Source of the DNA: a virus
DNA: 58,119 bases
IMG/VR virus record: IMGVR_UViG_3300029319_000051
Span: 1 to 58,119 of that record
Strand: one strand, 5' to 3'
Part shown: piece by piece, positions 1 to 58,119 of the stretch
Numbering within the stretch: the stretch's first letter is position 1
How the letters are laid out: every line of letters begins with the position of its first letter
Position numbers and translations under genes: made by a program
The notes under the pieces: generated by a model
What the model saw: only the letters and a program-made list of their open reading frames with translations
What the model was told of the DNA's origin: nothing
Database searches by the model: none

Positions 1-22
1 ACGCACCGACTGCGCTCCCTTG

Positions 23-64
23 AAAAAGGTGGGGGTGTAGTGACGTTTCACCAAGCACCCCCTT
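23..64 (-). terminator. Rho-independent-type terminator of the left minus-strand gene chain
   Basis: Read on the minus strand, GGGGGTG (62-56) pairs with CACCCCC (37-31). An inner GTGA/TCAC stem lies within it. The hairpin is followed by ACC and then five T's (27-23). It lies just 10 bases past the stop of the last gene of the minus-strand chain, which is where a terminator is expected. The T run is short, so this is probable rather than certain. Confidence 0.6.
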
Positions 65-73
65 GGTCAAACT

Positions 74-217
74 TCAATCAACCAAATCCTTTTGTTCGTT
101 TTGCCATTTGTCGTGGGCTTTCTCTACGGCAGTGTTGATGGCCTCTGCCTGTGCGCGATCGATTGCCTGTCCCTGCATACGGGAGAGTTCGACGATTACT
201 TCGATGATGTCTTTCAT
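74..217 (-). CDS. Small hypothetical protein, 47 aa
   Basis: Function not recognised. The product starts MKDIIEVIVELSRMQGQAID and is largely helical and charged, ending KDLVD. Its ATG overlaps the TGA of the upstream 52-aa gene in the ATGA arrangement used along this whole chain, which is the main reason to believe it. It is the last gene before the terminator at 23-64. Confidence 0.6.
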   Translation of the reverse strand: MKDIIEVIVELSRMQGQAIDRAQAEAINTAVEKAHDKWQNEQKDLVD

Positions 218-372
218 GTCATGTATAAGATTTCAGATGGGTTGTACCCAAGTTCGTATAGTGTTGATTCCAAATCCTCAACGTCGTCAAGGTTGGCGAT
301 GGTGATGATGTCCACCTCTCGTGTAGAGTAGTCGAGGATGGCTACTTGATTGTCTCCGAGTGTTACTTTCAT
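214..372 (-). CDS. Small hypothetical protein, 52 aa
   Basis: Function not recognised. The product begins MKVTLGDNQVAILDYSTREV and continues with an acidic helix (DDVEDLESTLYELG). This order suggests a small beta-hairpin-plus-helix fold. Both ends are ATGA overlaps, with the 86-aa gene upstream and the 47-aa gene downstream, so it is probably translated by coupling. Confidence 0.6.
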   Translation of the reverse strand: MKVTLGDNQVAILDYSTREVDIITIANLDDVEDLESTLYELGYNPSEILYMT

Positions 373-629
373 GAGTACTTTTCTTCGATTCGTTGTTTGG
401 TGTCCTCACAGCATGAGACCCATGCCTCGTGGTTGATGAGGGAGATTTTACCCTGCTCACGGATTCGTGCATCCTCGGCAAGGAGTTCATCCTTGTGTGA
501 GATGTAGTGGTCAAGACCACGTTGGAGGCAGTCAAGGACTACCATCTGCACGAGTGCCCCGTGCTTGTTGTACCCAGTCATGAGGTGTTCCATGAACTCC
601 CCGTTTGTCATGTCTTTGATGTCTTTCAT
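369..629 (-). CDS. Small hypothetical protein, 86 aa
   Basis: Function not recognised. It is a helical, soluble protein with no transmembrane segment and two adjacent cysteines (VSCCED). The ATG at 629 is preceded by CAAACTTCAAACTGAC, a version of the TCAAACTTCAA element found at other gene heads of this arm. Here that element lies inside the 3' end of the upstream gene. Both ends form ATGA overlaps. Confidence 0.65.
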   Translation of the reverse strand: MKDIKDMTNGEFMEHLMTGYNKHGALVQMVVLDCLQRGLDHYISHKDELLAEDARIREQGKISLINHEAWVSCCEDTKQRIEEKYS

Positions 630-772
630 GTCAGTTTGAAGTTTGTGTTTTTGAATGCCTCTTCGAGGATGTTCTTGTTAATCATGTCTGCCTTGAACCA
701 CGCCTCGATGAGAGCACGTTCAAAGCTACCGCAGTGGGTTTGTCGGAGGGAAAGTCGTTCGTGTTGTGTCAT
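626..772 (-). CDS. Small hypothetical protein, 48 aa
   Basis: Function not recognised. The product begins MTQHERLSLRQTHCGSFERA and ends NTNFKLT. The last codons encode the CAAACTTCAAACTGAC stretch that precedes the next start. It overlaps its neighbours by ATGA at both ends. Confidence 0.6.
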   Translation of the reverse strand: MTQHERLSLRQTHCGSFERALIEAWFKADMINKNILEEAFKNTNFKLT

Positions 773-966
773 GTCTTCAATGAGTTGGTTACTCCCCACC
801 ATTCGATTTCTTCGTCGTGGATGCGGAACTCATGGCAATCACCGAGGTCGTTGTTCCACACCTCAATCCACACGCCGTGGTCGTCAGGAGCACCCATCAC
901 ATGGGATGCGTGGTGACCCGCTTCTTGCAGTGCCTTGACTGCTGATTCGCATTGTTCTTGTGTCAT
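769..966 (-). CDS. Small hypothetical protein, 65 aa
   Basis: Function not recognised. The product is acidic and rich in His and Trp (GHHASHV, GVWIEVWNND, IEWWGV), with a helix-strand order typical of small alpha/beta phage inhibitors or accessory proteins. This is only a compositional remark. The start overlaps the stop of the 70-aa gene upstream, and its stop overlaps the 48-aa gene. Confidence 0.6.
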   Translation of the reverse strand: MTQEQCESAVKALQEAGHHASHVMGAPDDHGVWIEVWNNDLGDCHEFRIHDEEIEWWGVTNSLKT

Positions 967-1175
967 GTCGTTGGGGCTTTCATGGTTTCGACAATCTCAC
1001 GCGCTTTGAGCAGGGCGTATGTCCGCTGTTGTGTGTACGTCCCTGAACGCTGTGGTGATGGCAAGTAAACCATCTTGTAGTTGATGTGGCAAAACTCTCG
1101 TCCTTCGACGATTCGTTGTGCGATGTACTCACACATTTGATTTTGTGTGGTTGATGTTGTTGCAATGAATCCCAT
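963..1175 (-). CDS. Small hypothetical protein, 70 aa
   Basis: Function not recognised. It is the first gene after the long hairpin at 1203-1265, with its ATG (1175) 27 bases past the hairpin. An alternative ATG at 1200 in another frame reads MSNFKSNFNG and stops after 23 residues. The 70-aa frame is preferred because it is longer and enters the ATGA chain at 966. The product is mostly helical. Confidence 0.55.
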   Translation of the reverse strand: MGFIATTSTTQNQMCEYIAQRIVEGREFCHINYKMVYLPSPQRSGTYTQQRTYALLKAREIVETMKAPTT

Positions 1176-1200
1176 TGAAATTGGATTTGAAGTTTGACAT
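1129..1200 (-). CDS. Possible 23-aa leader peptide overlapping the 70-aa gene
   Basis: The ATG sits one base after the 3' foot of the 1203-1265 hairpin and opens with codons for MSNFKSNF. Two confident genes start almost the same way: MSNFNF at 3197 and MSNYKF at 55486. It stops inside the 70-aa gene in another frame. It may be a translated leader, or merely the initiation sequence copied with the hairpin module. Confidence 0.3.
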   Translation of the reverse strand: MSNFKSNFNGIHCNNINHTKSNV

Positions 1201-1202
1201 TG

Positions 1203-1265
1203 AGAGGTGTTGTATATATACTCTCTTCACTACGTTCAGAGAGAGTATATATACTAACACTCTCT
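1203..1265 (-). promoter_or_regulatory. Long conserved hairpin H1 at a gene head
   Basis: A 15-bp perfect stem (1212-1226 with 40-54) carries an 11-13 nt loop with GAACGTAGTGAA on the minus strand. It is extended past a single bulge by TGTT/AACA and an outer stem. The same loop and bulge recur in hairpin H2 (2265-2326) with compensatory base-pair changes, so a folded RNA is likely. It lies between the 27-aa gene and the 70-aa gene, immediately 5' of a TCAAACTTCAA element. Processing, 5'-end protection or termination are all possible roles. Confidence 0.75.
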
Positions 1266-1266
1266 A

Positions 1267-1350
1267 TTAAGATTGGAGGAGAGCCACCACAAAAAGCGTA
1301 GCCATCCACGCAAGGAACGCGAGGAACGCGAGGTTCATCTTCTTGTTCAT
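1267..1350 (-). CDS. Tiny membrane peptide, 27 aa
   Basis: The product is MNKKM followed by one uninterrupted hydrophobic helix (about residues 6-25, FLAFLAWMATLFVVALL) and a QS end. This is the pattern of a single-pass membrane peptide with its positive end in the cytoplasm. It sits directly before hairpin H1. The function is unknown; small early membrane peptides of phages often act on host envelope proteins, but nothing here shows that. Confidence 0.5.
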   Translation of the reverse strand: MNKKMNLAFLAFLAWMATLFVVALLQS

Positions 1351-1365
1351 GTGAAAGGGTTTAAG

Positions 1366-1536
1366 TTATTCATTATCAACAACTTGGAAGCTGTTGTTCT
1401 TCACGGTCTGACCCGTACCTGCCCAAAAATCATGGGCATCATCGCGGGCTACGTCTACGCTCGGGGCGTAGAGGTAGTGGGCTGTCCAATCGTCGCGGTC
1501 GCGCCCAAAGTAGGTGATGTACCTGTACATATTCAT
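1366..1536 (-). CDS. Small hypothetical protein, 56 aa
   Basis: Function not recognised. The product starts MNMYRYITYFGRDRDDWTAH and is rich in Tyr, Trp and Asp. The beginning suggests a beta strand followed by an acidic helix (VDVARDDAHDFW). The start overlaps the stop of the 125-aa gene by ATGA. Confidence 0.6.
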   Translation of the reverse strand: MNMYRYITYFGRDRDDWTAHYLYAPSVDVARDDAHDFWAGTGQTVKNNSFQVVDNE

Positions 1537-1910
1537 AGGTAGATGGCTTCAGAGTTGGCAAAATCGTAGATGGCCTTCTCACCCCGCGCTTTGGCAAGTT
1601 CGAGAGCCACTTGCTTGGACTTTACTACGTCAGAGAGTTCGAGGTAAGCTATACCTGCGGGGTCTTCGACCACATCCACCCACGCTCCGATGACTTGGTT
1701 GGGGTCACTCACCACCGACTGAAGTCGGTTCATTTCTCGGTTGAAGGTTCGGAACGAGAGTTCGTCGTTCTTGCACTTGAACGCGCCCACCGCTGGCTCT
1801 GCACCACCGACGGCATAGCCGTCCACGCCTCCATAGGTGAGGAGGTCTTCGCCTCGGACGCTGAAGCCCTCGCTCTCTTGAACGAGGAAGTATAAGGATT
1901 TGATTGTCAT
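1533..1910 (-). CDS. Hypothetical protein downstream of the hammerhead ribozyme, 125 aa
   Basis: Function not recognised. The chosen start gives MTIKSLYFLVQESEGFSVRG, and the ATG lies 26 nt after the predicted ribozyme cut. An upstream in-frame start would put the N-terminus inside the ribozyme and is unlikely. The product has a Gly-rich centre (GGVDGYAVGGAEP) and ends with helices. The gene contains several perfect short hairpins (1661-1671, 1714-1729, 1809-1823). It is coupled to the 56-aa gene by ATGA. Confidence 0.65.
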   Translation of the reverse strand: MTIKSLYFLVQESEGFSVRGEDLLTYGGVDGYAVGGAEPAVGAFKCKNDELSFRTFNREMNRLQSVVSDPNQVIGAWVDVVEDPAGIAYLELSDVVKSKQVALELAKARGEKAIYDFANSEAIYL

Positions 1911-1930
1911 CGTAGATGAATTTGAAGTTT

Positions 1931-1980
1931 GATACAGACGCCTCACGGCGTTTCGTCCAGTCAGGACTCGTCAGTGTACC
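1931..1980 (-). ncRNA. Type I hammerhead self-cleaving ribozyme
   Basis: All parts of the hammerhead core are present in order on the minus strand. Stem I is GGTACA (1980-1975) with TGTATC (1936-1931), six pairs including one G-U. Then come CTGACGA (the CUGANGA box), stem II GTCC/GGAC with a 5-nt loop, GAAA, and stem III CGCC/GGCG closed by a GTGA (GNRA) tetraloop. The cleavage triplet is GTC, and the predicted cut lies between 1937 and 1936. Both termini lie in stem I, which makes it type I. Cleavage leaves a 5' end reading TGTATCAAACTTC, so the TCAAACTTCAA element falls at the new transcript end, 26 nt before the ATG at 1910. Every conserved core residue is intact. Activity is inferred. Confidence 0.9.
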
Positions 1981-2081
1981 TGAAATGCCTGTTGGCATTC
2001 TTCGCAAGTGTGCCTGCTTTCCGCGCTTTCGTCGGTGGGCACAAAATCTGCAAGGCAGATGGAGCATGGCTTCGTGTCCAT
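1971..2081 (-). CDS. Mini zinc-ribbon/finger protein, 36 aa
   Basis: The product MDTKPCSICLADFVPT continues to a second knuckle HTCEECQQAF. The CxxC...HxCxxC spacing is that of a small treble-clef or zinc-ribbon protein that binds one zinc. The ATG begins one base after the stop of the 46-aa gene. Its TGA stop is the TGA of the ribozyme's CTGACGA box, so the reading frame ends inside the ribozyme core but before the cleavage site. The partner is unknown; small phage zinc proteins often bind nucleic acid or host RNA polymerase. Confidence 0.6.
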   Translation of the reverse strand: MDTKPCSICLADFVPTDESAESRHTCEECQQAFQVH

Positions 2082-2082
2082 A

Positions 2083-2223
2083 TCAGCAGTCGATGAGGTC
2101 AGCCAAGGTCATCTGCTCGTCGCAGGTCAGCTCGTCCCACACAGCAGTGCAGGTGAGGAGGTCGAGGTCGAAAGAAGAGGTCAGGAGGTCAGCGATGAGC
2201 TGACGGCGCAGTTGCTTATCCAT
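2083..2223 (-). CDS. Small acidic hypothetical protein, 46 aa
   Basis: The product starts MDKQLRRQLIADLLTSSFDL and is an acidic, Leu/Asp-rich helical protein with three Cys. Function not recognised. The start at 2223 follows a 41-nt leader that contains TTTTTCAAACTTCAA and begins at the foot of hairpin H2. In-frame upstream starts would read through that leader and are less likely. Confidence 0.6.
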   Translation of the reverse strand: MDKQLRRQLIADLLTSSFDLDLLTCTAVWDELTCDEQMTLADLIDC

Positions 2224-2264
2224 AGGAATGGGGTTTGAATTGAAGTTTGAAAAATTGTTGTCTA

Positions 2265-2326
2265 AGAGTGTCTTGTATATCTCTCTCTTCACTACGTTCA
2301 GAGAGAGAGATATACTAAGACTCTCT
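2265..2326 (-). promoter_or_regulatory. Long conserved hairpin H2 at a gene head
   Basis: A 14-bp stem (2275-2288 with 2302-2315) carries the same loop as H1 (CTGAACGTAGTGAA on the minus strand), the same single-base bulge and then TCTT/AAGA. H1 has TGTT/AACA at the matching place, a G-C to C-G swap that keeps pairing. The inner stem also changes from ATACT/AGTAT to CTCT/AGAG. It lies between the 90-aa and 46-aa genes, upstream of a TCAAACTTCAA element (2240-2250). Confidence 0.75.
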
Positions 2327-2332
2327 AAAGGA

Positions 2333-2605
2333 TTAGCCGATGGAGCAACCGCTTCCAATGGCAAGCAAGCTTGGGGAGATGGCCATCTTCACAGCGCCCG
2401 CTGTTGCGTCATGCAGGAGGTCTTTCAGACCTTGCAAGTCCCACAGCATTCGGAGTTTGTCGCCGTCCTCTTCGTTATCAACGAAGGAGTCAAGAAAAGC
2501 GACAGCTTCGCTGAAGGTCGCGGAGTCGAGCGTCGCGTCCTGCGGGTAGGAAATGGTGATTTGGCTGATGTCTTCGACATCAAGGTCAGAAACTAAGTAG
2601 TTCAT
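2333..2605 (-). CDS. Hypothetical acidic protein, 90 aa
   Basis: Function not recognised. The product is acidic and helical (FLDSFVDNEEDGDKLRML) with a Gly/Ser/Cys C-terminus. MNYLVSDLDV at 2605 is taken as the start; another ATG at 2629 would add eight residues across a hairpin (TTCATT-GAA-AATGAA). The coding sequence holds several perfect short hairpins (2419-2431, 2470-2486, 2503-2513). Confidence 0.55.
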   Translation of the reverse strand: MNYLVSDLDVEDISQITISYPQDATLDSATFSEAVAFLDSFVDNEEDGDKLRMLWDLQGLKDLLHDATAGAVKMAISPSLLAIGSGCSIG

Positions 2606-2648
2606 TTTCAATGAATTAAGGTGAAACAATTAAACTAATCCTAAAGGA

Positions 2649-3197
2649 TTAGAAGGGGAGTTGGTCAAGTCCAACTTCGTTGGAAGGAGAAGGCAGAGTC
2701 GTAGACTCCATGTGCAGGGCGAGCACTGCGGTGAGAGCCTCAATCTTAGCTTCCAAGGAAGCTACTCTTGACTCGTCAACCGAAGGTTGAGCGGCAACTT
2801 CAGCCCTTTCAGCAGTAGCAGAACGAAGTTCTGCTTTCTTCGCTGCTTTAGCAGCGGCCCCAGTGGCCACCGAGACAGCTTTAGCTGACTCCCTAGCTTC
2901 CTTAACGGAAGCTGTCTTAGCCTTCTTCGAAGGCTTAATCGGACCAACTTCGTTGGTCTTGAGAGCCGCTTTGTCTTGGCGGTCTGCCACCTTCTGTGAA
3001 GGTGTTCTCTTCGTCGTCTTACGACGACGCTTCTTGCCAGCCTTCTTCGAAGGCTTGTCGGCAACCTCTTCGAGGTTGTTGATGAAGTCCAAAGCTTCTG
3101 AAAGAAGCTTGACAGCAAGAGCCTTACGGCTCTTGGTTGGACGGAAGATGGCTTGGTTGGTTGCCTTACGGCAAGCTGAGAAATTGAAGTTTGACAT
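2649..3197 (-). CDS. Lys/Ala-rich histone H1-like DNA-binding protein with SSB-type tail, 182 aa
   Basis: The N-terminus (MSNFNFSACRKATNQAIFRP) leads into a helical segment to about residue 45. A long basic low-complexity tail follows (KKAGKKRRRKTTKR, then repeated KKA/AKAAKKAE blocks), like histone H1 or bacterial Hc1 tails. Next come a coiled coil (VASLEAKIEALTAVLALH) and an acidic end, GLDQLPF. The DxLPF end resembles the C-terminal tip of single-stranded DNA-binding proteins that recruits partners, and the SSB-like protein at 53802-54104 ends DALPF. A role in compacting or organising DNA is inferred. The start codon directly abuts hairpin H3. The gene contains at least thirteen perfect short hairpins. 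Confidence 0.6.
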   Translation of the reverse strand: MSNFNFSACRKATNQAIFRPTKSRKALAVKLLSEALDFINNLEEVADKPSKKAGKKRRRKTTKRTPSQKVADRQDKAALKTNEVGPIKPSKKAKTASVKEARESAKAVSVATGAAAKAAKKAELRSATAERAEVAAQPSVDESRVASLEAKIEALTAVLALHMESTTLPSPSNEVGLDQLPF

Positions 3198-3252
3198 GAG
3201 ATAATGTATTAAATGAAACTCATAGAGTTTCGTTTCATTTAATACATATCTC
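3198..3252 (-). promoter_or_regulatory. Long hairpin H3 abutting the start codon of the H1-like gene
   Basis: GAGATAATGTATTAAATGAAAC (3198-3219, split here by its one bulge) pairs with GTTTCATTTAATACATATCTC (3232-3252), giving about 20 bp closed by a 12-nt loop. Its 3' foot on the minus strand is directly followed by ATGTCAAACTTC, the start of the H1-like gene. The stem sequence is unrelated to H1/H2, but the position relative to TCAAACTTCAA is the same. If the mRNA were processed here it would be nearly leaderless. Confidence 0.65.
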
Positions 3253-3254
3253 TA

Positions 3255-3610
3255 GCAGTTTGGTGTCCTCACTACACTACCAAGGGTAGTAGTAGTGGAG
3301 CCAAAAGCCGCTAACACATTGAGATACAACTCGTTGTATCCGTATGTTAGCCAACGTGAAGGCCGACCAAAACGGCACCTTTGCCACCCCATAAAGGGGT
3401 GAAGTGATTCAACTAAAGGTTTAAGTTGGGGATTGTCCCACCCTGACAGACAGCGCGTCCCATCCTGCGGTCTCCTGCGGTGGTTGAGGAGAAGCTACCT
3501 AACTGACTGGTAGTCAGTAGGTAGGCAAAAGCTGGAATCTACAGCGCAAACACCGAAGGTGTTTGGGGGGTGGGGTCTGCCAAACCGTTTCGGCACGTAG
3601 TGCCGACCGC
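3255..3610 (-). ncRNA. Large structured non-coding RNA candidate, about 350 nt
   Basis: No convincing reading frame was found, but many perfect or near-perfect stems fill the interval. They are 3259-3305 (TTTGG/CCAAA closing a 14-bp bulged stem), 3310-3351 (7 bp, then an internal loop, then GATACAA/TTGTATC), 3359-3380, 3385-3401 (CACCCC/GGGGTG), 3410-3428, 3495-3524 (13 bp), 3547-3565 (8 bp) and 3591-3605 (6 bp). A long-range CCCACCC (3437-3443) with GGGTGGG (3568-3574) could close the central domain. On the minus strand two loops become cUUCGg and cCUUGg, very stable tetraloops, which favours minus-strand transcription into the H1-like gene. It matches no RNA family that I can name with certainty. 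Confidence 0.65.
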
Positions 3611-3814
3611 TACTATATACATATAATCCCCACGGTACATGTAACTGATCTCTTTTTTCGCAGTGATCTTGGATTATTGCCTTCAGAAACAATTTCACAC
3701 GAAAACATCTAAGCCTTTTGTTTACAGCAAGTTAGAGGCCTTGTCTTAAACTGTTACTAGACTATTGACTTTTAAGATTTTCCTTTATACCTTTACGGCA
3801 TCGAAGCGATTCAG
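3611..3814. other. Divergent intergenic control region
   Basis: This stretch lies between the structured RNA (leftward) and the first late gene (rightward). The rightward side has a plausible Bacteroidetes-type promoter at 3765-3795. I did not find a matching TAnnTTTG box for leftward transcription, although the AT-rich stretch at 3612-3628 (ACTATATACATATAATC) could be a promoter of another kind. No coding potential was seen except the start of the 27-aa gene at 3815. Confidence 0.4.
3765..3795 (+). promoter_or_regulatory. Probable promoter for the first late genes
   Basis: TTGAC (3765-3769) is followed after 18 bases by TACCTTTA (3788-3795). This matches the Bacteroidetes -33 TTG / -7 TAnnTTTG layout with one mismatch in the last base. 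The 27-aa gene starts 20 bases downstream. Confidence 0.5.
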
Positions 3815-3898
3815 ATGAAGAAAGCAACCAAAGATGGTTTTTGTGTGTACACAAATGAATCCTTTATTCTTTATGGCGCGAGGATAGTAGTATCATGA
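3815..3898 (+). CDS. Tiny hypothetical protein, 27 aa
   Basis: The product is MKKATKDGFCVYTNESFILY followed by GARIVVS. Function not recognised. Its TGA overlaps the ATG of the next gene (ATGA), and it begins 20 bases after a plausible promoter. This context is the reason to list it; it is otherwise too short to judge. Confidence 0.45.
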   Translation: MKKATKDGFCVYTNESFILYGARIVVS

Positions 3899-4182
3899 AA
3901 GTAAAAAAGCGAGATCCCAAGGTTGGGACAGGTAAAAAACCCAAGGGGAGTGATCGCAGGCTGTATACTGACGAGAATCCCAAGGATACAGTAAGCATTA
4001 AGTTTGCTACACCTGCTGATGCACGTGCTACAGTGGCCAAAGTGAAGAGAATAAACAAGCCCTTTGCCAGAAAGATTCAGATATTAACTGTAGGGGAGCA
4101 GCGAGCTAAGGTTATGGGTAAAAAAGAAGTGGTTGGCATATTTAGAGCAGGGAAAGAAGCGCTAAGGCGTAACAGAAAATAA
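3895..4182 (+). CDS. Small basic hypothetical protein, 95 aa
   Basis: It is a Lys/Arg-rich protein starting MKVKKRDPKVGTGKKPKGSD and containing a beta-like centre (DTVSIKFATPADARATVAKV). The MKVKKRD opening is shared with the 75-aa protein at 8505. Function not recognised. It resembles the small basic virion or accessory proteins scattered through this phage's late region. Confidence 0.65.
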   Translation: MKVKKRDPKVGTGKKPKGSDRRLYTDENPKDTVSIKFATPADARATVAKVKRINKPFARKIQILTVGEQRAKVMGKKEVVGIFRAGKEALRRNRK

Positions 4183-4184
4183 GG

Positions 4185-4192
4185 TATATTTG
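4185..4192 (+). promoter_or_regulatory. Bacteroidetes-type -7 promoter box, ATG 3 nt downstream
   Basis: TATATTTG is followed by CTT and then ATG (4196). With the usual few-base spacing from the -7 box to the transcription start, the mRNA would begin at or next to the start codon. No clear -33 TTG is present. Confidence 0.65.
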
Positions 4193-4195
4193 CTT

Positions 4196-4789
4196 ATGAG
4201 ACTTCAAAGACGCGCTCAAGACGGGATGAAGGTTAAAAAAAACGGAGATCCCCCCAAAGGATACAGGAGGGATGCTGATGGATACCTTACCCCTGTAGAT
4301 TTTGATGAGTTTCACGAAGAATCACAGGACTCTTTGAATGTTGATGCCATCAAGAAAGGTATTTCTATGGCTGAGTCTCTTGGAGGGGTGCTTATGATGA
4401 ACCCAACCAGCACTGCTACTGGTATGTATGGTCAGAGGTACAGTGAAATTAAGGATCTCCCGATGATGAAGGGTATTAGTAGGGAACAGTTTGCCAAAAA
4501 CCTACCCCTGCAAGAGAAAGTCTTCAACATGAGAATGGAAGAAGGCATTGGTGGCCCTTCTTTGCGTAGAAATGCAATAGAGCTTACTGAAGAGTACGCC
4601 CCACAGCTTGGTGAGGACTGGAATTACAGCCTTGATGACGTAGCTTTTTTGAGCAACTTCCTAGGTAGGCAGCGCACAAGGGAGTTTTTTGCCAGCAAAA
4701 GAGATGGGACTAGATTTGAGGTGCCTGGGACTAACAAAACACCAGAAGAATATCTCCGCATTGCTAGAAAAGCGGCTTATCAAGATTGA
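4196..4789 (+). CDS. Lysozyme/transglycosylase-like muralytic protein, 197 aa
   Basis: The central part resembles goose-lysozyme/SLT-type folds. It has a helix ending MAES (Glu about residue 60, candidate catalytic acid), then STATGMYGQRY (about 72-82), equivalent to the SxATGxxQ motif of these enzymes, and later LSNFLGRQRTREFF. The N-terminal 40 residues are basic and polar, with no signal peptide. It precedes the M15 peptidase gene by two small genes, consistent with a peptidoglycan-cutting role in lysis or DNA entry. The assignment is by motif resemblance only. The start at 4196 is the first ATG after the promoter; a TTG at 4190 lies within the promoter box. Confidence 0.5.
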   Translation: MRLQRRAQDGMKVKKNGDPPKGYRRDADGYLTPVDFDEFHEESQDSLNVDAIKKGISMAESLGGVLMMNPTSTATGMYGQRYSEIKDLPMMKGISREQFAKNLPLQEKVFNMRMEEGIGGPSLRRNAIELTEEYAPQLGEDWNYSLDDVAFLSNFLGRQRTREFFASKRDGTRFEVPGTNKTPEEYLRIARKAAYQD

Positions 4790-4790
4790 T

Positions 4791-4798
4791 TATATTTG
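4791..4798 (+). promoter_or_regulatory. Bacteroidetes-type -7 promoter box
   Basis: TATATTTG is followed by CG, two bases after the stop of the transglycosylase-like gene. The next ATG is at 4823, 24 nt downstream, so this transcript would carry a short AT-rich leader without a Shine-Dalgarno site. Confidence 0.6.
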
Positions 4799-4822
4799 CG
4801 TCAAACAAAACTCAAAAGAATT

Positions 4823-5056
4823 ATGGATCACGGAAACAAAAAAAAGATGCCAGGTGGAGGCAGAATGATGGTCGTTAAAAAAATGCCAGGTGGTGGCATG
4901 ATGAAGGACAAAATGATGAAGCATGGTGGCAAGCACAAGATGCCCATGTACATGTACGGTGGCAAGGTGTATGGTGAAAAAGGAGCCATGCTCAAGGCTA
5001 TCTTGGAAGATCCAGCTCAGGCTGCGATGGCAAGAAAAGAACTTGGCATGAAGTAA
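4823..5056 (+). CDS. Met/Gly/Lys-rich low-complexity protein, 77 aa
   Basis: The product carries repeated KKMPGGG(R/M)MM blocks, then MYMYGGKVYG, and a short helix at the end (LEDPAQAAMARKELGMK). About one residue in five is methionine. Function not recognised. Similar Met/Gly/Lys-rich small proteins occur near lysis and packaging genes of marine phages, a recollection that I cannot verify here. A TTG start at 4796 would add nine residues but sits in the promoter box. Confidence 0.55.
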   Translation: MDHGNKKKMPGGGRMMVVKKMPGGGMMKDKMMKHGGKHKMPMYMYGGKVYGEKGAMLKAILEDPAQAAMARKELGMK

Positions 5057-5058
5057 GC

Positions 5059-5190
5059 TTGAAAAAGCATTACTTCAATCCCAAGAAAAAAAGAAAAGCT
5101 CCCTCAGTGGAGAGAGAGCGAAGACGCTTAAACAATGAAGCTGTCAAAAAATCTGTCACTCGCAGAGGTGACCAAAAGCATCACGGCTAA
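5059..5190 (+). CDS. Possible basic small protein with TTG start, 43 aa
   Basis: A frame opening at TTG two bases after the previous stop reads KKHYFNPKKKRKAPSVERER and ends GDQKHHG. It overlaps the first 56 bases of the peptidase gene in another frame. Its composition matches the other small basic proteins of this phage. There is no ATG, which weakens it. Confidence 0.35.
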   Translation: MKKHYFNPKKKRKAPSVERERRRLNNEAVKKSVTRRGDQKHHG

Positions 5191-5614
5191 ACGCCTTGGT
5201 ATAGACAACACACCAGATGAGTGGGTTACAGAGAATCTCAAAAAGGTTGCAGAGCACATTTTTCAACCTGTGCGCGACCATTTCGGAAAGCCTATATACG
5301 TGTCGAGCGGCTATCGTTCGGCTGATCTCAATGTTGCGATCGGGGGTTCGAAGCGTAGTCAGCATGTGGAAGGCAGAGCACTCGATCTTGATGGTGACGT
5401 ATACGGACGTGTGTCAAACAGTGACATCTTCCGCTACATACTCAACAATCTTACGTTTGATCAACTCATTTGGGAGTTTGGTGATGAAGATAATCCTGAT
5501 TGGGTTCACGTTTCTTTCGTTCATGATGGTGTTAATCGTGGTAGGTGCCTCAAAGCTTGTCGTGACGATAAGGGAAAGGTGTACTACGAAGTGATGTTTG
5601 GCAAAGGATTGTAA
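5135..5614 (+). CDS. M15-family D-Ala-D-Ala-type peptidase, probable endolysin, 159 aa
   Basis: The protein carries the zinc-peptidase M15 signature. SKRSQHVEGRALDLD gives His77 and Asp84 as metal ligands, and WVHVSF gives His125. The preceding YVSSGYRS motif is also typical. Length and order fit the small single-domain M15 endolysins that cut peptide bonds in peptidoglycan. It has no signal peptide, so it would rely on the holin at 44472. It stands apart from the holin by 39 kb, close to the other muralytic candidate at 4196. Confidence 0.85.
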   Translation: MKLSKNLSLAEVTKSITAKRLGIDNTPDEWVTENLKKVAEHIFQPVRDHFGKPIYVSSGYRSADLNVAIGGSKRSQHVEGRALDLDGDVYGRVSNSDIFRYILNNLTFDQLIWEFGDEDNPDWVHVSFVHDGVNRGRCLKACRDDKGKVYYEVMFGKGL

Positions 5615-5627
5615 TTGCTTATATTTG
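5597..5627 (+). promoter_or_regulatory. Promoter with -33 TTTG and -7 TATATTTG, ATG 4 nt downstream
   Basis: TTTG (5597-5600) and TATATTTG (5620-5627) are separated by 19 bases, the standard Bacteroidetes spacing. The ATG at 5632 follows after CATC. It overlaps the 3' end of the peptidase gene. Confidence 0.7.
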
Positions 5628-5631
5628 CATC

Positions 5632-6123
5632 ATGTCTACACTATCAGTAACAATAAGCGAGAGCATTACCATCAACGGAAAGGATAGAGGTAGTGACATC
5701 TCCCTCGATATCGATAACATCACGCAGGTAATGCACCGCATAGTAAGCCTGCCAGCTGATGGTGGTAGCGCAGCTACGCAAACCACAGTAGCTAATTTTA
5801 GAACAGCCGTCACTACTGCTGATAGCGCTATGGACGACGACGATGTCAGATACATCAGAATAACAAACCTGGATTCTAGCAACGACGTTCACCTGTCTTT
5901 GCAGCTGGCTGCCAACGGTGACGCTGATGCGTCAACCCAGGCAAGCATCCGCCTAAACGCGGGAACCAGTTTTATCTTAAGCAAGTCTGTAGGTGTTGCT
6001 GCTGTTGATGACGATGCAGCCACCGCTACTGCTATTGGAAGCTTGGTGGATCTAGAAAGCATCATTGCTGTCAATGACAACAACGCTGACGTAGACGTAG
6101 AAGTCTTTGTAGCTAGCGTTTAA
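5632..6123 (+). CDS. Hypothetical virion-type beta protein, 163 aa
   Basis: It is an acidic Thr/Ser/Ala/Asp-rich protein that looks all-beta (ITNLDSSNDVHLSLQL, TSFILSKSVGV). Its style is close to the structural proteins at 17658 and 18053, which suggests a decoration or fibre role. It has no signal peptide. Its stop overlaps the stop of the minus-strand gene at 6120. Confidence 0.55.
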   Translation: MSTLSVTISESITINGKDRGSDISLDIDNITQVMHRIVSLPADGGSAATQTTVANFRTAVTTADSAMDDDDVRYIRITNLDSSNDVHLSLQLAANGDADASTQASIRLNAGTSFILSKSVGVAAVDDDAATATAIGSLVDLESIIAVNDNNADVDVEVFVASV

Positions 6124-6542
6124 GAATTAAGTTTCTTGTAAAAGGCCTGAACAAGCAGGCGCCCTCTTTGAGACAGGGCATATCTCACCCTATAGTTGTA
6201 TTTTGTTTCCTCTCTAAACAAGTGGTCCTCCAACTTGTTGGATGGAGTCATCTTGTCAAAGTGTTTGTAGAGGTAACCCTCCTTAACTAACGGATACACA
6301 AGTCTTTCCGCTAGTTTTTTCTCTGAGTATTCGTAATCCTTAGCTGCATACTTTAGGGTGAAGAACTCTAGGTCGTAACACCACAGCATAAAAAGCATCT
6401 CTCTTTCAAAGATGTCCCTCTTGTCGCAGAAGGACATCATAGTAGTTCTCAACCGCTTGAGGTAGTTGTTTTTTACGTACCTTTGGTTAAGGTGGGAGAA
6501 GTCGCGGAAGAGCTTCTTTTTGGAAACTAAACTTTTAGGCAT
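6120..6542 (-). CDS. Winged-helix-like putative regulator on the opposite strand, 140 aa
   Basis: The product starts MPKSLVSKKKLFRDFSHLNQ. It has a helical core (EREMLFMLWCYDLEFFTLKY), a helix-turn-helix-like stretch (YSEKKLAERLVYPLVKEGYL) and a two-strand wing (YRVRYALSQRGRLL). This order is that of MarR-like winged helices. It is the only minus-strand gene inside the plus-strand late region. Its start is five bases from the plus-strand gene at 6547, so they are divergent. A regulator of lysis or late transcription is inferred. Confidence 0.55.
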   Translation of the reverse strand: MPKSLVSKKKLFRDFSHLNQRYVKNNYLKRLRTTMMSFCDKRDIFEREMLFMLWCYDLEFFTLKYAAKDYEYSEKKLAERLVYPLVKEGYLYKHFDKMTPSNKLEDHLFREETKYNYRVRYALSQRGRLLVQAFYKKLNS

Positions 6543-6546
6543 AGTT

Positions 6547-6852
6547 ATGGATTACAAAGATATAGAAGAAGAGGGGTTTTGGTCTGAAGTTCAAGAAATT
6601 TCTCAAGCTTTTTTGGAGATATGTCACAAGTATGACATGAACGACAGAGTCATTTCGGCTTTTGTTGTAGGTTTGCTTGAAGAAATTGATGAGGACAAAA
6701 GCAACATGCGAGCTTTTTTCCACTACAACATTCAAAACGAACTTGAATTAGATGTAATAACTGGGTTTATGCAGGACTCTTACAGTCCGCCCGAAGACCA
6801 AGGTCCAGATCTAAACGATCTATTAGATGGACTGGGTATATCATTAAATTAA
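6547..6852 (+). CDS. Hypothetical acidic protein, 101 aa
   Basis: The product begins MDYKDIEEEGFWSEVQEISQ. It is a helical acidic protein whose second half includes FFHYNIQNELELDVITGF and an acidic Pro/Asp linker before a short C-terminal helix. Function not recognised. It starts five bases from the divergent regulator gene and is one base from the next gene. Confidence 0.55.
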   Translation: MDYKDIEEEGFWSEVQEISQAFLEICHKYDMNDRVISAFVVGLLEEIDEDKSNMRAFFHYNIQNELELDVITGFMQDSYSPPEDQGPDLNDLLDGLGISLN

Positions 6853-6853
6853 A

Positions 6854-7090
6854 ATGGAAGGACTTATTAGAAAAATCATCATTGGCAGAGATCCTAAAGA
6901 TGCCATGGCCTACTACGTGGGGATGAGAGCAGGAGACGGGAAGGTCTCTGCTATAGTTATGGATGAAGAGCATCTGTATAGATATCAGAAAAAAAGATAT
7001 CTCGTATATTTACAATCAGAAAATGGACAAGTGCTGTGGAAGTCTGTAGATGACATGCCCTGCATTGTTGAATATGACTGTAACTTCTGA
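6854..7090 (+). CDS. Hypothetical protein, 78 aa
   Basis: This is a small alpha/beta protein (LIRKIIIGRDPKDAMAYYVG, then KKRYLVYLQSENG). The pattern recalls conserved small proteins of marine phages without a known function. It follows the previous stop by one base, in an apparent operon from 6547 to 8362. Confidence 0.55.
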   Translation: MEGLIRKIIIGRDPKDAMAYYVGMRAGDGKVSAIVMDEEHLYRYQKKRYLVYLQSENGQVLWKSVDDMPCIVEYDCNF

Positions 7091-7095
7091 CAAAC

Positions 7096-7407
7096 ATGAA
7101 CAACCTATCTACCAACGGCTCTGAGTTTCTTCTTCCAAATGGAAGGCCATACCGTGGTAGGTATCACATTCATGTTCGTCAAGGGGCTATGGTTGGGGCA
7201 ACACACACTTCGGCCCCCCACGCCAGACTAAGACCAGTAAACAGAACTGTAGCTGAAAGGGTAGCTAGCATTCAGCGTCAGCTTAGAGGTCAACAAGCAA
7301 GTGCAAATAAAATTCAATCAACTAGAGCTACCAACCGAAGACTTACAAGAAGGGCACCACAAAGGCGTCCTTCAGCAGGAAGGTCCAGCGGCAGTAGCGG
7401 CTACTAA
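7096..7407 (+). CDS. Arg-rich hypothetical protein, 103 aa
   Basis: It has a short folded N-terminus (EFLLPNGRPYRGRYHIHVRQ) and then a disordered Arg/Ser/Gln tail ending in RRPSAGRSSGSSGY. The basic tail suggests nucleic-acid or virion association. Function not recognised. Confidence 0.55.
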   Translation: MNNLSTNGSEFLLPNGRPYRGRYHIHVRQGAMVGATHTSAPHARLRPVNRTVAERVASIQRQLRGQQASANKIQSTRATNRRLTRRAPQRRPSAGRSSGSSGY

Positions 7408-7412
7408 TTAAA

Positions 7413-8018
7413 ATGAAAACACTAGACATTTTTGTTGTTGAGTTAGAAAAAAAACTCAACGACACAATTACCACGGACGGTGGTTTAGAGCTTTATGTAG
7501 ATTCAAGATTTAATGAATTTGAACATAGAGTAAATGAGGCGACCGTTGTGTGTTCTCCTTTGAAACACAATACAGGAGTTAAAGTTGGTGATACACTATA
7601 CTTTCACCACCTCGTTGTAATCAATGATGGTCAACCTTTAACTGGTAATGACAACCACTATCTTGTTCGTTACGACCCAGATCATACTGTAAACAACCAA
7701 GCTATAGCATATAAGAGTGCAAAAAGTGGACACATATATAGTCTTGGCGGTTGGACTCTTCTCTCGCCTGTTGAAGAAGGTCCTGATCCTGGGGAACAAA
7801 GCGACCTTATCGAAGTGGTCAAGCTTACCGACTCTCCTGTTCGCAAAGCTCGCGTTGCTTTTAACGCTCCTTGGATTGAAGAGCTTGGGCTCTCTGTTGG
7901 CGATGTGGTGGGCATTAAGAAGAACAGAGACTACGAGCTAACCATTGACGGCAACAAGTACTTTAGAGTTAGAGCTGAAGATATCCTTTATGTCGAAGAA
8001 GAAGTTCACAACGATTGA
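7413..8018 (+). CDS. GroES-like co-chaperonin, 201 aa
   Basis: Two GroES-style segments are visible: GVKVGDTLYFHH near the middle, and a C-terminal GLSVGDVVGIKKN with YFRVRAEDILYVEEE. GroES proteins end in the same way, with a VGD strand, a Lys-rich turn and an R(E/A)xDIL strand. The N-terminus (DIFVVELEKKL) matches the first strand. At 201 residues it is about twice the bacterial length, as with other phage co-chaperonins such as T4 gp31 relatives that carry insertions. It would act with host GroEL in capsid folding. The assignment is by motif and moderately sure. Confidence 0.6.
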   Translation: MKTLDIFVVELEKKLNDTITTDGGLELYVDSRFNEFEHRVNEATVVCSPLKHNTGVKVGDTLYFHHLVVINDGQPLTGNDNHYLVRYDPDHTVNNQAIAYKSAKSGHIYSLGGWTLLSPVEEGPDPGEQSDLIEVVKLTDSPVRKARVAFNAPWIEELGLSVGDVVGIKKNRDYELTIDGNKYFRVRAEDILYVEEEVHND

Positions 8019-8280
8019 CGCCGCCGAGCGCCTTATGAAGTCGATGGAGGTCGCTATAGACAACATGATCGACGAAGTAAGAAAGCCTGTTGATCCTGAG
8101 ATCAACGGTAGCGCACGTAAAGCTGAGCTTCAGTCCATCAAGCAAACAGCTACAGATTGCAAAGAACTGATCGTTGAAAGACAGCGATTAGAGCAAATGA
8201 TAAAAGACCTACAAACAAATGGAGGAATCGAAGAAGCCAAAGACTACAGCGGAGGTTTCGCTGAGAGATACTCTAAATGA
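7990..8280 (+). CDS. Helical protein, possible small terminase-type, 96 aa
   Basis: The product starts MSKKKFTTIDAAERLMKSME and is almost entirely helical with a coiled-coil middle (ELIVERQRLEQMIKDLQ). It overlaps the GroES-like gene by 29 bases. Its size, helicity and place upstream of the large terminase would suit a small terminase subunit, but no helix-turn-helix is clear, so this is only a possibility. Confidence 0.5.
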   Translation: MSKKKFTTIDAAERLMKSMEVAIDNMIDEVRKPVDPEINGSARKAELQSIKQTATDCKELIVERQRLEQMIKDLQTNGGIEEAKDYSGGFAERYSK

Positions 8281-8362
8281 TTGGAAAGAGATAGTATGGC
8301 AGTACAATAGAACAGATTTTAAGTTCTGGGAGGATTCCTGGAACGATGAGTTCGAGGACTGA
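8219..8362 (+). CDS. Small acidic protein, 47 aa
   Basis: The product begins MEESKKPKTTAEVSLRDTLN and ends with the Trp/acidic segment FWEDSWNDEFED. It overlaps the previous gene by 62 bases in another frame. Function not recognised. Its real status rests on a clean ATG and a composition unlike random translation. Confidence 0.45.
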   Translation: MEESKKPKTTAEVSLRDTLNDWKEIVWQYNRTDFKFWEDSWNDEFED

Positions 8363-8410
8363 GTTGTTGGTTTTCGTCAGGCGGCCCTCTACGCAAATGG
8401 GCTTATCAAC

Positions 8411-8484
8411 TGGGGCGTAGTTCAGTTGGTTAGAGCGTCTGTCTTATACACAGGAAGTCGCGGGTTCAAGTCCCGCCGCCCCAA
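8411..8484 (+). tRNA. tRNA-Ile (anticodon UAU, reads AUA)
   Basis: This is a complete cloverleaf: acceptor TGGGGCG/CGCCCCA, D stem GTTC/GAGC, anticodon stem TCTGT/ACAGG (one G-U) with loop CTTATAC, and T arm GCGGG-TTCAAGT-CCCGC. The anticodon is TAT. CCA is not encoded. AUA is common in the late genes of this phage, so the tRNA probably supports its own codon use. Confidence 0.9.
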
Positions 8485-8492
8485 CAATTTAT

Positions 8493-8500
8493 TATATTTG
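8493..8500 (+). promoter_or_regulatory. Bacteroidetes-type -7 promoter box, ATG 4 nt downstream
   Basis: TATATTTG is followed by CAAT and ATG at 8505. It lies nine bases after tRNA-Ile and would drive the 75-aa gene, tRNA-Arg and the terminase region. No -33 box is seen. Confidence 0.65.
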
Positions 8501-8504
8501 CAAT

Positions 8505-8732
8505 ATGAAAGTCAAAAAGCGAGACTACAAGAAGGAATATGCTAAGTATGGCAAAGGCGGCAAAGCCAAGCGATACAGGGCCCTCTTGAATCGCATCAAT
8601 CGCCGCAAGGGTACTTACGGCAATGGCGATGGTCTCGACGAAGCCCATGTAGGGTCGTCTGACAAGACTGCACCTCAGCCCGAATCTAAGAACAGAGCAA
8701 ACAATAGACCTAAGCGAAGACGCAGCAGGTAA
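8505..8732 (+). CDS. Small basic protein related in style to HNH-type phage proteins, 75 aa
   Basis: The product starts MKVKKRDYKKEYAKYGKGGK, followed by an Arg-rich stretch and DGLDEAH, ending with NRANNRPKRRRSR. Marine phages often carry proteins of this layout with a D(H)xxGNxxNN core, so this may be a degenerate relative of an HNH-type nuclease; the histidine-metal core is not intact. Its start is fixed by the promoter box four bases upstream. It is followed by tRNA-Arg after six bases. Confidence 0.55.
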   Translation: MKVKKRDYKKEYAKYGKGGKAKRYRALLNRINRRKGTYGNGDGLDEAHVGSSDKTAPQPESKNRANNRPKRRRSR

Positions 8733-8738
8733 TCCTAT

Positions 8739-8812
8739 GCGCTCGTAGCTCAGTTGGATAGAGCATCTGCCTTCTAAGCAGACGGTCACAGGTTCGAATC
8801 CTGTCGGGCGTA
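8739..8812 (+). tRNA. tRNA-Arg (anticodon UCU, reads AGA)
   Basis: This is a complete cloverleaf: acceptor GCGCTCG/CGGGCGT, D arm GCTC/GAGC, anticodon stem TCTGC/GCAGA with loop CTTCTAA, and T arm ACAGG-TTCGAAT-CCTGT. The anticodon is TCT. No CCA is encoded. AGA is the dominant Arg codon by eye in the late genes, so this tRNA fits phage codon use. Confidence 0.95.
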
Positions 8813-8826
8813 CAAAATTTAATACA

Positions 8827-8958
8827 ATGGCTAAAGTTAAAGTAAGCACTTACACTGCAAAGACTGTTAGAAGAAAAGGCGTTCACGCTAAGACAAAGCA
8901 GTCTAAGAACAAAAATTCAAAGAACTACAAGAAGCCTTATGCTTCACAAGGACGTTAA
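8827..8958 (+). CDS. Small basic phage protein, 43 aa
   Basis: The product is MAKVKVSTYTAKTVRRKGVH followed by a Lys/Ser/Asn-rich tail ending YASQGR. I recognise this type (KxTVRRKGVHAKTKxS...) as a small conserved protein near the terminase of marine Bacteroidetes phages, without a known function. Its ATG is 14 bases after tRNA-Arg. Confidence 0.7.
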   Translation: MAKVKVSTYTAKTVRRKGVHAKTKQSKNKNSKNYKKPYASQGR

Positions 8959-8960
8959 TT

Positions 8961-9146
8961 ATGGCTGAATACATTTGCAAGTGTGAAGAAAAGCACGAAG
9001 ACTCTAAAAGCGGCGTTTCTATTAAGTTTGGGAATGACGGCGCTTATCACGACATCAAGTGTCCCTGCGGCAAATACATGGAGCTAAAGAACCCTAAGTC
9101 TGGAGCTCCTAGCTTTAGAAGCAACAGGTATGGACAAGTATTCTGA
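8961..9146 (+). CDS. Small zinc-binding protein, 61 aa
   Basis: MAEYICKCEEKH opens with a CxC pair, and KCPCGKYMEL gives a second CPCG knuckle about 30 residues later. This is the layout of a one-zinc ribbon. It starts two bases after the 43-aa gene and overlaps the terminase gene by 17 bases, so the two are probably coupled. It may help DNA packaging, by context only. Confidence 0.65.
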   Translation: MAEYICKCEEKHEDSKSGVSIKFGNDGAYHDIKCPCGKYMELKNPKSGAPSFRSNRYGQVF

Positions 9147-11238
9147 TGAGGACATTATCCGAATTTGTCCCAAGGGTACGGAAGGTGAAGTTCTTGAGAT
9201 CGGTGGGTTACTCATTGCACTTCCCGCTCAGCCTCCCGAGAAAGAAATTACAGGATATGGCCGTCCAGACGACATGCAGCTGTGGGAGAGGATTCCTATG
9301 CCACAAGAGCTGTCTCGGATTAAGTCTATGGATGAGTGGGGGGAGATGCCAAGGGAGTTTCGACAGAAGTTTTCTCCGTATATCGAGGAGGAGTTTCGCC
9401 GCAGGCGTGAAGGCTTTTGGTTTTTCAATGCAGGTGAGCCTACATATATTACGGGCAGGCATTACATGATGCTGCAATGGACCCGAATGGACATTGGGTA
9501 TCCAGATTATTTAGAGTTCCAAAGAGAAATTTTCTTACATTTGTGTGCGTGTGAGGCGGACCCACGCTGCATAGGGCAGCTGTACACCAAGTGCAGGCGT
9601 AGCGGATACACGAATATCTGCTCGTCTGTTCTTCTCGACGAGGCCACACAAGTCAAAGACAAGCTTCTGGGGATACAGTCAAAGACTGGTAAGGACGCCC
9701 AGGAGAATATATTCATGAAGAAGGTCGTGCAGATGTTCAGGCACTACCCCTTTTTCTTTAAACCTATTCAGGATGGAACGACCAATCCGCGCATGGAGCT
9801 GGCTTTTCGCGAGCCGTCTAAGAGAATCACGAAGAACAATAAGACTACGCAGAAGGGCGAGGCTCTTAATACGGTCATAAACTGGAAGAATACCACCAAC
9901 AACGCATACGATGGTGAGAAACTTCACTTGTTGTATCTAGATGAGGCTGGTAAGTGGGAGAAGCCTACGGACATAAGAGATGCCTGGAGGATACAGAGAA
10001 CCTGCTTGATCGTTGGCAGAAAGATTGTGGGAAAGGCCATGGTGGGGAGTACAGTAAACCCCATGGACAAAGGTGGGAAGGAGTACAAAGATCTCTGGAA
10101 AGATTCAGATCCCAACGAAAGAAACAAAAACGGGAGAACTAGAAGTGGCCTATACAGGCTGTTTATACCTGCTTACGATTCTCTAGAAGGGTTTTTTGAC
10201 AAACACGGTAGAGCTATTCACTCTGACCCAGAAGAGGTTGTTGCTGGCCTTGATGGGGAAGATATTGTCTTTGGGGCAAAGACTTACCTAAAGAATGAAA
10301 GAGAAAACCTCAAGAATGACGCTTCTGAGCTCAACGAGGTTATCAGGCAGTTCCCGTTCACAGAGGATGAAGCCTTTAGAGATAGCATTGATGGTAGTCT
10401 ATTTAATGTCGGACACATCTATGAGCAGATTCAATACAACGATGAACTGTTTCCAAACCCGATCGTAAGGGGTAACTTTGTTTGGAAAGGAGGGGTTCAG
10501 GACACCGAGGTTGTATTTAAGCCTGATGCCAACGGCAGGTTTAGAATAGCATGGATGCCTCCAGTAGAGCTGAGGAATCAAAAAAAGTTTGAAAGAAACA
10601 AACGCATTGCGCCTAATGCAGAGCTGGGGGTAGGCGGGGTTGACTCTTACGACCTTGACGCCACCGTCGATGGACGGGGGTCTAAGGGGGCACTACATCT
10701 GTACAACAAGTTTCACATGCAGCATCCTGCAAACATGTTTGTATTGGAGTATGCGTCCCGTCCGCCTTTGGCTAAAATATTTTATGAAGACTGCTTGATG
10801 GCTGCTGTTTTCTACGGTTACCCACTCTTAATTGAAAACAATAAGTACGGCATTGCAAGACACTTTGAGTCAAGGGGTTATGATGGTTACTTAATGGATA
10901 GGCCTCGCCACTTGATGAGCGCAAATGCTAAGGTAAATGTAAAAACCAAAGGCATACCCTCAAACTCTCAAGACGTAATCCAGGCTCATGCTCATGCCAT
11001 TGAGGAATACATACACAACAACGTTGGAGTCAACAGAGAAACTGGGGATTACGGCAAGATGTATTTCAACAGAACTTTAGAAGATTGGATTGGATTTAAA
11101 ATCAACGATCGAACTAAGTTTGACTTGACAATTAGCTCTGGCCTGTGTCTTCTTGCCGCACAAAAAGCAAGGGTAAAAAAGAAAGAATCCAAGTTTGATG
11201 AAAAGCGTTTTTTCCGCAGATATGAGGTACGCGGATGA
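9130..11238 (+). CDS. terL: Large terminase subunit, 702 aa
   Basis: This is the ATPase-nuclease motor that packages DNA into the prohead. A Walker-A-like TKCRRSGYT lies at about residues 153-161, a Walker B LLYLDE with catalytic acid at about 267-272, and a coupling motif GSTVNP at about 306-311. The C-terminal RNase-H-like nuclease starts near VGGVDSYDLD (about 501-510), where the aspartates are candidate metal ligands. The Walker A lacks the usual GKT, as in several phage terminases with an RxSGxT form. The order (small proteins, terminase, portal) is classical. Confidence 0.93.
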   Translation: MDKYSDEDIIRICPKGTEGEVLEIGGLLIALPAQPPEKEITGYGRPDDMQLWERIPMPQELSRIKSMDEWGEMPREFRQKFSPYIEEEFRRRREGFWFFNAGEPTYITGRHYMMLQWTRMDIGYPDYLEFQREIFLHLCACEADPRCIGQLYTKCRRSGYTNICSSVLLDEATQVKDKLLGIQSKTGKDAQENIFMKKVVQMFRHYPFFFKPIQDGTTNPRMELAFREPSKRITKNNKTTQKGEALNTVINWKNTTNNAYDGEKLHLLYLDEAGKWEKPTDIRDAWRIQRTCLIVGRKIVGKAMVGSTVNPMDKGGKEYKDLWKDSDPNERNKNGRTRSGLYRLFIPAYDSLEGFFDKHGRAIHSDPEEVVAGLDGEDIVFGAKTYLKNERENLKNDASELNEVIRQFPFTEDEAFRDSIDGSLFNVGHIYEQIQYNDELFPNPIVRGNFVWKGGVQDTEVVFKPDANGRFRIAWMPPVELRNQKKFERNKRIAPNAELGVGGVDSYDLDATVDGRGSKGALHLYNKFHMQHPANMFVLEYASRPPLAKIFYEDCLMAAVFYGYPLLIENNKYGIARHFESRGYDGYLMDRPRHLMSANAKVNVKTKGIPSNSQDVIQAHAHAIEEYIHNNVGVNRETGDYGKMYFNRTLEDWIGFKINDRTKFDLTISSGLCLLAAQKARVKKKESKFDEKRFFRRYEVRG

Positions 11239-11243
11239 TTTGT

Positions 11244-11251
11244 TATATTTG
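11244..11251 (+). promoter_or_regulatory. Bacteroidetes-type -7 promoter box before the portal gene
   Basis: TATATTTG lies five bases after the terminase stop. The portal ATG (11269) follows 17 bases later through an AT-rich leader. Confidence 0.6.
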
Positions 11252-11268
11252 CACTAAATCAGCTGTAA

Positions 11269-13689
11269 ATGTACAATAAAGAGAACTCTAAGTCTGGTTT
11301 CCCAGATCCTCTTGCTAGTTCTATAGAGAAACAAGACAAGAGCTACGGGCTGCAATATGCAAAGGCCATTGAGGGGCAGTGGGGCAAAATGACCGACAAG
11401 AGTTCTTTGTATGGTAGCAGAAACGAGATATTCAAAAGAAACAGGCACTACGCCAACGGTACTCAAGACACTACCATATATAAGAAGCTTTTGACTTCTT
11501 TGAATCCAAATGATGGAGAGGGTAGTTTGTTGAACTTGGATTACACTCCAGTTCCTATTCTGCCAAAATTTGTGCGTATTGTAGTCAATAAGATTCTTTC
11601 TCGCAATCCATACCCCAACCTTGAAGCTGTTGATCCACTTTCTTCTTCTGAAAAGAACAAGCAAAAGCAAAGACTAAGAACTCAAGTAGCTTTAAAAAAA
11701 GATCTTCAAAACTTAAAACAGAAAACTGGGGGGTTGGTTTTAGATGTAGATCCAGATCAGCTGCCAGACTCATTAGAGGAAGCAGATATCTTTTTGGACA
11801 CAAACATAAAAACTGACGCTGAAGTTGCGGCACAGGTCGCAACAAATATGACTCTGTCATGGAACAACTTTAATGACGGCACATACAGGCGTTGTGTTAA
11901 TGATCTGGCTGCGCTCGGTATGGCCGTTGTTAAAAGAAACAACGATCCCAACTATGGCATAAGCACCGAGTATGTCGATCCTGCAATGTTTATTCACGGA
12001 TATACAGAGGATCCTTTTTTTGAAGACATTGTTTATGCAGGTCACATTAAAGAAATGACAGTTAGTGAGTTAAAGAGACTTGCTGGCAACGAGCTTTCTG
12101 ATGATGATTTGAAAAAAATCTTGAAGGTTGCTTCAAAAAGATCAGACAAATATTCCCCATATAACGACTATAGAAGCTACAACTCCAAGAATGATTACAG
12201 CCAGTACATGGTTCAGGTCTTGGACTTCGAGTTTATTTCTGTAGACTGCATGCACTTTCAAGAAAAACAAAACCGCCACGGAAACGTAGGGTTTTACTAT
12301 GAAGGCTTTCAGTTTAAAGAGCGTCAAGGATCTGTTTACGAGCGCATACCACATAAGATGGAGATGCAAATGCTTTACGGGGGGACCTATGTGTTGGGTA
12401 CAAACTACATAGTCAACTATGGCAAGAGCGCCAACGTTCCTAAAAACGTTCACGACTTGTCTCGGTGTAAGCTTTCATACTCTCCTGTTGCCACCAATTT
12501 AATGGACAACATGCCAAAGTCTATGGTTGATAGCTGTGTTGGGTTTGCAGATATGTTGCAGATTACTCATCTTAAGCTTCAGCAAGCTATTGCTAAGGCT
12601 AAACCTGATGGACTTATCATTGATATTGAGGGTCTAGAGAATGTGCAGCTTGGTAAGGGGGGAGAGCTTCAACCACTAGAGCTTCATGACATTTATGAGC
12701 AGACTGGTGTTTTTTATTACAGAAGTAAAAATCCAGAGGGTGGCTTTCAAAACCCTCCAGTCAGAGAGCTTGGAAACAGCATTAGAAATATCAATGAGCT
12801 TATTGGGTTGTACAACCACTACTTAAGACTGATTAGGGATACGACAGGCATCAATGAAGCTATGGATGCCAGCTCACCTAAGGGTGATGCCCTCGTGGGA
12901 GTTAGGCAGCAAGCCATCTCTGCTGGCAACAATGCTATCTATGATATTACAAACTCAGCGATGGTGCTCTTCAAAAAAGTTTGCGAAGACATTGTCAAGT
13001 GCATACAGATTATACCAGAGGATTCTGTTTTGATGAAGGTCTATCAAAATGCTATTGGAGAGACCAACATGAAAGTCCTTTCTTCTTTTAGTGATCTTCC
13101 CATGTATAACTTTGGGGTTCAGGTTCACAAAGAGATGGAGGACGAAGAAAAGCAGTACCTGGAGCAAAACATTCAAGTTGCGTTAGCTCAGAAAGAAATA
13201 GATCTTGAAGACGCTATTTCTATTAGAGATCTCAAAGACATAAACCAAGCAGAGCGTTTGTTGATTGTAAGGAGAAAGAAAAGAATGAAGCAGCAGCAAG
13301 AGATTGCTATGCAGAACTCTCAGATGCAATCTCAGCAGGCCCAGCAAGCTGCCATGTCTGCCAGCCAAGCTAGACAGCAAGAAATGCAAATGGAGTCACA
13401 ACTCAAGGCTCAAGAGATGCAAATGAAAAACCAGCTAGAGGCACAGCTGGAGGGCGTCAAGCATGAGTTTAGAAAAGAGATAGAAATAATTAGAGCTCAG
13501 GCCACTCTTGGATTCAAGACCGATGATCAAGAATTTAAAGAAAAAATAGAGATTCTTAAGGAGGATAGAAAAGACGAGAGGGTTGACAAACAGGCATCAA
13601 AGCAATCTAAGCTTATCTCACAAAGAAAAGGTGAGAGAGGTGAGTTAGAGGAGGCTAGCTCTGGATTTGATATAAGCGAAATGTTATAA
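11269..13689 (+). CDS. Portal protein, 806 aa
   Basis: This gene forms the dodecameric DNA-entry ring at one capsid vertex. It is recognised by position (directly after the large terminase), length (700-800 aa is usual for podoviral portals) and an architecture of alpha/beta core followed by a helical crown. Segments such as INELIGLYNHYLRLIRDTTG and VGVRQQAISAGNNAIYDI (about residues 505-560) look like the stem and wing helices. The last 150 residues are a Gln/Met/Lys-rich coiled coil (QQEIAMQNSQMQSQQAQQ and onward), as expected for a barrel-type extension. Sequence-level proof would need a profile search. Confidence 0.85.
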   Translation: MYNKENSKSGFPDPLASSIEKQDKSYGLQYAKAIEGQWGKMTDKSSLYGSRNEIFKRNRHYANGTQDTTIYKKLLTSLNPNDGEGSLLNLDYTPVPILPKFVRIVVNKILSRNPYPNLEAVDPLSSSEKNKQKQRLRTQVALKKDLQNLKQKTGGLVLDVDPDQLPDSLEEADIFLDTNIKTDAEVAAQVATNMTLSWNNFNDGTYRRCVNDLAALGMAVVKRNNDPNYGISTEYVDPAMFIHGYTEDPFFEDIVYAGHIKEMTVSELKRLAGNELSDDDLKKILKVASKRSDKYSPYNDYRSYNSKNDYSQYMVQVLDFEFISVDCMHFQEKQNRHGNVGFYYEGFQFKERQGSVYERIPHKMEMQMLYGGTYVLGTNYIVNYGKSANVPKNVHDLSRCKLSYSPVATNLMDNMPKSMVDSCVGFADMLQITHLKLQQAIAKAKPDGLIIDIEGLENVQLGKGGELQPLELHDIYEQTGVFYYRSKNPEGGFQNPPVRELGNSIRNINELIGLYNHYLRLIRDTTGINEAMDASSPKGDALVGVRQQAISAGNNAIYDITNSAMVLFKKVCEDIVKCIQIIPEDSVLMKVYQNAIGETNMKVLSSFSDLPMYNFGVQVHKEMEDEEKQYLEQNIQVALAQKEIDLEDAISIRDLKDINQAERLLIVRRKKRMKQQQEIAMQNSQMQSQQAQQAAMSASQARQQEMQMESQLKAQEMQMKNQLEAQLEGVKHEFRKEIEIIRAQATLGFKTDDQEFKEKIEILKEDRKDERVDKQASKQSKLISQRKGERGELEEASSGFDISEML

Positions 13690-13691
13690 CA

Positions 13692-14117
13692 ATGGCAAGT
13701 AAACTAAACTTAGACGTATCTGAGAAGCTCGATATTACCTGCAAGAAGGGTGATACTTTTAATCTTGCTTTGTTGTTGAAAGATTCATCAGGCACAGCCC
13801 TAACTCTTAGCACCTCTAACTATGAGTTTTTGATGCAGGTTAGAGGCAGGAAGTCTGGAGCTCGCAAGCTAAGACCTCTTATTATGGGCACTGCTTCAAA
13901 AGGCAAGTCGGCAGAAACTAGAGAGGGTGTCAACAATTTTACTGTTACTATAGACGACAGCGGAAACGCAACCTTTTCTGCTTCTGACAAAATCATGTCT
14001 AGGATTGCTGCTGGCAGATACGTATACGACATTCAACAAACAGTGAATGAGGTATCAACCACTATTCTTGAGGGCAACTTTATTGTGAATGATGATATCT
14101 CAAATCCTGATTCATAA
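13692..14117 (+). CDS. Baseplate/fibre-adaptor-like protein (BppU-N type), 141 aa
   Basis: The protein starts with a helix-poor segment, then KKGDTFNLALLLKDSSGTAL and YEFLMQVRGR. This pattern resembles the N-terminal beta domain of phage baseplate upper proteins, which join fibres to the virion. It ends GRYVYDIQQTVN...ILEGNFIVNDD. It begins two bases after the portal stop and is coupled to the collagen-like fibre gene (TAATG overlap), consistent with an adaptor role. Confidence 0.55.
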   Translation: MASKLNLDVSEKLDITCKKGDTFNLALLLKDSSGTALTLSTSNYEFLMQVRGRKSGARKLRPLIMGTASKGKSAETREGVNNFTVTIDDSGNATFSASDKIMSRIAAGRYVYDIQQTVNEVSTTILEGNFIVNDDISNPDS

Positions 14118-15406
14118 TGTCTATAACTGTAAATTCATCTGCATCAAACACCATAACCATAACGGCCAGTACGCCAAGCACAACAACAGTTCTTGGCAAG
14201 GGCGTTAAGGGCGATAAGGGTGACACTGGAGCTACAGGAGCTACTGGGGCCACTGGACCAGCTGGTGCCGACGGCACTTCCCCCAACGCTTTTACCACAA
14301 TAGCGGTAGCTGGACAAGACAATGTCGTTGCAGATGGCACAAGCGACACCCTAACTATTGCTGGTGGGTCTAACGTTACTGTGACAACTAACGCTTCAAG
14401 CGATACAGTAACTATAGCCTCTACCGATACGAACACTCAGCTTAGCACTGAGGAGGTTCAAGACATCGTGGGGGCTATGTTTACTGGCAACACAGAGACT
14501 CGTATTGCTGCAACGTATGAAGACTCTGACGGCACTATTGATTTGGTGGTGGATGCCATCCCTGTTGATCTTACTTCTGACGGGGCTGGAACCATTCACG
14601 CAAACAATGTCCCCACACTAAATCAAAACACTAGCGGAACAGCAGCTGGACTTTCGTCAACGTTGGCTGTAAGTAGCGGGGGCACAGGTGCCACTACACT
14701 TACAGATAACGCTGTTCTTACTGGCACAGGAACTAGCGCTATCACTGCTGAAGCAAACTTGACCTTTTCAAGCGACACGCTTACTATTGGAGCTGCCAGT
14801 GAGATTACGCCTACTATTTCGCTAGTCAATGACGAAAATACAGCTGTCATAGCTATAGCTGACTCTACCAATAATTTGTTGTTTGGAGTTTCAGATGGTG
14901 ACTTGTTAATTGAGTCTGAAGGCGACCACAGCGTTGTGATTGGTCAGAACGATACCATACACATCAAAGTTACGGCTAAGGGGGCTGAAATAAATAAAAG
15001 GCACTTTCAAGTAACAAGTAACATAGACGGAGATCATGATGGAGATGTCGTGTATCTAGGCAGCACAACCTCTATGACAAGAGGTGCTTTGTATCACTTT
15101 AAGTCTGATGGCACATGGGAACTTGCCGACGCTAATGCAGTTTCAACTTGTGATGGATTGCTTGGGATTGCTCTTGGCACCTCATCTGATTCTAATGGTG
15201 TTTTGCTTCGCGGCATGGTAACTATTGATCACGACCCAGGGGCTGTAGGTGACGTCTTATTTGTTTCTACGACACCAGGAGATATTACATCTACACCTCC
15301 TTCTGGAAATCAAGATGTAGTTAGAGTGGTTGGATATTGTCTTGACGCATCAAATGGTCAGATCTGGTTTAATCCAGACGGAACGTTTGTAGAGGTTAGT
15401 GCATAA
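14117..15406 (+). CDS. Collagen-like tail fibre protein, 429 aa
   Basis: A Gly-X-Y collagen-like run (GVKGDKGDTGATGATGATG and on, about residues 29-52) is followed by Thr/Ser/Asp-rich beta repeats. The C-terminal domain has VGDVLFVSTTPGDITSTPP and VVRVVGYCLDASNGQIWFNP, which I associate with the knob of trimeric phage fibres. The protein is likely exposed on the virion and may contact the host. It sits between a baseplate-like protein and a LamG-domain protein, forming an adsorption cluster. Confidence 0.7.
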   Translation: MSITVNSSASNTITITASTPSTTTVLGKGVKGDKGDTGATGATGATGPAGADGTSPNAFTTIAVAGQDNVVADGTSDTLTIAGGSNVTVTTNASSDTVTIASTDTNTQLSTEEVQDIVGAMFTGNTETRIAATYEDSDGTIDLVVDAIPVDLTSDGAGTIHANNVPTLNQNTSGTAAGLSSTLAVSSGGTGATTLTDNAVLTGTGTSAITAEANLTFSSDTLTIGAASEITPTISLVNDENTAVIAIADSTNNLLFGVSDGDLLIESEGDHSVVIGQNDTIHIKVTAKGAEINKRHFQVTSNIDGDHDGDVVYLGSTTSMTRGALYHFKSDGTWELADANAVSTCDGLLGIALGTSSDSNGVLLRGMVTIDHDPGAVGDVLFVSTTPGDITSTPPSGNQDVVRVVGYCLDASNGQIWFNPDGTFVEVSA

Positions 15407-16369
15407 ATGAGCATAAATAAAATATCCTTTGTCGATTTTTCTTCGATAAGTAAAGTCTCTGGTGTAGCCAAGGCAAATGTATCAAAGGTTTTAGGAGTTT
15501 CTGCCCCTGTTGCTTTTTCTAACACAAAATCTCTAAGCACTGACGGTGTTAACGATTTCTTTGAGATAAGCCTTGGATCTGATATCATACCTCACACTGC
15601 TGGGTCTATTTCCTATTGGGTAAAAGTCGATGCTAACGAGCAAGGAAGTGTAAGGTTTTTCAGCATCTTTGATTCTTCCCAAACTACGTCTGGGAGGATT
15701 GATATGTTTTTTTTCGGTCAAAGCGGCACCACAGTCAAAGGGCTTATTGCCACCTACAGAGATGAAACCAGTGACGGTACATTTGCTGGAAGGTTTTGTG
15801 CGACACGGACAGGTAGCTCTCACCTAGGAAAAGCATGGAGTAGGGTTACAAGTGACCACGGTGACTTTGGCTCTGCCTCAGACAGCATGTACAATGCGGC
15901 AAACATGAGGGGTGTTTGGAAGCATGTTGTTTTGACGTGGGATACCTCTGCGTCTTACACAAATCCTAGCACTTCTGTTACTTACTCAGGCGCTATGAAA
16001 ATTTATGTTGATGGAGTCCTTAGGGGTGAAGGGCAGTCAAACTTTCCGTCACACAACACCACTGGAACTTCCCACAATCTTGTCGGTATAGATTCAGGAA
16101 CTGTTTTTGACACTATAAGAATAGGAGCGAACTTTAATGACTCTCAACACATGGATGCCCTCATAGATGAGTGGGCTTTGTTTGATAAGGTGTTGAGCGC
16201 AAGTGAGGTTTCAAATATTTACAACTCTGGAGTTCCTGCTGATCTTTCTGGAGAATCTGATTTGATTGGATGGTGGAGATTTGAAGATGACACTAGCGAC
16301 TCTTCGTCTAACTCTAATTCAGGAACTCTAACCAATGGAGCTACATTTAGTTCTACGACACCATCATGA
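15407..16369 (+). CDS. LamG/concanavalin-A-like lectin-fold adhesin, 320 aa
   Basis: The segment from about residue 45 to 290 has the laminin-G-like jelly-roll pattern: GVNDFFEISLG, GSISYWVKVD, WKHVVLTWDT, MKIYVDGVLRGEG, DALIDEWALFDKVLSASEV and LIGWWRFEDD. The last two motifs are diagnostic of LamG_3 domains. These bind sugars or proteins, so a receptor-binding function on the host surface is inferred. The start follows the fibre stop without a gap. Confidence 0.8.
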   Translation: MSINKISFVDFSSISKVSGVAKANVSKVLGVSAPVAFSNTKSLSTDGVNDFFEISLGSDIIPHTAGSISYWVKVDANEQGSVRFFSIFDSSQTTSGRIDMFFFGQSGTTVKGLIATYRDETSDGTFAGRFCATRTGSSHLGKAWSRVTSDHGDFGSASDSMYNAANMRGVWKHVVLTWDTSASYTNPSTSVTYSGAMKIYVDGVLRGEGQSNFPSHNTTGTSHNLVGIDSGTVFDTIRIGANFNDSQHMDALIDEWALFDKVLSASEVSNIYNSGVPADLSGESDLIGWWRFEDDTSDSSSNSNSGTLTNGATFSSTTPS

Positions 16370-16599
16370 GTACTTACTGCATTATCAATTCCTCTGAAGT
16401 ATCTTCTCTTGATTTTTCGCAAATTCAAGACGATAGCGTAAACACTCTTCGATACAGTTTAGATCAAACTCAAGTTGTAGTGGAGTATCTGGGAGACCAG
16501 CCATCATTCCTGTCTGGCAAAACAGAATACACTCACTCTGAAATTTTGGCTATCATAAATGACTATGATCAGGGTTGGAAAGACCAAAGTGTAGAATAG
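16366..16599 (+). CDS. Small acidic hypothetical protein, 77 aa
   Basis: The product starts MSTYCIINSSEVSSLDFSQI and overlaps the LamG gene by four bases. A short beta region (VVEYLGDQPSF) is followed by a helix. Such small proteins after fibre genes are often fibre chaperones or extra tip subunits; here this is only suggested by position. Confidence 0.5.
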   Translation: MSTYCIINSSEVSSLDFSQIQDDSVNTLRYSLDQTQVVVEYLGDQPSFLSGKTEYTHSEILAIINDYDQGWKDQSVE

Positions 16600-16600
16600 T

Positions 16601-16608
16601 TATATTTG
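16601..16608 (+). promoter_or_regulatory. Bacteroidetes-type -7 promoter box, ATG 4 nt downstream
   Basis: TATATTTG is followed by CATT and ATG at 16613. It begins one base after the previous stop. A TTG at 16575-16577 is 23 bases upstream, a little far for a -33 box. It would drive the four small basic genes. Confidence 0.65.
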
Positions 16609-16612
16609 CATT

Positions 16613-16918
16613 ATGAGTAAAGAGGCGCTAAGGTCAAGAATCAAGCGCATGCTGAAAAAGCATGGGCTTGCTGGTGTCAACAAACCAAAGCGCACTCCTA
16701 GCCACCCCAAGAAGTCACACATAGTACTTGCTAAACAAGGGGATAGAGTAAAACTTATTCGTTACGGACAGCAGGGGGCTAAGACCGCAGGTAAGCCCAA
16801 GGCTGGAGAGAGCGAGCGCATGAAAAAGAAAAGAGCCAGCTTCAAAGCTAGGCATAGGCGTAACATTGCAAAAGGCAAAATGAGCGCAGCTTTTTGGGCC
16901 AACAAATCCAAGTGGTAA
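16613..16918 (+). CDS. Small basic phage protein, 101 aa
   Basis: The protein is Lys/Arg-rich (about 30 percent). It has VKLIRYGQQGAKTAG in the middle and RASFKARHRRNIAKGKMSAA with a Trp/Lys end. I recognise the SFKARH...NIAKGKMSAAxWA type as conserved in marine phages near capsid genes; the function is unknown. It is the first of four consecutive basic proteins that overlap or abut (TAATG). A virion DNA-binding role is inferred from charge. Confidence 0.7.
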   Translation: MSKEALRSRIKRMLKKHGLAGVNKPKRTPSHPKKSHIVLAKQGDRVKLIRYGQQGAKTAGKPKAGESERMKKKRASFKARHRRNIAKGKMSAAFWANKSKW

Positions 16919-17112
16919 TGAAAACAGTCAAGGCAAAAAAGGGGGCTAAGTTCTCTATAACGAACAAAACCATGTCTATCGACCCGCCAAAAGGTTTTCA
17001 CTGGATGGAGGATAGCGGCAGATATTACTTGATGAAGGGTGAGTATGCCCCTCATCCAGGCGCTGTTGCAAAGGCAAAGTTTAAAATGGCTGACCACCCA
17101 AAGAAGAAGTAA
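16918..17112 (+). CDS. Small basic protein, 64 aa
   Basis: The start MKTVKAKKGAKFSITNKTMS overlaps the previous stop (TAATG). Unlike its neighbours it has a folded-looking centre (GFHWMEDSGRYYLMKGEY) before a basic tail ending in HPKKK. Function not recognised. Confidence 0.6.
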   Translation: MKTVKAKKGAKFSITNKTMSIDPPKGFHWMEDSGRYYLMKGEYAPHPGAVAKAKFKMADHPKKK

Positions 17113-17381
17113 TGGCCAAGAGTGCAGCACAACAAGCAGCGATAGCAATCGCCATGAAAAAGGCAGGGAAGAAACCCAAGTCCGCTAAGAAGGGGATGAA
17201 GTTCAACCCTAAATACACTCGTGGTAGCGCTAACGTAGGCGAAAGAAAAAGATTGATGCAGAAGATTTCTGACATCTACAAAAAGCATAGAGGCACCAAA
17301 GAAAAAAGAAAAAAGAAAGGATTCCCACCAGCCGTAGCTGCAAGATTAAAGAAGCTTATGGCAAGAAGAGATAAGATATGA
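17112..17381 (+). CDS. Small Lys/Ala-rich basic protein, 89 aa
   Basis: It begins MAKSAAQQAAIAIAMKKAGK, continues with PKSAKKGMKFNPKYTRGSAN, and ends in two basic helices. It overlaps both neighbours by one to four bases. It is likely nucleic-acid binding by charge alone. Confidence 0.6.
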   Translation: MAKSAAQQAAIAIAMKKAGKKPKSAKKGMKFNPKYTRGSANVGERKRLMQKISDIYKKHRGTKEKRKKKGFPPAVAARLKKLMARRDKI

Positions 17382-17623
17382 GGGTAATGAAAAAGGGAGG
17401 TAAGGCATCCTCCAAGAAAAAGAAAGGCAAGGGCAAAGGCTACGCGAGCCTGACAGCGGCACAAAAGGAAGTTTATCGTAGAGGCCTTGCCGCTTACATG
17501 AGCTCAGGCAACAGACCAAAGGTGTCCCAGCATGCCTGGGCTATGGCTAGAGTAAAGTCAGCTTTTGGAAAGCGTGAAGCAGCAAAGATTGCAGCTGGCA
17601 AAGGAAAAAAGAAAAAGAAATAA
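17378..17623 (+). CDS. Small Lys-rich basic protein, 81 aa
   Basis: It is a basic protein with poly-Lys ends and a folded centre (YASLTAAQKEVYRRGLAAYM, then SQHAWAMARVKSAFGKREAA). The helical HAWAMARV...FG stretch recalls small conserved domains found in phage and NCLDV proteins, which I cannot name safely. It is the last of the basic cluster. Confidence 0.6.
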   Translation: MRVMKKGGKASSKKKKGKGKGYASLTAAQKEVYRRGLAAYMSSGNRPKVSQHAWAMARVKSAFGKREAAKIAAGKGKKKKK

Positions 17624-17630
17624 TAATTAG

Positions 17631-17638
17631 TATATTTG
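17631..17638 (+). promoter_or_regulatory. Bacteroidetes-type -7 promoter box
   Basis: TATATTTG is followed by CC and an A-rich 18-nt stretch to the ATG at 17658. It would drive the structural genes leading to scaffold and capsid. Confidence 0.6.
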
Positions 17639-17657
17639 CCAAAACAAAAACACTAAA

Positions 17658-18053
17658 ATGGCTACAACAACCGCAACTCTTACATTGTCCAGCTCAGACC
17701 TCACTGGGGATGCTTTGGCTTTGTCAACTACAACAACTCTCACCAAGGCTGGAACAGTTACTGGCCTTGACCAGAGCACTGGTGTCGCTAGAAAAACCTT
17801 TACAACCACAAGCATTCAGACTCTTGTCGATAAAGCAGACTTCACTGCCGATAGAGCTCACAAAGTGTATGTGAAAAACATAAGCACCACTGCATCAGAA
17901 AACTTGATTATCACTGTTGAATCTCAGCAGTTGGGCAGGCTTTACGCTGGAGACTTTATGTTTATCCCCTTCAATGGAGAGCAAGACATTAAGGTAACTC
18001 CAAGCGTTGCTACAACTATGACTGTGGAGTTCTTGGTAATTTACGAAGCATAA
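17658..18053 (+). CDS. Hypothetical virion structural protein, 131 aa
   Basis: It is a Thr/Ser-rich all-beta-looking protein (TATLTLSSSDLTGDALALST, later FMFIPFNGEQDIKVTPSVA). The centre (ITVESQQLGRLYAGDFMFIP) is paralleled in the next protein (GLVAKIGGGEFAFIPINPDK), so the two look like distant paralogs. This could be a decoration or head-completion protein. Confidence 0.55.
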   Translation: MATTTATLTLSSSDLTGDALALSTTTTLTKAGTVTGLDQSTGVARKTFTTTSIQTLVDKADFTADRAHKVYVKNISTTASENLIITVESQQLGRLYAGDFMFIPFNGEQDIKVTPSVATTMTVEFLVIYEA

Positions 18054-18460
18054 TGGCTTCAGTTCGGGCAACATTAAGCCTTTCGAGTGTTGGTGTTCTC
18101 AGCAGCCCTCTAAACATTTCTGTCAACTCGTTGCTTGTCGTTGACTCTGGTTCTTTGATCAGAGCTAAAGTCAAGGGGACGGCGGCTGACGCAAATGACC
18201 TTGCTATATACATAGAGAACCAGTGCTCAGAGAGAGCATACCTCTACATCAAAAATATGGAAGGTGAGCTTGAGAACTACATCTACATTCACAACGATAC
18301 TGACACGGGTCTAGTAGCCAAGATCGGTGGTGGTGAGTTTGCGTTTATTCCTATAAACCCAGACAAGAAGCTCGAGGTGTATGCTACCAAGGTTGATACT
18401 ATGGTTGAGTACGGTGTATTTGGAAATGACGATTCATCTAATCCTTACGGAGGGTCCTAA
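18053..18460 (+). CDS. Hypothetical virion structural protein, 135 aa
   Basis: It is an all-beta-looking protein starting MASVRATLSLSSVGVLSSPL. It overlaps the previous stop (TAATG) and shares the F(M/A)FIP(F/I) strand with its neighbour. Two segments (YIENQCSERAYLYIKNMEG and VKNIS-type strands in the neighbour) line up loosely. The role is inferred from location between the basic proteins and scaffold. Confidence 0.55.
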   Translation: MASVRATLSLSSVGVLSSPLNISVNSLLVVDSGSLIRAKVKGTAADANDLAIYIENQCSERAYLYIKNMEGELENYIYIHNDTDTGLVAKIGGGEFAFIPINPDKKLEVYATKVDTMVEYGVFGNDDSSNPYGGS

Positions 18461-18470
18461 TAAATAAGAT

Positions 18471-18953
18471 ATGGCAAAGAATTTTAAAACAGTAAGAATA
18501 ACGCCTACTTGCTTTAACGGTACAACTGATGCTCAAAGCCAGGTTTTGTTTAATCCTACAGAAATTAAAAATGCTGTAGCGCACAATGGTGGCGCCGCCT
18601 TGTTGAAGTCAGTAAGTATTGTAGACTTTGATGACAACGCCAGTGATGATTATGAATTGTATTTCTCTCAGCTAGGAACAAATGATTTAGGCACACTGGG
18701 CGGCGTTATAGATATTACAGACCCAGAGCTTGTTACGAATAAGTCTTTGGGTTGGGTTGCTGTCCCTGGTGTTGCCAACAATGAAATTGGTGATATGGTT
18801 CTATCAAGAATTTCAACAGTTACTGGTATAGATTTAGTTGTGCAAGCTGAAAGTGGCAGCTCTTCTATTTTTGTTGGGTGTGTTTGCGGCACAGCCGAAA
18901 CAGTTTCAACGACCTCTGGACTAGAACTTATTCTTGGCTTTGAGCAACTCTAA
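18471..18953 (+). CDS. Hypothetical virion protein, 160 aa
   Basis: The product begins MAKNFKTVRITPTCFNGTTD and appears to be a beta-sandwich (LKSVSIVDFDDNASDDYELY). The layout recalls head-decoration proteins in podoviruses, but I have no specific motif. It lies 22 bases before the scaffold gene. Confidence 0.5.
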   Translation: MAKNFKTVRITPTCFNGTTDAQSQVLFNPTEIKNAVAHNGGAALLKSVSIVDFDDNASDDYELYFSQLGTNDLGTLGGVIDITDPELVTNKSLGWVAVPGVANNEIGDMVLSRISTVTGIDLVVQAESGSSSIFVGCVCGTAETVSTTSGLELILGFEQL

Positions 18954-18975
18954 GAACACAATTAATTTAATATAA

Positions 18976-20094
18976 ATGGAAAATCAACCTAGCGAAATTG
19001 CAGGTATGAAGGTCTTCAGCAACCCTGAGGACCTTGCTGCATCTATGGCCTCTGAACAGGAGCCACAAGTCGAAACAACTGAGCCAGCGGCTGAGCCCGT
19101 TGCTGAACCCGTAGCGGAACCCGTAGCGGAGCCAGCACCAGAGCCAAGCCCAGAGCCAGCTGTCGAAGCACAACCTCAAGAGTCTTCATACGTAGACCCT
19201 GAGGCTGCACCAATAGAAGAAACTGAGGAGTACAGTGATTCTGATTACGAACAAGCTGTTCTTTCATACATGAGCGAGAGGCTCGGTAGAGAGTTCAGTT
19301 CGTTTGACGATTTTAGCACTCCACAACAAAAAGCTCTTGATGAGCGCATTGAATCTATTGCTCGTTTTGTAGAAGAAACTGGCAGGTCACCACAAGACTG
19401 GTTTGCTTACCAGTCGTTGAATCCTTCCGAGATGGATGATGCAACGGCTATCCGTGTAAGCATGGCAAGTGAGTACCCCAGCCTCTCTCCTGAAGAGCTC
19501 AATGTGTTGATCAATAGCAAATACAAAGTGGACCCCGATCTCAACAGTGAGGAAGAGGTTCGCTTGGCTCAAGTCCAACTCAAGGTTGACGCCCAGAATG
19601 CTAGACAAAAGATCGAGGAGCTTCGATCTCAGTACAAAGCACCTGAAGTTCAGCAGAGCACAGACGTAGAGTCTATCGTTGACGAGGCATGGGTCTCTAA
19701 GATGTCAAACGAAGTTGATCAGATGACTGGGTTGGAGTTCGACCTGGGCGGTGATAAGAGCTTTACGTTTGCCCTAGATGACGCATACAAGTCACAACTC
19801 AAACAAAAAAATGCTCGTCTTGACGAGTACTTCGATCCCTATATCCGTGAGGACGGAAGCTGGGACTATGACTCGCTCTCTTCTCACAGAGCTGTCATTG
19901 ACAACATTGATGCTATTGTGGCTTCGGCTTACAAGCAAGGCCTTGGTGATGGTCAAAAGACTCTCGTGAATAAGGCGGCCAATGTCCAAGCTCAGACACC
20001 TACGGAAACGGGGATAAATCAAACTAATCCGCTAGCTGACCAGTTAAAAAACATTCTGGGTAAACAGTCTAGCACATTGACTTTTAAAATCTAA
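18976..20094 (+). CDS. Capsid scaffolding protein, 372 aa
   Basis: It has the expected scaffold profile. The N-terminal third is acidic and disordered with PVAEPVAEPVAEP repeats (about residues 38-60). A long charged helical middle follows (DLNSEEEVRLAQVQLKVDAQ), and a small basic C-terminal region ends STLTFKI. The gene lies 13 bases upstream of the major capsid gene, the standard place. It would guide capsid assembly and leave the head before or during packaging. No protease motif is seen. Confidence 0.8.
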   Translation: MENQPSEIAGMKVFSNPEDLAASMASEQEPQVETTEPAAEPVAEPVAEPVAEPAPEPSPEPAVEAQPQESSYVDPEAAPIEETEEYSDSDYEQAVLSYMSERLGREFSSFDDFSTPQQKALDERIESIARFVEETGRSPQDWFAYQSLNPSEMDDATAIRVSMASEYPSLSPEELNVLINSKYKVDPDLNSEEEVRLAQVQLKVDAQNARQKIEELRSQYKAPEVQQSTDVESIVDEAWVSKMSNEVDQMTGLEFDLGGDKSFTFALDDAYKSQLKQKNARLDEYFDPYIREDGSWDYDSLSSHRAVIDNIDAIVASAYKQGLGDGQKTLVNKAANVQAQTPTETGINQTNPLADQLKNILGKQSSTLTFKI

Positions 20095-20107
20095 AAACTA
20101 AAATATT

Positions 20108-21517
20108 ATGGCTACTACTGCTGCTGCGGCTGGAGGCTTGGATGGCGCACCCGCCAATCTTAGACTAACGCCCGAAAAATATACTACTATTGACACTCTG
20201 CTTGATCACAACAAGCCAGATGTCATGCCACAGCTCGTAGAAACTTACGGTGATCAAGGCATCACTGGTTTCTTGAAGCTCACTGGCGCAATCAACTCTG
20301 GAGGATCTGCCGACCAGATTGAGTACTTTGAAGTTGGAAGACGTCACAGACTTGTAACTGGTGTTACTGATAGTGCTGATGACGACCAAATTACATTGTC
20401 TGTTGCCGCTGATGGCACTGACGGCACTGCCATCGGTCCTAACGATGTGGTTATGGATAGTGCTAACGGTCAACGCTTTGTTGTTATTTCTGCTGATGGA
20501 TCTCCAACAGCTGCTGATGACTACGTTTTGATGACACTTGATGGAGGTGCTGCCAGTAACAACTCTACTTCACGTAGCTTTATTGTACTTGGAAACATGT
20601 ACGGGCAGGGCACTGAGCAACCATCTCACTTCACTGATGCTGATGTTGTTAGACGCAAGAACCCCTACATGATCGTAAAAGATCGTTTCCAGGTAAATGG
20701 TTCACAGGCAACTAACATCGGTTACATTGACGTAGGCGGAGGCGACTTCCGCTGGTTTATGTATGGTGAGCAAGAGGCTCGGAGACGTTTTGAGGATCGC
20801 CGTGAGATGATGTTGTTGTTTGCTGAAAAGGGCAACGATGACAATAATACGGATGCTACTTCTGCTGTCTACGCTGGCAACGCTCAAGATGCAGGCAAGG
20901 GTTCAGAGGGATACATCTCTGCTGTTGAGTCTAGAGGTATTGTTGTTTCTAACGCTAACGCTAATCCATTGGATAGCTTTGCTGAGTTTGACGATATCAT
21001 CTTGGAGCTCGACAACAATGGAGCCACTTCTGAGTACGCTATGTACTTGAACAGAAAGCAAGACCTCGCTATTGATGACATGCTTGCTTCTGGTGTTTCT
21101 ACTGGTGTCACTGCTGGATTGACTGGTCAGTTTGGCGCATTTAACAACGACGCTGACATGGCCGTTAAGTTGGGCTTTAAGTCCTTTACTCGCGGTGGTT
21201 ACACGTTCCACAAGCATGACTTTAAGTTGTTGAATGATCCTACTCTCTTGGGTGCTTCTAACTTCTTGCAAGGTTGCATGGTTCCTATGAGCCAGGTGAC
21301 TGACCCACGTACAGGCTACAAGGCTCCTGCTTTGTCTATGTACTACAAAGAAGCAAACGGCTACTCTAGAGAGATGGAGCACTGGGTAACTGGTGGTGGC
21401 GTTTTGGGACACACAAACAATGGAGATGCTGGTAGAGACGTTGCTACGTTCCACTACCGCTCTGAGATTGCTTTGGTGACTCGTGCTGCTAACCAACACG
21501 TTATCATTAAGGGATAA
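20108..21517 (+). CDS. Major capsid protein, 469 aa
   Basis: The coat protein is identified by position after the scaffold, its size (400-500 aa), lack of basic tracts and a balanced alpha/beta composition. The segments DNKPDVMPQLVETYGDQGIT-like N-arm, the long domain with QEARRRFEDRREMMLLFAEK and the C-terminal FHYRSEIALVTRAANQHVII fit an HK97-fold coat of the kind found in marine Bacteroidetes podoviruses. A hairpin follows at 21532-21563. Fold confirmation needs structure prediction. Confidence 0.85.
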   Translation: MATTAAAAGGLDGAPANLRLTPEKYTTIDTLLDHNKPDVMPQLVETYGDQGITGFLKLTGAINSGGSADQIEYFEVGRRHRLVTGVTDSADDDQITLSVAADGTDGTAIGPNDVVMDSANGQRFVVISADGSPTAADDYVLMTLDGGAASNNSTSRSFIVLGNMYGQGTEQPSHFTDADVVRRKNPYMIVKDRFQVNGSQATNIGYIDVGGGDFRWFMYGEQEARRRFEDRREMMLLFAEKGNDDNNTDATSAVYAGNAQDAGKGSEGYISAVESRGIVVSNANANPLDSFAEFDDIILELDNNGATSEYAMYLNRKQDLAIDDMLASGVSTGVTAGLTGQFGAFNNDADMAVKLGFKSFTRGGYTFHKHDFKLLNDPTLLGASNFLQGCMVPMSQVTDPRTGYKAPALSMYYKEANGYSREMEHWVTGGGVLGHTNNGDAGRDVATFHYRSEIALVTRAANQHVIIKG

Positions 21518-21531
21518 TAATAACAGTTAGG

Positions 21532-21563
21532 TAGACGGGAGGGGCTTCGTCCCTTCCCCTCTA
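21532..21563 (+). promoter_or_regulatory. Hairpin after the major capsid gene
   Basis: TAGACGGGAGGGG and the matching CCCTTCCCCTCTA arm form an imperfect stem (C-C mismatch, one bulge) around a CTTCG loop. No T run follows, so it is more likely an mRNA 3'-end stabiliser or an attenuator than a terminator. It would allow higher capsid mRNA than downstream mRNA. Two genes follow without another promoter box. Confidence 0.5.
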
Positions 21564-21586
21564 GCTACAAAAAATAACTAGTTACT

Positions 21587-21901
21587 ATGGAAAAATTTTT
21601 GTATTTCGAAAACGCGGCCACAGACTCCACCTGTATCCCAGCAAGGCATCTTGTTGAGATGGAAATGGATGGAAGTGGAACTGCTTTAGACATAAGGTTC
21701 TCAGTCGGTTCTGGCACTTCTCTAAAAGAGTATGAAGTGGCAGTAACTATTTCTGACAACACGGGGACAGAAGTCATGAGAGCTATCTCAGAAGAAATTA
21801 GATTCGGGAAAGACCCGTTTATTATCATCGCTGATGACACTAACAGTGTTTATGCTCACTCAAGCATCACTGCTGTGGCAACACTGCCTGCAATCAGCTA
21901 A
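21587..21901 (+). CDS. Small virion protein, paralog of the next gene, 104 aa
   Basis: The core is a beta protein: KFLYFENAATDSTCIPARHL, then VTISDNTGTEVMRAISEEIR and a final FIIIADDTNS strand. The 226-aa neighbour follows the same order of motifs (FLFVNPAAS, DITITDGAGQTVMREFVEAI, VVVLANNADDS). Gene duplication next to the capsid gene suggests decoration or head-fibre subunits. Confidence 0.6.
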   Translation: MEKFLYFENAATDSTCIPARHLVEMEMDGSGTALDIRFSVGSGTSLKEYEVAVTISDNTGTEVMRAISEEIRFGKDPFIIIADDTNSVYAHSSITAVATLPAIS

Positions 21902-21913
21902 ATATTAGAAACC

Positions 21914-22594
21914 ATGGACGTAAATAAGAAATTTCTTTTTGTAAACCCAGCGGCTTCTAATGAGGATGAGGCCCGCATGTTTCCTTTGTCTAGCCTTCGT
22001 GCTTTTCACATGGATAACACTGACAGCTTAATTGCAACATTTAATGATGCTGGAACAAGCGATCACACAACTGTAGACATTACCATCACAGATGGTGCTG
22101 GGCAGACAGTCATGAGAGAGTTTGTTGAGGCCATTAACTTTTCAAAAGACGCTGTTGTTGTTCTTGCGAATAATGCTGATGATTCTTCTGTCTCTGCTAA
22201 CATTGACTTTGATACTGCCCCAACAATTACTGATGGGTCTGGAGTAACAAGTGTTACTGCTACAGATGATGGAACAGGAACAGGTACAATTCCAGAAGGA
22301 GCGACATTTGTTGCTGTGGACGCAGACGGTGATGCTAATCACATTGTGATTTTGCCATCTCCTGTTGTAGGAACAGTTCTTCATATTGCAGAAACTGGAA
22401 CTACTGGATTTGAGCTTAGAACCAGCGCTCCTGCTACTATTGGTATTAACGCTGGCACTGCTACTAATGCTGAATCTGAGATTGCTGGTGCAATTACGCT
22501 AGTTAGGTGCGTTTGTGTTTCAGCTACTAACTGGGTAGCTACTCAGTTTGACGCTGATGGAGACGAATCTAAAGTTGAGCAGGCAGCAGCCTAA
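21914..22594 (+). CDS. Virion protein, extended paralog of the previous gene, 226 aa
   Basis: The first 100 residues match the preceding 104-aa protein in motif order. The C-terminal half adds a Thr/Gly/Ala-rich beta domain (GTGTIPEGATFVAVDADGDA, later FELRTSAPATIGINAG). The addition looks like an exposed beta-sandwich or decoration domain. It ends just before a strong terminator. Confidence 0.6.
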   Translation: MDVNKKFLFVNPAASNEDEARMFPLSSLRAFHMDNTDSLIATFNDAGTSDHTTVDITITDGAGQTVMREFVEAINFSKDAVVVLANNADDSSVSANIDFDTAPTITDGSGVTSVTATDDGTGTGTIPEGATFVAVDADGDANHIVILPSPVVGTVLHIAETGTTGFELRTSAPATIGINAGTATNAESEIAGAITLVRCVCVSATNWVATQFDADGDESKVEQAAA

Positions 22595-22612
22595 TACTAA
22601 ACAGTTTATTGG

Positions 22613-22645
22613 AAAGGGGGACTTCGGTCCCCTTTTTCTTTTTCG
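22613..22645 (+). terminator. Rho-independent terminator
   Basis: AAAGGGGGAC pairs with GTCCCC(T)TTT around a TTCG loop (22623-22626), and T-rich TTTTTCTTTTT follows. It ends the capsid gene group. The next promoter box begins two bases later. Confidence 0.85.
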
Positions 22646-22646
22646 C

Positions 22647-22654
22647 TATATTTG
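22647..22654 (+). promoter_or_regulatory. Bacteroidetes-type -7 promoter box right after a terminator
   Basis: TATATTTG follows the T run of the terminator. ATG at 22670 is 15 bases downstream. The terminator-promoter pair marks a clear transcription-unit boundary. Confidence 0.7.
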
Positions 22655-22669
22655 CACTACTTAAATACA

Positions 22670-23905
22670 ATGAAGAAGTTTTTCCTATTTAGAAGAGAGT
22701 CAGAAACCGCAGGATCTGGGGCAACCACATCAAACACAGGTGTAGGTATATCTAGCCTCTCTATCCCTGCAGACAGCATGGCTTATATGACCACCAAGGT
22801 TGGTGGTTTGATTATTACTTTTAACCAGTCTTCTGCCTTTGAGTCTTCTTTCTTGAACCCAGGGGAGTCTATACCAAAGACGAGCGTAGAGGTGGGCTGT
22901 GCCAAAGGAGAAGAGACTGCCCTCATGGAGAGCATACTCAACTTTATTTCCTCTGAATCAAAAAAAAGCATCATGCGATTTGATGCTGTAAACCAGAACT
23001 CCACGTTTTCTCAGTTCGTTCAAGAGAAAGAGTCTGTATCTCCTGTTATACCTACGCTTGCTGTTGAGACAGTGAGTGGTGAGATCAGCCAGGGGACTCA
23101 GGAACAGAAGTTCCAAAACACCATAGCTGGTATCAACTTCCAAGGGAACCTCCCCATAGTGGACTACAACCACCTTGGGCTTGCTTCTTTCTCAGCATCA
23201 GCTACGATAACTTCTTGGCAAAACTCTGGCACAGGAGGCTCAACTTACAACCTTACCCCAACGTCGGGTGATACTCCGTCTGCTGTCAAGGCAGCTGACC
23301 AACTCAACTTCTCTACAGATGCTGTGAACTTTGGGCTTAATGAGTCCTTTGACGTTCCCGCCCTTACAATTCAAAACGACTACACTATATATGTTGTCAT
23401 AGGCACCGCTAACACCGTTGGGGTTGCCCCCATGTATGGGGACTCAAGCGAAGAATGTATTGGTTTTTCTGGAGTGTTTATGAAAAACGGAGCAAGTGCA
23501 GCACCTGAAATCTCAAACAAGACATTTAGTGTTAGACACAAAGGCAGAACTGGAGCTGTAGCTAGTGTTAAAACTTCAGTTGATACTATTGACAACAATT
23601 TTAACTCTACAGTACACAACGGGTGTCATGTCTTTGTCATTCGGAGAGACAAGAACTTCAATATGATGCTTCATGCGGCAAACCGAACAGAAAAAACAGG
23701 AGACATCATAGGCGTTATAGACGCTGTGACGGGAAAGTCAAACACTTCGGGGGCAACAGATGGAAACTTGCTTATAGAGCGCCTTGGACATGTAGGTGGA
23801 CTCTTTAAGGGTCAGATACCAAGATTTGGAATCATTGAAAAAGACATTGGAGCTAACGCGGCTTCTACTCTGGCAACAGATTTGTTTAATTTATACACAC
23901 TTTAA
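22670..23905 (+). CDS. Hypothetical virion protein, 411 aa
   Basis: The first 140 residues form one domain (KKFFLFRRESETAGSG, then AYMTTKVGGLIITFNQS and KKSIMRFDAVNQNSTF). The rest, after about residue 165, looks like a jelly-roll lectin or LamG-like domain (YTIYVVIGTANT, CHVFVIRRDKNFNMMLHAA, LLIERLGHVGGLFKGQIPRF), though less clear than the LamG gene at 15407. A structural or adhesion role is inferred. A TTG start at 22652 lies inside the promoter box and was rejected. Confidence 0.55.
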   Translation: MKKFFLFRRESETAGSGATTSNTGVGISSLSIPADSMAYMTTKVGGLIITFNQSSAFESSFLNPGESIPKTSVEVGCAKGEETALMESILNFISSESKKSIMRFDAVNQNSTFSQFVQEKESVSPVIPTLAVETVSGEISQGTQEQKFQNTIAGINFQGNLPIVDYNHLGLASFSASATITSWQNSGTGGSTYNLTPTSGDTPSAVKAADQLNFSTDAVNFGLNESFDVPALTIQNDYTIYVVIGTANTVGVAPMYGDSSEECIGFSGVFMKNGASAAPEISNKTFSVRHKGRTGAVASVKTSVDTIDNNFNSTVHNGCHVFVIRRDKNFNMMLHAANRTEKTGDIIGVIDAVTGKSNTSGATDGNLLIERLGHVGGLFKGQIPRFGIIEKDIGANAASTLATDLFNLYTL

Positions 23906-23916
23906 TTCATTTAATC

Positions 23917-24759
23917 ATGGCTGAACAAGCTAAAAAAAGACGGGCTCCAGGCCGCCCCAAAAAGGCCGAGACAGTGGAAAACGTGCAGCCCATTACGCCT
24001 GCCGTTAAACCTACAGTAAAACCTAAAAAGCGCACAATTAAGCGCAAAGAGGTTGTAAACGAAAACAAAGAGTACGAAATCATCAAGGGTGGTGGTGTTG
24101 TATACATGCTTCCACAAAAGGGAGTTACAGTGTACGACGAAGACAACGACACTGTTCGTGAAATACGTTACTGCCCTAACGAACCTTCTATTTACGTTGA
24201 CGAACAAAGCGAAAACGCTGTCAGGCAATCTGTCGCATTTAGGGACGGAAGAATTTTTGTCCCCAAAGAAAAGCCTAACTTGCGTAAATTTTTAGAGGTA
24301 CACCCTCAGAATGGCCCTGTATTTAGAGAGGTCAATAAGCGTAAAAGTGCTGAACAAGAGCTACAAAAAGAGTTTTTGCTCACAGACGCTATTTCTAAAG
24401 TTCGTGACACAGATATCAATGACTTGTTGCCAGTAGCTATTTACTTTGGCATTAACATCAACTCACCTGTATCAGAGATTCGTTACAATCTTTTGAATAT
24501 CGCAAAGCGTAAGACTGAAGAGTTTCTGCAATCCTTTGATTCACCTCAAGTTATGACTCGAAGCATAGTGCAGCAGGCTAAAGATTATCAAATCTTGAAC
24601 GTAAAAAATAATGGTGTATTCTGGTTCGACAGCAACAACTTGATTGTATCGGTACCTGTGGGTCAAGACCCGATGGATGTTATGGTTAGGTTCTGTCTCA
24701 CAGAGAAAGGAGCCTCGGTTCTATCCAACTTGGAAGAACGACTAGACAAGCTAGGATAA
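23917..24759 (+). CDS. AT-hook-bearing hypothetical protein, 280 aa
   Basis: The N-terminus KKRRAPGRPKKAE is an AT-hook-like GRP core between basic residues, which binds the DNA minor groove. A basic linker (KPTVKPKKRTIKRKE) and a mixed alpha/beta body follow (GGVVYMLPQKGVTVYDED), and the C-terminal half is helical. The gene lies between virion and neck genes and ends at a terminator. It may link DNA to the virion; otherwise unknown. Confidence 0.5.
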   Translation: MAEQAKKRRAPGRPKKAETVENVQPITPAVKPTVKPKKRTIKRKEVVNENKEYEIIKGGGVVYMLPQKGVTVYDEDNDTVREIRYCPNEPSIYVDEQSENAVRQSVAFRDGRIFVPKEKPNLRKFLEVHPQNGPVFREVNKRKSAEQELQKEFLLTDAISKVRDTDINDLLPVAIYFGININSPVSEIRYNLLNIAKRKTEEFLQSFDSPQVMTRSIVQQAKDYQILNVKNNGVFWFDSNNLIVSVPVGQDPMDVMVRFCLTEKGASVLSNLEERLDKLG

Positions 24760-24762
24760 AAG

Positions 24763-24788
24763 AAAGGCCCGAAGGGGCCTTTTTTTTT
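24763..24788 (+). terminator. Rho-independent terminator
   Basis: AAAGGCCC (24763-24770) and GGGCCTTT (24775-24782) form a perfect 8-bp stem with loop GAAG, followed by T's to 24788. It is directly after the stop of the AT-hook gene and five bases before the next promoter box. Confidence 0.92.
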
Positions 24789-24793
24789 GTTTG

Positions 24794-24801
24794 TATATTT
24801 A
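24794..24801 (+). promoter_or_regulatory. -7 promoter box variant TATATTTA, ATG 4 nt downstream
   Basis: TATATTTA is followed by CAGC and ATG at 24806. It lies immediately after the terminator and opens the neck/tail operon. Confidence 0.65.
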
Positions 24802-24805
24802 CAGC

Positions 24806-25585
24806 ATGGTTAAGGTAGCAGTTGTATACAACATTGTACGTGATCTGTGCAACAAAGATCAAAAGGGTTTTGTAACCCCAGCGGTGTTTAATACACTCGC
24901 AAGGGCCGCTCAGATGAATGTCTACAATGAGATGTTCAATGAGTTGAAGATTGCTACACGTTTGAGAAAGTCTGGGGGCGACGCTGGCAGAGACAAGTCC
25001 GCATACAAGATGGTCGAGGAAGACCTTTCGTACTTCATAACGAGCAAGCGTTTGAATGTTTCTGGAGAAGAAGAGCCTGTGCAAGACGAAGACCCCCAAG
25101 GCAACCCCCTTTTTGACGAAGACGGAGAAGAAATAATGGTGGCTGTAGAGGAAGTGGCTAGGGTAAACAAGCCAGCAGATCTCTCAAGGATTATAAGCAT
25201 GAACGTGTTTGAAACCAACACTTCAGTTGAAATCATATATGACTCTGAAAAAGCAAAGAGGGTTCTAAACAGCAATCTTTCTGCCCCTAGTGAAGAGTTT
25301 CCTATAGCCCTCATTGATGGTATTAACATCGAGATCTTCCCTCAAACCATAACCTCTGATATAAACATCAAGTACTACAGATACCCTGTAGAGCCAAAAT
25401 ATGTTGCCTTATCAATAGGTGGGTCGACAGGCTTTGTTGTTGAAGACCCTATCAACTGCACAAACTTCGAGTTGCCAGATCACTACCTGACAGAGCTCGT
25501 AGGTGAGATTGCTAGGATGATTGGTGTAAGGCTTAGGGACGATGTTTTAATGCAGTACGGCGTTACTGAAACTACGAATAGATAA
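24806..25585 (+). CDS. Neck/connector-type protein, 259 aa
   Basis: The N-terminal helices (TPAVFNTLARAAQMNVYNEM) and a beta region (GINIEIFPQTITSDINIKYY) lead to a helical end (LPDHYLTELVGEIARMIGVR). I associate this order with head-tail connector or ring proteins of Bacteroidetes podoviruses. It overlaps the next gene by one base (TAATG), and both precede the nozzle gene, the usual head-neck-tail order. Confidence 0.55.
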   Translation: MVKVAVVYNIVRDLCNKDQKGFVTPAVFNTLARAAQMNVYNEMFNELKIATRLRKSGGDAGRDKSAYKMVEEDLSYFITSKRLNVSGEEEPVQDEDPQGNPLFDEDGEEIMVAVEEVARVNKPADLSRIISMNVFETNTSVEIIYDSEKAKRVLNSNLSAPSEEFPIALIDGINIEIFPQTITSDINIKYYRYPVEPKYVALSIGGSTGFVVEDPINCTNFELPDHYLTELVGEIARMIGVRLRDDVLMQYGVTETTNR

Positions 25586-26469
25586 TGGCATTTGAAGACG
25601 TAACATATAGCGGCGAGAGGTCAACTAATGGCACCAAAAGTGAAACGATGAACTTCGTTTCTCTTAGGCAGCTGATTGATGACTTTATTGTGACAATGGA
25701 CAGTGATGACTACATCAGCAACGTGTCCGACACAGCCATAAGAAACATCGCACTTCGTGGCATTAGAGAGTTTGGCTTTGACGTCAGCAGCCGCGTGCGC
25801 TCTATAAAAAGAACGATTCAGTCTAACAACACCGTGATCTTGCCTGAGGACTATGTAGATCTCGTTAAGATTGGAGTCGTAGACAGCGACGGCATACTCA
25901 GGGTTTTGGGTCAGAACAAAAACTTAAACTACTCTAGGAAGTTAACTACTGAAGTCGCTACAACAGACAGCGAGGCTGGCCCATTGAATCTAACCTCAAA
26001 CATAATTAAAAACAGGGAAGACGACAAGAATGCTACTGCTGGAAGCAACAGCGGCAACGGAGACCTTGATCACTTTATCTTTGAGAACTACTTGTTTCAA
26101 GGGGGGATAGGAAGGCTCTACGGCTTAGGTGGTGGACACCTTGCTGGGGAGTACAGAATCAATCTTGATCAAAACAGAATAGAGATAGACACTGACTCAG
26201 GCAGCAGTGAGATTGTCTTGGAGTATATTGCTGACGAAGCCAGGTCTACCAATCCCGTTATACATGTGTACGCTGAGGAAGCTTTGAGGAGCTACATGTA
26301 CTACAAGCTTTGCGAAAGAAAGTCTACGGTGCCAGCCAACGAAAAGGCCAGAGCCCGACGTGAGTATTACAACGATCGTCGATTGGCTAAGGCTAGACTC
26401 AGTAACTTCAGTAAAGATGAAGCACTGAAGACAATTCGTAAAAATTACCTACTGGCACCTAAGTACTGA
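25585..26469 (+). CDS. Neck/ring-type protein, 294 aa
   Basis: SLRQLIDDFIVTMDSDDYIS, then IRNIALRGIREFGFDVSSRV and TVILPEDYVDLVKIGVVDSD form the start typical of the ring/adaptor proteins seen in crAss-like and marine Bacteroidetes podoviruses. The C-terminus (HVYAEEALRSYMYYKLCERK) is helical. It probably builds the ring below the portal that holds the nozzle. It overlaps the giant nozzle gene by one base. Confidence 0.6.
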   Translation: MAFEDVTYSGERSTNGTKSETMNFVSLRQLIDDFIVTMDSDDYISNVSDTAIRNIALRGIREFGFDVSSRVRSIKRTIQSNNTVILPEDYVDLVKIGVVDSDGILRVLGQNKNLNYSRKLTTEVATTDSEAGPLNLTSNIIKNREDDKNATAGSNSGNGDLDHFIFENYLFQGGIGRLYGLGGGHLAGEYRINLDQNRIEIDTDSGSSEIVLEYIADEARSTNPVIHVYAEEALRSYMYYKLCERKSTVPANEKARARREYYNDRRLAKARLSNFSKDEALKTIRKNYLLAPKY

Positions 26470-29400
26470 TGATAGATAAGATATTTCCTCGGAAGCTTAA
26501 TCGTTCAAAAGATGCAAGGCTTCTCGACAAGACAGAGATGTACAATGCCATCAATATTTCTATTGATGACTTTGACACGGCTGTAGATGACACTTCGGAC
26601 ACAGGTGACGCTGGTGTTATAAAGCCAGTAAAAGGCAATGACGCTATAGATCAAGACACAACTGTTCTTGAATCGGGTGAAAGCGCTAGAGTCATTGGCA
26701 GTGTTGTTGATGAAGTTAATGGGCAGATATACTTATTTGTTTTTTCTACAAATGCTGAGAAGCAAGGTGTATACAGGATAACCGCTGATGACAACGTTGA
26801 GGCCATCTATGTTTCTGAATACTTTGAGTTTCAAAATGACGACTTTGTAAAAGGAGATATCGTATACCACAGTGATGGCAACGTCATATTGTATTTTACT
26901 GACGGACGTAATGAGCCCAAAAAACTCTCTCTTGATGATACGGCTATTGCTGCGGCAACTGGCGCTAGCGCTAGCAGAGTAAAGGACTTTATTACAGCGT
27001 GCCCCAAAACACCTATGCACCCACCTACGTGGGAGTTTTTTTCAGAGCCCACAAAGCCTATAAACTTCAGGTCCGTTGAGGGCTTTCAGTTTGCATACCA
27101 GTGTATATACAGCACAGGAGAAGAAAGTGCAATATCAACTTACTCTGATGTTGCAATTCCAACGCCTTACTTGACTCAAGGGTCTCTTACTGAGCCAAAC
27201 CTTGAGGCAGCCAATGGCTTGCTTGTCAAAATACCTAAAGAGGTAAGGGGCATACCAAACTACACCGACAACATCGAAAGAATTAGACTTTTGGTGCGTA
27301 TTGGAAACGATGGGGCGTTTTTTACTGTTTCTGAAAAAGACGCTGCCACAGGATCAGATGAATTGACATTTGAATTTTACAACGACTCTGTCTTAACAGG
27401 AGTCCCTCAAGAGGATCAAGACAAGCTCAATGATGCCCTCCCCAGGATAGCTAGAGCGCAAACAGTAATTAACGACAGGCTCATATATGGGAACTACACG
27501 GAGGGGTATGAAACAAATTCTGTTAATGCCACCCTTACCACAGTCAATACACCAAGGCCTGAAGATTTCGTAGACCTAAAGATTGGAGTAAGGCCCTTGA
27601 TTTCTCCAGCCTTTGCTGATTCGCCAGCGTTTTCCGAAGAATCACCTAGCAACATATCTGTATCTCTCAATGGGGAAAACTTTGACATCACTCAAGAGGG
27701 TGTTGGAAATAAAGTGTTTAACAGGAGGGCTTCTTACCAGTTTGACCTCTCTGACCTTCCGTCTGTTTTGCCTGAAGGAGCTATTGTAGACATATCTTTT
27801 GCTATAGAGCCTGACGGAAACTTTGAGCTATACGATAGTGACCGAAGCTTTCACGCTTTTAAAAACAATGGTTTTGGTTTGTCTTCAAATGTTGGTGACA
27901 ACAAAAGTATTTTTGATGACTATAGGGGAGTAAAAAAAAGTGGAACTACGCATGAGTACCTTATCGGAGATGGTTCTCCTACCAGGTTCCAAGACAATAG
28001 CGGAGTTGGGGCAACTGGTCTGACATGGAATGTAGTTGACCCTGGTGACGAAGTGGGTATTGTTCAGGGACCTATTCAAAACATTACGTTCGGCACCTCC
28101 CCTTCAAATCCATTTATTATACCCCAAGCTCTAGTGAAGTTTAGAGCAAGGTTTAAAATTATAAATGGTGTAGAGGGTTCTACCTCGGTAAAGGCTTTTG
28201 TTACCAATGTTTTAAAGGGTTACTTTAGCGACGGTGACACAAGCTTGGCTGGAGTTGATTTTTTCCCACCTGAAATAGCTGTTGAATTGACTCCTGGGCA
28301 AGATAGATCTCCTACTGTGTCTATTGATCAGTTTATGAACAGCTCTAACGGATATGGGTTCATACCCGACACCGACAAAAGAGCCAGAACAGTTGTAAGT
28401 TGTTTTAGCAAAGATGAATACAACACCCCATTGGGTGTAACTGACTTTGAAAACGCTTTTTCTGCTGTTGGTTACTTTGCTGTAAACAAAGCTGATGTAA
28501 CGTTTTCTCTCAGATATAGCGAAGACGTCAATAATGCAGTTTCTGGAGATGCAGAGTATGATGTTGGACCTATATTCTCTCTTCATATAGATGAGGTTTC
28601 TAATGTTGAAACCGTCACTATGATACCTAGAATCACAAGAAGCGGGTCTAGGGGTTGGATATATTTCACTAAATTTTATCTTAGCGGCGGCGGTTCTCCA
28701 GGAGCCCCCCTCGCGCCTGGAGCTAATGACGCAAACATCCGAAAAATATGTCTTCTTGACTCTCCGCAACAGCCTGATCCTGACATATCTATTGAAGATA
28801 ATGATTACAATATTTTCTTTTTATCTAGGCACTTTTGTCCAATAACAGACAACACTACAAATGCTGCCCAAACGCTTTCTGATGCGGGAGTTGGTGGAAA
28901 CTTTTTAAGAAGCCTTACAGTCAGACCTCTAGACTTTCTAAATGCAGGTGCGCTAGAAGTTATCCCCGTAGATCCATCTACTGGATTTGAAATTGGGGAC
29001 ACGAGGCTTGGCAGAAGCAACCAAGCCTTTGAAGGTTTTCAGGGCACTAGCAAAAACTTTATAGGAGGCGGATCCGTTGTCCTTAGTGTTTCTGGAAGTA
29101 CAGAGCTAGACAATGATTTTAGGGTTGAGTCAGGCAAGTCTACATATCCTGGAGCACAAACATATCTAAGCCAAAAGCTAAGGCACATAGGATACCTTGA
29201 GCTAAACCCCGAACCTGACAGCGTTAATGGAGAGATAATTAGAATTGCTGACCCAGTGGCTCCGTCTGGGATCATCTACTCCATTATAGATGGGGAGGTT
29301 AATATTAGACAAAACTATCAAGCAGGAAGGCTTTCTCCATCTTACTGGTATGGAGTATATTATGATACTGAGTACGGCGGAAGAAACAACAATCAGTTTG

Positions 29401-32400
29401 CTCTGTCGGAGGGGTCAAACTCATCGAGCCCTGAAGGACTTCATCACGGCAAGTTTTCTTACAAGACTTTTGCGGGCCAAGAGGCCACCAACATCTTGGA
29501 TGAGTTGATACCTGAAATCGAACCAGGAAGAGCTTCATTTTCTCTCACGTCAACCTCTATCTCTTCGGGGGCTACAGGCAGGTCCTTTAAAAGAAATTGT
29601 AGCCACAGCTTTGCGCTTTTGTACTATGACGAGAGGGGCAGGCCAGGAGAGCCCGTGCCCCTAGGCTCGCACTTTGTTGCTCAGGTTGCCAACCCAGGGT
29701 TAGCGTCTATTCGCTTGGATATAGACCCCGACACCACTTTGCCTGATTGGGCCCATACGTACAAGGTTTTGTACGGGGGTAACAACTCTATATCTGATTT
29801 TGTCCAATACACCGCTGGGGGTGCATTTACACCACCAATATCAGATGACAAAAACGGCGTTATATATGTGTCTCTTAATTACTTGCAGCACAACAATGAA
29901 GTGTCTTACTCTAAATCTTTTGGCGCTGTTAAATCTGATGGGGACAAGGACTTGTACACGTACTCTGAGGGTGACATACTAAGGATTATCAGCTATTACA
30001 ACGATGACTCTGAGGTTGTTTATCCTAGAATTGCAAACCCTCATGAGTTTCAAGTCATAGATACAGTGACGCTGAATGATGATCCCGTTCAAAATCCACT
30101 AGCTGTTGAGGGAGAAGAGGTACACCCCGCTAAGACTGGTCAATTTGTTATCATAAAAGACAACAAAAACGCCTCAGGATTTAGCTTCCAGGATGTTTCT
30201 AACTCTGGTTCAGACGGTCAAACTTCTGACGAGATATACAATCCAAACAACTACTGGAATAGAAGGTGCGTATTTGAGATATTTACTCCTCAAAAGAAAA
30301 AAGAAGTAGAAAGCCGCGTATACTACGAAATCGGCAAAAGCTACAATGTCGTTAGGGGGAATGAAAACTCCGACGCCATTCACCAGACCACATCTATACT
30401 TATCGATCAGGGTGATGTTTATTTCCGCAAGATGGCCGTCAACATGCCTGACTTTGATTTTGAGACTCAGTCTTTTGCAGGTCTTATAGGTGATGGGACA
30501 GACACTATAGATGAAAAAACGTCCCCCAACTTTAGGTCATACCACCTAGAGTCTAAAGCTTTTACGGATATATTCCCCAATGCAGATGTACTCCCGTATG
30601 GGAAGCCCAGGGTTGCCCTTCAAAAGGTTCAACCTACAACACCTACAATAGCAACACCGAATATACAGTCGGGCAGCAGTTCTAATCAATACACTCGCAA
30701 GAGCTCTCTTAAGTTTTCTGACAGATCTAATGCCAACTCAAACATTGTTAGATACACGTCTTTCAATGACTCTAAGTTGCCATTTAAAGACTTGCAGGCC
30801 AATGACGGGGAGATATTTTACCTAGTAAACTACGCTGACAGTATATTCTGCATACAAAGGCTTAAATGCAGCAGCATACCAGTATCTAGAAACATCCTTT
30901 CAGATGCCCTTGGCAACGAAACTGTGATAAACACAGCAAAAGTTTTGGGCACGGAAAAGTACTACGCAGGCAACTATGGCACCGATGTGCCAGAGTCTGT
31001 TACTGAGGCCGATTCTGCAGTTTACTTTGTGTCTGTAAGAAACAAAGAAGTCTATAGATTTAACCCCAACTCAGGCATAGAGGTAATCTCTGAAAAGGGT
31101 ATGGGTTCATTCTTTGACTCTGTTCTGTCTGATGCAGAAACAAAAGGTTCTTATAAGGTTACTGGTGGATTTGATGCTGACCAACAAGAGTTTATCTTGA
31201 GCGTCACGGCACCTCTTACCACGTTAGAGAACCCTGACCGCCCAGCACCTTTCAACACTGTACCTGCCCAACAAACTTCAATACAAGACTTCTTGGAGGA
31301 ACCAGCAGAGGTGGGTCCAGTAGTGACGGTCAACGAAACAGAAATATCTCAAAATGAACAGATTGCTGACTTGCAGCAAGAGGTGTTTGAGCTTCAAGAT
31401 GAAAATAACGATCTTATTGAAATAAACGAGGAGTTGAGCGCTCAAGACTTTGTCGGAGTTACTCAAGCACAAGTTGACGACCAAATAGACTTTGTGGTTA
31501 GTACCATAATCGGCGCGGTTGGTGATGGCGGCTTAACTCCTGATCAATACGCCAACCCTGGGCCTCTAACTCCAGAACAGCTACAAGATATTGAGAATGT
31601 CATCACTGCTGCGCTTGAGGCCGCAAGAGACGATGGTGCAGATAGTGTAGACTTTAACGTCCCCGACACCCTTAACGACGATCAACAAGCTCAGCTGACT
31701 TCCATAATAGACAATGCTGCTGCTGACTTTGATTTGACCGATACGGACGGGTTTACGCTTGAGCAGCAGAATCAATTCGACCAGATACAAACGGAGGCGG
31801 TACAAGCATTTGGGAATACTCCTTTTGAAGAGTTGACTCCTGATCAACAAGACATATACACAGGCATTGAAGAGTCAAATGACGCTCAAATTGAGGCAGA
31901 CGCTATTCTTCAGGCAGACGGGGATTACACAGCGGGTCTTGAGGCTGGGCAAGATTCGGTGGACCTTACAGACTTCGACAGCCTCACAGCTGTACAGCAG
32001 GGTCAATACAATCAAATTTTTAATACTGGTTTTACCGACGGTCAAATCTCTGTAGACCTTGGTCAGCCTGGAGTTTCAGCAGGCAACCTGAACGCAGCGC
32101 AGCTAGAATCTCTTACGGCATACGTATCTGCTGCTGCAGGAAATCTTGATATATCTGATTTCAATAATCTTAATGAAGCTCAGCAAGAGCAATACAATGC
32201 AATAATTGCGCTGGGTGTAGAGAACTTGTTGACTAGATTTGATCAAGCAGACCCAAACAACCTAGAGGCAACATTAACTCCTCAAGAATCAACGCTTTAT
32301 CTTGAAATTCGATCTAGCAACGACCAAGAGATTATAAACTTTGCCAACCAGCAAGCGTTCCAGTCATTCTATAATCAGTTTAGTCTACAAGCTGTAGCTG

Positions 32401-32762
32401 ATGCAGCACAAAACAATGATACTACTAACTTTTCTCAAGAAGTACTAAACGAATATAATGACCTGGTTGCTGGCGAACCTGTTGATTTTGACGATGTAAG
32501 AGCCTTGTTTGAAAGCGGGGGTGTTTCAGGCCCTGAGGCAGCAGATTTGCTAGATGCTTTGTTGACGGCAAACCCTTCAGCTGGGTTTGACTTGGATGGC
32601 GACGGATCGCTCGGCGTGTCCGACCTTTTGGGCTTCTTGGGCGGCTTCGGCCTACCTGTGGATCCCATTCAGGCCCCTGAATCTATAGGATCTGTATTTA
32701 CCGACGCCGACGCCGACGCCGCTGCCGACTCAGGGGGAACACCACCCGACCAGAATACATAA
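26469..32762 (+). CDS. Giant tail nozzle/tubular protein with dockerin-like C-terminal tail, 2097 aa
   Basis: The N-terminus (FPRKLNRSKDARLLDKTEMY) matches the beginning of podoviral nozzle or tail-stabilisation proteins (P22 gp10-like, crAss-like tubular proteins), which usually have 700-1100 residues. The body to about residue 1590 is beta-rich (HTYKVLYGGNNSISDFVQYT, IVRYTSFNDSKLPFKDLQAN, DSAVYFVSVRNKEVYRFNPN), compatible with a beta-propeller. From about 1600 the protein becomes an acidic Gln/Asp/Asn-rich extension with degenerate units around LTPDQQDIY and LTAVQQGQYNQIFNTG. It then ends with GFDLDGDGSLGVSDLLGFLG (about 2036-2055), a calcium-loop dockerin-like motif. The tail extension looks like an added module. 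Confidence 0.7.
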   Translation: MIDKIFPRKLNRSKDARLLDKTEMYNAINISIDDFDTAVDDTSDTGDAGVIKPVKGNDAIDQDTTVLESGESARVIGSVVDEVNGQIYLFVFSTNAEKQGVYRITADDNVEAIYVSEYFEFQNDDFVKGDIVYHSDGNVILYFTDGRNEPKKLSLDDTAIAAATGASASRVKDFITACPKTPMHPPTWEFFSEPTKPINFRSVEGFQFAYQCIYSTGEESAISTYSDVAIPTPYLTQGSLTEPNLEAANGLLVKIPKEVRGIPNYTDNIERIRLLVRIGNDGAFFTVSEKDAATGSDELTFEFYNDSVLTGVPQEDQDKLNDALPRIARAQTVINDRLIYGNYTEGYETNSVNATLTTVNTPRPEDFVDLKIGVRPLISPAFADSPAFSEESPSNISVSLNGENFDITQEGVGNKVFNRRASYQFDLSDLPSVLPEGAIVDISFAIEPDGNFELYDSDRSFHAFKNNGFGLSSNVGDNKSIFDDYRGVKKSGTTHEYLIGDGSPTRFQDNSGVGATGLTWNVVDPGDEVGIVQGPIQNITFGTSPSNPFIIPQALVKFRARFKIINGVEGSTSVKAFVTNVLKGYFSDGDTSLAGVDFFPPEIAVELTPGQDRSPTVSIDQFMNSSNGYGFIPDTDKRARTVVSCFSKDEYNTPLGVTDFENAFSAVGYFAVNKADVTFSLRYSEDVNNAVSGDAEYDVGPIFSLHIDEVSNVETVTMIPRITRSGSRGWIYFTKFYLSGGGSPGAPLAPGANDANIRKICLLDSPQQPDPDISIEDNDYNIFFLSRHFCPITDNTTNAAQTLSDAGVGGNFLRSLTVRPLDFLNAGALEVIPVDPSTGFEIGDTRLGRSNQAFEGFQGTSKNFIGGGSVVLSVSGSTELDNDFRVESGKSTYPGAQTYLSQKLRHIGYLELNPEPDSVNGEIIRIADPVAPSGIIYSIIDGEVNIRQNYQAGRLSPSYWYGVYYDTEYGGRNNNQFALSEGSNSSSPEGLHHGKFSYKTFAGQEATNILDELIPEIEPGRASFSLTSTSISSGATGRSFKRNCSHSFALLYYDERGRPGEPVPLGSHFVAQVANPGLASIRLDIDPDTTLPDWAHTYKVLYGGNNSISDFVQYTAGGAFTPPISDDKNGVIYVSLNYLQHNNEVSYSKSFGAVKSDGDKDLYTYSEGDILRIISYYNDDSEVVYPRIANPHEFQVIDTVTLNDDPVQNPLAVEGEEVHPAKTGQFVIIKDNKNASGFSFQDVSNSGSDGQTSDEIYNPNNYWNRRCVFEIFTPQKKKEVESRVYYEIGKSYNVVRGNENSDAIHQTTSILIDQGDVYFRKMAVNMPDFDFETQSFAGLIGDGTDTIDEKTSPNFRSYHLESKAFTDIFPNADVLPYGKPRVALQKVQPTTPTIATPNIQSGSSSNQYTRKSSLKFSDRSNANSNIVRYTSFNDSKLPFKDLQANDGEIFYLVNYADSIFCIQRLKCSSIPVSRNILSDALGNETVINTAKVLGTEKYYAGNYGTDVPESVTEADSAVYFVSVRNKEVYRFNPNSGIEVISEKGMGSFFDSVLSDAETKGSYKVTGGFDADQQEFILSVTAPLTTLENPDRPAPFNTVPAQQTSIQDFLEEPAEVGPVVTVNETEISQNEQIADLQQEVFELQDENNDLIEINEELSAQDFVGVTQAQVDDQIDFVVSTIIGAVGDGGLTPDQYANPGPLTPEQLQDIENVITAALEAARDDGADSVDFNVPDTLNDDQQAQLTSIIDNAAADFDLTDTDGFTLEQQNQFDQIQTEAVQAFGNTPFEELTPDQQDIYTGIEESNDAQIEADAILQADGDYTAGLEAGQDSVDLTDFDSLTAVQQGQYNQIFNTGFTDGQISVDLGQPGVSAGNLNAAQLESLTAYVSAAAGNLDISDFNNLNEAQQEQYNAIIALGVENLLTRFDQADPNNLEATLTPQESTLYLEIRSSNDQEIINFANQQAFQSFYNQFSLQAVADAAQNNDTTNFSQEVLNEYNDLVAGEPVDFDDVRALFESGGVSGPEAADLLDALLTANPSAGFDLDGDGSLGVSDLLGFLGGFGLPVDPIQAPESIGSVFTDADADAAADSGGTPPDQNT

Positions 32763-32777
32763 CACTTAAACCAAGAC

Positions 32778-33797
32778 ATGTCTACAACTATAGCATACAG
32801 CCACAAAGGAGGCTACTGGAAAACCAAGTACAGCTTCGTCGCTTGTTTTATGAGAAGCGTAGGTAGGAAGTTTTTTTCATCCGCATCTGTAGGAGCCACA
32901 GCTCTTCCTGAAGAGGCTTCAAGGGCTCTAAATGAAGAGCAAAAAAGCACTATTGAATCTTTGATTTGGAAGCACAACTCTAAAGACGACAGCAAAAGGA
33001 CTAATTTTTATGGGGTTCTTGGAAACAGCGGTATATCTGTGGCCTTTAACGACAGGGTGTCGTCAAACAAGATATACAAGTCTATATCTTTAGAGGGGTC
33101 TAACAACATCGCCAACAACTCAGTAAACACCTTTGTGGTAAACTCAGACAACAACCCCAACAAGCAGTTCAGCATAGGGCCTGTTAAGGACAAAGGGGGT
33201 ATGCTTTACGGGCATATCGGTTTGTCAAATTTGATTGCTGCTGGAAGTAACGTAAGGGTTTTAGGGACCTTTGAGGTGTCCGACAGCGCACCATTTTTTA
33301 CTTCAGTTGATGGGGGTCAGAATGCTATAGCGATTAGAATAAATTCCAAAACAAACATACCAGTTACAAAAAGCTCTGTTACAGGAAACAGTAATCTTGG
33401 GGTATCGCCTTTATCAAAGTACTTTTTTGTTTCTGAAAATGGCGACGCATATTCTATAGATGGAAAGCTAATAAGCACTGGTGCTGATATTTCAAGCGCC
33501 TCATATAACGACAATAAGTTTGGATTGCCGTATGATTTAGACTTTTCACTTGTAAATAGCTCTCCTGCTTTTATACTATTCAGAAACAGCAGCTTAGAAT
33601 CGGAGGATGTAACAGCTATAGGAGGGGGGGAATACACCAAAATAGTAACTCTTTGTGAAATTACCCCTCAAGACATCAACGGAGCGCCACCACGGGGTCA
33701 GTATGCACAAGCAGAAATAGTCTTTGGCAATCAGCCCTATGAACTTTTTGCTTTGAATGTAAACTATGAAACCACTGACTTAGACCATTCTAAGTGA
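32778..33797 (+). CDS. Tail-associated hypothetical protein, 339 aa
   Basis: The protein starts MSTTIAYSHKGGYWKTKYSF and is largely beta, with many Asn/Ser turns (GSNNIANNSVNTFVVNSDNN). The segment YKSISLEGSNN and the regular strand pattern suggest a tail or nozzle-associated structural protein. I have no specific family. The gene follows the nozzle by 15 bases. Confidence 0.5.
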   Translation: MSTTIAYSHKGGYWKTKYSFVACFMRSVGRKFFSSASVGATALPEEASRALNEEQKSTIESLIWKHNSKDDSKRTNFYGVLGNSGISVAFNDRVSSNKIYKSISLEGSNNIANNSVNTFVVNSDNNPNKQFSIGPVKDKGGMLYGHIGLSNLIAAGSNVRVLGTFEVSDSAPFFTSVDGGQNAIAIRINSKTNIPVTKSSVTGNSNLGVSPLSKYFFVSENGDAYSIDGKLISTGADISSASYNDNKFGLPYDLDFSLVNSSPAFILFRNSSLESEDVTAIGGGEYTKIVTLCEITPQDINGAPPRGQYAQAEIVFGNQPYELFALNVNYETTDLDHSK

Positions 33798-33804
33798 TAA
33801 TAAG

Positions 33805-33812
33805 TATATTTG
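33805..33812 (+). promoter_or_regulatory. Bacteroidetes-type -7 promoter box, ATG 5 nt downstream
   Basis: TATATTTG is followed by CAGCT and ATG at 33818, seven bases after the previous stop. It opens the ejection/cargo gene group. Confidence 0.65.
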
Positions 33813-33817
33813 CAGCT

Positions 33818-34987
33818 ATGATCGACTTTGTACACAATATTTTGTTTGGGATTGATTACCCAGGACTTGTAAAAGCGCTCGATCCCATCACTCTTGGACT
33901 TCTAGTCGGTCAGGGAATACAGCAGTTTGGCAAGATGAAAGAGGCCAAGCAGCAAGAACAGGCTGCACAAACTCAAATGGATCAAGGCCAAGACCTCTAC
34001 GACAAGATGGTTTCTGAGTTTGAGTCAGGTAAGTATGATGTTTCTCTGAGTCAAGATGTTAGAGATACTGCTGAACAACAAAGGATTCTGGCGGAGCAAT
34101 TCACTGATGCTGCTACAGAAAGAGCTGTTCAAGCTCAACAATCAGCTTTGGCTGCTGCTAAATATGGTGATGCTAGATCTGCGGCTCTCATTCCGTCTCA
34201 AGTTAGACAGCTTGAGGCGGGTGTGCAGCAAGCGGAAATTCAGGGACTCCAAGAAAAAGTTGCCTCTGATGCAGCCCTAGCTTCTGCACAACAGCTTGTT
34301 GACGAACAAAACAAACAGTTGCAACAAAGCCTTGGGGCTATGAAGCTAAAGAGGGGGGCTGCAGGAATAGATGCTGGACAGCTTGCTGCTCAGCAAGCTA
34401 GAGCTGCAGGTGCAGCTGCCAAATCAGCGCTATTTGCTACCATTGGACAAGGCCTTACTGCGGGGCTTGCTGGAAGAAGTGGCGATGGAGGAGATAATAA
34501 CAGCACATCAGAAGTTAATAGCCTGCTTAGGCGTCTTGAGACTAATCCATCAAATACACTTGATGCAACATTAAGACGTCAATTATCAGATCCATTGTTT
34601 GAAAATGAAGAAGAAGATATCCCTTTGGATTTTAACATAGGAGATGTTTTTCAACAAAGAGCTAGACAGCAGGGTGTTGACACTTTCCAAGGCTCAGGCA
34701 AAAAAGGCATGCGGTACGAGTTTGCAGATAAAGGAGGCGAGGTTCACATGACCGAGGGCGAGTTTAGCCACAAGACAAACAAAAAGGCTTTGATTGATGA
34801 AGAGACAGGGGTCAAAGAGGCTGAACTTACTGGCAACGAAGCGATGGTAAGAGACGGAGAAAACGTACTTGTTTTTAATCCAAACCAGCAAAGCACCATA
34901 GAAAGCCTTGTAAACAAAGGTGACTCTAAGGGTCTTATGAAGAAGATGAAAGCGTTGCTGAAAAAATTTAACAAGCAAAATGTCTAA
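33818..34987 (+). CDS. Internal virion / DNA-ejection-type protein, 389 aa
   Basis: A short hydrophobic N-terminus (PITLGLLVGQGIQQF) is followed by a long Gln/Ala-rich coiled coil (about residues 45-215) and a Gly/Ala-rich hydrophobic helix near ALFATIGQGLTAGLAG. A basic C-terminus ends FNKQNV, after GGEVHMTEGEFSHKTNKKAL. This layout is that of podoviral ejection proteins (T7 gp14/gp15 analogues) that form the envelope-crossing channel. The assignment comes from order and composition, not sequence match. Confidence 0.6.
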   Translation: MIDFVHNILFGIDYPGLVKALDPITLGLLVGQGIQQFGKMKEAKQQEQAAQTQMDQGQDLYDKMVSEFESGKYDVSLSQDVRDTAEQQRILAEQFTDAATERAVQAQQSALAAAKYGDARSAALIPSQVRQLEAGVQQAEIQGLQEKVASDAALASAQQLVDEQNKQLQQSLGAMKLKRGAAGIDAGQLAAQQARAAGAAAKSALFATIGQGLTAGLAGRSGDGGDNNSTSEVNSLLRRLETNPSNTLDATLRRQLSDPLFENEEEDIPLDFNIGDVFQQRARQQGVDTFQGSGKKGMRYEFADKGGEVHMTEGEFSHKTNKKALIDEETGVKEAELTGNEAMVRDGENVLVFNPNQQSTIESLVNKGDSKGLMKKMKALLKKFNKQNV

Positions 34988-36659
34988 CTTATTTGCTGGG
35001 GCTCCCCTACCTGGTCGCTTTGATGAAGTTCAGCAAGCAGATCTTTCTCAAGTTACCACTACGTTTAGGGCTATGGACATTCGGGACAAAGAAGCTGCCC
35101 GAAGATTTGAGAGGGCTGAAGACATGCGTCGTGAAGACCTGGATAAAATTGCTGGGTTTGATATATCTAGCCTTGGTCAGATGGGATCTGAAATTTTTCA
35201 AGTTGACGCTGAAGCTCTTGCTGAACAAATAAAAAACGGAGAGCTTGACCCTACTGAAGCTAGAGCCGCAATAACAAAGCTTACTTCTGATTACGGTCAA
35301 TACAAAGCTCATGGCGACGCCATGTTGGAGCGCAGCACCTACGCTAAAAATGTGGCTACGGATGCAAAAGCAAGACAAGCTCACAATGATGGTCTTGCAG
35401 TAGGCTATCAAACCACTTATGGTGTTGATGATTACGGCATTCAAAAAAACCTATCTATGAACCAACTTTTTTTGCCAGGCAGTGCGAAAAAAGGAAGAGA
35501 TGGTAATTGGACCGTTATAGACCCCAACACAAATCAAAGAGTTCCTATAACGCAGGTTACTGGGTATGCAAATCCAAACCACTTTTACAGATTTGGTGAG
35601 GAAAAAATTGATGTGGGTGATTTGCAGACTAGCGCCATGAGTGAGCCCATACAAAACAGAATACTTAAAAGAGGTAACAACGTATTTTATGAGGAAAACG
35701 CCATCATAGAGTATGACACTCTGACTGAAAACAGCAATAAAACAGGCCAAACTTTAAGACTTCAAATACTTGAAGACTATCAAGATGAGTCTGGCAAAAG
35801 CACATATTTTAACGAGTCTGATGAGCAAAGAGCGTTTCAATTTGGGCCCAATGGATACAACAGAATCCAAGGCATTCAAAACGAAGACGAAAAAATAAGG
35901 CTTCAACAAGCTTGGTTAAGTGTGTGGGGACCTCCTGGACAAAACAGAACGAAAGACGAGTCTGGAAATATTGTTGCAGAAGGTAGCGGTTGGGATCTTT
36001 TAAATTCAGAAAGATCTAAGTTTGTTGAGTATGCAAGAACTAAGACCTCTACCGATGAGCTTATGAAGAGAGAAAGATTGCGAACCTCTCGAACATCTGG
36101 CGATGGAACTAGTGTGGAAGATCTTTATGGGTTTGAAGAAACCATAGAAGATGTTGCTGCTGGCATGGGTCCTCAGCCAGAAACTGCTATGTCTTATGGT
36201 ATGACTACAATAAAAACACCCATACAAGTAGAGGCTAGTAGCTTTGGCGATGGTGGAGATTATGAAATACACGCCTTTGGAGTTGACCCAAGAAATGGAA
36301 ACATTACAGCCAGAGTGTTTGATGATGTCAACATAACACTACACCAGTATACTGATGAAAACGGATCTGTGTTGTTTGCAACATCAGCTCAAGAGGCGAA
36401 TGCACTAGCTAAAGAAAAAGGTGGCATTTACGAGGGTAAAACATCAAAAGTTAAAAACCCCAACCCGCCACAAAGAACAATAGTTATATCTCCTGGCAAT
36501 CAAACCTTTGGTAACGAAGTTTACAATCGTATATTTGGTGTTGACCCCAAAACGGGAGGCCCAACGAATGCAACAGCAATTGAGCTTTTGAATGCTCACA
36601 AACAAAAAGCCAATAGAATGGTTGCTCAAGATGCTGGAATACCCATACCCAATCAATAA
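34980..36659 (+). CDS. Internal virion / DNA-ejection-type protein, 559 aa
   Basis: A soluble, charged and helical protein (TTFRAMDIRDKEAARRFERA) with a middle region of mixed structure. It overlaps the previous gene by eight bases and the giant polyvalent gene by one. Together the three genes mirror the gp14-gp15-gp16 series of T7-like phages in order and increasing size. No enzymatic motif was recognised. Confidence 0.55.
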   Translation: MSNLFAGAPLPGRFDEVQQADLSQVTTTFRAMDIRDKEAARRFERAEDMRREDLDKIAGFDISSLGQMGSEIFQVDAEALAEQIKNGELDPTEARAAITKLTSDYGQYKAHGDAMLERSTYAKNVATDAKARQAHNDGLAVGYQTTYGVDDYGIQKNLSMNQLFLPGSAKKGRDGNWTVIDPNTNQRVPITQVTGYANPNHFYRFGEEKIDVGDLQTSAMSEPIQNRILKRGNNVFYEENAIIEYDTLTENSNKTGQTLRLQILEDYQDESGKSTYFNESDEQRAFQFGPNGYNRIQGIQNEDEKIRLQQAWLSVWGPPGQNRTKDESGNIVAEGSGWDLLNSERSKFVEYARTKTSTDELMKRERLRTSRTSGDGTSVEDLYGFEETIEDVAAGMGPQPETAMSYGMTTIKTPIQVEASSFGDGGDYEIHAFGVDPRNGNITARVFDDVNITLHQYTDENGSVLFATSAQEANALAKEKGGIYEGKTSKVKNPNPPQRTIVISPGNQTFGNEVYNRIFGVDPKTGGPTNATAIELLNAHKQKANRMVAQDAGIPIPNQ

Positions 36660-39600
36660 TGAACGGAGAAGATCTTACACAAGTAGGCGCTGAGGTTTCA
36701 GACATTGAAAAGAGCATTGACCTCCTGTCAGAAAAAGGATATGACTCCAATAGGATCATGGAGGTCATGTCCTCTGTTGGCTATGACTCAAATCAGGTTT
36801 ACAATGAGTTCGTTCGTCGTCACGAAGATGAGCGCCAGAGAATGTTGGAGGAGAAAGAGAGAGCAGACGCTTTGTTTCAGCAACAGCGTGACGCATACGA
36901 CGCGCTATTAAAAAAAAAAGACTTACCATCAGAACAAGATGGGGAGTCCTTGGATTTAGATCCCCAATTACCTGGAGCCCAAGCATCGGTAGCTGACCCA
37001 CGTTTGTTCGAGATTCGTCAGAACGACGAGTTGGCAATGAATGGTGTGACAAACAGCAGGATTGGCAATGAGCTTGTCCGTGCTGTAAGTTTCAATGACT
37101 CTCAGGCAGTAACTAAAGCGCTTGAAAGCGCTCAGTCAAATGGACTTCTTACTGAATTTTCTATCGAAGACGAGTACGATCAGGAAACCCTGCAAAAGAT
37201 ACAAGGTGCTGGTAATGAGATGATTGGCTTTGGAAAGAGCAGCTATCAGCTGGCTCTTAGCAAGGCCAACGAGATTAATAAGTCTTTAGGTATAGACATT
37301 GAGTACGACATCAACAGTGAAACAGACTTTGGTTTGTTCCTAAGAGAGTCTGTAGAAAGAGTAGAAAGGAACGAGGAGGACTTTAACAAGAGGACAGAGC
37401 AGTTTATCCAGCAGATCCCAGGCATGAGAGATGAGGAGGTGGGATTTGGCAGCATCCTTCTTGATGACTTAAGTTTTTCTAACATGGTGTCTGGCATGGC
37501 AGCATTTCAGGCTGATGTGTTCGGAGAGGGGGCTGGTCTTAAGAGTCTTTATGGGGATTCAGTAACCTCAGAGTACTATCAGGAAAAGATTAGAAAAACA
37601 AATCAGGCCAACGCCCAGCGCGAAAAGCTTTTTTACGAAGATCTTGAGGTGGCTGAAGAGGCATACTCTATGGGCAGCACAGAAAGGGTTGCGGCTGCAT
37701 GGAGAGGGGACATATCAATGGGTGATTACCTAGCTGCTACTACCGTAGAAACCAGCAGAGTAATGGTCGATGGCATAAAGTCTATTGCAGAGTATATAAT
37801 AAACCCAGCTGTTTTAGCTATTGATGTGTTTGGAGAAAGCTATGGAAACACTAGGACTTACTCTCCACATCTGAGCATTACTGAAGCGGCTGTTACATCT
37901 GCTGCCAAGGCTACGACTGAAGTCGTAATGGAAAGGATTATGATGGGCCTTGGTGTCGGCGCTGAAGCCCTTGTGAAAGGGTCTCTAAAAACTGCAAAGC
38001 AAACACTAAGAGGATCAAAACGTGCAGCTATAGATAAGGCTAGAAAAGACCTTGCTGGTAAGCTGACAGGTAGTTTGTCTGGTAAAATTATTGGAAACAC
38101 CGCTATTGAAGGGCTTGAAGAGGGGTTGGTAGAGATAACAAACTGGGCTATTGATGCTGCCGACAATGTCGCAATGGGCAGAAATGTTAAAGACCTAAAC
38201 TTCAGCGAAGTAGGTGATGCCTTCTTTGCTGGTATGGCTGGTGGGTTTGGTCCAATCGCCGTTACACAGCTGCCTTCTCACAGGGGGCACATTAAGTTTA
38301 TGTCCGACAGGTCTAACGTAATGAAGGCGATAGCCGAGCTTAGAAAGGACTATGAAGCTGAAACAGACCCCGTTAGAAAAAAAGAGCTAGAAAAAGACTT
38401 GATGAATGCAATGGTTAGATCCAATGTGATCACCAATGCAGAAAACAAAATGTACGAGGACTTTTCTCCAGAAGAGAAGAGGACAGTCATCATGTACAAT
38501 CAGGAAATATCTAATCTTCAACAGACTCTAGACACAGGCAAGTACTGGAACGGAGACAAGGTTACTTCTGAAGAGCGTACTGCTCTTGAAGCTAGGCTTA
38601 AGAACGCCATAGATAGGAAGGCTAAGATTGAAGCTGGTGTAGAGGCAAGACAGGGTGAGGAACAGTCTAAGGAAGAGGTTGAAACACCCCCAACTGTAGA
38701 GAACGCAGCAGAGACCAAGGCAGAAACAAAGACAAGGAAGGTGCCTAAGTCTGAAAAAGATATCCATAAGGATATCCCTGTCCCTACAGAGAAGGCACCT
38801 CAGGGTCAAGAGCAGGAGGCTGTTCAGCTTTCTTTGTTTGATGAGAACACTGTTCTCGATCCAGTAGCTGAGCCTGAAACTCAGCCAGAAGTACAAGAGG
38901 AAGCTCCTGTACAGGAAGAAGTAAAGACAGAGGCCGAGCAAGAAGCAGACAAACCAGTAGAGGAGCAAGGCTTCTTTGAGCTAAATGCAGAAGAAGCTCA
39001 GAAGTTTGACCTCAAGGACACTAAAGTAGTCGGTGATGGTGCTGGCCAAATATCTATACCCCTTGCCTCTAAAATAAACAAAGTCATTGATGCCTTTGGG
39101 AAAAGGGGACTTAAGGGTATCAAGGTTAGATACCACAGAAACACAGAGTCGTTGAGAAATGTTGACCCCGAGGTGGCTCAACAACTTGACCAAATTGAGT
39201 TGCAGAACCAGCAGAGTGGAAAAAAAGCAAGACTTGGTGGGTATTTTTTAAACGGTACGATTCACCTACACAAAGACAGCGATGCTCTTGATGTGCTAGA
39301 GGAGTTTAGTCACGGGGTGCTGAAAGATGTTATCGGAAAGGAAGCTAAGTCTAGAGAAAGACTTTACAATGAGCTGGTTGATATGTCTAAGGGCAAGTCA
39401 AAAGCTGCTCAGGAAGTAAAGAAAGTTCTTGATGAAAGAGAGAGGCTTTATAAGGGTGTGAGTGATGCTACAATGCAAGAAGAGTCTATTGTTTTCTTCT
39501 TGGTAAACTACGCTCAAAATCCTTCTTCGTTCTCCTCCTTAAAGTCTAGGATAAAGTCTGCTTTGAACAGATTTTTTAAAAGCGTCGGAGCTAAAAGCAA

Positions 39601-42600
39601 CATTATAAAAACCGACGACTCGCTATTGAGACTTGCCAACAAGTTTAGAGATGCAGCACAGGGAGTAGAAACTCAAGTACAACCTGAGACACGGGCAGAA
39701 ACAGAGCCTGAAACAGAAGTAGCTCAAGAAACAGTAACTCCTGACAAGGACCCTGCCGACATGACCCCTGAAGAGCTTGAGGCATACACCAATCAGCTTG
39801 TTGAGGGGGCCGAGGGGGTGGAAACCTCACAGGACGACGCTCTATCTAAAAGCACCCAAGACATTGATGTGACACCTGGCATGGCGTCAATTAGGCAAAA
39901 GCAGAACTTTAACTACTTAAAAGACACTGAGATATTCTACACTCACTATCCAACTCTTGGTGCTGGCGACTTACCCTTGACTAGCAGCAGATACACTACG
40001 TACAGTGTAGAGAAGTCAGTAAAGGTAAATGACTACTTTCACTTCAGGAACTGGTACAACTATCAAACTGGCAATCAAGTGTCTAGAAGAATTGCCAACA
40101 TGTACTTTATCAAAGATGGTAAAAAGTACAATGTTAATCCGCCAAGACCAAAGGTTGATCGGAATGGCAAGATAGTCCCTATGGATCTGCCGTTAACTTT
40201 TAGGCAGAGACAAAGACAAGAGTCTTTTCAAAAAGCAAAAGATTCTAAAAATATTCTTGCCAGAGTAAAAGACATCAATGACACCAACAGGAAGCTATTT
40301 GACACAATTCCTTGGAATGGGCTTGTAAATGCCAGGGAGTTTGCGCCAGCAACCAAGCCTCTATATGAGATGACTGCAAATGACAAGTACGTTGCTGCAG
40401 TTATTGAGCAAAAAAACTTGCAGGCTGCCATTGATATGGGGCTTACAAAAGAAGAGGTACAAGAGAGAGTTAACAAGCCAGACCGTGGCGGAGTCACAGG
40501 GAAGCTTAATAGGCTTATGGATGGTGACATTGTAAATGCTACTGGACTAGTGCCATTTGAGCAGGCAGAGACTGGAGACACCGTAGGTATGTTTGCTCTT
40601 AGAGACCTCAATGTTGAAAAGTTAGGTAAGCCCGATCACGTGGCGTCTAATGAAGAGCTTGCTGATTTAAAAGAGGGTAATATCGAAAGAATAAAGAATT
40701 TATTTATGAAGTTCTTCGGGTATGATAGAAGCATGCCCAATCAAGAAAAAGGAATTACCTCTGGCATTAGAGCGGTTCAGAGGCTGGACGAGACAGACAT
40801 TCCTGAACTCAAAGAAGGGGAAAGAGTTTTATCTACCCACGTCAGCTTTAGTCACGCCCAAAAAGGCATAGAGGCATATAGAAAAGAAGCTCAGGCACGC
40901 TACAGACAAGACAACAGTGTAACCTCTGGAGAGTTTGGGGCTGGATTTACTGTGCTTCTCCCCGAAGCCACAAGAGGCAACCCAGATGTCGTTAAAGCGT
41001 ACTTAAATGGCCTTTTGGCAAGGTCTAAAGATAGGGAGGCTGGTTTGCCTGGTCCTGCATTGTACAATAAGTTTACTTCAACAGGGAAGAGACTTATTAG
41101 ATCAATGGTAAAACAAGCTGAGGCTGAACAATACGAGGGGTTGTCTCCAGAAACCGCAAGGTTATTTTCTTCACCTGAATTTGATCGCCCTGTTACAACT
41201 GAAAAACAGTTTCAAGAAATAATAGATGTAGCAATCAATTTTAACGAAAAGCTTCCAGATCAATTTGAGGCCAGAAAAAGTCTATTTTCAGAGGATCTTT
41301 TGGAAGAATTTTTGGGGCATGAATCTTATGAGATGGCAAGAGAAATACCCCACCCGTCTCTTAAAATGGACGACCAAATAGCAGAGTATTTTAACGACCC
41401 GTCTCTTAGCAATCAAGCTGCAGGCACTCTTATAGGATACAAAACTTTTTCCTACGAAGTAGAGGTAGTAGAAGGCGCTAAAGCAAGATCAAAAGGCGGA
41501 GAAGAGTTTGTTGACTTTAAAGAAGGAACTATAAGAGCCGTCAAACTAGATGGTTATGGTTTTGCAGGGGCTATTGTTGTCAAGGGAGAGGTTAGCGATT
41601 TAGAGGTTTTGAAGGAGCAATACACTCTTGATAGACTAGACCCAGATCAGTTTAAAGATCCAGAGCTAGTCCCCACCACTGAGCCCGATCCAGAAACAGG
41701 GATAAGGGTGGCCAAAGACACCAAAACTCCGTACCAAAGAATGGAGGAGCGCAACAGATATAGTCGGATTGAGATGAACTCAGTCAGAAATGACTATGAT
41801 GGGAACGCATCTATCAGAGAGGGAAGAGGCCTTACGTCTATTCGTACTGACCAAGGTACATTCGAACTGTCGGATCTCAACTCTTATCAAGAGTGGAGAA
41901 ACAAGTGGATCAAAAGGCTTCAAGACAAATACGTAGACATCTTCAAAATACAGCAGGATGTAGAGACTGCTAGAGGCAAAATAGATAGAACTCAAGACTT
42001 CCGCATGGCCGAAGAGCTCATGTACGGTAAGGCAGCAGAGGATCTGCGTAAACTTGACGAGAAGGTTGACGGTATTACAAGTGAGCTCAAAGCAAACAAG
42101 ATATCTCCAAGTGAAATATCAGAATACCTATATGCTTTACATGCTCCTGAACGAAACCAGCTGATTAGTGAAAGGTCTGAAGGTAAAATTACTGAGGGAT
42201 CTGGAATGAGCAATGCTAGGGCTAAAGAGATTATAAACGCTATCCCATCAGGCAAACAAAAGGCCTACGACAACATCGTCAAGATGGTTAGAGAGATTCA
42301 GCAGGACACTAGAGACACGATGGTAAACTTTGGCCTTGAGTCAAAAGAAACCATTGACGCATTTGAGGCTATGTATGAAAACTACACGCCTCTATCTGGT
42401 ATCGCAACAGATGAAGAAACGTCATTTGATTCTTCTTACCCAACGGGTGGGGCTGGACTTTCTGTGTTTGGGCCAACCACCAAAAGGGCGGAGGGCAGAA
42501 AGACAGAGGCAACAGATATACTAGCCCAGGTAATCGCTCAAAACGCTTCGATACATATTAAGTCAAGAACCAATGAGGCTCTTCAATCTTTGTACAACTT

Positions 42601-44509
42601 GGTTGAACAAAACCCCAACCCAAAGGTTTGGAGAATTGTTGATGCAGAAAAAGCAAGACAACAAGACCCTCATTCTGTTGGTGTTAGAGTGGGCGGTGAG
42701 CAGAAGTTTATTAGATTCAAGGACGCCAGCCATGCTGAGACACTAAGGAATCTAAATCTGCCAGCCACAACCACCTTAATTAGAGTTCTTCGAGCTCCAT
42801 CTAACTGGTTGAGAAGGTCGTTTACAACTTTGAACCCAGAGTTCATGGTGTCTAATTTCTCTAGAGATATCCAAGCCGCCCTGTTCAACGCTGCGGCGGA
42901 GGCTGATATCCCAGGAGGACTTGTAGAAGGCAATGCAATTATTGCTGACATGATTAAGACGGTGCCAGCAACTCTGAAAGCCTTGACTAGAGATGAGGTG
43001 GGGGCTTTGAAAAAAGTTTTTAAAGACAACCCAGAGATAGAGCGGTACTACAACGACTTCAGAGAAGACGGGGGAAAGACGGGTTGGAGCTATGCAAAGC
43101 CATTGTCAGACATAGCTAAAGACCTAGAAGGCAAGACTGGTGAGAAGACTAGGATGCAAGAAATTCTAGGCAAGGGGAAAAACTTCCTTGATACTATTGA
43201 GGGAGTAAATGATGCCTTTGAAAATAGCATCAGGCTGTCAGCATACATTGCTGCAAGAGAAAAGGGTGTAGGCAGGGAGAAGGCAGCACAGCTGGCAAAG
43301 AACATTACCGTGAACTTTAACAAGTCTGGCGAATATGGACAGGCTATCAATGCGGCATATTTGTTTTTCAATGCTTCTGTTCAGGGAACTGCAAGATTAG
43401 GTAAATCCTTGCTCACTTTCAAGGAGCCAACATATCCAGACGGAAGCCGAAGAAGACCCATAGACAGAATAAACAACGCACAGAAGATGGCAGCTGCCCT
43501 CACTGTGTTTAATGGTCTTCTCACAATGTTGGGTCTCGCTATGTCTGGAGAGGATGAAGATGGAGAGCTTTACTACAACAAGATCCCCGCTTACATAAAA
43601 GAAAGAAACCTCATAATCATGAGGCCTGATGGCGAAAACTACTACAAAATTCCTATGCCTTATGGGTTTAGCGTCTTTGCTAACCTAGGTAACCTATCTG
43701 TAGAGGTCGGTGCGGGACACAAAGAAATAGACGAGGCGATGTTCCAAATGATATCGTCAACCATAAACTCCTTCTCTCCAGTAAGTTTTGGTCAGTCTGA
43801 AGATTTGATTACAAAAGTTGGAAAAACAATAACTCCAACATTCTTTACGCCAATTATAGACTATATGGCCAACGAAACATACTTTGGCACTCCAGTTAGA
43901 GCCAAGAACTTGCCGTATGGTTTGCAAAAGCCTGAGTCATCATTGTCATTTAGATCTCCAGAATCTGTTCAACAGTTTTTTAGGTGGTTGAATGAAGCTA
44001 GTGGTGGATCAACAGAAGTCAAGGGGGATATAGATATCAACCCAGATGCTTACTGGTACTTCTTCGAATACTTTATTGGAGGTGCGGGTAAGTTTGTTAC
44101 AAGAACAGGAGAGGCTACCAGAAGGTTGGCAGCTAAGGCTTCCGACACTGACGTGCAGATAGAGGCAAATGATATTCCATTCTTGAGGCTGCTTTACGGT
44201 GAGCCATCTAAGTTCATGGACGTTGAGGACTACAGAAAGAGACGCGATATAATTAAGTCCCTGAGGTCTGAGATGAAAGCGGGCAGGAGAGACGACCCAG
44301 GAAGATATGATGGTGTTCTCCTCCTAAATCAAAGGCTTGACTTCTTTGACAAGCAACTTAAAAATATCAGGGCTCAAAAAAGAAAGGCCTTGAACATAAA
44401 GGATTACGCACAGAGAACAATAAGGATAGAGGAGTTAAGAGAAAAAGAAAGAAGTATAGTTATGAACTTTAATGAGCAATATGAAAAACTCAGAGGGAAA
44501 AAAGATTAA
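36659..44509 (+). CDS. Giant polyvalent ejected protein with LPD38-type C-terminus, 2616 aa
   Basis: The first 130 residues are helical and charged. A hydrophobic region follows near 350-480. Around residues 700-770 lies a disordered Glu/Pro/Gln linker. At about 878-890, LDVLEEFSHGVLKD sits where metallopeptidase-type polyvalent proteins carry HExxH, but the first His is Glu here. The C-terminal part is the clearest: NPEFMVSNFSRDIQAALFN (about 2059-2077), YLFFNASVQGTARLGKSLL (about 2234-2252), then YIKERNLIIMRPDG and YYKIPMPYGFSVFANLG (about 2312-2345), which I recognise as the large polyvalent-protein domain LPD38. Such proteins travel in the virion and enter the cell with the DNA. It is T7 gp16-like in place and role. 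Confidence 0.75.
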   Translation: MNGEDLTQVGAEVSDIEKSIDLLSEKGYDSNRIMEVMSSVGYDSNQVYNEFVRRHEDERQRMLEEKERADALFQQQRDAYDALLKKKDLPSEQDGESLDLDPQLPGAQASVADPRLFEIRQNDELAMNGVTNSRIGNELVRAVSFNDSQAVTKALESAQSNGLLTEFSIEDEYDQETLQKIQGAGNEMIGFGKSSYQLALSKANEINKSLGIDIEYDINSETDFGLFLRESVERVERNEEDFNKRTEQFIQQIPGMRDEEVGFGSILLDDLSFSNMVSGMAAFQADVFGEGAGLKSLYGDSVTSEYYQEKIRKTNQANAQREKLFYEDLEVAEEAYSMGSTERVAAAWRGDISMGDYLAATTVETSRVMVDGIKSIAEYIINPAVLAIDVFGESYGNTRTYSPHLSITEAAVTSAAKATTEVVMERIMMGLGVGAEALVKGSLKTAKQTLRGSKRAAIDKARKDLAGKLTGSLSGKIIGNTAIEGLEEGLVEITNWAIDAADNVAMGRNVKDLNFSEVGDAFFAGMAGGFGPIAVTQLPSHRGHIKFMSDRSNVMKAIAELRKDYEAETDPVRKKELEKDLMNAMVRSNVITNAENKMYEDFSPEEKRTVIMYNQEISNLQQTLDTGKYWNGDKVTSEERTALEARLKNAIDRKAKIEAGVEARQGEEQSKEEVETPPTVENAAETKAETKTRKVPKSEKDIHKDIPVPTEKAPQGQEQEAVQLSLFDENTVLDPVAEPETQPEVQEEAPVQEEVKTEAEQEADKPVEEQGFFELNAEEAQKFDLKDTKVVGDGAGQISIPLASKINKVIDAFGKRGLKGIKVRYHRNTESLRNVDPEVAQQLDQIELQNQQSGKKARLGGYFLNGTIHLHKDSDALDVLEEFSHGVLKDVIGKEAKSRERLYNELVDMSKGKSKAAQEVKKVLDERERLYKGVSDATMQEESIVFFLVNYAQNPSSFSSLKSRIKSALNRFFKSVGAKSNIIKTDDSLLRLANKFRDAAQGVETQVQPETRAETEPETEVAQETVTPDKDPADMTPEELEAYTNQLVEGAEGVETSQDDALSKSTQDIDVTPGMASIRQKQNFNYLKDTEIFYTHYPTLGAGDLPLTSSRYTTYSVEKSVKVNDYFHFRNWYNYQTGNQVSRRIANMYFIKDGKKYNVNPPRPKVDRNGKIVPMDLPLTFRQRQRQESFQKAKDSKNILARVKDINDTNRKLFDTIPWNGLVNAREFAPATKPLYEMTANDKYVAAVIEQKNLQAAIDMGLTKEEVQERVNKPDRGGVTGKLNRLMDGDIVNATGLVPFEQAETGDTVGMFALRDLNVEKLGKPDHVASNEELADLKEGNIERIKNLFMKFFGYDRSMPNQEKGITSGIRAVQRLDETDIPELKEGERVLSTHVSFSHAQKGIEAYRKEAQARYRQDNSVTSGEFGAGFTVLLPEATRGNPDVVKAYLNGLLARSKDREAGLPGPALYNKFTSTGKRLIRSMVKQAEAEQYEGLSPETARLFSSPEFDRPVTTEKQFQEIIDVAINFNEKLPDQFEARKSLFSEDLLEEFLGHESYEMAREIPHPSLKMDDQIAEYFNDPSLSNQAAGTLIGYKTFSYEVEVVEGAKARSKGGEEFVDFKEGTIRAVKLDGYGFAGAIVVKGEVSDLEVLKEQYTLDRLDPDQFKDPELVPTTEPDPETGIRVAKDTKTPYQRMEERNRYSRIEMNSVRNDYDGNASIREGRGLTSIRTDQGTFELSDLNSYQEWRNKWIKRLQDKYVDIFKIQQDVETARGKIDRTQDFRMAEELMYGKAAEDLRKLDEKVDGITSELKANKISPSEISEYLYALHAPERNQLISERSEGKITEGSGMSNARAKEIINAIPSGKQKAYDNIVKMVREIQQDTRDTMVNFGLESKETIDAFEAMYENYTPLSGIATDEETSFDSSYPTGGAGLSVFGPTTKRAEGRKTEATDILAQVIAQNASIHIKSRTNEALQSLYNLVEQNPNPKVWRIVDAEKARQQDPHSVGVRVGGEQKFIRFKDASHAETLRNLNLPATTTLIRVLRAPSNWLRRSFTTLNPEFMVSNFSRDIQAALFNAAAEADIPGGLVEGNAIIADMIKTVPATLKALTRDEVGALKKVFKDNPEIERYYNDFREDGGKTGWSYAKPLSDIAKDLEGKTGEKTRMQEILGKGKNFLDTIEGVNDAFENSIRLSAYIAAREKGVGREKAAQLAKNITVNFNKSGEYGQAINAAYLFFNASVQGTARLGKSLLTFKEPTYPDGSRRRPIDRINNAQKMAAALTVFNGLLTMLGLAMSGEDEDGELYYNKIPAYIKERNLIIMRPDGENYYKIPMPYGFSVFANLGNLSVEVGAGHKEIDEAMFQMISSTINSFSPVSFGQSEDLITKVGKTITPTFFTPIIDYMANETYFGTPVRAKNLPYGLQKPESSLSFRSPESVQQFFRWLNEASGGSTEVKGDIDINPDAYWYFFEYFIGGAGKFVTRTGEATRRLAAKASDTDVQIEANDIPFLRLLYGEPSKFMDVEDYRKRRDIIKSLRSEMKAGRRDDPGRYDGVLLLNQRLDFFDKQLKNIRAQKRKALNIKDYAQRTIRIEELREKERSIVMNFNEQYEKLRGKKD

Positions 44510-44924
44510 AGACACGGGCCTTGGCAAGTGGCTCAAGTCAAAAGCACCTAACGTGCTTGATGTTGTAGGCGATCTGCTGCCTGACAGCGGTGGCCTTGGT
44601 GTGGTCAAAAACCTCATAGACAAAGAGCCCAATATTGATCCAGCTGAAGCCAAAGCTGCCATCGATGCAGAGGTAAAGTTTCAGGAAAATGTCACCGAAA
44701 GATGGAAGGCTGACATGGGGAGCGACGTAAAGTTGGCGAAGCTCATCAGGCCAGTGACACTCATCGCTTTGATGAGCATGTTTATGGTGACCATGGTTGC
44801 CGACAGCATGGACAACTGGCCATTTAACGTAAAAGATTCCTACGTATCTTTGCTTGAAATCCTGATGCTCACTGCTTTCGGTGCGTATTTCGCAGGCAGA
44901 ACCATAGAAAAAGCCAAAAAATAA
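44472..44924 (+). CDS. Holin, 3TM gene-transfer-release family, 150 aa
   Basis: A soluble N-terminal half (IKDTGLGKWLKSKAPNVLDV, an amphipathic segment near FQENVTERWKADMGSD) precedes membrane helices: LIRPVTLIALMSMFMVTMVA (about 91-110) and LEILMLTAFGAYFAGRTIEK (about 126-145). The VTERWKADM...IRPxTLI...GRxIEK pattern is that of PF11351-type holins. It makes the inner-membrane holes that free the endolysin. The start overlaps the polyvalent gene by 38 bases. Confidence 0.8.
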   Translation: MSNMKNSEGKKIKDTGLGKWLKSKAPNVLDVVGDLLPDSGGLGVVKNLIDKEPNIDPAEAKAAIDAEVKFQENVTERWKADMGSDVKLAKLIRPVTLIALMSMFMVTMVADSMDNWPFNVKDSYVSLLEILMLTAFGAYFAGRTIEKAKK

Positions 44925-44925
44925 C

Positions 44926-45057
44926 ATGGAAGAGGACTTCGACGATATCAGCTTTTTGGATCAAGACAAGCTCAAGAAGCAAGAGAAGAAGATTGAAGAC
45001 GGTGAGATCACCTGCAACATCGACAACCCAGAGGATTGCGAGTCATGCAGCGGATAA
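44926..45057 (+). CDS. Tiny acidic protein, 43 aa
   Basis: The product begins MEEDFDDISFLDQDKLKKQE and ends CNIDNPEDCESCSG with three cysteines. It fits between holin and the secreted protein, overlapping the latter by 13 bases. Function not recognised; the Cys-rich acidic end could bind metal. Confidence 0.5.
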   Translation: MEEDFDDISFLDQDKLKKQEKKIEDGEITCNIDNPEDCESCSG

Positions 45058-47465
45058 TCTCCTTGCTATTTTTGTTGCCGATGTTGGCTTCGGCCCAAAC
45101 AGGTTGGATAAACTTTGAGTTTCAAGCCGATCAGTACGGGGGTGAGAGCACCTGGGAGATCTATATGGTTGGCTCTGACAGCATATATGCTGCTGGAGGA
45201 CCATACGAGTCAAACTCATACACTGAGCAGCTGATTACCCTGCCAGCTGGTGAGTACAACCTAGTGGTAAACGACGAGTTTGGAGATGGCATTTGTTGCG
45301 AGTTCGGAGAGGGGTGGTTTGGTTTTGAAAACAGCTGCGGAGTCAACACATACGTATATGACTTTGCATCAGAACAGGTAACTGTACCCTTCAACCTATT
45401 GCCATGTCCTCCGCCAGTATCTGGCTGCATGGATGAAGACGCGAACAACTACAACCCACAAGCGTATTTCGACGCGAACAACTGCCTTTATGACGTTACC
45501 TTCAGGCTGGATCTTAATGGACCGCATCCGCCTGAGATAGACATCCCAGAGGTAAACTCATCGGCTAACGCATGGTGCGGGAATTGTTGGCCCATGTCTG
45601 ACGAAGACGGGGATGGCGTTTGGGAGGTCACAGTAGAGATGCCAGAAGGAGAACACCTTTGGAAGTTTTCTGCTGACGAATGGGAGGTTCAGGAATTGCC
45701 AGTAGGCGTTTCTGAGTCTCCTTGTTTTTTGTTCGATGAGTTTGGGTATGTCAACAGAACAATAAACGTGCAGGGGGACATGATGCTGCCTCCATTTTGC
45801 TGGGAAAGCTGTCTGCCCTGTGGTGCTATTCCAGGGTGTACAAATCCTAACGCTAGCAACTGGAGTCCTTGGGCAAACTTTGACAACGGATCGTGTAGTG
45901 GACTTGGGGCTAACTGCCAGCCTTGGGAGACAGAGATTACAACCATTCTTGTTTCAGACAACTATCCTGAAGAGACAAGCTTCAATGTTTACAACGTAAC
46001 GTCAGGCGAAGAGCTGCTGGACGTATCTATCGGGGATGTGTCTCAGCTAGTTGTTGGGGTTCCGATGGCGTTCTCTACATGCGCCACAGTAGGCGATGTT
46101 GTTGAGGTAGAAATATCTGACAGCTTTGGTGACGGACTTGGGGCTTCTCAGTGGGGTGGTCAAGACGGAACAGCACTTGTCGTGGCTTGTGGAGACACTC
46201 TGTGGGAGTTGCCTGAAGCAGACTTCGGATACACTGTGTTTACAGATTTTAACACCCCTGCTTGTATTGGCGTTGAAGATGTGGTGGGGTGCGGAGACCC
46301 AGACTACCTGGAGTACAACCCAGACGCAACGATCCAGCTTGACGTCTTGTGTGAGACTCTCGCTGTGTATGGGTGCGTAGATGATTCATACTTCAACTAC
46401 GATTCACTTGCAAACACAGAAGATGCGATAGACTCTTGTTTTTATACGCTGACGATTACAGACGGTGTTGGAGACGGTTGGTTTGGGAGCTGGCTTGGGA
46501 TTTACCAAGACGGATGGACATCTCCTCAGTACAAAATGGGGCCGAATGACGGAAACGAAGAAACCTTTGATGTGTATCTGTCATCTGAGGAGGAGATAGA
46601 GCTGTTCTTCTTTACGACTCCTCAGTCTCAAAACCAAGTGGCTCAGTGCGGTTTCATGCTTGTGGGCCCAACAGGTGATACCCTCATCGATGTTTCGCAG
46701 TGGAGCATCACACCCTTCCCAAACACATACACGGTAACTCCTTACTGCGGAAACAGCTGCATTCCTTTTGTCTACGGATGCACCGACGATCTCGCACAGA
46801 ACTACAGCTCATCAGCAAACGCAGACGACAACAGCTGCTACTACAACGCTGGATGCACTCAGGCTGGATATTTAGAGTACTACACTCAAGGCTATGAAGC
46901 CGACTACGATGACGGCAGCTGCCTTACCCTAGCGCTGTTCGGTTGCACAGATCCAGATGCCTTGAACTACGATCCAGAAGCCAACGTGGACATTGACTCT
47001 TGCATAGACGTTGTTGAGGGGTGCATGGACATATACGCTTACAACTACAACGAAGACGCAAACACACCGACAAATGATTGCCTGTATGATGCTGGCTGTG
47101 TGACTGGACCAGGAGAGCCATACTGGGCTAACGACTACTGCTACTCATGGGTTATAGAGGTTGACCCGTACTGCTGCGAAACAGCGTGGGATGGAGTGTG
47201 TGAGCAGATGTATGACTACTGCGAGCAGGGAGTAACTTCAGTTGATATTGTTGATAGATCAGAGCTGCACTTTTTCCCAAACCCTACGTCTGGCATCGTA
47301 AACATTCAAGCACCCACAGGCACAAGAGTAAAGGTGTTTGATGCTAGGGGGAGGTTTGTTGCGACAACCACGGGCAGCACCGTAGAGCTACCATCTCCAG
47401 GCCTTTATGTTGTCACAGCTAACTACAAAGGTGTAATCAAGAGAGAAACAATCATAAGACAATGA
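45045..47465 (+). CDS. Secreted Cys-rich repeat protein with type IX secretion C-terminal sorting domain, 806 aa
   Basis: A signal peptide (MQRIISLLFLLPMLASAQ) is followed by beta domains. At least eight repeats of the type GCxDxxAxNYxPxAxxDxxSC occur near residues 126, 263, 415, 442, 575, 602, 633 and 659. A late DPYCCETAWDGVCEQM motif lies near 705-720. The last ~67 residues are a type A T9SS sorting domain: LHFFPNPTSGIVNIQ, then VKVFDARGRFV and PGLYVVTANYKG. This would send the protein through Sec and then the Bacteroidetes-only type IX system to the cell surface. It lies in the lysis/export cassette after the holin. The repeats are common in marine flavobacteria, so acquisition from the host is likely. 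The start at 45045 is preferred to TTG at 45036 because it begins the signal peptide. Confidence 0.85.
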   Translation: MQRIISLLFLLPMLASAQTGWINFEFQADQYGGESTWEIYMVGSDSIYAAGGPYESNSYTEQLITLPAGEYNLVVNDEFGDGICCEFGEGWFGFENSCGVNTYVYDFASEQVTVPFNLLPCPPPVSGCMDEDANNYNPQAYFDANNCLYDVTFRLDLNGPHPPEIDIPEVNSSANAWCGNCWPMSDEDGDGVWEVTVEMPEGEHLWKFSADEWEVQELPVGVSESPCFLFDEFGYVNRTINVQGDMMLPPFCWESCLPCGAIPGCTNPNASNWSPWANFDNGSCSGLGANCQPWETEITTILVSDNYPEETSFNVYNVTSGEELLDVSIGDVSQLVVGVPMAFSTCATVGDVVEVEISDSFGDGLGASQWGGQDGTALVVACGDTLWELPEADFGYTVFTDFNTPACIGVEDVVGCGDPDYLEYNPDATIQLDVLCETLAVYGCVDDSYFNYDSLANTEDAIDSCFYTLTITDGVGDGWFGSWLGIYQDGWTSPQYKMGPNDGNEETFDVYLSSEEEIELFFFTTPQSQNQVAQCGFMLVGPTGDTLIDVSQWSITPFPNTYTVTPYCGNSCIPFVYGCTDDLAQNYSSSANADDNSCYYNAGCTQAGYLEYYTQGYEADYDDGSCLTLALFGCTDPDALNYDPEANVDIDSCIDVVEGCMDIYAYNYNEDANTPTNDCLYDAGCVTGPGEPYWANDYCYSWVIEVDPYCCETAWDGVCEQMYDYCEQGVTSVDIVDRSELHFFPNPTSGIVNIQAPTGTRVKVFDARGRFVATTTGSTVELPSPGLYVVTANYKGVIKRETIIRQ

Positions 47466-47665
47466 GAGTTAGAAAGAAGAAAAAAAACAAAGTAGATTAC
47501 AGCACTGCATACGAAGGCGCCATTGGCAAAAGCAGTAGTCGGCAAGCCGCAGAAAAAATGTGGGCTAGCAAGGCTTCTGCTGAAGAAATGAGTCTTGGGT
47601 CAAAGACAACCATGGATCAAGACGGTAATTACATAGTAAGAACTAGACTTTCGTCAAAGGCATGA
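47462..47665 (+). CDS. Small basic protein, 67 aa
   Basis: MRVRKKKKNKVDYSTAYEGA starts a short, soluble, basic protein. It lies between two exported proteins with four-base overlaps on both sides, although it has no signal peptide itself. Function not recognised. Confidence 0.55.
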   Translation: MRVRKKKKNKVDYSTAYEGAIGKSSSRQAAEKMWASKASAEEMSLGSKTTMDQDGNYIVRTRLSSKA

Positions 47666-48708
47666 AACACTTAGCCGCCATAGTTCTTTTTGTTTTGCCT
47701 TTTGTTGCAAACGGCCAAAGCAACTTCTACAAAGAAGTGCTGAGAAGAGCTACGTTTTATGCAGCTGTAAACGGAGGTAACTCTGTATCGGACGAAGATG
47801 TTTTTTCCGTGGCCACAGGACCGCTCACCACTGATGTTGTAGAGACTCCGTTTGATTACTCTCTGACCCTAGGGGTAAGAAAGATTGCAAGGTTTGGTTA
47901 CGAGAACAGAGCCAACGTGTTTTACGACGGCACAGAGAAGACATACGGCGATGCAGCCACCGTAGGTAAGTACGACGGTTTTGAGTTCTTAGCTGAGGCT
48001 GACTGGCGCAGACAGCAGGGTAAAAACTTCTTGGATCAAGATTACTTTGCCAGATACGTCGCAGATAGCTGGGTGGTAAAAACAGAATACCTTCAGGACG
48101 GGTTCGCAGACGTCAGATACTTTGAGGCTTCAGAAAGACTCAGAGTAAAGATTGGTAAAAAGCTGTCGTTCAACGCTGGTGTGGTCCAAAGGATTTCTCA
48201 GCCATACGGGTACGACCCTCTTCAGATATGGTTGTTGGACAACAATCAAATACACTATACAGCACTGGCTCTGGAGCAGGGGTACAGCGTTGATGTAAAC
48301 ACAGGAGAGTTCTTTTCCCCAGATGGAGAGATGGTTGCAAACGATCAGGCGGTATGGGAGCAGGTGGTGATACCTCAGGTGATTGACGAATACGTATCTG
48401 AAAAAAGAGCAGAGCTGGACAACCAGTGGCTTTACTCAGCGGTGTTGGGGTTTGACTTCTACCACTACGAAAAGGACTTTTGGCTGCACTCGTGGGGTAA
48501 CGTGATGCCTTATCACCTTGACACTGGCGATGAATACTCTTACCACAATTTCGTGAACAGCAGTCAGTGGGTAGACTTGGGCTTTGGTTTGGTGTTCGGA
48601 ACTAAGCTTACCAAGAGCTTTGGTATATTTGCAGAGGGCAAATACAACAGATACTGGAACAGAGAGTGGCATGACTTCTCTGTGGGACTCAACTACATAC
48701 TATTGTAA
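47662..48708 (+). CDS. Outer-membrane beta-barrel protein, 348 aa
   Basis: A signal peptide (MKHLAAIVLFVLPFVANGQS) is followed by alternating amphipathic strands with aromatic girdles (FDYSLTLGVRKIARFGYENR, LSFNAGVVQRISQPYG, WVDLGFGLVFGTKL, FGIFAEGKYNRYW). It ends with the strand FSVGLNYILL; a final strand ending in hydrophobic residues is typical of BAM-assembled barrels. It would be placed in the host outer membrane during infection. Possible roles are receptor masking, superinfection exclusion, or outer-membrane disruption at lysis; the sequence does not decide. Confidence 0.7.
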   Translation: MKHLAAIVLFVLPFVANGQSNFYKEVLRRATFYAAVNGGNSVSDEDVFSVATGPLTTDVVETPFDYSLTLGVRKIARFGYENRANVFYDGTEKTYGDAATVGKYDGFEFLAEADWRRQQGKNFLDQDYFARYVADSWVVKTEYLQDGFADVRYFEASERLRVKIGKKLSFNAGVVQRISQPYGYDPLQIWLLDNNQIHYTALALEQGYSVDVNTGEFFSPDGEMVANDQAVWEQVVIPQVIDEYVSEKRAELDNQWLYSAVLGFDFYHYEKDFWLHSWGNVMPYHLDTGDEYSYHNFVNSSQWVDLGFGLVFGTKLTKSFGIFAEGKYNRYWNREWHDFSVGLNYILL

Positions 48709-48992
48709 TGGCACAACAAATTGGAGAAGACACTAAGGTAACGCTCGATCTCAAGACGCTTGGGATGGTGGCGGCAGGGATAGGCACTGTTGTGGCTATG
48801 TGGTTTGCGTTGCAAGCGGACATTGCTGAGGCAAAGGAGCTGCCCCTTCCTGCTGAGCCAGAGATCACGCGCATGGAGTTTGACATGAAAGATCAGCTGG
48901 TTCGCCAAACAATCATGACGACTCAAGAAGATGTGACTGAAATCAAAGAAGATATCAAGCGCATCGAAGAGAAAATAGACCAACTAAAATGA
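48708..48992 (+). CDS. Membrane-anchored coiled-coil protein, 94 aa
   Basis: A single membrane helix (TLGMVAAGIGTVVAMWFALQ, about residues 17-36) is followed by an acidic stretch and a coiled coil (TEIKEDIKRIEEKIDQLK). This resembles small holin-associated or inner-spanin-like proteins that span the inner membrane with a periplasmic coiled coil. It starts one base inside the previous stop (TAATG). Confidence 0.65.
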   Translation: MAQQIGEDTKVTLDLKTLGMVAAGIGTVVAMWFALQADIAEAKELPLPAEPEITRMEFDMKDQLVRQTIMTTQEDVTEIKEDIKRIEEKIDQLK

Positions 48993-48995
48993 CAA

Positions 48996-49361
48996 ATGAA
49001 ACTCATATCAACCCTGTATGTGTGCTTTGCATTATTTCTGGCGGCGGTTTTTGTAACGCCTGCAGAAAATAATCAGGTATGCAGTTCTGGCATTTGTGTT
49101 GTTGAGTTCAACGCGAGCTTCAACGCATCAAACACTGTGCCCTGGATCGAAGATCTAAACGACTGTTATACAAGTCGAGTTGACATTGTGGCCTCTCCTG
49201 AACTGCAAAGAGAGCACAAGATTGTTGTAGTCCCAACCATCGTTGTCTTCAACGAGGGAGAGGAGGTAAAAAGGTTTCAAGCAAACATCATGATGTCAAT
49301 GGAGGCATCAAAAGAAGATGTTCAAGAAGCCATTGATGAGGTAATACTCAACGACTTTTAA
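48996..49361 (+). CDS. Exported thioredoxin-fold protein without the CxxC centre, 121 aa
   Basis: A signal/membrane segment (MKLISTLYVCFALFLAAVF) is followed by a thioredoxin-like core: CVVEFNASFNASNTVPWIED (strand and helix 1), VDIVASPELQREHKIVVVPT (strand, then the cis-Pro loop VVPT) and IVVFNEGEEVKRFQ. The usual WCxxC centre is replaced by the NASFNASNTVPW stretch, so it is unlikely to be a redox enzyme; a binding or chaperone role is more likely. It is the last plus-strand gene and meets the minus-strand arm stop to stop. Confidence 0.65.
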   Translation: MKLISTLYVCFALFLAAVFVTPAENNQVCSSGICVVEFNASFNASNTVPWIEDLNDCYTSRVDIVASPELQREHKIVVVPTIVVFNEGEEVKRFQANIMMSMEASKEDVQEAIDEVILNDF

Positions 49362-49600
49362 ACCCACGTCACCTTGATGGTGAGTGCCATGTCTTTGAGG
49401 TCGTAGAACTCCTCTCTAACCATCTTCTCGATGATTGGGTAGAGGTAGCAGTGAGCTACTTCTTCTTCACTTGTTTCCGTAAAGATCCGTTGGAATCCAT
49501 TCTTGTTTATCCCAGCATCGACGTGGATAAACTTAAAGTCCTTTGATACTACTGCCTTCACGACTTGGTGGTATTGTTTGTCGGGGCTAAAATCACTCAT
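49358..49600 (-). CDS. Hypothetical protein, 80 aa
   Basis: It is a soluble alpha/beta protein (KDFKFIHVDAGINKNGFQRI, VAHCYLYPIIEKMVREEFYD). Function not recognised. Its TAA shares TTTAAA with the stop of the thioredoxin-fold gene, so the two transcripts overlap at their 3' ends. Confidence 0.6.
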   Translation of the reverse strand: MSDFSPDKQYHQVVKAVVSKDFKFIHVDAGINKNGFQRIFTETSEEEVAHCYLYPIIEKMVREEFYDLKDMALTIKVTWV

Positions 49601-49602
49601 GC

Positions 49603-49746
49603 TTAGACTATTGGAGGCTGTCTAGACAGCATTTCTAAAAAGTCAACCATGTCGATGATGCCGTTGCTATTGAAGTCCAGCGCATACGCATCATCCTCGG
49701 GATCGGGAGATGAACCATACGCCTGAAGCAAAAGAAGCAAATCCAT
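49603..49746 (-). CDS. Mini EF-hand/dockerin-like protein, 47 aa
   Basis: MDLLLLLQAYGSSPDPEDDA is followed by LDFNSNGIIDMVDFLEMLSR. The DFNSNGIIDMVDF loop has the DxNxNGxIxxxD spacing of a calcium-binding EF-hand or dockerin repeat, and DLLLLLQAYGSSP resembles the adjoining helix of such repeats (compare DLLGFLGGFG in the nozzle tail). Its length is that of a single dockerin module. Function unknown; binding to a partner with a matching domain is inferred. Confidence 0.6.
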   Translation of the reverse strand: MDLLLLLQAYGSSPDPEDDAYALDFNSNGIIDMVDFLEMLSRQPPIV

Positions 49747-49794
49747 TATGTAAGTTGACCACATACCTTTGGTACGTTGTTTAACGTAAAAAAG

Positions 49795-50055
49795 TTACGG
49801 GCGCTCTACCCTTACTCTCAAGACGTAGACGTCAGGTACGTCAGTCTCAACAAGAGTGTAGGCCGTTCCCATGTAGTCATACTCAGTGGCCCCCAACAAA
49901 ATCTCACACTCAAAGTATTTAACTGGATGGTTACCGTCCCACTTAGTGGCGATAAGCAAATCACAGTTGTACTTCTCTGGGTGAACGAAAAGTTTCTTTG
50001 GTGCTGTGCTGCATCCAGCAGCAAGCAAGGTCAATAACAGTGCTGTTGTTCTCAT
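49795..50055 (-). CDS. Phage lipoprotein, 86 aa
   Basis: MRTTALLLTLLAAGCSTAPK is a signal peptide with a lipobox (LAAGC, lipidated Cys15). The mature part is 72 residues with beta-like pieces (YFECEILLGATEYDYMGTAY). As a membrane-anchored lipoprotein it may act in superinfection exclusion, as other phage lipoproteins do, or as an outer-membrane spanin partner of the coiled coil at 48708. The sequence does not decide. Confidence 0.7.
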   Translation of the reverse strand: MRTTALLLTLLAAGCSTAPKKLFVHPEKYNCDLLIATKWDGNHPVKYFECEILLGATEYDYMGTAYTLVETDVPDVYVLRVRVERP

Positions 50056-50111
50056 GGGGCTAAACTAGATGAGCCCTAAACAACAACCAAGAAAAACCTA
50101 TATAATGATGA

Positions 50112-50321
50112 TTATGTGTCGCTCTGTTTTGCTATTAGAGCGTATGTCCTGCAATCGATCTGCCTGATCGGTTCGATAAAGTTTTTGTCGCAGTAATCAT
50201 TGATCTTTTTCTGCTCGTCAGGTGTGTTCGTAATACACACATTGGCGGCTTGATACTTAGCATTCTGCTCAAGAAGGGCGTCTATTTTGCGCTTCAATCT
50301 TTTGTGTTTATTAGTTTTCAT
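50112..50321 (-). CDS. Small helical protein, 69 aa
   Basis: MKTNKHKRLKRKIDALLEQN opens a basic coiled coil followed by KKINDYCDKNFIEPIRQIDC. Function not recognised. A TATCTTTA box lies six bases upstream of the ATG on the minus strand (50328-50335), a possible -7 element with short spacing to the start codon. Confidence 0.5.
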   Translation of the reverse strand: MKTNKHKRLKRKIDALLEQNAKYQAANVCITNTPDEQKKINDYCDKNFIEPIRQIDCRTYALIAKQSDT

Positions 50322-50337
50322 GGACCGATAAAGATAG

Positions 50338-50841
50338 TCAATATCTTTGATCGTATTCCCAAACTCTATAAGACATTAACGACTTGAGATCGTGTAACTT
50401 AAGGATAGAGATGACATCCTGCCTATCTTTCCGAGTGTACTTTTTGAGGTATGCTTCCTTCTTGTTTGTCACTTTTTCGTTACGAACATGCTTCTCACAA
50501 AAAAAGGCGAGTTCCTCACGATCAACGATCGAGAACCCACCTTCCTCAGGCATATCAAAAGCTATAATTGTAGCGCCCCCATACATCCAGCCATCGTTTC
50601 CTCTGACGTTCTTGAACTCAACCCATATCTCATCAGGCAAGTTGTTTCCTTTTACATCGACCCCCCATCTTTTGCCGTTTGAAGACATAGCAAGCCAATA
50701 GTCTATGTGTTCATGTATGTCTTCAGTGTGGGTGGATTTGGTGACAAGGAGTCCTTTATGTCTTGCTGCCCTGATAAACCTAACCTCAGCCACACGGCCA
50801 GTAGCGTTACTGTACGTCCTTCGCTTCTGACTCGTGCTCAT
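50338..50841 (-). CDS. PD-(D/E)XK-type nuclease, Holliday-junction-resolvase-like, 167 aa
   Basis: GRVAEVRFIRAARHKG gives an N-terminal Glu19. HIDYWLAM gives Asp47, and WGVDVKGN gives Asp62-x-Lys64. This is the order and spacing of restriction-endonuclease-like nucleases such as archaeal-type resolvases (E...D...DxK). The rest is helical and basic (KKEAYLKKYTRKDRQDV). It may resolve branched DNA before packaging. The start overlaps the 75-aa gene by 35 bases. Confidence 0.6.
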   Translation of the reverse strand: MSTSQKRRTYSNATGRVAEVRFIRAARHKGLLVTKSTHTEDIHEHIDYWLAMSSNGKRWGVDVKGNNLPDEIWVEFKNVRGNDGWMYGGATIIAFDMPEEGGFSIVDREELAFFCEKHVRNEKVTNKKEAYLKKYTRKDRQDVISILKLHDLKSLMSYRVWEYDQRY

Positions 50842-51034
50842 CGACGGCTGATTTGATTAGATCTAACTCGTGGTAGATTGCCGTCCTCACACCTTCCATC
50901 GCCTCTTCTACTTCACCTGTAAGCTCCATGGGAATGCCTTCCTCTTTGTGCAAGGCCTCATAAAGATCGTCTACGATCTCATGAATCTTATCACAAGCAT
51001 GGTAGTAATACCAGCTTAGTTTAGATATCTCCAT
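50807..51034 (-). CDS. Small acidic helical protein, 75 aa
   Basis: MEISKLSWYYYHACDKIHEI is followed by Glu-rich helices (VEEAMEGVRTAIYHELDL). Function not recognised. It overlaps both flanking nuclease genes, so it belongs to the same operon. Confidence 0.5.
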   Translation of the reverse strand: MEISKLSWYYYHACDKIHEIVDDLYEALHKEEGIPMELTGEVEEAMEGVRTAIYHELDLIKSAVDEHESEAKDVQ

Positions 51035-51494
51035 CCTTGATTGATTTTAGGATTTCCTGAATAGCGTGATCCACTTGACCGCCGTTCTTGGCTAAAAATA
51101 CAATCGTTTTTGCTTGGTTTCCAACTAAATGCTGTAAAAAAAGTTTCCACCGCATGGGAAAGTCGTGGTGAGAAGGAAGGTATCCCTTTGTTTCAATGAT
51201 CCAATCATGATCCCTGCCCACGAAATCAGGCTTGTATGTGATAGGGAGTACGACCGACCCTGACTTGTCGGTCATCTCCTTACTCTTTGCAGTCATCTTA
51301 AAATACTTGTTAGGGAATCGAAACCTTTCCATCAGTTCAAACTGATGTTCTTCATAATCGAAAGCTAACCCGTATTCTTTAAGCTGGTCAGCACAATACT
51401 TCTCAAGAGAACTAGCGTACTTCCCCAGTTGTTTTTTTTTGGCTGAACGCCTTTTCGGAGTCCTTGTACGTTTCTTCATATTCGAAGGTACCAA
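51021..51494 (-). CDS. Endonuclease I-like (T7 gp3-type) PD-(D/E)XK nuclease, 157 aa
   Basis: A basic N-terminus (KKRTRTPKRRSAKKKQ) precedes SSLEKYCADQL (Glu31), YKPDFVGR (Asp90) and WIIETKGY (Glu101-x-Lys103). These form the E...D...ExK active site of the T7 endonuclease I/resolvase group, which cuts branched DNA. A start at MKKRTRTP (51479) is also possible. It lies between primase-helicase and the second nuclease. Confidence 0.7.
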   Translation of the reverse strand: MVPSNMKKRTRTPKRRSAKKKQLGKYASSLEKYCADQLKEYGLAFDYEEHQFELMERFRFPNKYFKMTAKSKEMTDKSGSVVLPITYKPDFVGRDHDWIIETKGYLPSHHDFPMRWKLFLQHLVGNQAKTIVFLAKNGGQVDHAIQEILKSIKDGDI

Positions 51495-51509
51495 GGATTT
51501 TTTTGAAAA

Positions 51510-53318
51510 TCAACTCAGAAAACTCATGTTGATAGGCATGGTGGCTTCTTCGACAAACGTAATTGGCTGATACAGAGCCCTGTGGCCAATCATTGTTGTG
51601 AATCCAGTGTGAGAAAGATTCATCTGAATGCGGTATGGATCTTCAAGTGGGGTTGGTGCCCCACCTGTTTCTACCTCACGCACCTTTCGAACGTGTAACT
51701 CACTCATTTTGCGTATCTCAGGGTCCATTGCTTGAACCTTTCGGTGAATTGTCATGAAGCAATCCGCTCTGTTTACGAACTTTCCACCACCCTCTGTGTC
51801 TTCAGCATACGGAGCCACAGGCAATCCGTCGTCACCTTTGCGTCGTTGCGCCTCAGTGACGGCGTGCATGTTGAGCCATACAGCAACGTTGTTGGCCTTA
51901 CTGAATGTCAGGAACTCACTGGCCGCTTCGTAGTGGTAGTCGTGTACACCGATGCCACTCCCTTTCATGTCCAGCTTGAGGCTGTTGTAGGGGTCAACAA
52001 AGATCGCGTCTACTGGCTGCTGGCGCATCACTTTCTCCATGAATAGGATAATGTCACTGTAGCTGTAAATCTGATTGTTGTTGATGATAGTGAAATGTTC
52101 TTGCACCCACTTGTAAGCCTGCTTACGCTCAAGGTATGTCATGTCAGAAACCTTCTTGTCCATTGCGAACTGCATAAGGTTCATCTTGACGGATGCGGTG
52201 CGGTTCTCAGACGAGTAGATAACCCACTTCCACCCATGACGCACGGCTGAGTTGGCAATCAGGTACAGCATGGTTGTGGTTTTGCCCACGTTGGAGTGTC
52301 CGTTGACAATGACAAACTCTTTCTTGTATCGGAAGAACTGGTCGAGCTTCGGGTCACCTGTGTCAAGGCCAATCTCCACCTTGCCCTGCGAAAAGTCGTC
52401 AATCCATCGGAAGTCCTCGTCATCAGAAGAGATGAAGGACATATCTCCGTCATTCAGCAACATCTCACGCTTAGCTGACTTCTCCTCTGCAATGATGTCT
52501 TTGATAGGGGTCTGCTTGCCCTTCTCGATCCCTGCGATGATTGTCTGCTTGGCATGATCCTCGTTGTCCACCTCGCGCTTACACACCTCACGAAAAAGGA
52601 CTCGGATAACCTCCTCCTCCTCCATACGTCCAGCCGCTACATATCCTCCGCACAGAATAGCTGCTCGGTTGAGTGTAACCCACTTCTCCCCATCCTGTGC
52701 CTGCCGAATCATGCGGCAAGCAAGGTTGAGCTTCATGTAGTCGGTGTGGTCGTAGGCTTCGTTGGTTGGCACCTGAGCCTCTGCATGCTCAGTAGTGAAG
52801 TGACCAAACTTCTTGCAATCATCTTTGATGATGATGTCTGGGTCATACGACTCAAAGCATGCGCGAGATTCGTTGATACCCGATTCGTCTAGTTCTAGTC
52901 CGTGTGTTCTTTCGAAGTATTTGACAAGCGCTCTAAAGTGGTCTCTATGTCGCTCAGGGTTTGTAACCTTGACGAGAGCTTTGACTCCCGCTCCACTAGG
53001 CGAAGTCCAGCATGAATGAATGAAATCATCCGTGGCAAGAGCCCTTTTGGTCTGGTCAACATCAACGTGGTCAAAGTCCAGAATAATAAATCCCGAATGT
53101 TCGAAGAGCGCGTCATCGGAACGCGACGAAAACTCCCCGCTGAAACAGACAACGGGGAGCTCTTGTTTTTTCGTCTTGTCGCCATCTCTGACTTTAGATA
53201 CTAGCGTACTGGACTTCCCATTCTGTATCCTCTCCAGCGCTTGATGTAGTGGAATGTGATGGGGTGCTTTTTTGTCGAATACGTTCTTGAATATCGTGAC
53301 TTTCATTGTCTTTGGCAA
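51510..53318 (-). CDS. Primase-helicase: BT4734-like N-terminus with RecA/DnaB-type helicase, 602 aa
   Basis: The N-terminal half carries the BT4734-like (VirE N-terminal) pattern: PVVCFSGEFSSR, ILDFDHVDVDQTKRA and SPSGAGVKALVKVTNPERHR. This Bacteroidetes-typical domain is usually linked to primase/helicase functions. The C-terminal half is a DnaB-like ATPase with Walker A GHSNVGKTTT (about residues 339-348) and Walker B DAIFVDPYN (about 435-443), followed by ADCFMTIHRK and a final arm. It probably unwinds DNA and possibly primes at phage forks. Its start overlaps the upstream gene by over 100 bases; a second start (MKVTIFKN) is four codons later. Confidence 0.85.
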   Translation of the reverse strand: MPKTMKVTIFKNVFDKKAPHHIPLHQALERIQNGKSSTLVSKVRDGDKTKKQELPVVCFSGEFSSRSDDALFEHSGFIILDFDHVDVDQTKRALATDDFIHSCWTSPSGAGVKALVKVTNPERHRDHFRALVKYFERTHGLELDESGINESRACFESYDPDIIIKDDCKKFGHFTTEHAEAQVPTNEAYDHTDYMKLNLACRMIRQAQDGEKWVTLNRAAILCGGYVAAGRMEEEEVIRVLFREVCKREVDNEDHAKQTIIAGIEKGKQTPIKDIIAEEKSAKREMLLNDGDMSFISSDDEDFRWIDDFSQGKVEIGLDTGDPKLDQFFRYKKEFVIVNGHSNVGKTTTMLYLIANSAVRHGWKWVIYSSENRTASVKMNLMQFAMDKKVSDMTYLERKQAYKWVQEHFTIINNNQIYSYSDIILFMEKVMRQQPVDAIFVDPYNSLKLDMKGSGIGVHDYHYEAASEFLTFSKANNVAVWLNMHAVTEAQRRKGDDGLPVAPYAEDTEGGGKFVNRADCFMTIHRKVQAMDPEIRKMSELHVRKVREVETGGAPTPLEDPYRIQMNLSHTGFTTMIGHRALYQPITFVEEATMPINMSFLS

Positions 53319-53559
53319 TCATTAAGAGAATTAGGTAACCAGCGAGGTCGAGCAAGGTGTCCTCCATATCATCGATAGGACCCGAGGTTTGAATGCGTTT
53401 GAGTTTGTCGTCGATGCGAGCCTTGATGCTCGTCACAGCGTTACACTTGGAGAAGATGTTCACTGGATCCAGTGATGCGTCTCCATACCTAGCGCTCTTC
53501 TGCAACAACAGGTCTTCAACCCTCTTGCATTTTGCCTTGATTTTGCTTCTTGTGTTCAT
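53194..53559 (-). CDS. Nucleotide-modification/pyrophosphatase-like all-helical protein, 121 aa
   Basis: The core motifs YGDASLDPVNIF, SIKARIDDKLKRIQ and DMEDTLLDLAGYLILL match the Nmad1/DUF1599-type and MazG-like helical fold acting on nucleotides: Asp/Glu residues would coordinate metal. The last 30 residues are disordered and overlap the primase-helicase frame. It may adjust the dNTP pool. The fit is by motif only. Confidence 0.6.
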   Translation of the reverse strand: MNTRSKIKAKCKRVEDLLLQKSARYGDASLDPVNIFSKCNAVTSIKARIDDKLKRIQTSGPIDDMEDTLLDLAGYLILLMIAKDNESHDIQERIRQKSTPSHSTTSSAGEDTEWEVQYASI

Positions 53560-53782
53560 CTAGGGATATAGTTGAGTGTGAAATAAATTTTTTAGTGAGA
53601 ATGTCTCTGATGATAATGTGCTTGTCTGCTTTGCTGTTCTTCCCGAATATCTCTAACTCTAGTCGGGACATAGTCTTGTGGTCATACGAAGCAATGTCAC
53701 TAGGATTCTCGAACACAGAAACTATCCACACGACACGCTCGTGTACAGCCTTCCGTTTCTTGAAGGCGACACGAGCGGTCAT
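53516..53782 (-). CDS. Hypothetical protein, 88 aa
   Basis: MTARVAFKKRKAVHERVVWI begins a mixed protein (FENPSDIASYDHKTMSRLEL). Starts further upstream would run inside the SSB-like gene; the ATG at 53782 lies just past that gene's stop, and another at 53818 would overlap it by 17 bases. The product overlaps the next gene by 44 bases. Function not recognised. Confidence 0.45.
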   Translation of the reverse strand: MTARVAFKKRKAVHERVVWIVSVFENPSDIASYDHKTMSRLELEIFGKNSKADKHIIIRDILTKKFISHSTISLDEHKKQNQGKMQEG

Positions 53783-53801
53783 GTAATGGATAGGTGCGCC
53801 C

Positions 53802-54104
53802 TTAGAACGGGAGGGCATCCTCCGTAGAGGTCTCTGCTGCCTTGGCTGCGCGACGCTCCTTAGCAGCTGCGCTGTTAGGATCGAACACACGGCAGCAAGG
53901 CTTTCCGTTCTTGGACATGAACATGGTGACGTAGAGGTTACCCCCTTGACCCTGTTCGTTGCGAGAAGTTGCATACTTCTCAATCATCTCTTTGAGCTCT
54001 GTGTCCTTGAAGCGGACGTTCCAGCTCAACAACTCGCCTTCGTCGTTGTAACGAGGCTCTTCTGCGTACCCTACGAGTACTGAATCATATTGTTTATCGT
54101 TCAT
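53802..54104 (-). CDS. Single-stranded-DNA-binding-like protein, 100 aa
   Basis: The protein has a small beta-rich domain (YDSVLVGYAEEPRYNDEGEL, LSWNVRFKDT, GGNLYVTMFMSKNGKPCCRV) compatible with an OB fold. A disordered tail follows, then the acidic tip STEDALPF, matching the conserved end of bacterial SSBs (DxxPF) that recruits replication partners. It sits with the exonuclease and annealing protein and has its own promoter. At 100 residues it is short for an SSB, which usually has 110-180. Confidence 0.65.
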   Translation of the reverse strand: MNDKQYDSVLVGYAEEPRYNDEGELLSWNVRFKDTELKEMIEKYATSRNEQGQGGNLYVTMFMSKNGKPCCRVFDPNSAAAKERRAAKAAETSTEDALPF

Positions 54105-54132
54105 GATAAAATAAATTTGTAAAAAAGGTTGT

Positions 54133-54165
54133 CAAAAATATAGAACGCTACTGCGTAAATCAAAA
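54133..54165 (-). promoter_or_regulatory. Bacteroidetes-type promoter for the SSB-like gene
   Basis: On the minus strand TTTTG (54165-54161) is followed after 20 bases by TATTTTTG (54140-54133), matching -33 TTTG and -7 TAnnTTTG. The ATG at 54104 lies 28 bases further on. It splits the right arm into two transcription units. Confidence 0.65.
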
Positions 54166-54167
54166 TC

Positions 54168-54935
54168 TTACACCACAAATTCAGCGTAGTGTGTTTTGGT
54201 TGGTCTATTTCCATTGAGGTAGTCCTGGATGTTTTCAAGGGCTTGGTGAAACTTCATTTCGCCTCGGAACAGAGTTTCCTCTGAACACTTCACATCAGCA
54301 GGGTAGTAGGGGTAAGCCTTCTCCTGTACCACCCAATAAAAATCAGATATATCAAATACCTTGGTATACACATAGGCCTGAATGTCGTAGCTCCAGCTGT
54401 TGACATCGTACCTAAACCTTTCGATTGACCTCGAAGACTTGGAGTCTACGATGTAATCTCCCTCCTGCAAGCAATCAAGAAACCCTTTGAGCGGGACGCC
54501 ATCAAGATCCACGTTGAACTCTACCTGGAACTTGCCCCCAGCAAATCTCTTGTCATAGAGACCGCAGTCCTTGAGGCGATGAATCATGTCCTCCGCTTTT
54601 TTGACGTCCTCCTGAGGTGCCAGGAGCTTTTCCGCATTGGCTTCTTGCGCCTTTGCTTTCCACTCTTTATATCGCTTCGTATTTCTAGGATACTTGCCAC
54701 CAATATCAGCAATGATATCAGCATCGTCAAGAATATAGTAAGTGTCTTCAAACTTTTCGGGTTCAAACAACAACAAGTCATACAGGGAGCCGAAGTACAA
54801 GGCATCAGACTCTTTCTTCAGTTGCCCACGCATGTACATCTCCCAGAGACGCATGTCCCCAAGAGCGTACTTGAGAGAGGAGTAGGAGAGGTGGGGCTTA
54901 CCCACCCGCTCCGTCAACTGCTCCCGCATGCTCAT
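54168..54935 (-). CDS. PD-(D/E)XK exonuclease, RecB/lambda-Exo-like, 255 aa
   Basis: HLSYSSLKYALGDMRLWEMY is the usual helical entry of this family. FQVEFNVDLDG (Glu139), KGFLDCLQEGDYIVDSKSS (Asp154, Asp164-x-Lys166) and DIQAYVY (Gln-x-x-x-Tyr) provide the full active-site set E...D...DxK...QxxxY. It would resect duplex DNA 5' to 3' so that the neighbouring annealing protein can act, a classic phage two-component recombination pair. It overlaps the annealing gene by four bases. Confidence 0.85.
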   Translation of the reverse strand: MSMREQLTERVGKPHLSYSSLKYALGDMRLWEMYMRGQLKKESDALYFGSLYDLLLFEPEKFEDTYYILDDADIIADIGGKYPRNTKRYKEWKAKAQEANAEKLLAPQEDVKKAEDMIHRLKDCGLYDKRFAGGKFQVEFNVDLDGVPLKGFLDCLQEGDYIVDSKSSRSIERFRYDVNSWSYDIQAYVYTKVFDISDFYWVVQEKAYPYYPADVKCSEETLFRGEMKFHQALENIQDYLNGNRPTKTHYAEFVV

Positions 54936-55486
54936 CGCACAAACTTCTTGAGTCCAGCCACTTGCTTCTCGGTGAGTTGGTCACCATACTTCTTGGTGAT
55001 ACTATCAAATGCTTTCTTCTTGTCTGTCTGAGTTTTGATGTAACCTACTGCTTTGTCCATGATGTTCTCTACTGGTGCATCCAGCTTTTTAGATAGCTTC
55101 TGTACCTGAGGGTTGTCCACGATCGCTTGTTGCTTTGCGATTGCTTCTTCGACTTCATTAGCTGACGCAATAGACGTGTCGATTCCGATTCCGAGCATTG
55201 CCAATGCCCTTCCAACGGCTGACGTTTCGCAGTTTTCGACATAGCTTGTTTTGTTGATGTTGGATGATGACTTGACTTCGTGAGCGTGGCCCTGAGCCAT
55301 GACCTCACCACTTGCGTTTACAATAGTGCATTTGCACAGGCACTGCTCGCCATCGAGCATGTTGATATCAGTGTGGATACCCCACCCGTCATACTTGTTT
55401 TCTTGACGGAAGAATTTGATGCGCTCGTTGACTTCAACATACGCTTTACCACGGATGTTCGTGGTTTTGAACTTGTAGTTCGACAT
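54932..55486 (-). CDS. Single-strand annealing recombinase, ERF/Rad52-superfamily-like, 184 aa
   Basis: The pattern YVEVNERIKFFRQE...GWGIHTDI...GEVMAQGHAHE...INKTSYVENCETSAVGRALA is that of phage-type annealing proteins; the ENCETSAVGRALAMLGIG helix is diagnostic. The C-terminus is helical and basic. It partners the exonuclease at 54168. The first codons (MSNYKFKTTN) resemble those of the H1-like gene (MSNFNF), and the upstream bases are also similar (ATTTAATTCATTATC versus ATTTAATACATTATC). Confidence 0.8.
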   Translation of the reverse strand: MSNYKFKTTNIRGKAYVEVNERIKFFRQENKYDGWGIHTDINMLDGEQCLCKCTIVNASGEVMAQGHAHEVKSSSNINKTSYVENCETSAVGRALAMLGIGIDTSIASANEVEEAIAKQQAIVDNPQVQKLSKKLDAPVENIMDKAVGYIKTQTDKKKAFDSITKKYGDQLTEKQVAGLKKFVR

Positions 55487-55498
55487 GATGATAATGAA

Positions 55499-55690
55499 TT
55501 AAATAAATGTGTGACAAATACAGTCGTTGCAGTAATCAGAATCTAGTGGGTGTCCACACCTAAGGCATCTCTTGTCCTTGTATACCCGCGGGTACTTGAA
55601 CTTCCAGAAGAACCAATCCTCAATCCAGTAGAGGATGTCTTCGTTCCAGATGACCTTTAACTTCCGTGCAAACTTACGTATCCGATTCAT
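55499..55690 (-). CDS. Small zinc-ribbon protein, 63 aa
   Basis: A basic aromatic N-terminal half (MNRIRKFARKLKVIWNEDIL, then YWIEDWFFWKFKYP) precedes KRCLRCGHPLDSDYCNDCIC, a CxxC...CxxC zinc ribbon. The Trp/Phe-rich helix might lie at a membrane. The start at 55690 gives a 17-base overlap with the upstream gene; longer frames would run far into it. Confidence 0.6.
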   Translation of the reverse strand: MNRIRKFARKLKVIWNEDILYWIEDWFFWKFKYPRVYKDKRCLRCGHPLDSDYCNDCICHTFI

Positions 55691-56114
55691 TGATTCCAAG
55701 GGATGTCTCGATTTTTTTCTGAAATGATTGTAGGTTTTTGATTGTTTTCTTGATTGTTCGTAGCTCGTTGTGCAGGTTCCTGTTTCTGCCAATCTTGACT
55801 TGCGGGATGATGGCGAACCTATCTGCCACCTTGTTGGTGAGCTCTATCGCAAGCTGGTATCTAGAGATGTAGCTAGGATATGTATTCACCATGGGCTCGT
55901 GCTCCCTTGTGTAGTGTATGATGGTTGCGTGGTCTTTGCCGAACACGGCACCGATTTTAGCAAACGTGGTGTAGGGCCTGAACGCATTTGAAAGGGCTAC
56001 CCTGTCTTGCACGTAGTGCGAGAGTCTAGACTTGTCGTCAATGGTGTACCCTTGCCTTTGTTCGTATTCATGACGCACCTCGCGCATCATGTCTTCAATT
56101 TGATTGTTCTCCAT
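55674..56114 (-). CDS. DnaA domain-IV-like DNA-binding protein, 146 aa
   Basis: The middle segment FRPYTTFAKIGAVFGKDHATIIHYTREHEP (given in parts: FRPYTTFAKIGAVFGKDH and ATIIHYTREHEP, about residues 45-74) has the helix-turn-helix and signature of DnaA's C-terminal domain, which binds DnaA boxes (IG..FG.(K/R)DH.T(V/I)xH). The AAA+ part is missing. A coiled coil (RNLHNELRTIKKTIKNLQSF) follows. Phages carry such stand-alone domains to recognise an origin or to regulate genes; either is inferred. Confidence 0.7.
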   Translation of the reverse strand: MENNQIEDMMREVRHEYEQRQGYTIDDKSRLSHYVQDRVALSNAFRPYTTFAKIGAVFGKDHATIIHYTREHEPMVNTYPSYISRYQLAIELTNKVADRFAIIPQVKIGRNRNLHNELRTIKKTIKNLQSFQKKIETSLGINESDT

Positions 56115-56475
56115 AGTATGCTCTTGCCATTTCCTGTGTGGTGAGATAGATAAGCATTGAGTTCATAACGTCCATAACTCCGTCTTTGAAAGCAACAAGG
56201 CATTCTGGTTCTTTGAGCGCATAGGATTGCCCAATGCCAGCCTGACCAATGATGTCTTCTACACCCTTGATTGTGCTGTAGTCTTGAATGAGTTGGTCTG
56301 CCACTTCTTCGGTGGCTGATATGTACCACTCTACGATAGGGATGGCTGGTAGTTCAACCCAGTTATCAAATCCGTGCTCGTCGATGTCAAGCTTTATCAT
56401 CCCGAGGGCTGTCTCCTCTGCTTTCGTCCCGTCGAGATACTTTTCCATCCACTCCATCACTTGTTCTTGTGTCAT
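56095..56475 (-). CDS. Hypothetical acidic protein, 126 aa
   Basis: It starts MTQEQVMEWMEKYLDGTKAE. The protein is acidic and helical (AIPIVEWYISATEEVADQLI; FKDGVMDVMNSMLIYLTTQE). Function not recognised. It is coupled to the DnaA-like gene with a 20-base overlap. Confidence 0.55.
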   Translation of the reverse strand: MTQEQVMEWMEKYLDGTKAEETALGMIKLDIDEHGFDNWVELPAIPIVEWYISATEEVADQLIQDYSTIKGVEDIIGQAGIGQSYALKEPECLVAFKDGVMDVMNSMLIYLTTQEMARAYYGEQSN

Positions 56476-56587
56476 TCTTTTTTTGTAATCTTTTGAGTTC
56501 TCTTTGCATGAGGCGTCGTCGTTGGCGTCTGCTTCCGTACTGACCTCTTTTTATTGCTTCTATAAATTTCTTAATTGACTCGTCCAT
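56387..56587 (-). CDS. Small basic protein overlapping its neighbour, 66 aa
   Basis: MDESIKKFIEAIKRGQYGSR starts a basic helix (RRQRRRLMQRELKRLQKK) and a disordered charged end. It overlaps the 126-aa gene by 89 bases in another frame and the upstream 144-aa gene by 17. The clean basic helix suggests it is real and binds nucleic acid, but the long overlap lowers the confidence. Confidence 0.4.
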   Translation of the reverse strand: MDESIKKFIEAIKRGQYGSRRQRRRLMQRELKRLQKKNDTRTSDGVDGKVSRRDESRGDSPRDDKA

Positions 56588-57005
56588 AAAGTGCTCTGCT
56601 GTTTGTGTGCATCTTGACCAGCTCCTTGTCGTCCACATTGGATTGCTTGCTGGTAAACCAGTGCAGGTTTTTCTTGGGGTTGTACTTGTACTTACGCAGG
56701 TTCTTTGTGTCTACCTCCTTGAACGAAGGGTCTTTCTTGTAATGTACGTCCACCATGTCGCACTCTACCCAAGCACACACGGTCTTGTGTTCCCCGTCAT
56801 AAATACGCTTGGCTGTTGTTGGTGAGTTCTTAAGCACGCACTTGGTTAGCTCAAGGGATACGTTAGACGGGGCGTAGTAGTCGGTGTCAGGTCTGCCGTT
56901 GTTGGCGGCAGGGTTGAGCCCGTAGTCCTTTACTTGCCAACACATGTAGTTGGGTCCTTTACCAAGGTGAAATCTCACCTGGAAACGTTTCTTTTTCTTT
57001 CTCAT
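56571..57005 (-). CDS. Hypothetical basic protein, 144 aa
   Basis: MRKKKKRFQVRFHLGKGPNY opens a beta-rich basic protein with many aromatic residues (WQVKDYGLNPAANN; KRIYDGEHKTVCAWVECDMV). Function not recognised. The start overlaps the 63-aa gene by 47 bases. Confidence 0.6.
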   Translation of the reverse strand: MRKKKKRFQVRFHLGKGPNYMCWQVKDYGLNPAANNGRPDTDYYAPSNVSLELTKCVLKNSPTTAKRIYDGEHKTVCAWVECDMVDVHYKKDPSFKEVDTKNLRKYKYNPKKNLHWFTSKQSNVDDKELVKMHTNSRALYGRVN

Positions 57006-57150
57006 TTTGAATTTTTAGCTTCATTTTAGCTTCCCAATCCCTGACCATGCAGTCAAGAATCATCTTGTCTTGATGTGATGCAGTCTCTTCGAAATGCTTC
57101 ATGCGGGCCTCGATCTTCGCCCATAGTTCGTCCATGTATTCGTCAGTCAT
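56959..57150 (-). CDS. Small acidic helical protein, 63 aa
   Basis: MTDEYMDELWAKIEARMKHF is followed by a charged helix (LDCMVRDWEAKMKLKIQN). Function not recognised. It is coupled by ATGA to the 130-aa gene upstream. Confidence 0.5.
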   Translation of the reverse strand: MTDEYMDELWAKIEARMKHFEETASHQDKMILDCMVRDWEAKMKLKIQNEKEKETFPGEISPW

Positions 57151-57539
57151 GAGTATAGGTTGTCAATAATCTCACACATGTCTGAATGCGACATCTTGTT
57201 CTCACGAACCAACTGAGAACACTTTACAATTACGTTCTTAGTCATTGATTCATTTGTGGCCTTGGGCTTTTGCTCTTCTTGTTTCCCGAGAAATAGGTTT
57301 CCCTTCCTGACTCGTGAATTGATTTGAGTTTGCACAACCTTGAAAGAGTTGCCAAGCTTGTTGACTGAAAAGTCTTCCAAGATTTTCTTTTGCTCAGGGT
57401 TTAAGTATCTATATGATACGTATAGCTGACCTTCGCTGTCTCCAGACTGAACGCGATTGATAGATGTTTGATTGAAATTCGACTGAAAAAAGTCTTCGAT
57501 TTCTGAAATGGTTTCTTGTGTGTATTTGGGCTGTGTCAT
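57147..57539 (-). CDS. Hypothetical protein, 130 aa
   Basis: The product begins MTQPKYTQETISEIEDFFQS and includes YVSYRYLNPEQKKILEDFSV, then a Lys/Gln linker and a C-terminal helical segment (KCSQLVRENKMSHSDMCEII). Function not recognised. It lies 14 bases downstream of the coiled-coil gene at the window end. Confidence 0.55.
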   Translation of the reverse strand: MTQPKYTQETISEIEDFFQSNFNQTSINRVQSGDSEGQLYVSYRYLNPEQKKILEDFSVNKLGNSFKVVQTQINSRVRKGNLFLGKQEEQKPKATNESMTKNVIVKCSQLVRENKMSHSDMCEIIDNLYS

Positions 57540-57553
57540 TGTTTTAATTTGTT

Positions 57554-58114
57554 TTAGTCATTCTTCTTTTCTTTTTGGTCGTCCACCCCGTGGATACGGC
57601 ACTCGAACTCTTTGTCTGCACACAGGTTGCTGAGTGCGTCAGTGACGAACCCTTCGTCGTACCGCCCAAGCTTGCCACGCATCCAGTCAAGGTCAAGCTC
57701 GTCGTCGAGGTCAATCTCTTTGGTGAAGCTCACCTCGAAGTTGCTGACGTACTCACTCTCTTCGACCATAATGGTTTGCCCTTCAAGCTCGGTGCATGCG
57801 GCCTCTACCCCGTGTTGTACCCCCTCACGGAAGATGGCGATGGCGACTGCCTTGGGGATGACGGGCATGGTGGGTTTGCCTTCGGCAAGACTTACATTCT
57901 GCTTGCTTAGCTCAGCATTAAACTCTTCGAGCTCTTTGATGGTACCCTGAAGAAGTTCAACCTCACCCTCTGCACGGCCTCGCGCTTCTTCGAGGTCGCG
58001 GTATGCTTGGCATCCGCATGGTCCGCTTGATGCTTCCTTCTGACGCTTCAGTCGGTCGTTCTCTTCGTTGAGGAACTTGATGGTGACTGAATCGCCCTTG
58101 GCGTCGTCACCCAT
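57554..58114 (-). CDS. Coiled-coil hypothetical protein, 186 aa, possibly continuing beyond the window
   Basis: MGDDAKGDSVTIKFLNEEND starts a coiled coil (about residues 14-75) with a CGCQ pair, then AVAIAIFREGVQHGVEAACT and an acidic half (FTKEIDLDDELDLDWMRG). The ATG lies five bases from the window end, with no stop before it, so a longer N-terminus is not excluded. If the molecule is circular the next upstream element would be the terminator at 23-64. Function not recognised. Confidence 0.55.
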   Translation of the reverse strand: MGDDAKGDSVTIKFLNEENDRLKRQKEASSGPCGCQAYRDLEEARGRAEGEVELLQGTIKELEEFNAELSKQNVSLAEGKPTMPVIPKAVAIAIFREGVQHGVEAACTELEGQTIMVEESEYVSNFEVSFTKEIDLDDELDLDWMRGKLGRYDEGFVTDALSNLCADKEFECRIHGVDDQKEKKND

Positions 58115-58119
58115 TCGGT

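Follow-up and report, generated by a model that had tools for sequence, protein, structure and literature searches.

Hammerhead ribozymes have been found in phages in large numbers, and their role there has been an open question ever since. The window analysed here, a stretch of 58,119 nucleotides of viral DNA (IMG/VR record IMGVR_UViG_3300029319_000051), carries a hammerhead on its minus strand between two small genes, which raises the question of what such a ribozyme would do at this position. Perreault et al. (2011; PMC3088659) proposed that hammerheads of phages divide long transcripts into mRNAs of one gene each, and demonstrated cleavage within native polycistronic fragments; the same study describes a hammerhead variant in the haloviruses HF1 and HF2 that lies 13 nt ahead of a start codon. 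The reading that we favour, and consider likely, is that the window ribozyme is a functional hammerhead of type I, cutting an early polycistronic phage RNA between two genes, and that it is one of several elements supplying the 5′ end of a common leader.

The hammerhead (1931–1980, minus strand) is supported by a descriptor scan, Rfam, a hold-out covariance model and covariation. Read from 1980 to 1931, it consists of the 5′ strand of stem I (GGTACA, 1980–1975), the core CTGACGA (1974–1968), stem II (GTCC/GGAC with the loop TGACT, 1967–1955), the core GAAA (1954–1951), stem III (ACGCC-GTGA-GGCGT), C17 at 1937 and the 3′ strand of stem I (TGTATC, 1936–1931). The defining letters of the type, CTGACGA, GAAA and the cleavage triplet GTC, all lie within 1974–1937, and the helices follow the type I order with stem I open and with six (I), four (II) and five (III) pairs, one of the six stem I pairs being a G–U wobble. 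When 61 nt are folded in isolation, the minimum-energy fold breaks stem I; the centroid retains the hammerhead. The complete type I hammerhead described in the earlier note stands, with all elements in order on the minus strand and with covariation and the held-out model in agreement, and the cut that it placed between 1937 and 1936 is likewise the one predicted from the sequence.

Relatives were collected from IMG/VR with a pattern in which the core and stem II letters were fixed (more than 120 stretches), with a more restrictive one (GGTACA for stem I, TNANT for loop II, stem II free; 32 stretches) and with the 125-aa protein encoded downstream as query (ten related loci). A 14-base leader pattern and a hairpin-loop pattern each returned mostly unrelated contigs, and blastn of the cassette against cultured phages gave weak matches only. 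Forty-one loci with repeated TCAAACTTCA leaders contain 156 leader copies, 39 of which are preceded by a hammerhead, a number that includes the window itself and at least one contig entered twice (L315, L382).

The position of the cut relative to the downstream gene is nearly invariant among these relatives. In the window, the predicted 3′ product starts with UGUA-UCAAACUUC and has a 26-nt leader, UGUAUCAAACUUCAAAUUCAUCUACG (1911–1936, minus strand), which is conserved in relatives; its first six bases are the 3′ strand of stem I. As the earlier note had it, these 26 nt lead to the downstream 125-aa gene, with the predicted cut at 1937/1936 and the ATG at 1910. The TCAAACTTC element, with which that note had the leader begin, is indeed present, but it starts 4 nt past the cut and not at the cut. 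The element TCAAACTTCAA (1922–1932, minus strand) recurs before other early-operon genes of the window, with nine matches at one mismatch or fewer against 2.85 expected, a number reached in none of 100 shuffles. Across the relatives, the predicted cut falls exactly 4 nt 5′ of the leader TCAAACTTCA in 37 of the 39 hammerheads, the first ATG follows 24–29 nt past the cut in 38, and stem I extends over the leader element's first two bases. At the very start of the window, a conserved structured stretch (1–77, plus strand) also ends in TCAAACTTCAA, on the strand opposite to the early operon, and similar stretches occur in L062, L074 and L084.

The downstream gene (1533–1910, minus strand) encodes 125 aa (MTIKSLYFLVQESEGFSV...) with no assigned function, a weak match to PHROG 17808 and relatives at the ten IMG/VR loci. 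Upstream lies a 36-aa ORF with two CxxC motifs (1971–2081, minus strand), whose stop codon TGA sits within the hammerhead core CTGACGA; the same frame end is seen in L027. It is preceded by a gene of 46 aa (MDKQLRRQ..., 2083–2223, minus strand), which itself follows a hairpin and a TCAAACTTCAA leader. In six relatives, as in the window, the upstream ORF stops at the core UGA, and in many others it stops 9–22 nt upstream. The hammerhead thus lies behind a stop codon and ahead of the following leader and start codon, all on one strand, as would be expected of a processing signal. Were the flanking genes cotranscribed, the hammerhead would cut the early polycistronic RNA between them and release the downstream gene on a separate mRNA that has a 5′-OH end and the fixed 26-nt leader UGUA-UCAAACUUCAA...AUG, and stems II and III would close off the 3′ end of the upstream RNA. 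The leader might then benefit the mRNA through ribosome access or stability.

The hammerhead is not the only element found ahead of this leader. In the family of the window's downstream gene, 15 of 20 members have a hammerhead ending at the leader and four have a hairpin instead. The remaining one (L027) carries a hammerhead with a stem III insert together with a tRNA-like RNA; we rejected the idea that its hammerhead is broken, as about 115 nt are inserted within stem III and the fold is intact, and L027 is therefore counted neither as a loss nor as an exchange. In two pairs of phages (L371/L376 and L360/L262), the leader and gene are near-identical, but one phage of each pair has a hammerhead and its partner a hairpin. 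In both pairs, homology begins at the leader, and everything 5′ of it is unrelated, so genes seem to be swapped between phages at the leader. Such exchange fits interchangeable 5′ signals, but at the level of sequence it would also allow the element to belong to the upstream gene. The mRNA-processing position that the earlier note had emphasized is borne out by the fixed placement before one leader and start codon, by the upstream stops and by the exchange with hairpins.

The best-surviving alternative takes up this ambiguity: the hammerhead cleaves, but its role is in the 3′ end or decay of the upstream mRNA, trimming and protecting the upstream message, perhaps under the control of ribosomes at the core stop codon, and the leader is incidental. 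It would account for a stop codon within the core or just before it, and exchange points located at the leader would let the element remain with its upstream gene. However, the predicted cut keeps its distance to the downstream leader (4 nt in 37/39) and start codon, stem I reaches two bases into the leader element, and the upstream genes are more variable than the leader. We regard a 3′-end role as unlikely. The nucleotide-fixed position, the shared leader past the predicted cut and the replacement by other elements together point to the formation of mRNA 5′ ends, and 5′-end formation remains our preferred reading.

Other suppliers of mRNA 5′ ends with the TCAAACTTCAA leader would be long hairpins, tRNA-like RNAs and, at the first gene, a promoter combined with a short hairpin. 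Three leaders in the window lie behind hairpins and one behind the hammerhead. The long hairpins (all minus strand) are found at 2268–2325, before the leader at 2250–2240, at 1205–1265, before the leader at 1197–1187, and at 3198–3252, before TCAAACTTCAA at 3194–3184. The first two share the apical loop TGAACGTAGTGA, in which tandem G–A pairs are possible by eye; the hairpins of relatives keep this feature with other letters. Among the 108 leaders with no hammerhead, promoter or tRNA found by aragorn, a hairpin of at least 20 bp precedes 90, compared with 85 of 500 background stretches; this threshold was used because one of 14 bp is uninformative (236/500 in the background). By analogy with phage T7 early RNA, the long hairpins are probably RNase III sites, bearing in mind that hairpins are common in the background. 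The 182-aa ORF in this region (2649–3197, minus strand) is a coding sequence rich in short hairpins, the loops of which are often centred on CTTCG or GAAGG. Eight leaders lie behind a promoter of the Bacteroidota type (TAnnTTTG, separated by about 20 bases from a preceding TTG or TTTG) and a short hairpin; the downstream protein could be clustered for seven of the eight, and these are all members of one first-gene family. Directly upstream of the window hammerhead leader no TAnnTTTG box was found. Elsewhere in the window, TATATTTGC boxes are repeated at 4185, 4791, 5620 and 8493 (plus strand), just 5′ of plus-strand genes, and resemble the −7 box of Bacteroidota promoters. L084 and L027 each show, in this order, a hammerhead, a pair of small hairpins, a tRNA-like RNA and the TCAAACTTC leader (in L084, hammerhead at 7681–7632 and tRNA at 7596–7528, minus strand; in L027, at 11130–11280). 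A few leaders follow a stop codon with no evident element. Taken further, these arrangements could reflect a mixed punctuation code in a lineage of Bacteroidota phages, in which hammerheads, enzyme-cut hairpins and tRNA-like RNAs interchangeably give single-gene early mRNAs the same 5′ leader and genes are shuffled at that leader; we see this broader proposal as evenly poised between right and wrong.

The hammerheads themselves bear the marks of selection. The core is intact in all 39, and in 32 distinct sequences standard pairing is found in 480 of 480 pair cells, which are not independent events as the aligned sequences are mutually related. Seven of the 15 pairs are changed on both sides, across all three helices, with no one-sided changes among the 32 sequences, and sliding the pairing partners as a control destroys the pattern. 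The second pair of stem I is G–U in 32/32 aligned sequences, its U being part of the leader element. Loop II is 5 nt long and mostly TNANT in the clade, which is suggestive with regard to a tertiary contact between loop II and stem I. Structured inserts of about 100–130 nt are present in stem III of three hammerheads (L027:10983–11150, L355:9855–10030 and L062:4266–4412), in which Rfam recognized no family besides hammerhead and tRNA; these hammerheads are possibly regulated, and the inserts might make cleavage conditional.

The intact cores and the compensatory changes that keep all stems paired imply selection for the fold, and this bears on whether the ribozyme could be a passenger, a mobile or relic element that persists because genes are shuffled at the leader repeats and that leaves expression unaffected. 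Genes do seem to be swapped between phages at the leader, and in some phages the orthologous gene lacks a hammerhead, as such a view would predict. Yet the core is intact in 39/39, and a search of 84,980 cellular genomes gave no copy of the cassette with the GGTACA stem I; this explanation seems very improbable to us. The formation of circular or religated RNAs by gene-flanking hammerheads is less probable still: two or more hammerheads occur in a row in some relatives (L363, L369, L373), but the window and many relatives have a single copy, circles would not need a fixed spacing to the start codon, and spliced or circular products were sought by Perreault et al. (PMC3088659) and none were found.

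Finally, the score against Rfam deserves comment. The window hammerhead matches Hammerhead_1 (RF00163) with 23.7 bits (E 0.0013, 301 bp against all families), and the Rfam scan of the window at the gathering score returned two tRNAs and no hammerhead because 23.7 bits lies below the gathering score of 34 bits, which is a curation threshold and not a defining trait. The earlier note had named two findings that would jointly count against the ribozyme, a sub-cutoff covariance score and the lack of a 5′ end at 1936, and the first of the two is what we observe. However, 13 model-supported hammerheads at six related loci also fall under every Rfam hammerhead cutoff, so a sub-cutoff score is not diagnostic here. 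Against the hold-out covariance model R1, built from 27 relatives of which none has the window's stem III sequence, the window hammerhead scores 68.3 bits (E 2.7e-18). The structural descriptor scan of the 58 kb window gave exactly one hammerhead, at 1980–1931, and 200 dinucleotide shuffles gave two loose matches and no compact ones. A match to a CRISPR repeat at 1979–2003 is at chance level and was discarded. A chance match to the hammerhead consensus, which the low Rfam score might have suggested, is thus practically negligible in view of the shuffles, the covariation and the hold-out E-value.

The terminase of the window shares 40–49% identity with its counterparts in an uncultured podovirus and in Flavobacterium elemo phages, and the elemo phages also carry hammerheads, so the phage of the window probably infects a bacterium of the Bacteroidota. 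In the cultured Flavobacterium phage elemoA, a type I hammerhead precedes gp69 (L386:17290–17347; leader TCAAACTTTAAA; covariance model, 46.8 bits) and a type III hammerhead precedes gp62 (L386:19083–19139; 36.3 bits, Rfam and descriptor), both on the minus strand and with the same coordinates in NC_055852. The region of the type I hammerhead was found in 68 records; the annotated gp68 (plus strand) overlaps this hammerhead and may be spurious. These two hammerheads make the role directly testable during infection. Outside the clade, type I hammerheads on phage contigs have an open-frame ATG within 45 nt of the cut in 82 of 114 cases, compared with 23 of 103 for an antisense control. Type III hammerheads, too, are frequent before phage genes (ATG within 60 nt of GAAA in 30 of 35, loci L001–L120); after cutting, the ribozyme would remain at the 5′ end of the mRNA.

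How do these elements compare with known systems? The cutting of transcripts by phage hammerheads was already proposed (PMC3088659), and the ribozyme and the basic idea are therefore known. The clade shares the core, three stems, cut site and open stem I with the prophage and phage hammerheads of RF00163 (PMC3088659), and differs in that its stem I enters a shared leader, its 5-nt loop II is mostly TNANT, it shows apparent exchange with hairpins and tRNA-like RNAs, and its scores fall under the Rfam cutoff. RAGATH-1 (RF03152) also matches the window (22.9 bits), including a small hairpin 5′ of stem I, and the elemo type I copy (27.8 bits), but both scores are far under the gathering score of 56.3 and the small upstream hairpin is absent in several relatives. 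In phage T7 early mRNA, hairpins between the genes of one transcript are cut by RNase III, giving single-gene mRNAs with set leaders; here, by contrast, some of the sites are predicted self-cleaving ribozymes, and the hairpins are putative RNase III sites. The theta ribozymes of gut phages are HDV-like and have been proposed to trim tRNA 3′ trailers (PMC10879173). They, some in Bacteroidota phages, are self-cleaving phage RNAs adjoining tRNAs, as the hammerheads of L027 and L084, followed by a tRNA-like RNA, are predicted to be, but the hammerhead here sits 5′ of the tRNA-like RNA. In the literature searched, with preprints and most subscription papers outside its range, no report of exchange between hammerheads and hairpins was found, and as far as that search extends, what is new is a leader-locked clade that apparently exchanges with hairpins and tRNA-like RNAs, along with the stem III inserts and a cultured system for testing.

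Follow-up and report, generated by a model that had tools for sequence, protein, structure and literature searches.

Positions 3255-3610 of the virus record IMGVR_UViG_3300029319_000051 raise the question of whether a short intergenic stretch encodes one large structured non-coding RNA, as had been proposed from its letters, or whether its stems belong to an element of another kind. The question was addressed in the window, that is the whole stretch of DNA analysed (58,119 nucleotides), and in related metagenomic contigs.

Genes around the divergent junction

As the original prediction stated, the stretch lies at a divergent junction and holds no convincing reading frame; minus-strand gene 1 (3197..2649) is found on one side and a plus-strand gene (3895-4182) on the other. 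The nearest matches of the phage terminase are below 50% identity and come, for example, from Elemovirus and from Cellulophaga phages, which infect Bacteroidetes. By TerL, the nearest public phages are Elemovirus and MW202828.

2649..3197, minus strand: gene 1, a basic protein of 182 aa from an orphan family, with 14 perfect hairpins of 6-8 bp in its coding sequence

Proteins of the gene-1 family have a conserved N-terminal segment (CRKAVNQA.FRPT..RKA..KLL), a lysine-rich middle and an LPF tail, which we take to resemble the tails of SSB proteins; the family profile retrieved no relative from PDB or Pfam. The plus-strand gene 3895-4182 encodes 95 aa without a PHROG match and is exceedingly common in marine viral contigs, where at least 597 of the 600 candidate relatives listed were confirmed. 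The non-coding region was absent from the best 80 loci of these relatives. Further along the plus strand, positions 36659-44509 encode a protein of 2616 aa that has an LPD38 domain towards its end and is possibly injected. Finally, a TCAAACTTCAA motif (6 matches in the window, 1.05 expected) stands at or just before minus-strand gene starts (3179-3194, 2235-2250, 1917-1932, 1182-1197 and 631-646), several of which are preceded by strong hairpins (3198-3253, 2275-2327 and 1199-1267).

An array of small hairpins extending from the junction into the first genes

Scanning for perfect hairpins with a stem of at least 6 bp gave 29 in positions 2001-4000, where 3.2 were expected, and 9 in positions 1-2000, where 1.4 were expected; the density in most of the remaining genome stays within about two- to three-fold of chance. 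The stretch 3255-3610 holds six of these hairpins, plus composites such as the GCTAAC..GTTAGC stem, and on either strand none of 100 dinucleotide shuffles folds as well (z -4.6 on the minus strand, -3.8 on the plus strand). The strong stems that had been announced there are real, and relatives conserve them. The limits of the region, however, differ from those supposed: hairpins continue past 3255, become denser through coding sequence and reach down to about 1700. In all, the array covers about 2 kb, from the core described below, via the leader, into the first genes. Its main components, from the junction downwards, are the following.

3590..3606, minus strand: hairpin tcggcacTACgtgccga, within the variable part of the core, in some relatives only
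3547..3565, minus strand: hairpin caaacaccTTCggtgtttg, changed on both sides in relatives
3496..3523, minus strand: composite hairpin CTACCTA-CTGACT-loop-AGTCAG-T-TAGGTAG, pairing kept in 97.4% of cells, with a two-sided change in one pair
3385..3401, minus strand: hairpin caccccTTTATggggtg, from the perfect-hairpin scan and the leader covariation test
3311..3353, minus strand: composite hairpin GGCTAAC..GGATACAA-CGAG-TTGTATC..GTTAGC, extent approximate
3269..3297, minus strand: composite hairpin CACTAC..CTACC-CTT-GGTAG.GTAGTG, from the leader covariation test, extent approximate
3198..3253, minus strand: long hairpin of about 21 bp, abutting the gene 1 start codon, several pairs changed on both sides in relatives
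1700..2648, minus strand: remaining array, thinning out across the next early genes
2601-2615, minus strand: start-codon hairpin TTCATTGAAAATGAA, part of the remaining array

Measured from the start of gene 1 in the 17 closest relatives, hairpin density is at chance (0.28 per 300 nt) upstream of about -600, rises abruptly in the leader (3.7 per 300 nt), reaches its maximum within gene 1 (8.5 per 300 nt) and fades by about +1500. Contigs with a gene-1 relative (L093-L109) have the same density profile as the window. The other 80 marine phage loci contain no comparable array (at most 6 hairpins per kb, versus 16-23 per kb here), and none was found in 50 kb each of Elemovirus and MW202828.

The units are local, independent and uniform in size, and they run through at least three protein-coding genes. 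Maximal stem length peaks at 7 bp (317 observed, 5.3 expected), with 6 and 8 bp common and 5-bp stems enriched only 2.4-fold. Loops measure 3-4 nt, and in genes they are closed by C-G in 234 cases versus G-C in 9; triloops of the c(GAA)g/c(TTC)g type prevail, and the gap from one hairpin to the next in genes is most often 4-6 nt. Stem sequences have no common motif. The GGA of a CsrA-type sponge is not among the common loops (GAA, TTC, CTTG, TAT and others). Two loops had been read as stable UUCG and CUUG tetraloops; in the pairing register they are 3-nt loops (UUC and CUU) closed by C-G, and their letters vary freely between relatives (TTC, CTT, GAA, AAG).

Selection on pairing

The gene 1 coding sequence has 14 hairpins, whereas its 200 synonymous-codon shuffles contained 2.0 on average and never more than 5; all 17 phages tested in this way (the window and 16 relatives) exceeded their own shuffle maximum. 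The fold of this coding sequence is strong (DNA z -7.5/-7.9, RNA z -7.7). Conserved pairing in relatives, on which the original prediction had been staked, was found in the leader: 91.1% of cells are paired across 14 relatives (13 distinct sequences), and the covariation score is 0.134, compared with 0.070 in shuffles (0/500); slid controls did not exceed 0.052. Of the five measures in this test, two (the count of double-changed pairs and the count of pair types) do not rise above shuffles. The hairpin at 3311..3353, for instance, has GC/UA and UA/CG double changes in its inner stem and a GC/CG double change in its outer stem. Between close pairs of contigs, leader and genes together gave 146 compensatory changes versus 23 G-U, 36 A-C and 70 other mismatches, counts that are not independent and overstate the number of separate events, as the relatives are interrelated metagenomic contigs and contig pairs share sequences.

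The pairing is also kept where the protein is not. At one gene-1 site most phages encode ..KTNEVGP.., others ..FHGKADSP..; a hairpin forms in either case, from different stem letters, and a comparison of L103/L105 with the window shows hairpins kept despite a protein difference. Where the block opens with a gene for an unrelated protein, as in L121/L142 and L163/L165, that gene is hairpin-tiled nevertheless, which ties the array to position and not to a protein. A TTCATY-NNN-RATGAA hairpin embeds start codons (L097:3991-4005, window 2601-2615 and others); nearly all loci with it bear the array, and C/T in one arm is matched by G/A in the other. That the hairpins are maintained by selection is secure, and selection keeps the array whatever the sequence encodes.

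A rigid single-copy core

The array begins at a conserved block structure located at the junction.

3527..3657, minus strand: core, 130 bp, with A-tract, GAG.AAT, GTGGGGATTATATGTA, CCGAAACGG, CCCCACCCC and TTCCAGCTTTT blocks
3633-3618, minus strand: core block GTGGGGATTATATGTA
about 3593-3585, minus strand: core block CCGAAACGG
about 3575-3566, minus strand: core block CCCCACCCC
3537-3527, minus strand: core block TTCCAGCTTTT

A first pattern search with the blocks common to these loci retrieved 40 contigs, some without the array, and a second one, using the first and last core blocks with 30 nt of play, retrieved 115 stretches. Despite this permitted play, the offset between blocks A and D is 96 +/-1 nt (95, 96 or 97) in 111 of 112 distinct loci. 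The core is present once per locus and contains ATTATATATA adjoining GGGG. Its fold is ordinary (z -0.9), and no column pair of its 105-nt stretch covaries in a helix-like way across 88 sequences. A folded 5' RNA was considered for the core and dropped for this lack of a covarying helix. Because its phasing is fixed and pairing is missing, the core appears to be the trace of a DNA-protein complex rather than a folded RNA. To judge from these patterns it looks like a DNA control site, either an origin or an unusual promoter, and it could equally serve as a promoter for an unrecognised polymerase or factor.

Hairpin density changes sharply at the core. Upstream of it we counted 0.30 hairpins per 300 nt, near chance (n=51); over the first 900 nt downstream, the means in core-bearing loci of the first pattern search are 3.4-6.3 per 300 nt, and past about 2 kb the density is again near chance. 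Contig ends cluster 190-600 nt downstream of the core in 17 of 31 whole-contig loci (L154, L157, L166, L178, L183, L218, L221, L222 and others), a cluster that may reflect broken assembly, a hypervariable border or a genuine end of the DNA.

Host-type promoters are found on the far side of the core.

3765..3795, plus strand: host-type (Bacteroidetes) promoter TTG-N20-TACCTTTA, directed away from the array

A host-type promoter (TTG-N20-TAACTTTG) pointing from there toward the structural genes is present in 74 of 91 relatives versus 24 expected. Toward the array, TTG-N18-21-TAnnTTTG occurs in 6 of 91 loci between -320 and 0, with 9.4 expected, and no stretch from -600 to +700 rises above about twice expectation in the 91 loci. 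A 27-aa reading frame on the plus strand (3815-3898, MKKATKDGFCVYTNESFILYGARIVVS) follows the window's promoter and overlaps the start of gene 3895; its DNA is conserved in relatives, its reading frame only partly.

The region is thus a two-part control region, composed of a rigid single-copy core and about 2 kb of Watson-Crick hairpin array.

Relatives with and without the array

At least 1.2 kb of sequence downstream of the core is available for 62 distinct loci, of which 26 show a clear array and 26 no array, with 10 in between. Members of the gene-1 family occur in 24 of the 26 array-bearing loci and in 5 of the 26 array-less ones; gene 1 and the array therefore travel together and neither requires the other. 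Gene 1 as an obligatory partner of the array was rejected on the strength of L163 and L165. Three array-less relatives carry tandem direct repeats downstream of the core, where other phages carry the array: a same-strand TCTATAG repeat on a grid of about 13 nt or its multiples in L140 (5628-6006) and L143 (6831-7162), and GAGCTGACG repeats in L117 (1045-1095). In L121, the operon on the array side leads to a primase-helicase gene. The early operon of array-less L124 holds a Pistol ribozyme (E 3e-11) and a weak hammerhead-like match (532-596 and 1500-1554, both on the minus strand).

RNA or single-stranded DNA

Neither strand is favoured when fold energy, RNAalifold on both strands, G-U versus A-C mismatches and loop type are considered together. 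Indeed, sense and antisense strands fold equally well, the coding-region z being slightly better for sense, and the asymmetry of GNRA/CUUG loops is dominated by a few shared sites. Counting unique hairpins, internal mismatches in genes comprise 11 G-U versus 6.5 expected and 16 A-C versus 9.3 expected, turnover limiting the power of the comparison. Neither data set, and neither strand, shows a preference for G-U over A-C, a comparison of modest power because hairpin turnover adds random mismatches; in tRNA stems of the same phages, treated identically, G-U is present and A-C is not. About half of the double changes are of transversion type (55 vs 52), and these cannot pass via a single G-U step.

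DNA mini-hairpins of the GCGAAGC type are very stable. A mini-hairpin DNA has been employed as a stabiliser (PMC4686876). Equal folding of the strands, the lack of a G-U preference, the transversions and the triloops are no less compatible with single-stranded DNA than with RNA; the onset of the array at the core and its confinement to the transcribed direction suit RNA. We lean slightly towards a DNA function linked to an origin over an RNA function.

A possible origin-linked function

We propose that the array is a hairpin-forming element with an origin-linked DNA function, a reading to which we give a probability of roughly 0.4. The core would be the phage replication origin, or an origin combined with a non-host-type promoter. 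Once the array side was opened, the exposed single strand would fold into a string of mini-hairpins, which would block re-annealing or coating by host ssDNA-binding and recombination proteins; the mini-hairpins may in addition act as repeated landing sites for a replication protein, the basic gene-1 product being the candidate. The mRNA of the early genes would necessarily bear the same hairpins.

Several observations support an origin: the rigid core, present once per locus, in which ATTATATATA adjoins GGGG and RNA covariation is absent; the absence of a host-type promoter toward the array; the direct repeats at the position of the array in three array-less relatives; and the array-side operon leading to a primase-helicase gene in L121. 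A single-copy rigid element does stand beside a repeat array, as in origins of the repeat-bearing kind. DNA rather than RNA is supported by the tRNA control for G-U, by the equal folding of the strands and by the triloops. Against an origin it counts that the array occupies just the transcribed side of the core and thins out along the operon, a pattern that would fit an RNA role just as well, and that about 26 core-bearing relatives have no array; we know of no origin that approaches the 2-kb length of this hairpin array.

The strongest competitor, which we rate only slightly lower, is that the hairpins armour an RNA. A long early transcript would start at the core, and its promoter-proximal 2 kb would fold co-transcriptionally, leaving only short single-stranded gaps and so blocking Rho loading, R-loop formation, RNases and antisense or CRISPR RNAs. 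In favour of it, the array is found exclusively downstream of the core and declines along the operon, neighbouring hairpins in genes are most often separated by 4-6 nt, the composite, bulged hairpins of the leader look RNA-like, the sense strand folds slightly better in coding regions, and a Pistol ribozyme occurs in the same operon of array-less L124. Against this stand the lack of a G-U preference, in contrast to the tRNAs of these phages, and the dominance of triloops, not GNRA/UNCG tetraloops. Many relatives moreover have their start codons inside hairpins, at an expected translation cost in Flavobacterium-type hosts. In such hosts initiation is tuned by mRNA structure (PMC6847099).

It is rather unlikely that the hairpins exist to be bound by an RNA- or DNA-binding phage protein, most simply the lysine-rich gene-1 product, as a packaging, coating or autoregulation signal. 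The distribution of the gene-1 family (24/26 versus 5/26) and the basic tract conserved in it speak for such binding, but much of this association is explained by shared ancestry; L163 and L165 have a dense array without a gene-1 relative, the gene-1 carriers L198 and L213 are almost without array, and hairpin sequences and loops have no motif in common.

We consider it very unlikely that the array is a functionless by-product of mutation, left where near-palindromes in DNA that is often single-stranded are perfected by strand-switching or by hairpin-templated repair. In favour of this reading are the double changes that lack G-U intermediates, about half being of transversion type; against it are the sharp 7-bp size limit, the 3-4 nt loops, the regular short spacing, the homologous places of the hairpins in every close relative and the fact that 47 of 68 changed hairpins have only one double change.

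Finally, a single large ornate RNA of the GOLLD or ROOL kind is hardly credible: strong local folding and covarying pairing are indeed found, in the leader and the genes, but the hairpins run on through coding genes and peak within gene 1 instead of being confined to a non-coding transcript, the core has no covariation, no long-range helix covaries and nothing matches Rfam. The gathering-threshold scan of both strands returned only two tRNAs in the window, and a lax scan of 2400-3900 gave matches at chance level, nothing near any gathering score. The 7-bp long-range helix once suspected (CCCCACC/GGTGGGG) hardly varies in close relatives, is lost in distant ones and so finds no support. An alternative helix, GGGGATT/AATCCC, is near-invariant in the close group and not kept in distant relatives, and was dropped.

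Comparison with known systems

Large ornate phage RNAs such as GOLLD and ROOL (class: PMC12286853) are likewise large structured stretches of phage DNA with many helices; here, in contrast, there are uniform local hairpins that enter coding genes, no Rfam match and no conserved long-range architecture.

Phage and plasmid origins with iterons or hairpins are located within early or initiator genes or next to them, lambda being an example, and single-stranded DNA origins also bear hairpins. The likeness consists in a single-copy rigid core with an A+T-rich stretch beside a repeated array and, in some relatives, direct repeats at the corresponding place; the difference is that about 40 non-identical hairpins extend over 2 kb and overlap several coding genes. 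The virion RNA polymerase promoters of N4 are DNA hairpins with a 5-7 bp stem and a 3-nt loop in the early region. Stem and loop size, early position and a host-type promoter only toward the other arm are shared, whereas the many hairpins seen here have no sequence in common. A family and motif search for an RNA polymerase in the large proteins (2097 and 2616 aa) gave no match, although such a search may miss a divergent polymerase. RNA viruses impose genome-scale ordered structure on coding sequence. Structure is imposed on coding sequence here too, but in a dsDNA phage, over 2 kb beside one control site and with strict Watson-Crick small hairpins. In the target of the BPP-1 diversity-generating retroelement, a short DNA hairpin/cruciform with a defined stem and loop is the functional unit (PMC3240598), as may be the case here, with one hairpin there and arrays here.

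The open-licence papers compared contain no description of such a hairpin array, and no known kind among them fits the array together with the core. We give somewhat better than even odds to an undescribed phage element, linked to a control site, in which about 40 mini-hairpins uniform in size and not in sequence cover the first genes of an operon and would act as nucleic acid, probably as folded single-stranded DNA, independently of the encoded proteins.

Significance

This region is a clear case of a dsDNA phage that keeps dense secondary structure across several protein-coding genes despite amino-acid change. It also calls for caution, since a structured non-coding RNA called from a short intergenic stretch may excise part of a larger element. 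Large, uniform and frequent among a group of marine phages, the array is missing from close relatives, so that its purpose is directly testable. Depending on the answer, it would represent either a phage replication origin of a new type or a novel means of protecting early transcripts.

Follow-up and report, generated by a model that had tools for sequence, protein, structure and literature searches.

A type IX secretion-tagged cargo and a virus-specific outer-membrane barrel form a conserved cassette in phages probably infecting Bacteroidota

Background

The stretch of viral DNA analysed here (the window; 58,119 nucleotides, positions 1 to 58,119 of IMG/VR record IMGVR_UViG_3300029319_000051) encodes a protein that had been read as addressed to the type IX secretion system (T9SS) of the host. 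This raises the question of what use a phage might make of a secretion route that belongs to its host cell, and with which other phage products such a protein might work. In the cellular systems type A substrates exit via the SprA/Sov translocon, are collected by PorV and are then anchored or released, and type B substrates use PorP/SprF shuttles that are mostly encoded next door (PMC12618676, PMC9143113). Phage-encoded T9SS cargos were reported earlier from Cryophage (PMC7468147) and from crAss-like contigs (PMC6949934), and as a principle they are already known.

Results and discussion

A tagged, cysteine-rich cargo in the late region of a phage

The window is a viral record with terminase, portal and virion genes, and the cargo gene lies directly 3' of a holin gene, which bears out the initial placement in the lysis region of an obvious phage. 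The lysis genes and the parts of the cargo are as follows:

5135-5614, plus strand: endolysin of the same phage (phrog_894, E 9.4e-35)
44472-44924, plus strand: holin, upstream neighbour of the cargo (phrog_3427, E 1.9e-22)
45045-47465, plus strand: predicted T9SS type A cargo; ATG start, frame open across 806 aa, 39 Cys
45045-45095, plus strand: cargo signal peptide, MQRIISLLFLLPMLASA/Q, by inspection
45102-45389, plus strand: cargo N-terminal domain, GESTWEI ... YNLVVNDEFGDGICCEFGEGW, from alignment A1; boundaries approximate
45423-47094, plus strand: stretch with eight Cys-rich GCx[DNQ] repeats
45492-45794, plus strand: CBM48/E-set-like domain; weak Pfam CBM_48 match, E 0.094
47274-47459, plus strand: type A C-terminal sorting domain; TIGR04183, 30.8 bits

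Two further very large products are encoded in the same genome: a 2616-aa protein (36659-44509) that over its C-terminal third resembles large PHROGs without a known function (phrog_14770, E 1.4e-178) and is probably a giant protein of the virion interior, and a 2097-aa virion structural protein (26469-32762; phrog_14478), which is also a very large late gene. The product of 14117-15406 has collagen-like tail-fibre matches around residues 28-100.

By inspection the cargo N-terminus (MQRIISLLFLLPMLASAQ) is a Sec signal peptide, as had been noticed initially, and a hydrophobic, signal-peptide-like start is likewise present in 108 of 108 distinct complete cargos (inspection and hydropathy). The repeats begin at residues 127, 264, 415, 443, 578, 603, 633 and 659; the original count of at least eight GCxD repeats holds for the wider motif GCx[DNQ], with six of the eight being strict GCxD, and in 2000 shuffles the count averaged 0.66 and never exceeded 5. 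Host T9SS-type proteins share the CBM48/E-set-like domain, and a profile dominated by this region (A5) finds matches in 77 of 148 genomes taken from the order to which a Flavobacteriales MAG belongs. No PDB relatives of the cargo were found.

The proposed type A sorting domain was recovered by profile search, with TIGR04183 matching residues 744-805 at 26.4 bits (E 5.2e-6; NCBIfam cut-off 23 bits); in a scan of the whole record the cargo tag is the sole match to this model, at 30.8 bits. The Pfam family PF18962 scores 22.6 on the window's cargo, under its gathering score of 27, and 35.7-41.2 bits, above that score, in three relatives scanned. The tag of the window's own cargo is thus a modest match to the sorting-domain models. 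Its company is constant, in that GC repeats, tag and signal-peptide-like start are combined in every one of the 108 distinct complete cargos.

Close relatives of the cargo itself occur at 16 virus loci. At four loci (L075, L076, L078 and L081, from G058, G059, G061 and G064) two different T9SS type A cargos stand in tandem before the barrel gene described below, the second having 411-521 aa and an unrelated body starting QPDLIV. Exported proteins of 175 aa that resemble the cargo N-terminal domain adjoin divergent barrels at L320 (11513-12040) and L325 (11223-11750); they have a short tag-like end (YNLFGQ..GYY), which the sorting-domain models do not recognise.

Three further exported proteins downstream of the cargo

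The initial annotation had missed a conserved cassette, and above all a virus-specific outer-membrane barrel encoded directly 3' of the cargo:

47462-47665, plus strand: 67-aa ORF lying between the cargo and barrel genes; present at 4 loci only, not conserved
47662-48708, plus strand: phage outer-membrane beta-barrel, 348 aa, signal peptide; AlphaFold2 pLDDT 75, about 12 strands
48708-48992, plus strand: 94-aa one-TM coiled-coil protein; homologues at 140 of the 152 cassette loci that extend far enough downstream
48996-49361, plus strand: thioredoxin-fold protein, 121 aa, signal peptide, no CxxC; weak thioredoxin matches, below cut-offs

The order cargo, 348-aa, 94-aa and 121-aa protein is the same in all 16 cargo loci, as far as the contigs reach. 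Just beyond the cassette a short lipoprotein-like ORF (MRTTALLLTLLAAGCS) lies on the opposite strand (49795-50055, minus).

The AlphaFold2 model of the barrel was built from 81 sequences (a version from 13 sequences reached pLDDT 60) and has two stretches below pLDDT 50. Its fold matches in the PDB are general outer-membrane barrels, such as NanC, FapF and autotransporters (Foldseek); VIA-align places Tsx best (Z 14.8), with no match far above the rest. We found no sequence relatives of the barrel in the PDB, and none of the libraries searched names the family. A viral protein in BFVD (A0A516LKJ4) has a similar predicted structure (Foldseek E 2e-21, 21% identity), and a distant relative of the barrel may therefore exist in a described virus.

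The 94-aa protein, with one TM segment and a coiled coil by inspection, probably resides in the inner membrane; it has weak PHROG matches only, one of them named lipoprotein. Homologues of the thioredoxin-fold protein are found in 140 of the 152 cassette loci with room downstream, and the CxxC active site is absent from the window's protein and from all the homologues listed.

Spread of the cassette and pairing of barrel and tag

Two profile scans of IMG/VR recovered at least 535 and at least 564 relatives of the barrel. Among 50,697 deposited phage records tblastn with two barrel queries gave no match, the cargo gave one 41-residue repeat match, and a search with a consensus tag found two unannotated records. 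The expectation that other flavophages would have the same architecture is consequently borne out as far as recurrence goes, whereas the relatives are uncultivated and deposited phages are nearly without a match. In 84,980 species genomes the barrel has five matches, all on MAG contigs. Three Bacteroidota-named MAG bins with barrel contigs contain 15-42 type A tag matches, and a bin named Nitrosopelagicus with a barrel relative contains one, bin membership being weak evidence of host.

A type A tag is encoded in 131 of the 132 distinct virus records that hold the barrel or the cargo, six of which had been retrieved via the cargo itself; in 128 the tag scores over the cut-off, and in the single tag-negative record the barrel lies about 700 bases from the contig end. 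At the level of loci, a tag ORF is found on the same strand as the barrel, nearly always within 2 kb, in 169 of 179. Of the ten loci without a nearby tag, nine are 650 bases or less from a contig end, and the remaining one holds just a fragment of the barrel. Among 24 records that encode a related terminase, 7 have both tag and barrel and the others neither, a match weaker than it appears because the genes adjoin and many of the records are fragments. The cargo bodies vary between carriers, whereas the barrel is virus-specific. One 245-kb virus record has two complete cargo-barrel pairs about 119 kb apart (L145 and L159).

A lone host-derived gene or an assembly chimera was considered and set aside, with the cassette recurring in more than 130 virus records and a syntenic relative of 51.6 kb (G138) being cleanly without it between holin and early genes. 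In G138 holin and endolysin are kept, cargo and barrel are absent, and two short TM coiled-coil ORFs come after the holin, ahead of ribonucleotide reductase. Such absence is frequent: among 60 holin relatives whose records continue for at least 6 kb downstream, the full cassette is present at that place in 23 and entirely missing in 31, the rest having a barrel without a tag (3) or the two small genes only (3).

We further considered 26 long records selected for having no tag beside the holin. Six of these have a tag over the cut-off elsewhere, with a canonical barrel in all six, and another five lack a type A tag and have barrels that are divergent or partial. Divergent barrels without a recognised type A cargo occur in G163, G165 and G172, so that the barrel may also serve some separate function. 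A type B tag was matched in 8 of 32 records of this kind, over the cut-off in seven, and none of the eight also has a type A tag over the cut-off; two of the type B cargos adjoin the holin region and also bear GC repeats. The replacement or absence of the type A cargo among relatives indicates that phages of this group can do without a T9SS cargo or exchange it for another.

Is the barrel a private shuttle?

The closest cellular analogies are the pairs SprB-SprF and PG1035-PorP, in which a T9SS substrate works with an outer-membrane barrel, and in SprB-SprF and most of the Flavobacterium johnsoniae pairs the barrel gene is next door, as in the phage cassette (PMC9143113, PMC12618676). By this analogy the phage barrel could serve the phage cargo alone as its T9SS shuttle and anchor, as SprF does for SprB. 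Its gene is directly 3' of the cargo, just as PorP/SprF-like genes are 3' of type B substrates (PMC12618676), and adjoins a T9SS substrate gene in the 169 of 179 loci noted above, but the tag is of type A, and type A substrates generally have PorV as their shuttle (PMC12618676). Moreover, the barrel is unrelated in sequence to those of the type B pairs: none of 81 barrels matches the PorP/SprF model (TIGR03519) at E up to 1, none matches the PorV models, and a profile comparison with 13 PorP proteins aligns the signal peptide only. About 12 strands are predicted, in a model with two stretches of low confidence, where the FadL family has 14 (PMC9143113); PorV- or SprF-like chains are not prominent among the fold matches, though this excludes nothing.

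Divergence within the cassette bears on the same question. A comparison of the window with L002 puts dN/dS of the cargo body at about 0.05 and that of the tag at about 0.09; the barrel has about 0.06, the 94-aa protein about 0.02 and the thioredoxin-fold protein about 0.11, all of them rough values because dS is near saturation. Every part of the cassette, including the tag, is under purifying selection, so that the view of the protein as addressed to the host T9SS gains from a tag that is kept by selection. Between L002 and L008, by contrast, the cargo body has a dN of 0.06 and the tag a dN of 0.72, with both tags passing TIGR04183. The tag was thus swapped once for a different type A tag (L008), and the barrel was not. 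Replacement of one tag by another is expected if the signal matters but its exact sequence does not, and its exchange while the barrel stayed in place speaks against recognition of one particular tag sequence by the barrel. Distances of barrel and tag do correlate beyond those of the 94-aa gene (orf94) and the thioredoxin-fold gene (trx) (partial r 0.30, p 0.002), as a private shuttle would predict; the correlation with the barrel is as good for the cargo body as for the tag, and such moderate correlations could be explained by linkage. Strict co-evolution of barrel and tag was accordingly rejected, since their correlation is moderate and does not exceed that of barrel and cargo body. On balance a dedicated shuttle seems doubtful.

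Lysis, uptake and virion readings

The neighbourhood of lysis genes invites a second reading, namely that the cassette is part of lysis, with the coiled-coil protein acting like a spanin subunit and the barrel, thioredoxin-fold and surface proteins weakening or opening the outer membrane when the phage is released. A holin or endolysin adjoins the cassette in many members from two unrelated phage types: in phages of 55-65 kb it is the holin, and in T4-like phages the endolysin, as at L107 (178 kb) and at L179, which has UvsX-like and DnaB-like T4-type genes. The two TM coiled-coil ORFs of the cassette-less G138 also lie at the equivalent place. Yet G138 and other relatives keep the holin, and G138 the endolysin as well, without cargo or barrel; in some genomes the cassette is far from the holin, and no feature of the cargo points to an envelope-attacking enzyme. 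We regard this reading as unlikely, although a part in lysis would also suit the late position and the lysis genes nearby.

A role in nutrition of the infected cell, in which cargo and barrel capture glycans or nucleosides and the barrel is the channel, is improbable. The best VIA-align match of the barrel, Tsx, is a nucleoside channel, and the cargo has the weak CBM48-like domain, but Tsx stands just slightly above many unrelated outer-membrane barrels, the CBM match is not significant and the cassette adjoins lysis genes.

Ig-like domains are common in phage virions, and the cargo gene lies in the late region after the virion genes; still, a tail-fibre-like virion protein whose Ig-like C-terminal domain merely resembles a T9SS tag is the least probable reading of all, given that 108 of 108 complete cargos have, besides the tag, a signal-peptide-like start, which is unusual for virion proteins assembled in the cytoplasm, that relatives bear type B tags instead of type A, and that two neighbours are likewise exported proteins.

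A candidate surface-display cassette

The explanation that we somewhat favour overall is a phage-encoded surface-display cassette in which barrel and cargo cooperate, because the cargo signals fit the T9SS, the barrel has no PorP/SprF match and the tag swap opposes tag-specificity. To judge from the predicted localisation signals, the cassette supplies one exported protein for each layer of the Bacteroidota envelope: the one-TM coiled-coil protein for the inner membrane, the thioredoxin-fold protein for the periplasm, the barrel for the outer membrane and the tagged cargo for the surface. The cargo would be made late, at the end of the rightward late operon adjoining the holin, would pass the inner membrane by Sec, and its tag would be recognised at the host SprA/Sov translocon, presumably through host PorV, after which it would be anchored on, or released from, the infected cell. 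T9SS-directed export is the part of this scheme that we regard as highly probable. That barrel and cargo act together is a reasonable expectation, held with less assurance, and the barrel might then be a docking partner, a local anchor or a channel for the cargo.

As to purpose, we tentatively suggest adsorption control, at rather less than even confidence. The most likely benefit would be an altered stickiness of the infected cell or its debris, through masking of receptors from rival or progeny phage or through adhesion; adhesion and lysis support are serious alternatives to adsorption control. The uses suggested initially, namely a coat on the host surface, a block on other phages or attachment to particles, may each apply, and the present data do not favour one over another. 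Flavobacterium columnare T9SS (gld/spr) mutants are phage-resistant, indicating that T9SS-dependent surfaces matter to phages (PMC9233685).

Relation to known systems and implications

With the host T9SS type A cargos of Bacteroidota (TIGR04183) the phage cargo shares a signal peptide, a modular Cys-rich body and a C-terminal sorting domain, and it differs from them in lying in a late operon, paired with a phage-specific outer-membrane barrel. In Cryophage, phage genes with type A sorting domains were proposed to hijack the T9SS for secretion or superinfection exclusion; those cargos are an endoglucanase, a GH39 protein and a PA14 protein, variable genes of one phage, and the accessible part of that report mentions no partner barrel (PMC7468147). 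By comparison with what is described there, the present pairing of cargo and barrel is conserved across many phages. The crAss-like proteins are alike in being sorting-domain proteins in phage contigs, but, in the available portion of their description, they have BACON repeats and a head-gene neighbourhood with no barrel mentioned, unlike the phage cassette (PMC6949934). In the literature searched we found no earlier description of the cassette, the virus-specific barrel, their near-obligate pairing or the alternation of type A and type B tags; cassette, barrel and pairing are new relative to that literature.

T9SS cargo is therefore a widespread feature of ocean phages probably infecting Bacteroidota, of which the two earlier mentions found are side remarks. 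A barrel gene beside a type A substrate departs from the rule that pairs type A with PorV and type B with SprF, and annotators would gain names for four gene families now called 'hypothetical'. More speculatively, marine Bacteroidota phages might have evolved an envelope-spanning surface-display apparatus of their own, in which a virus-specific barrel would take type A substrates from the host translocon and hold them on the infected cell, together with periplasmic and inner-membrane partners, as a type A counterpart of SprB-SprF unknown in cells. The findings suggest that these phages rebuild the surface of infected cells. With the phage resistance of T9SS-mutant hosts as its setting (PMC9233685), the cassette offers a way to test whether phages use the secretion machine of their host to remodel its surface.
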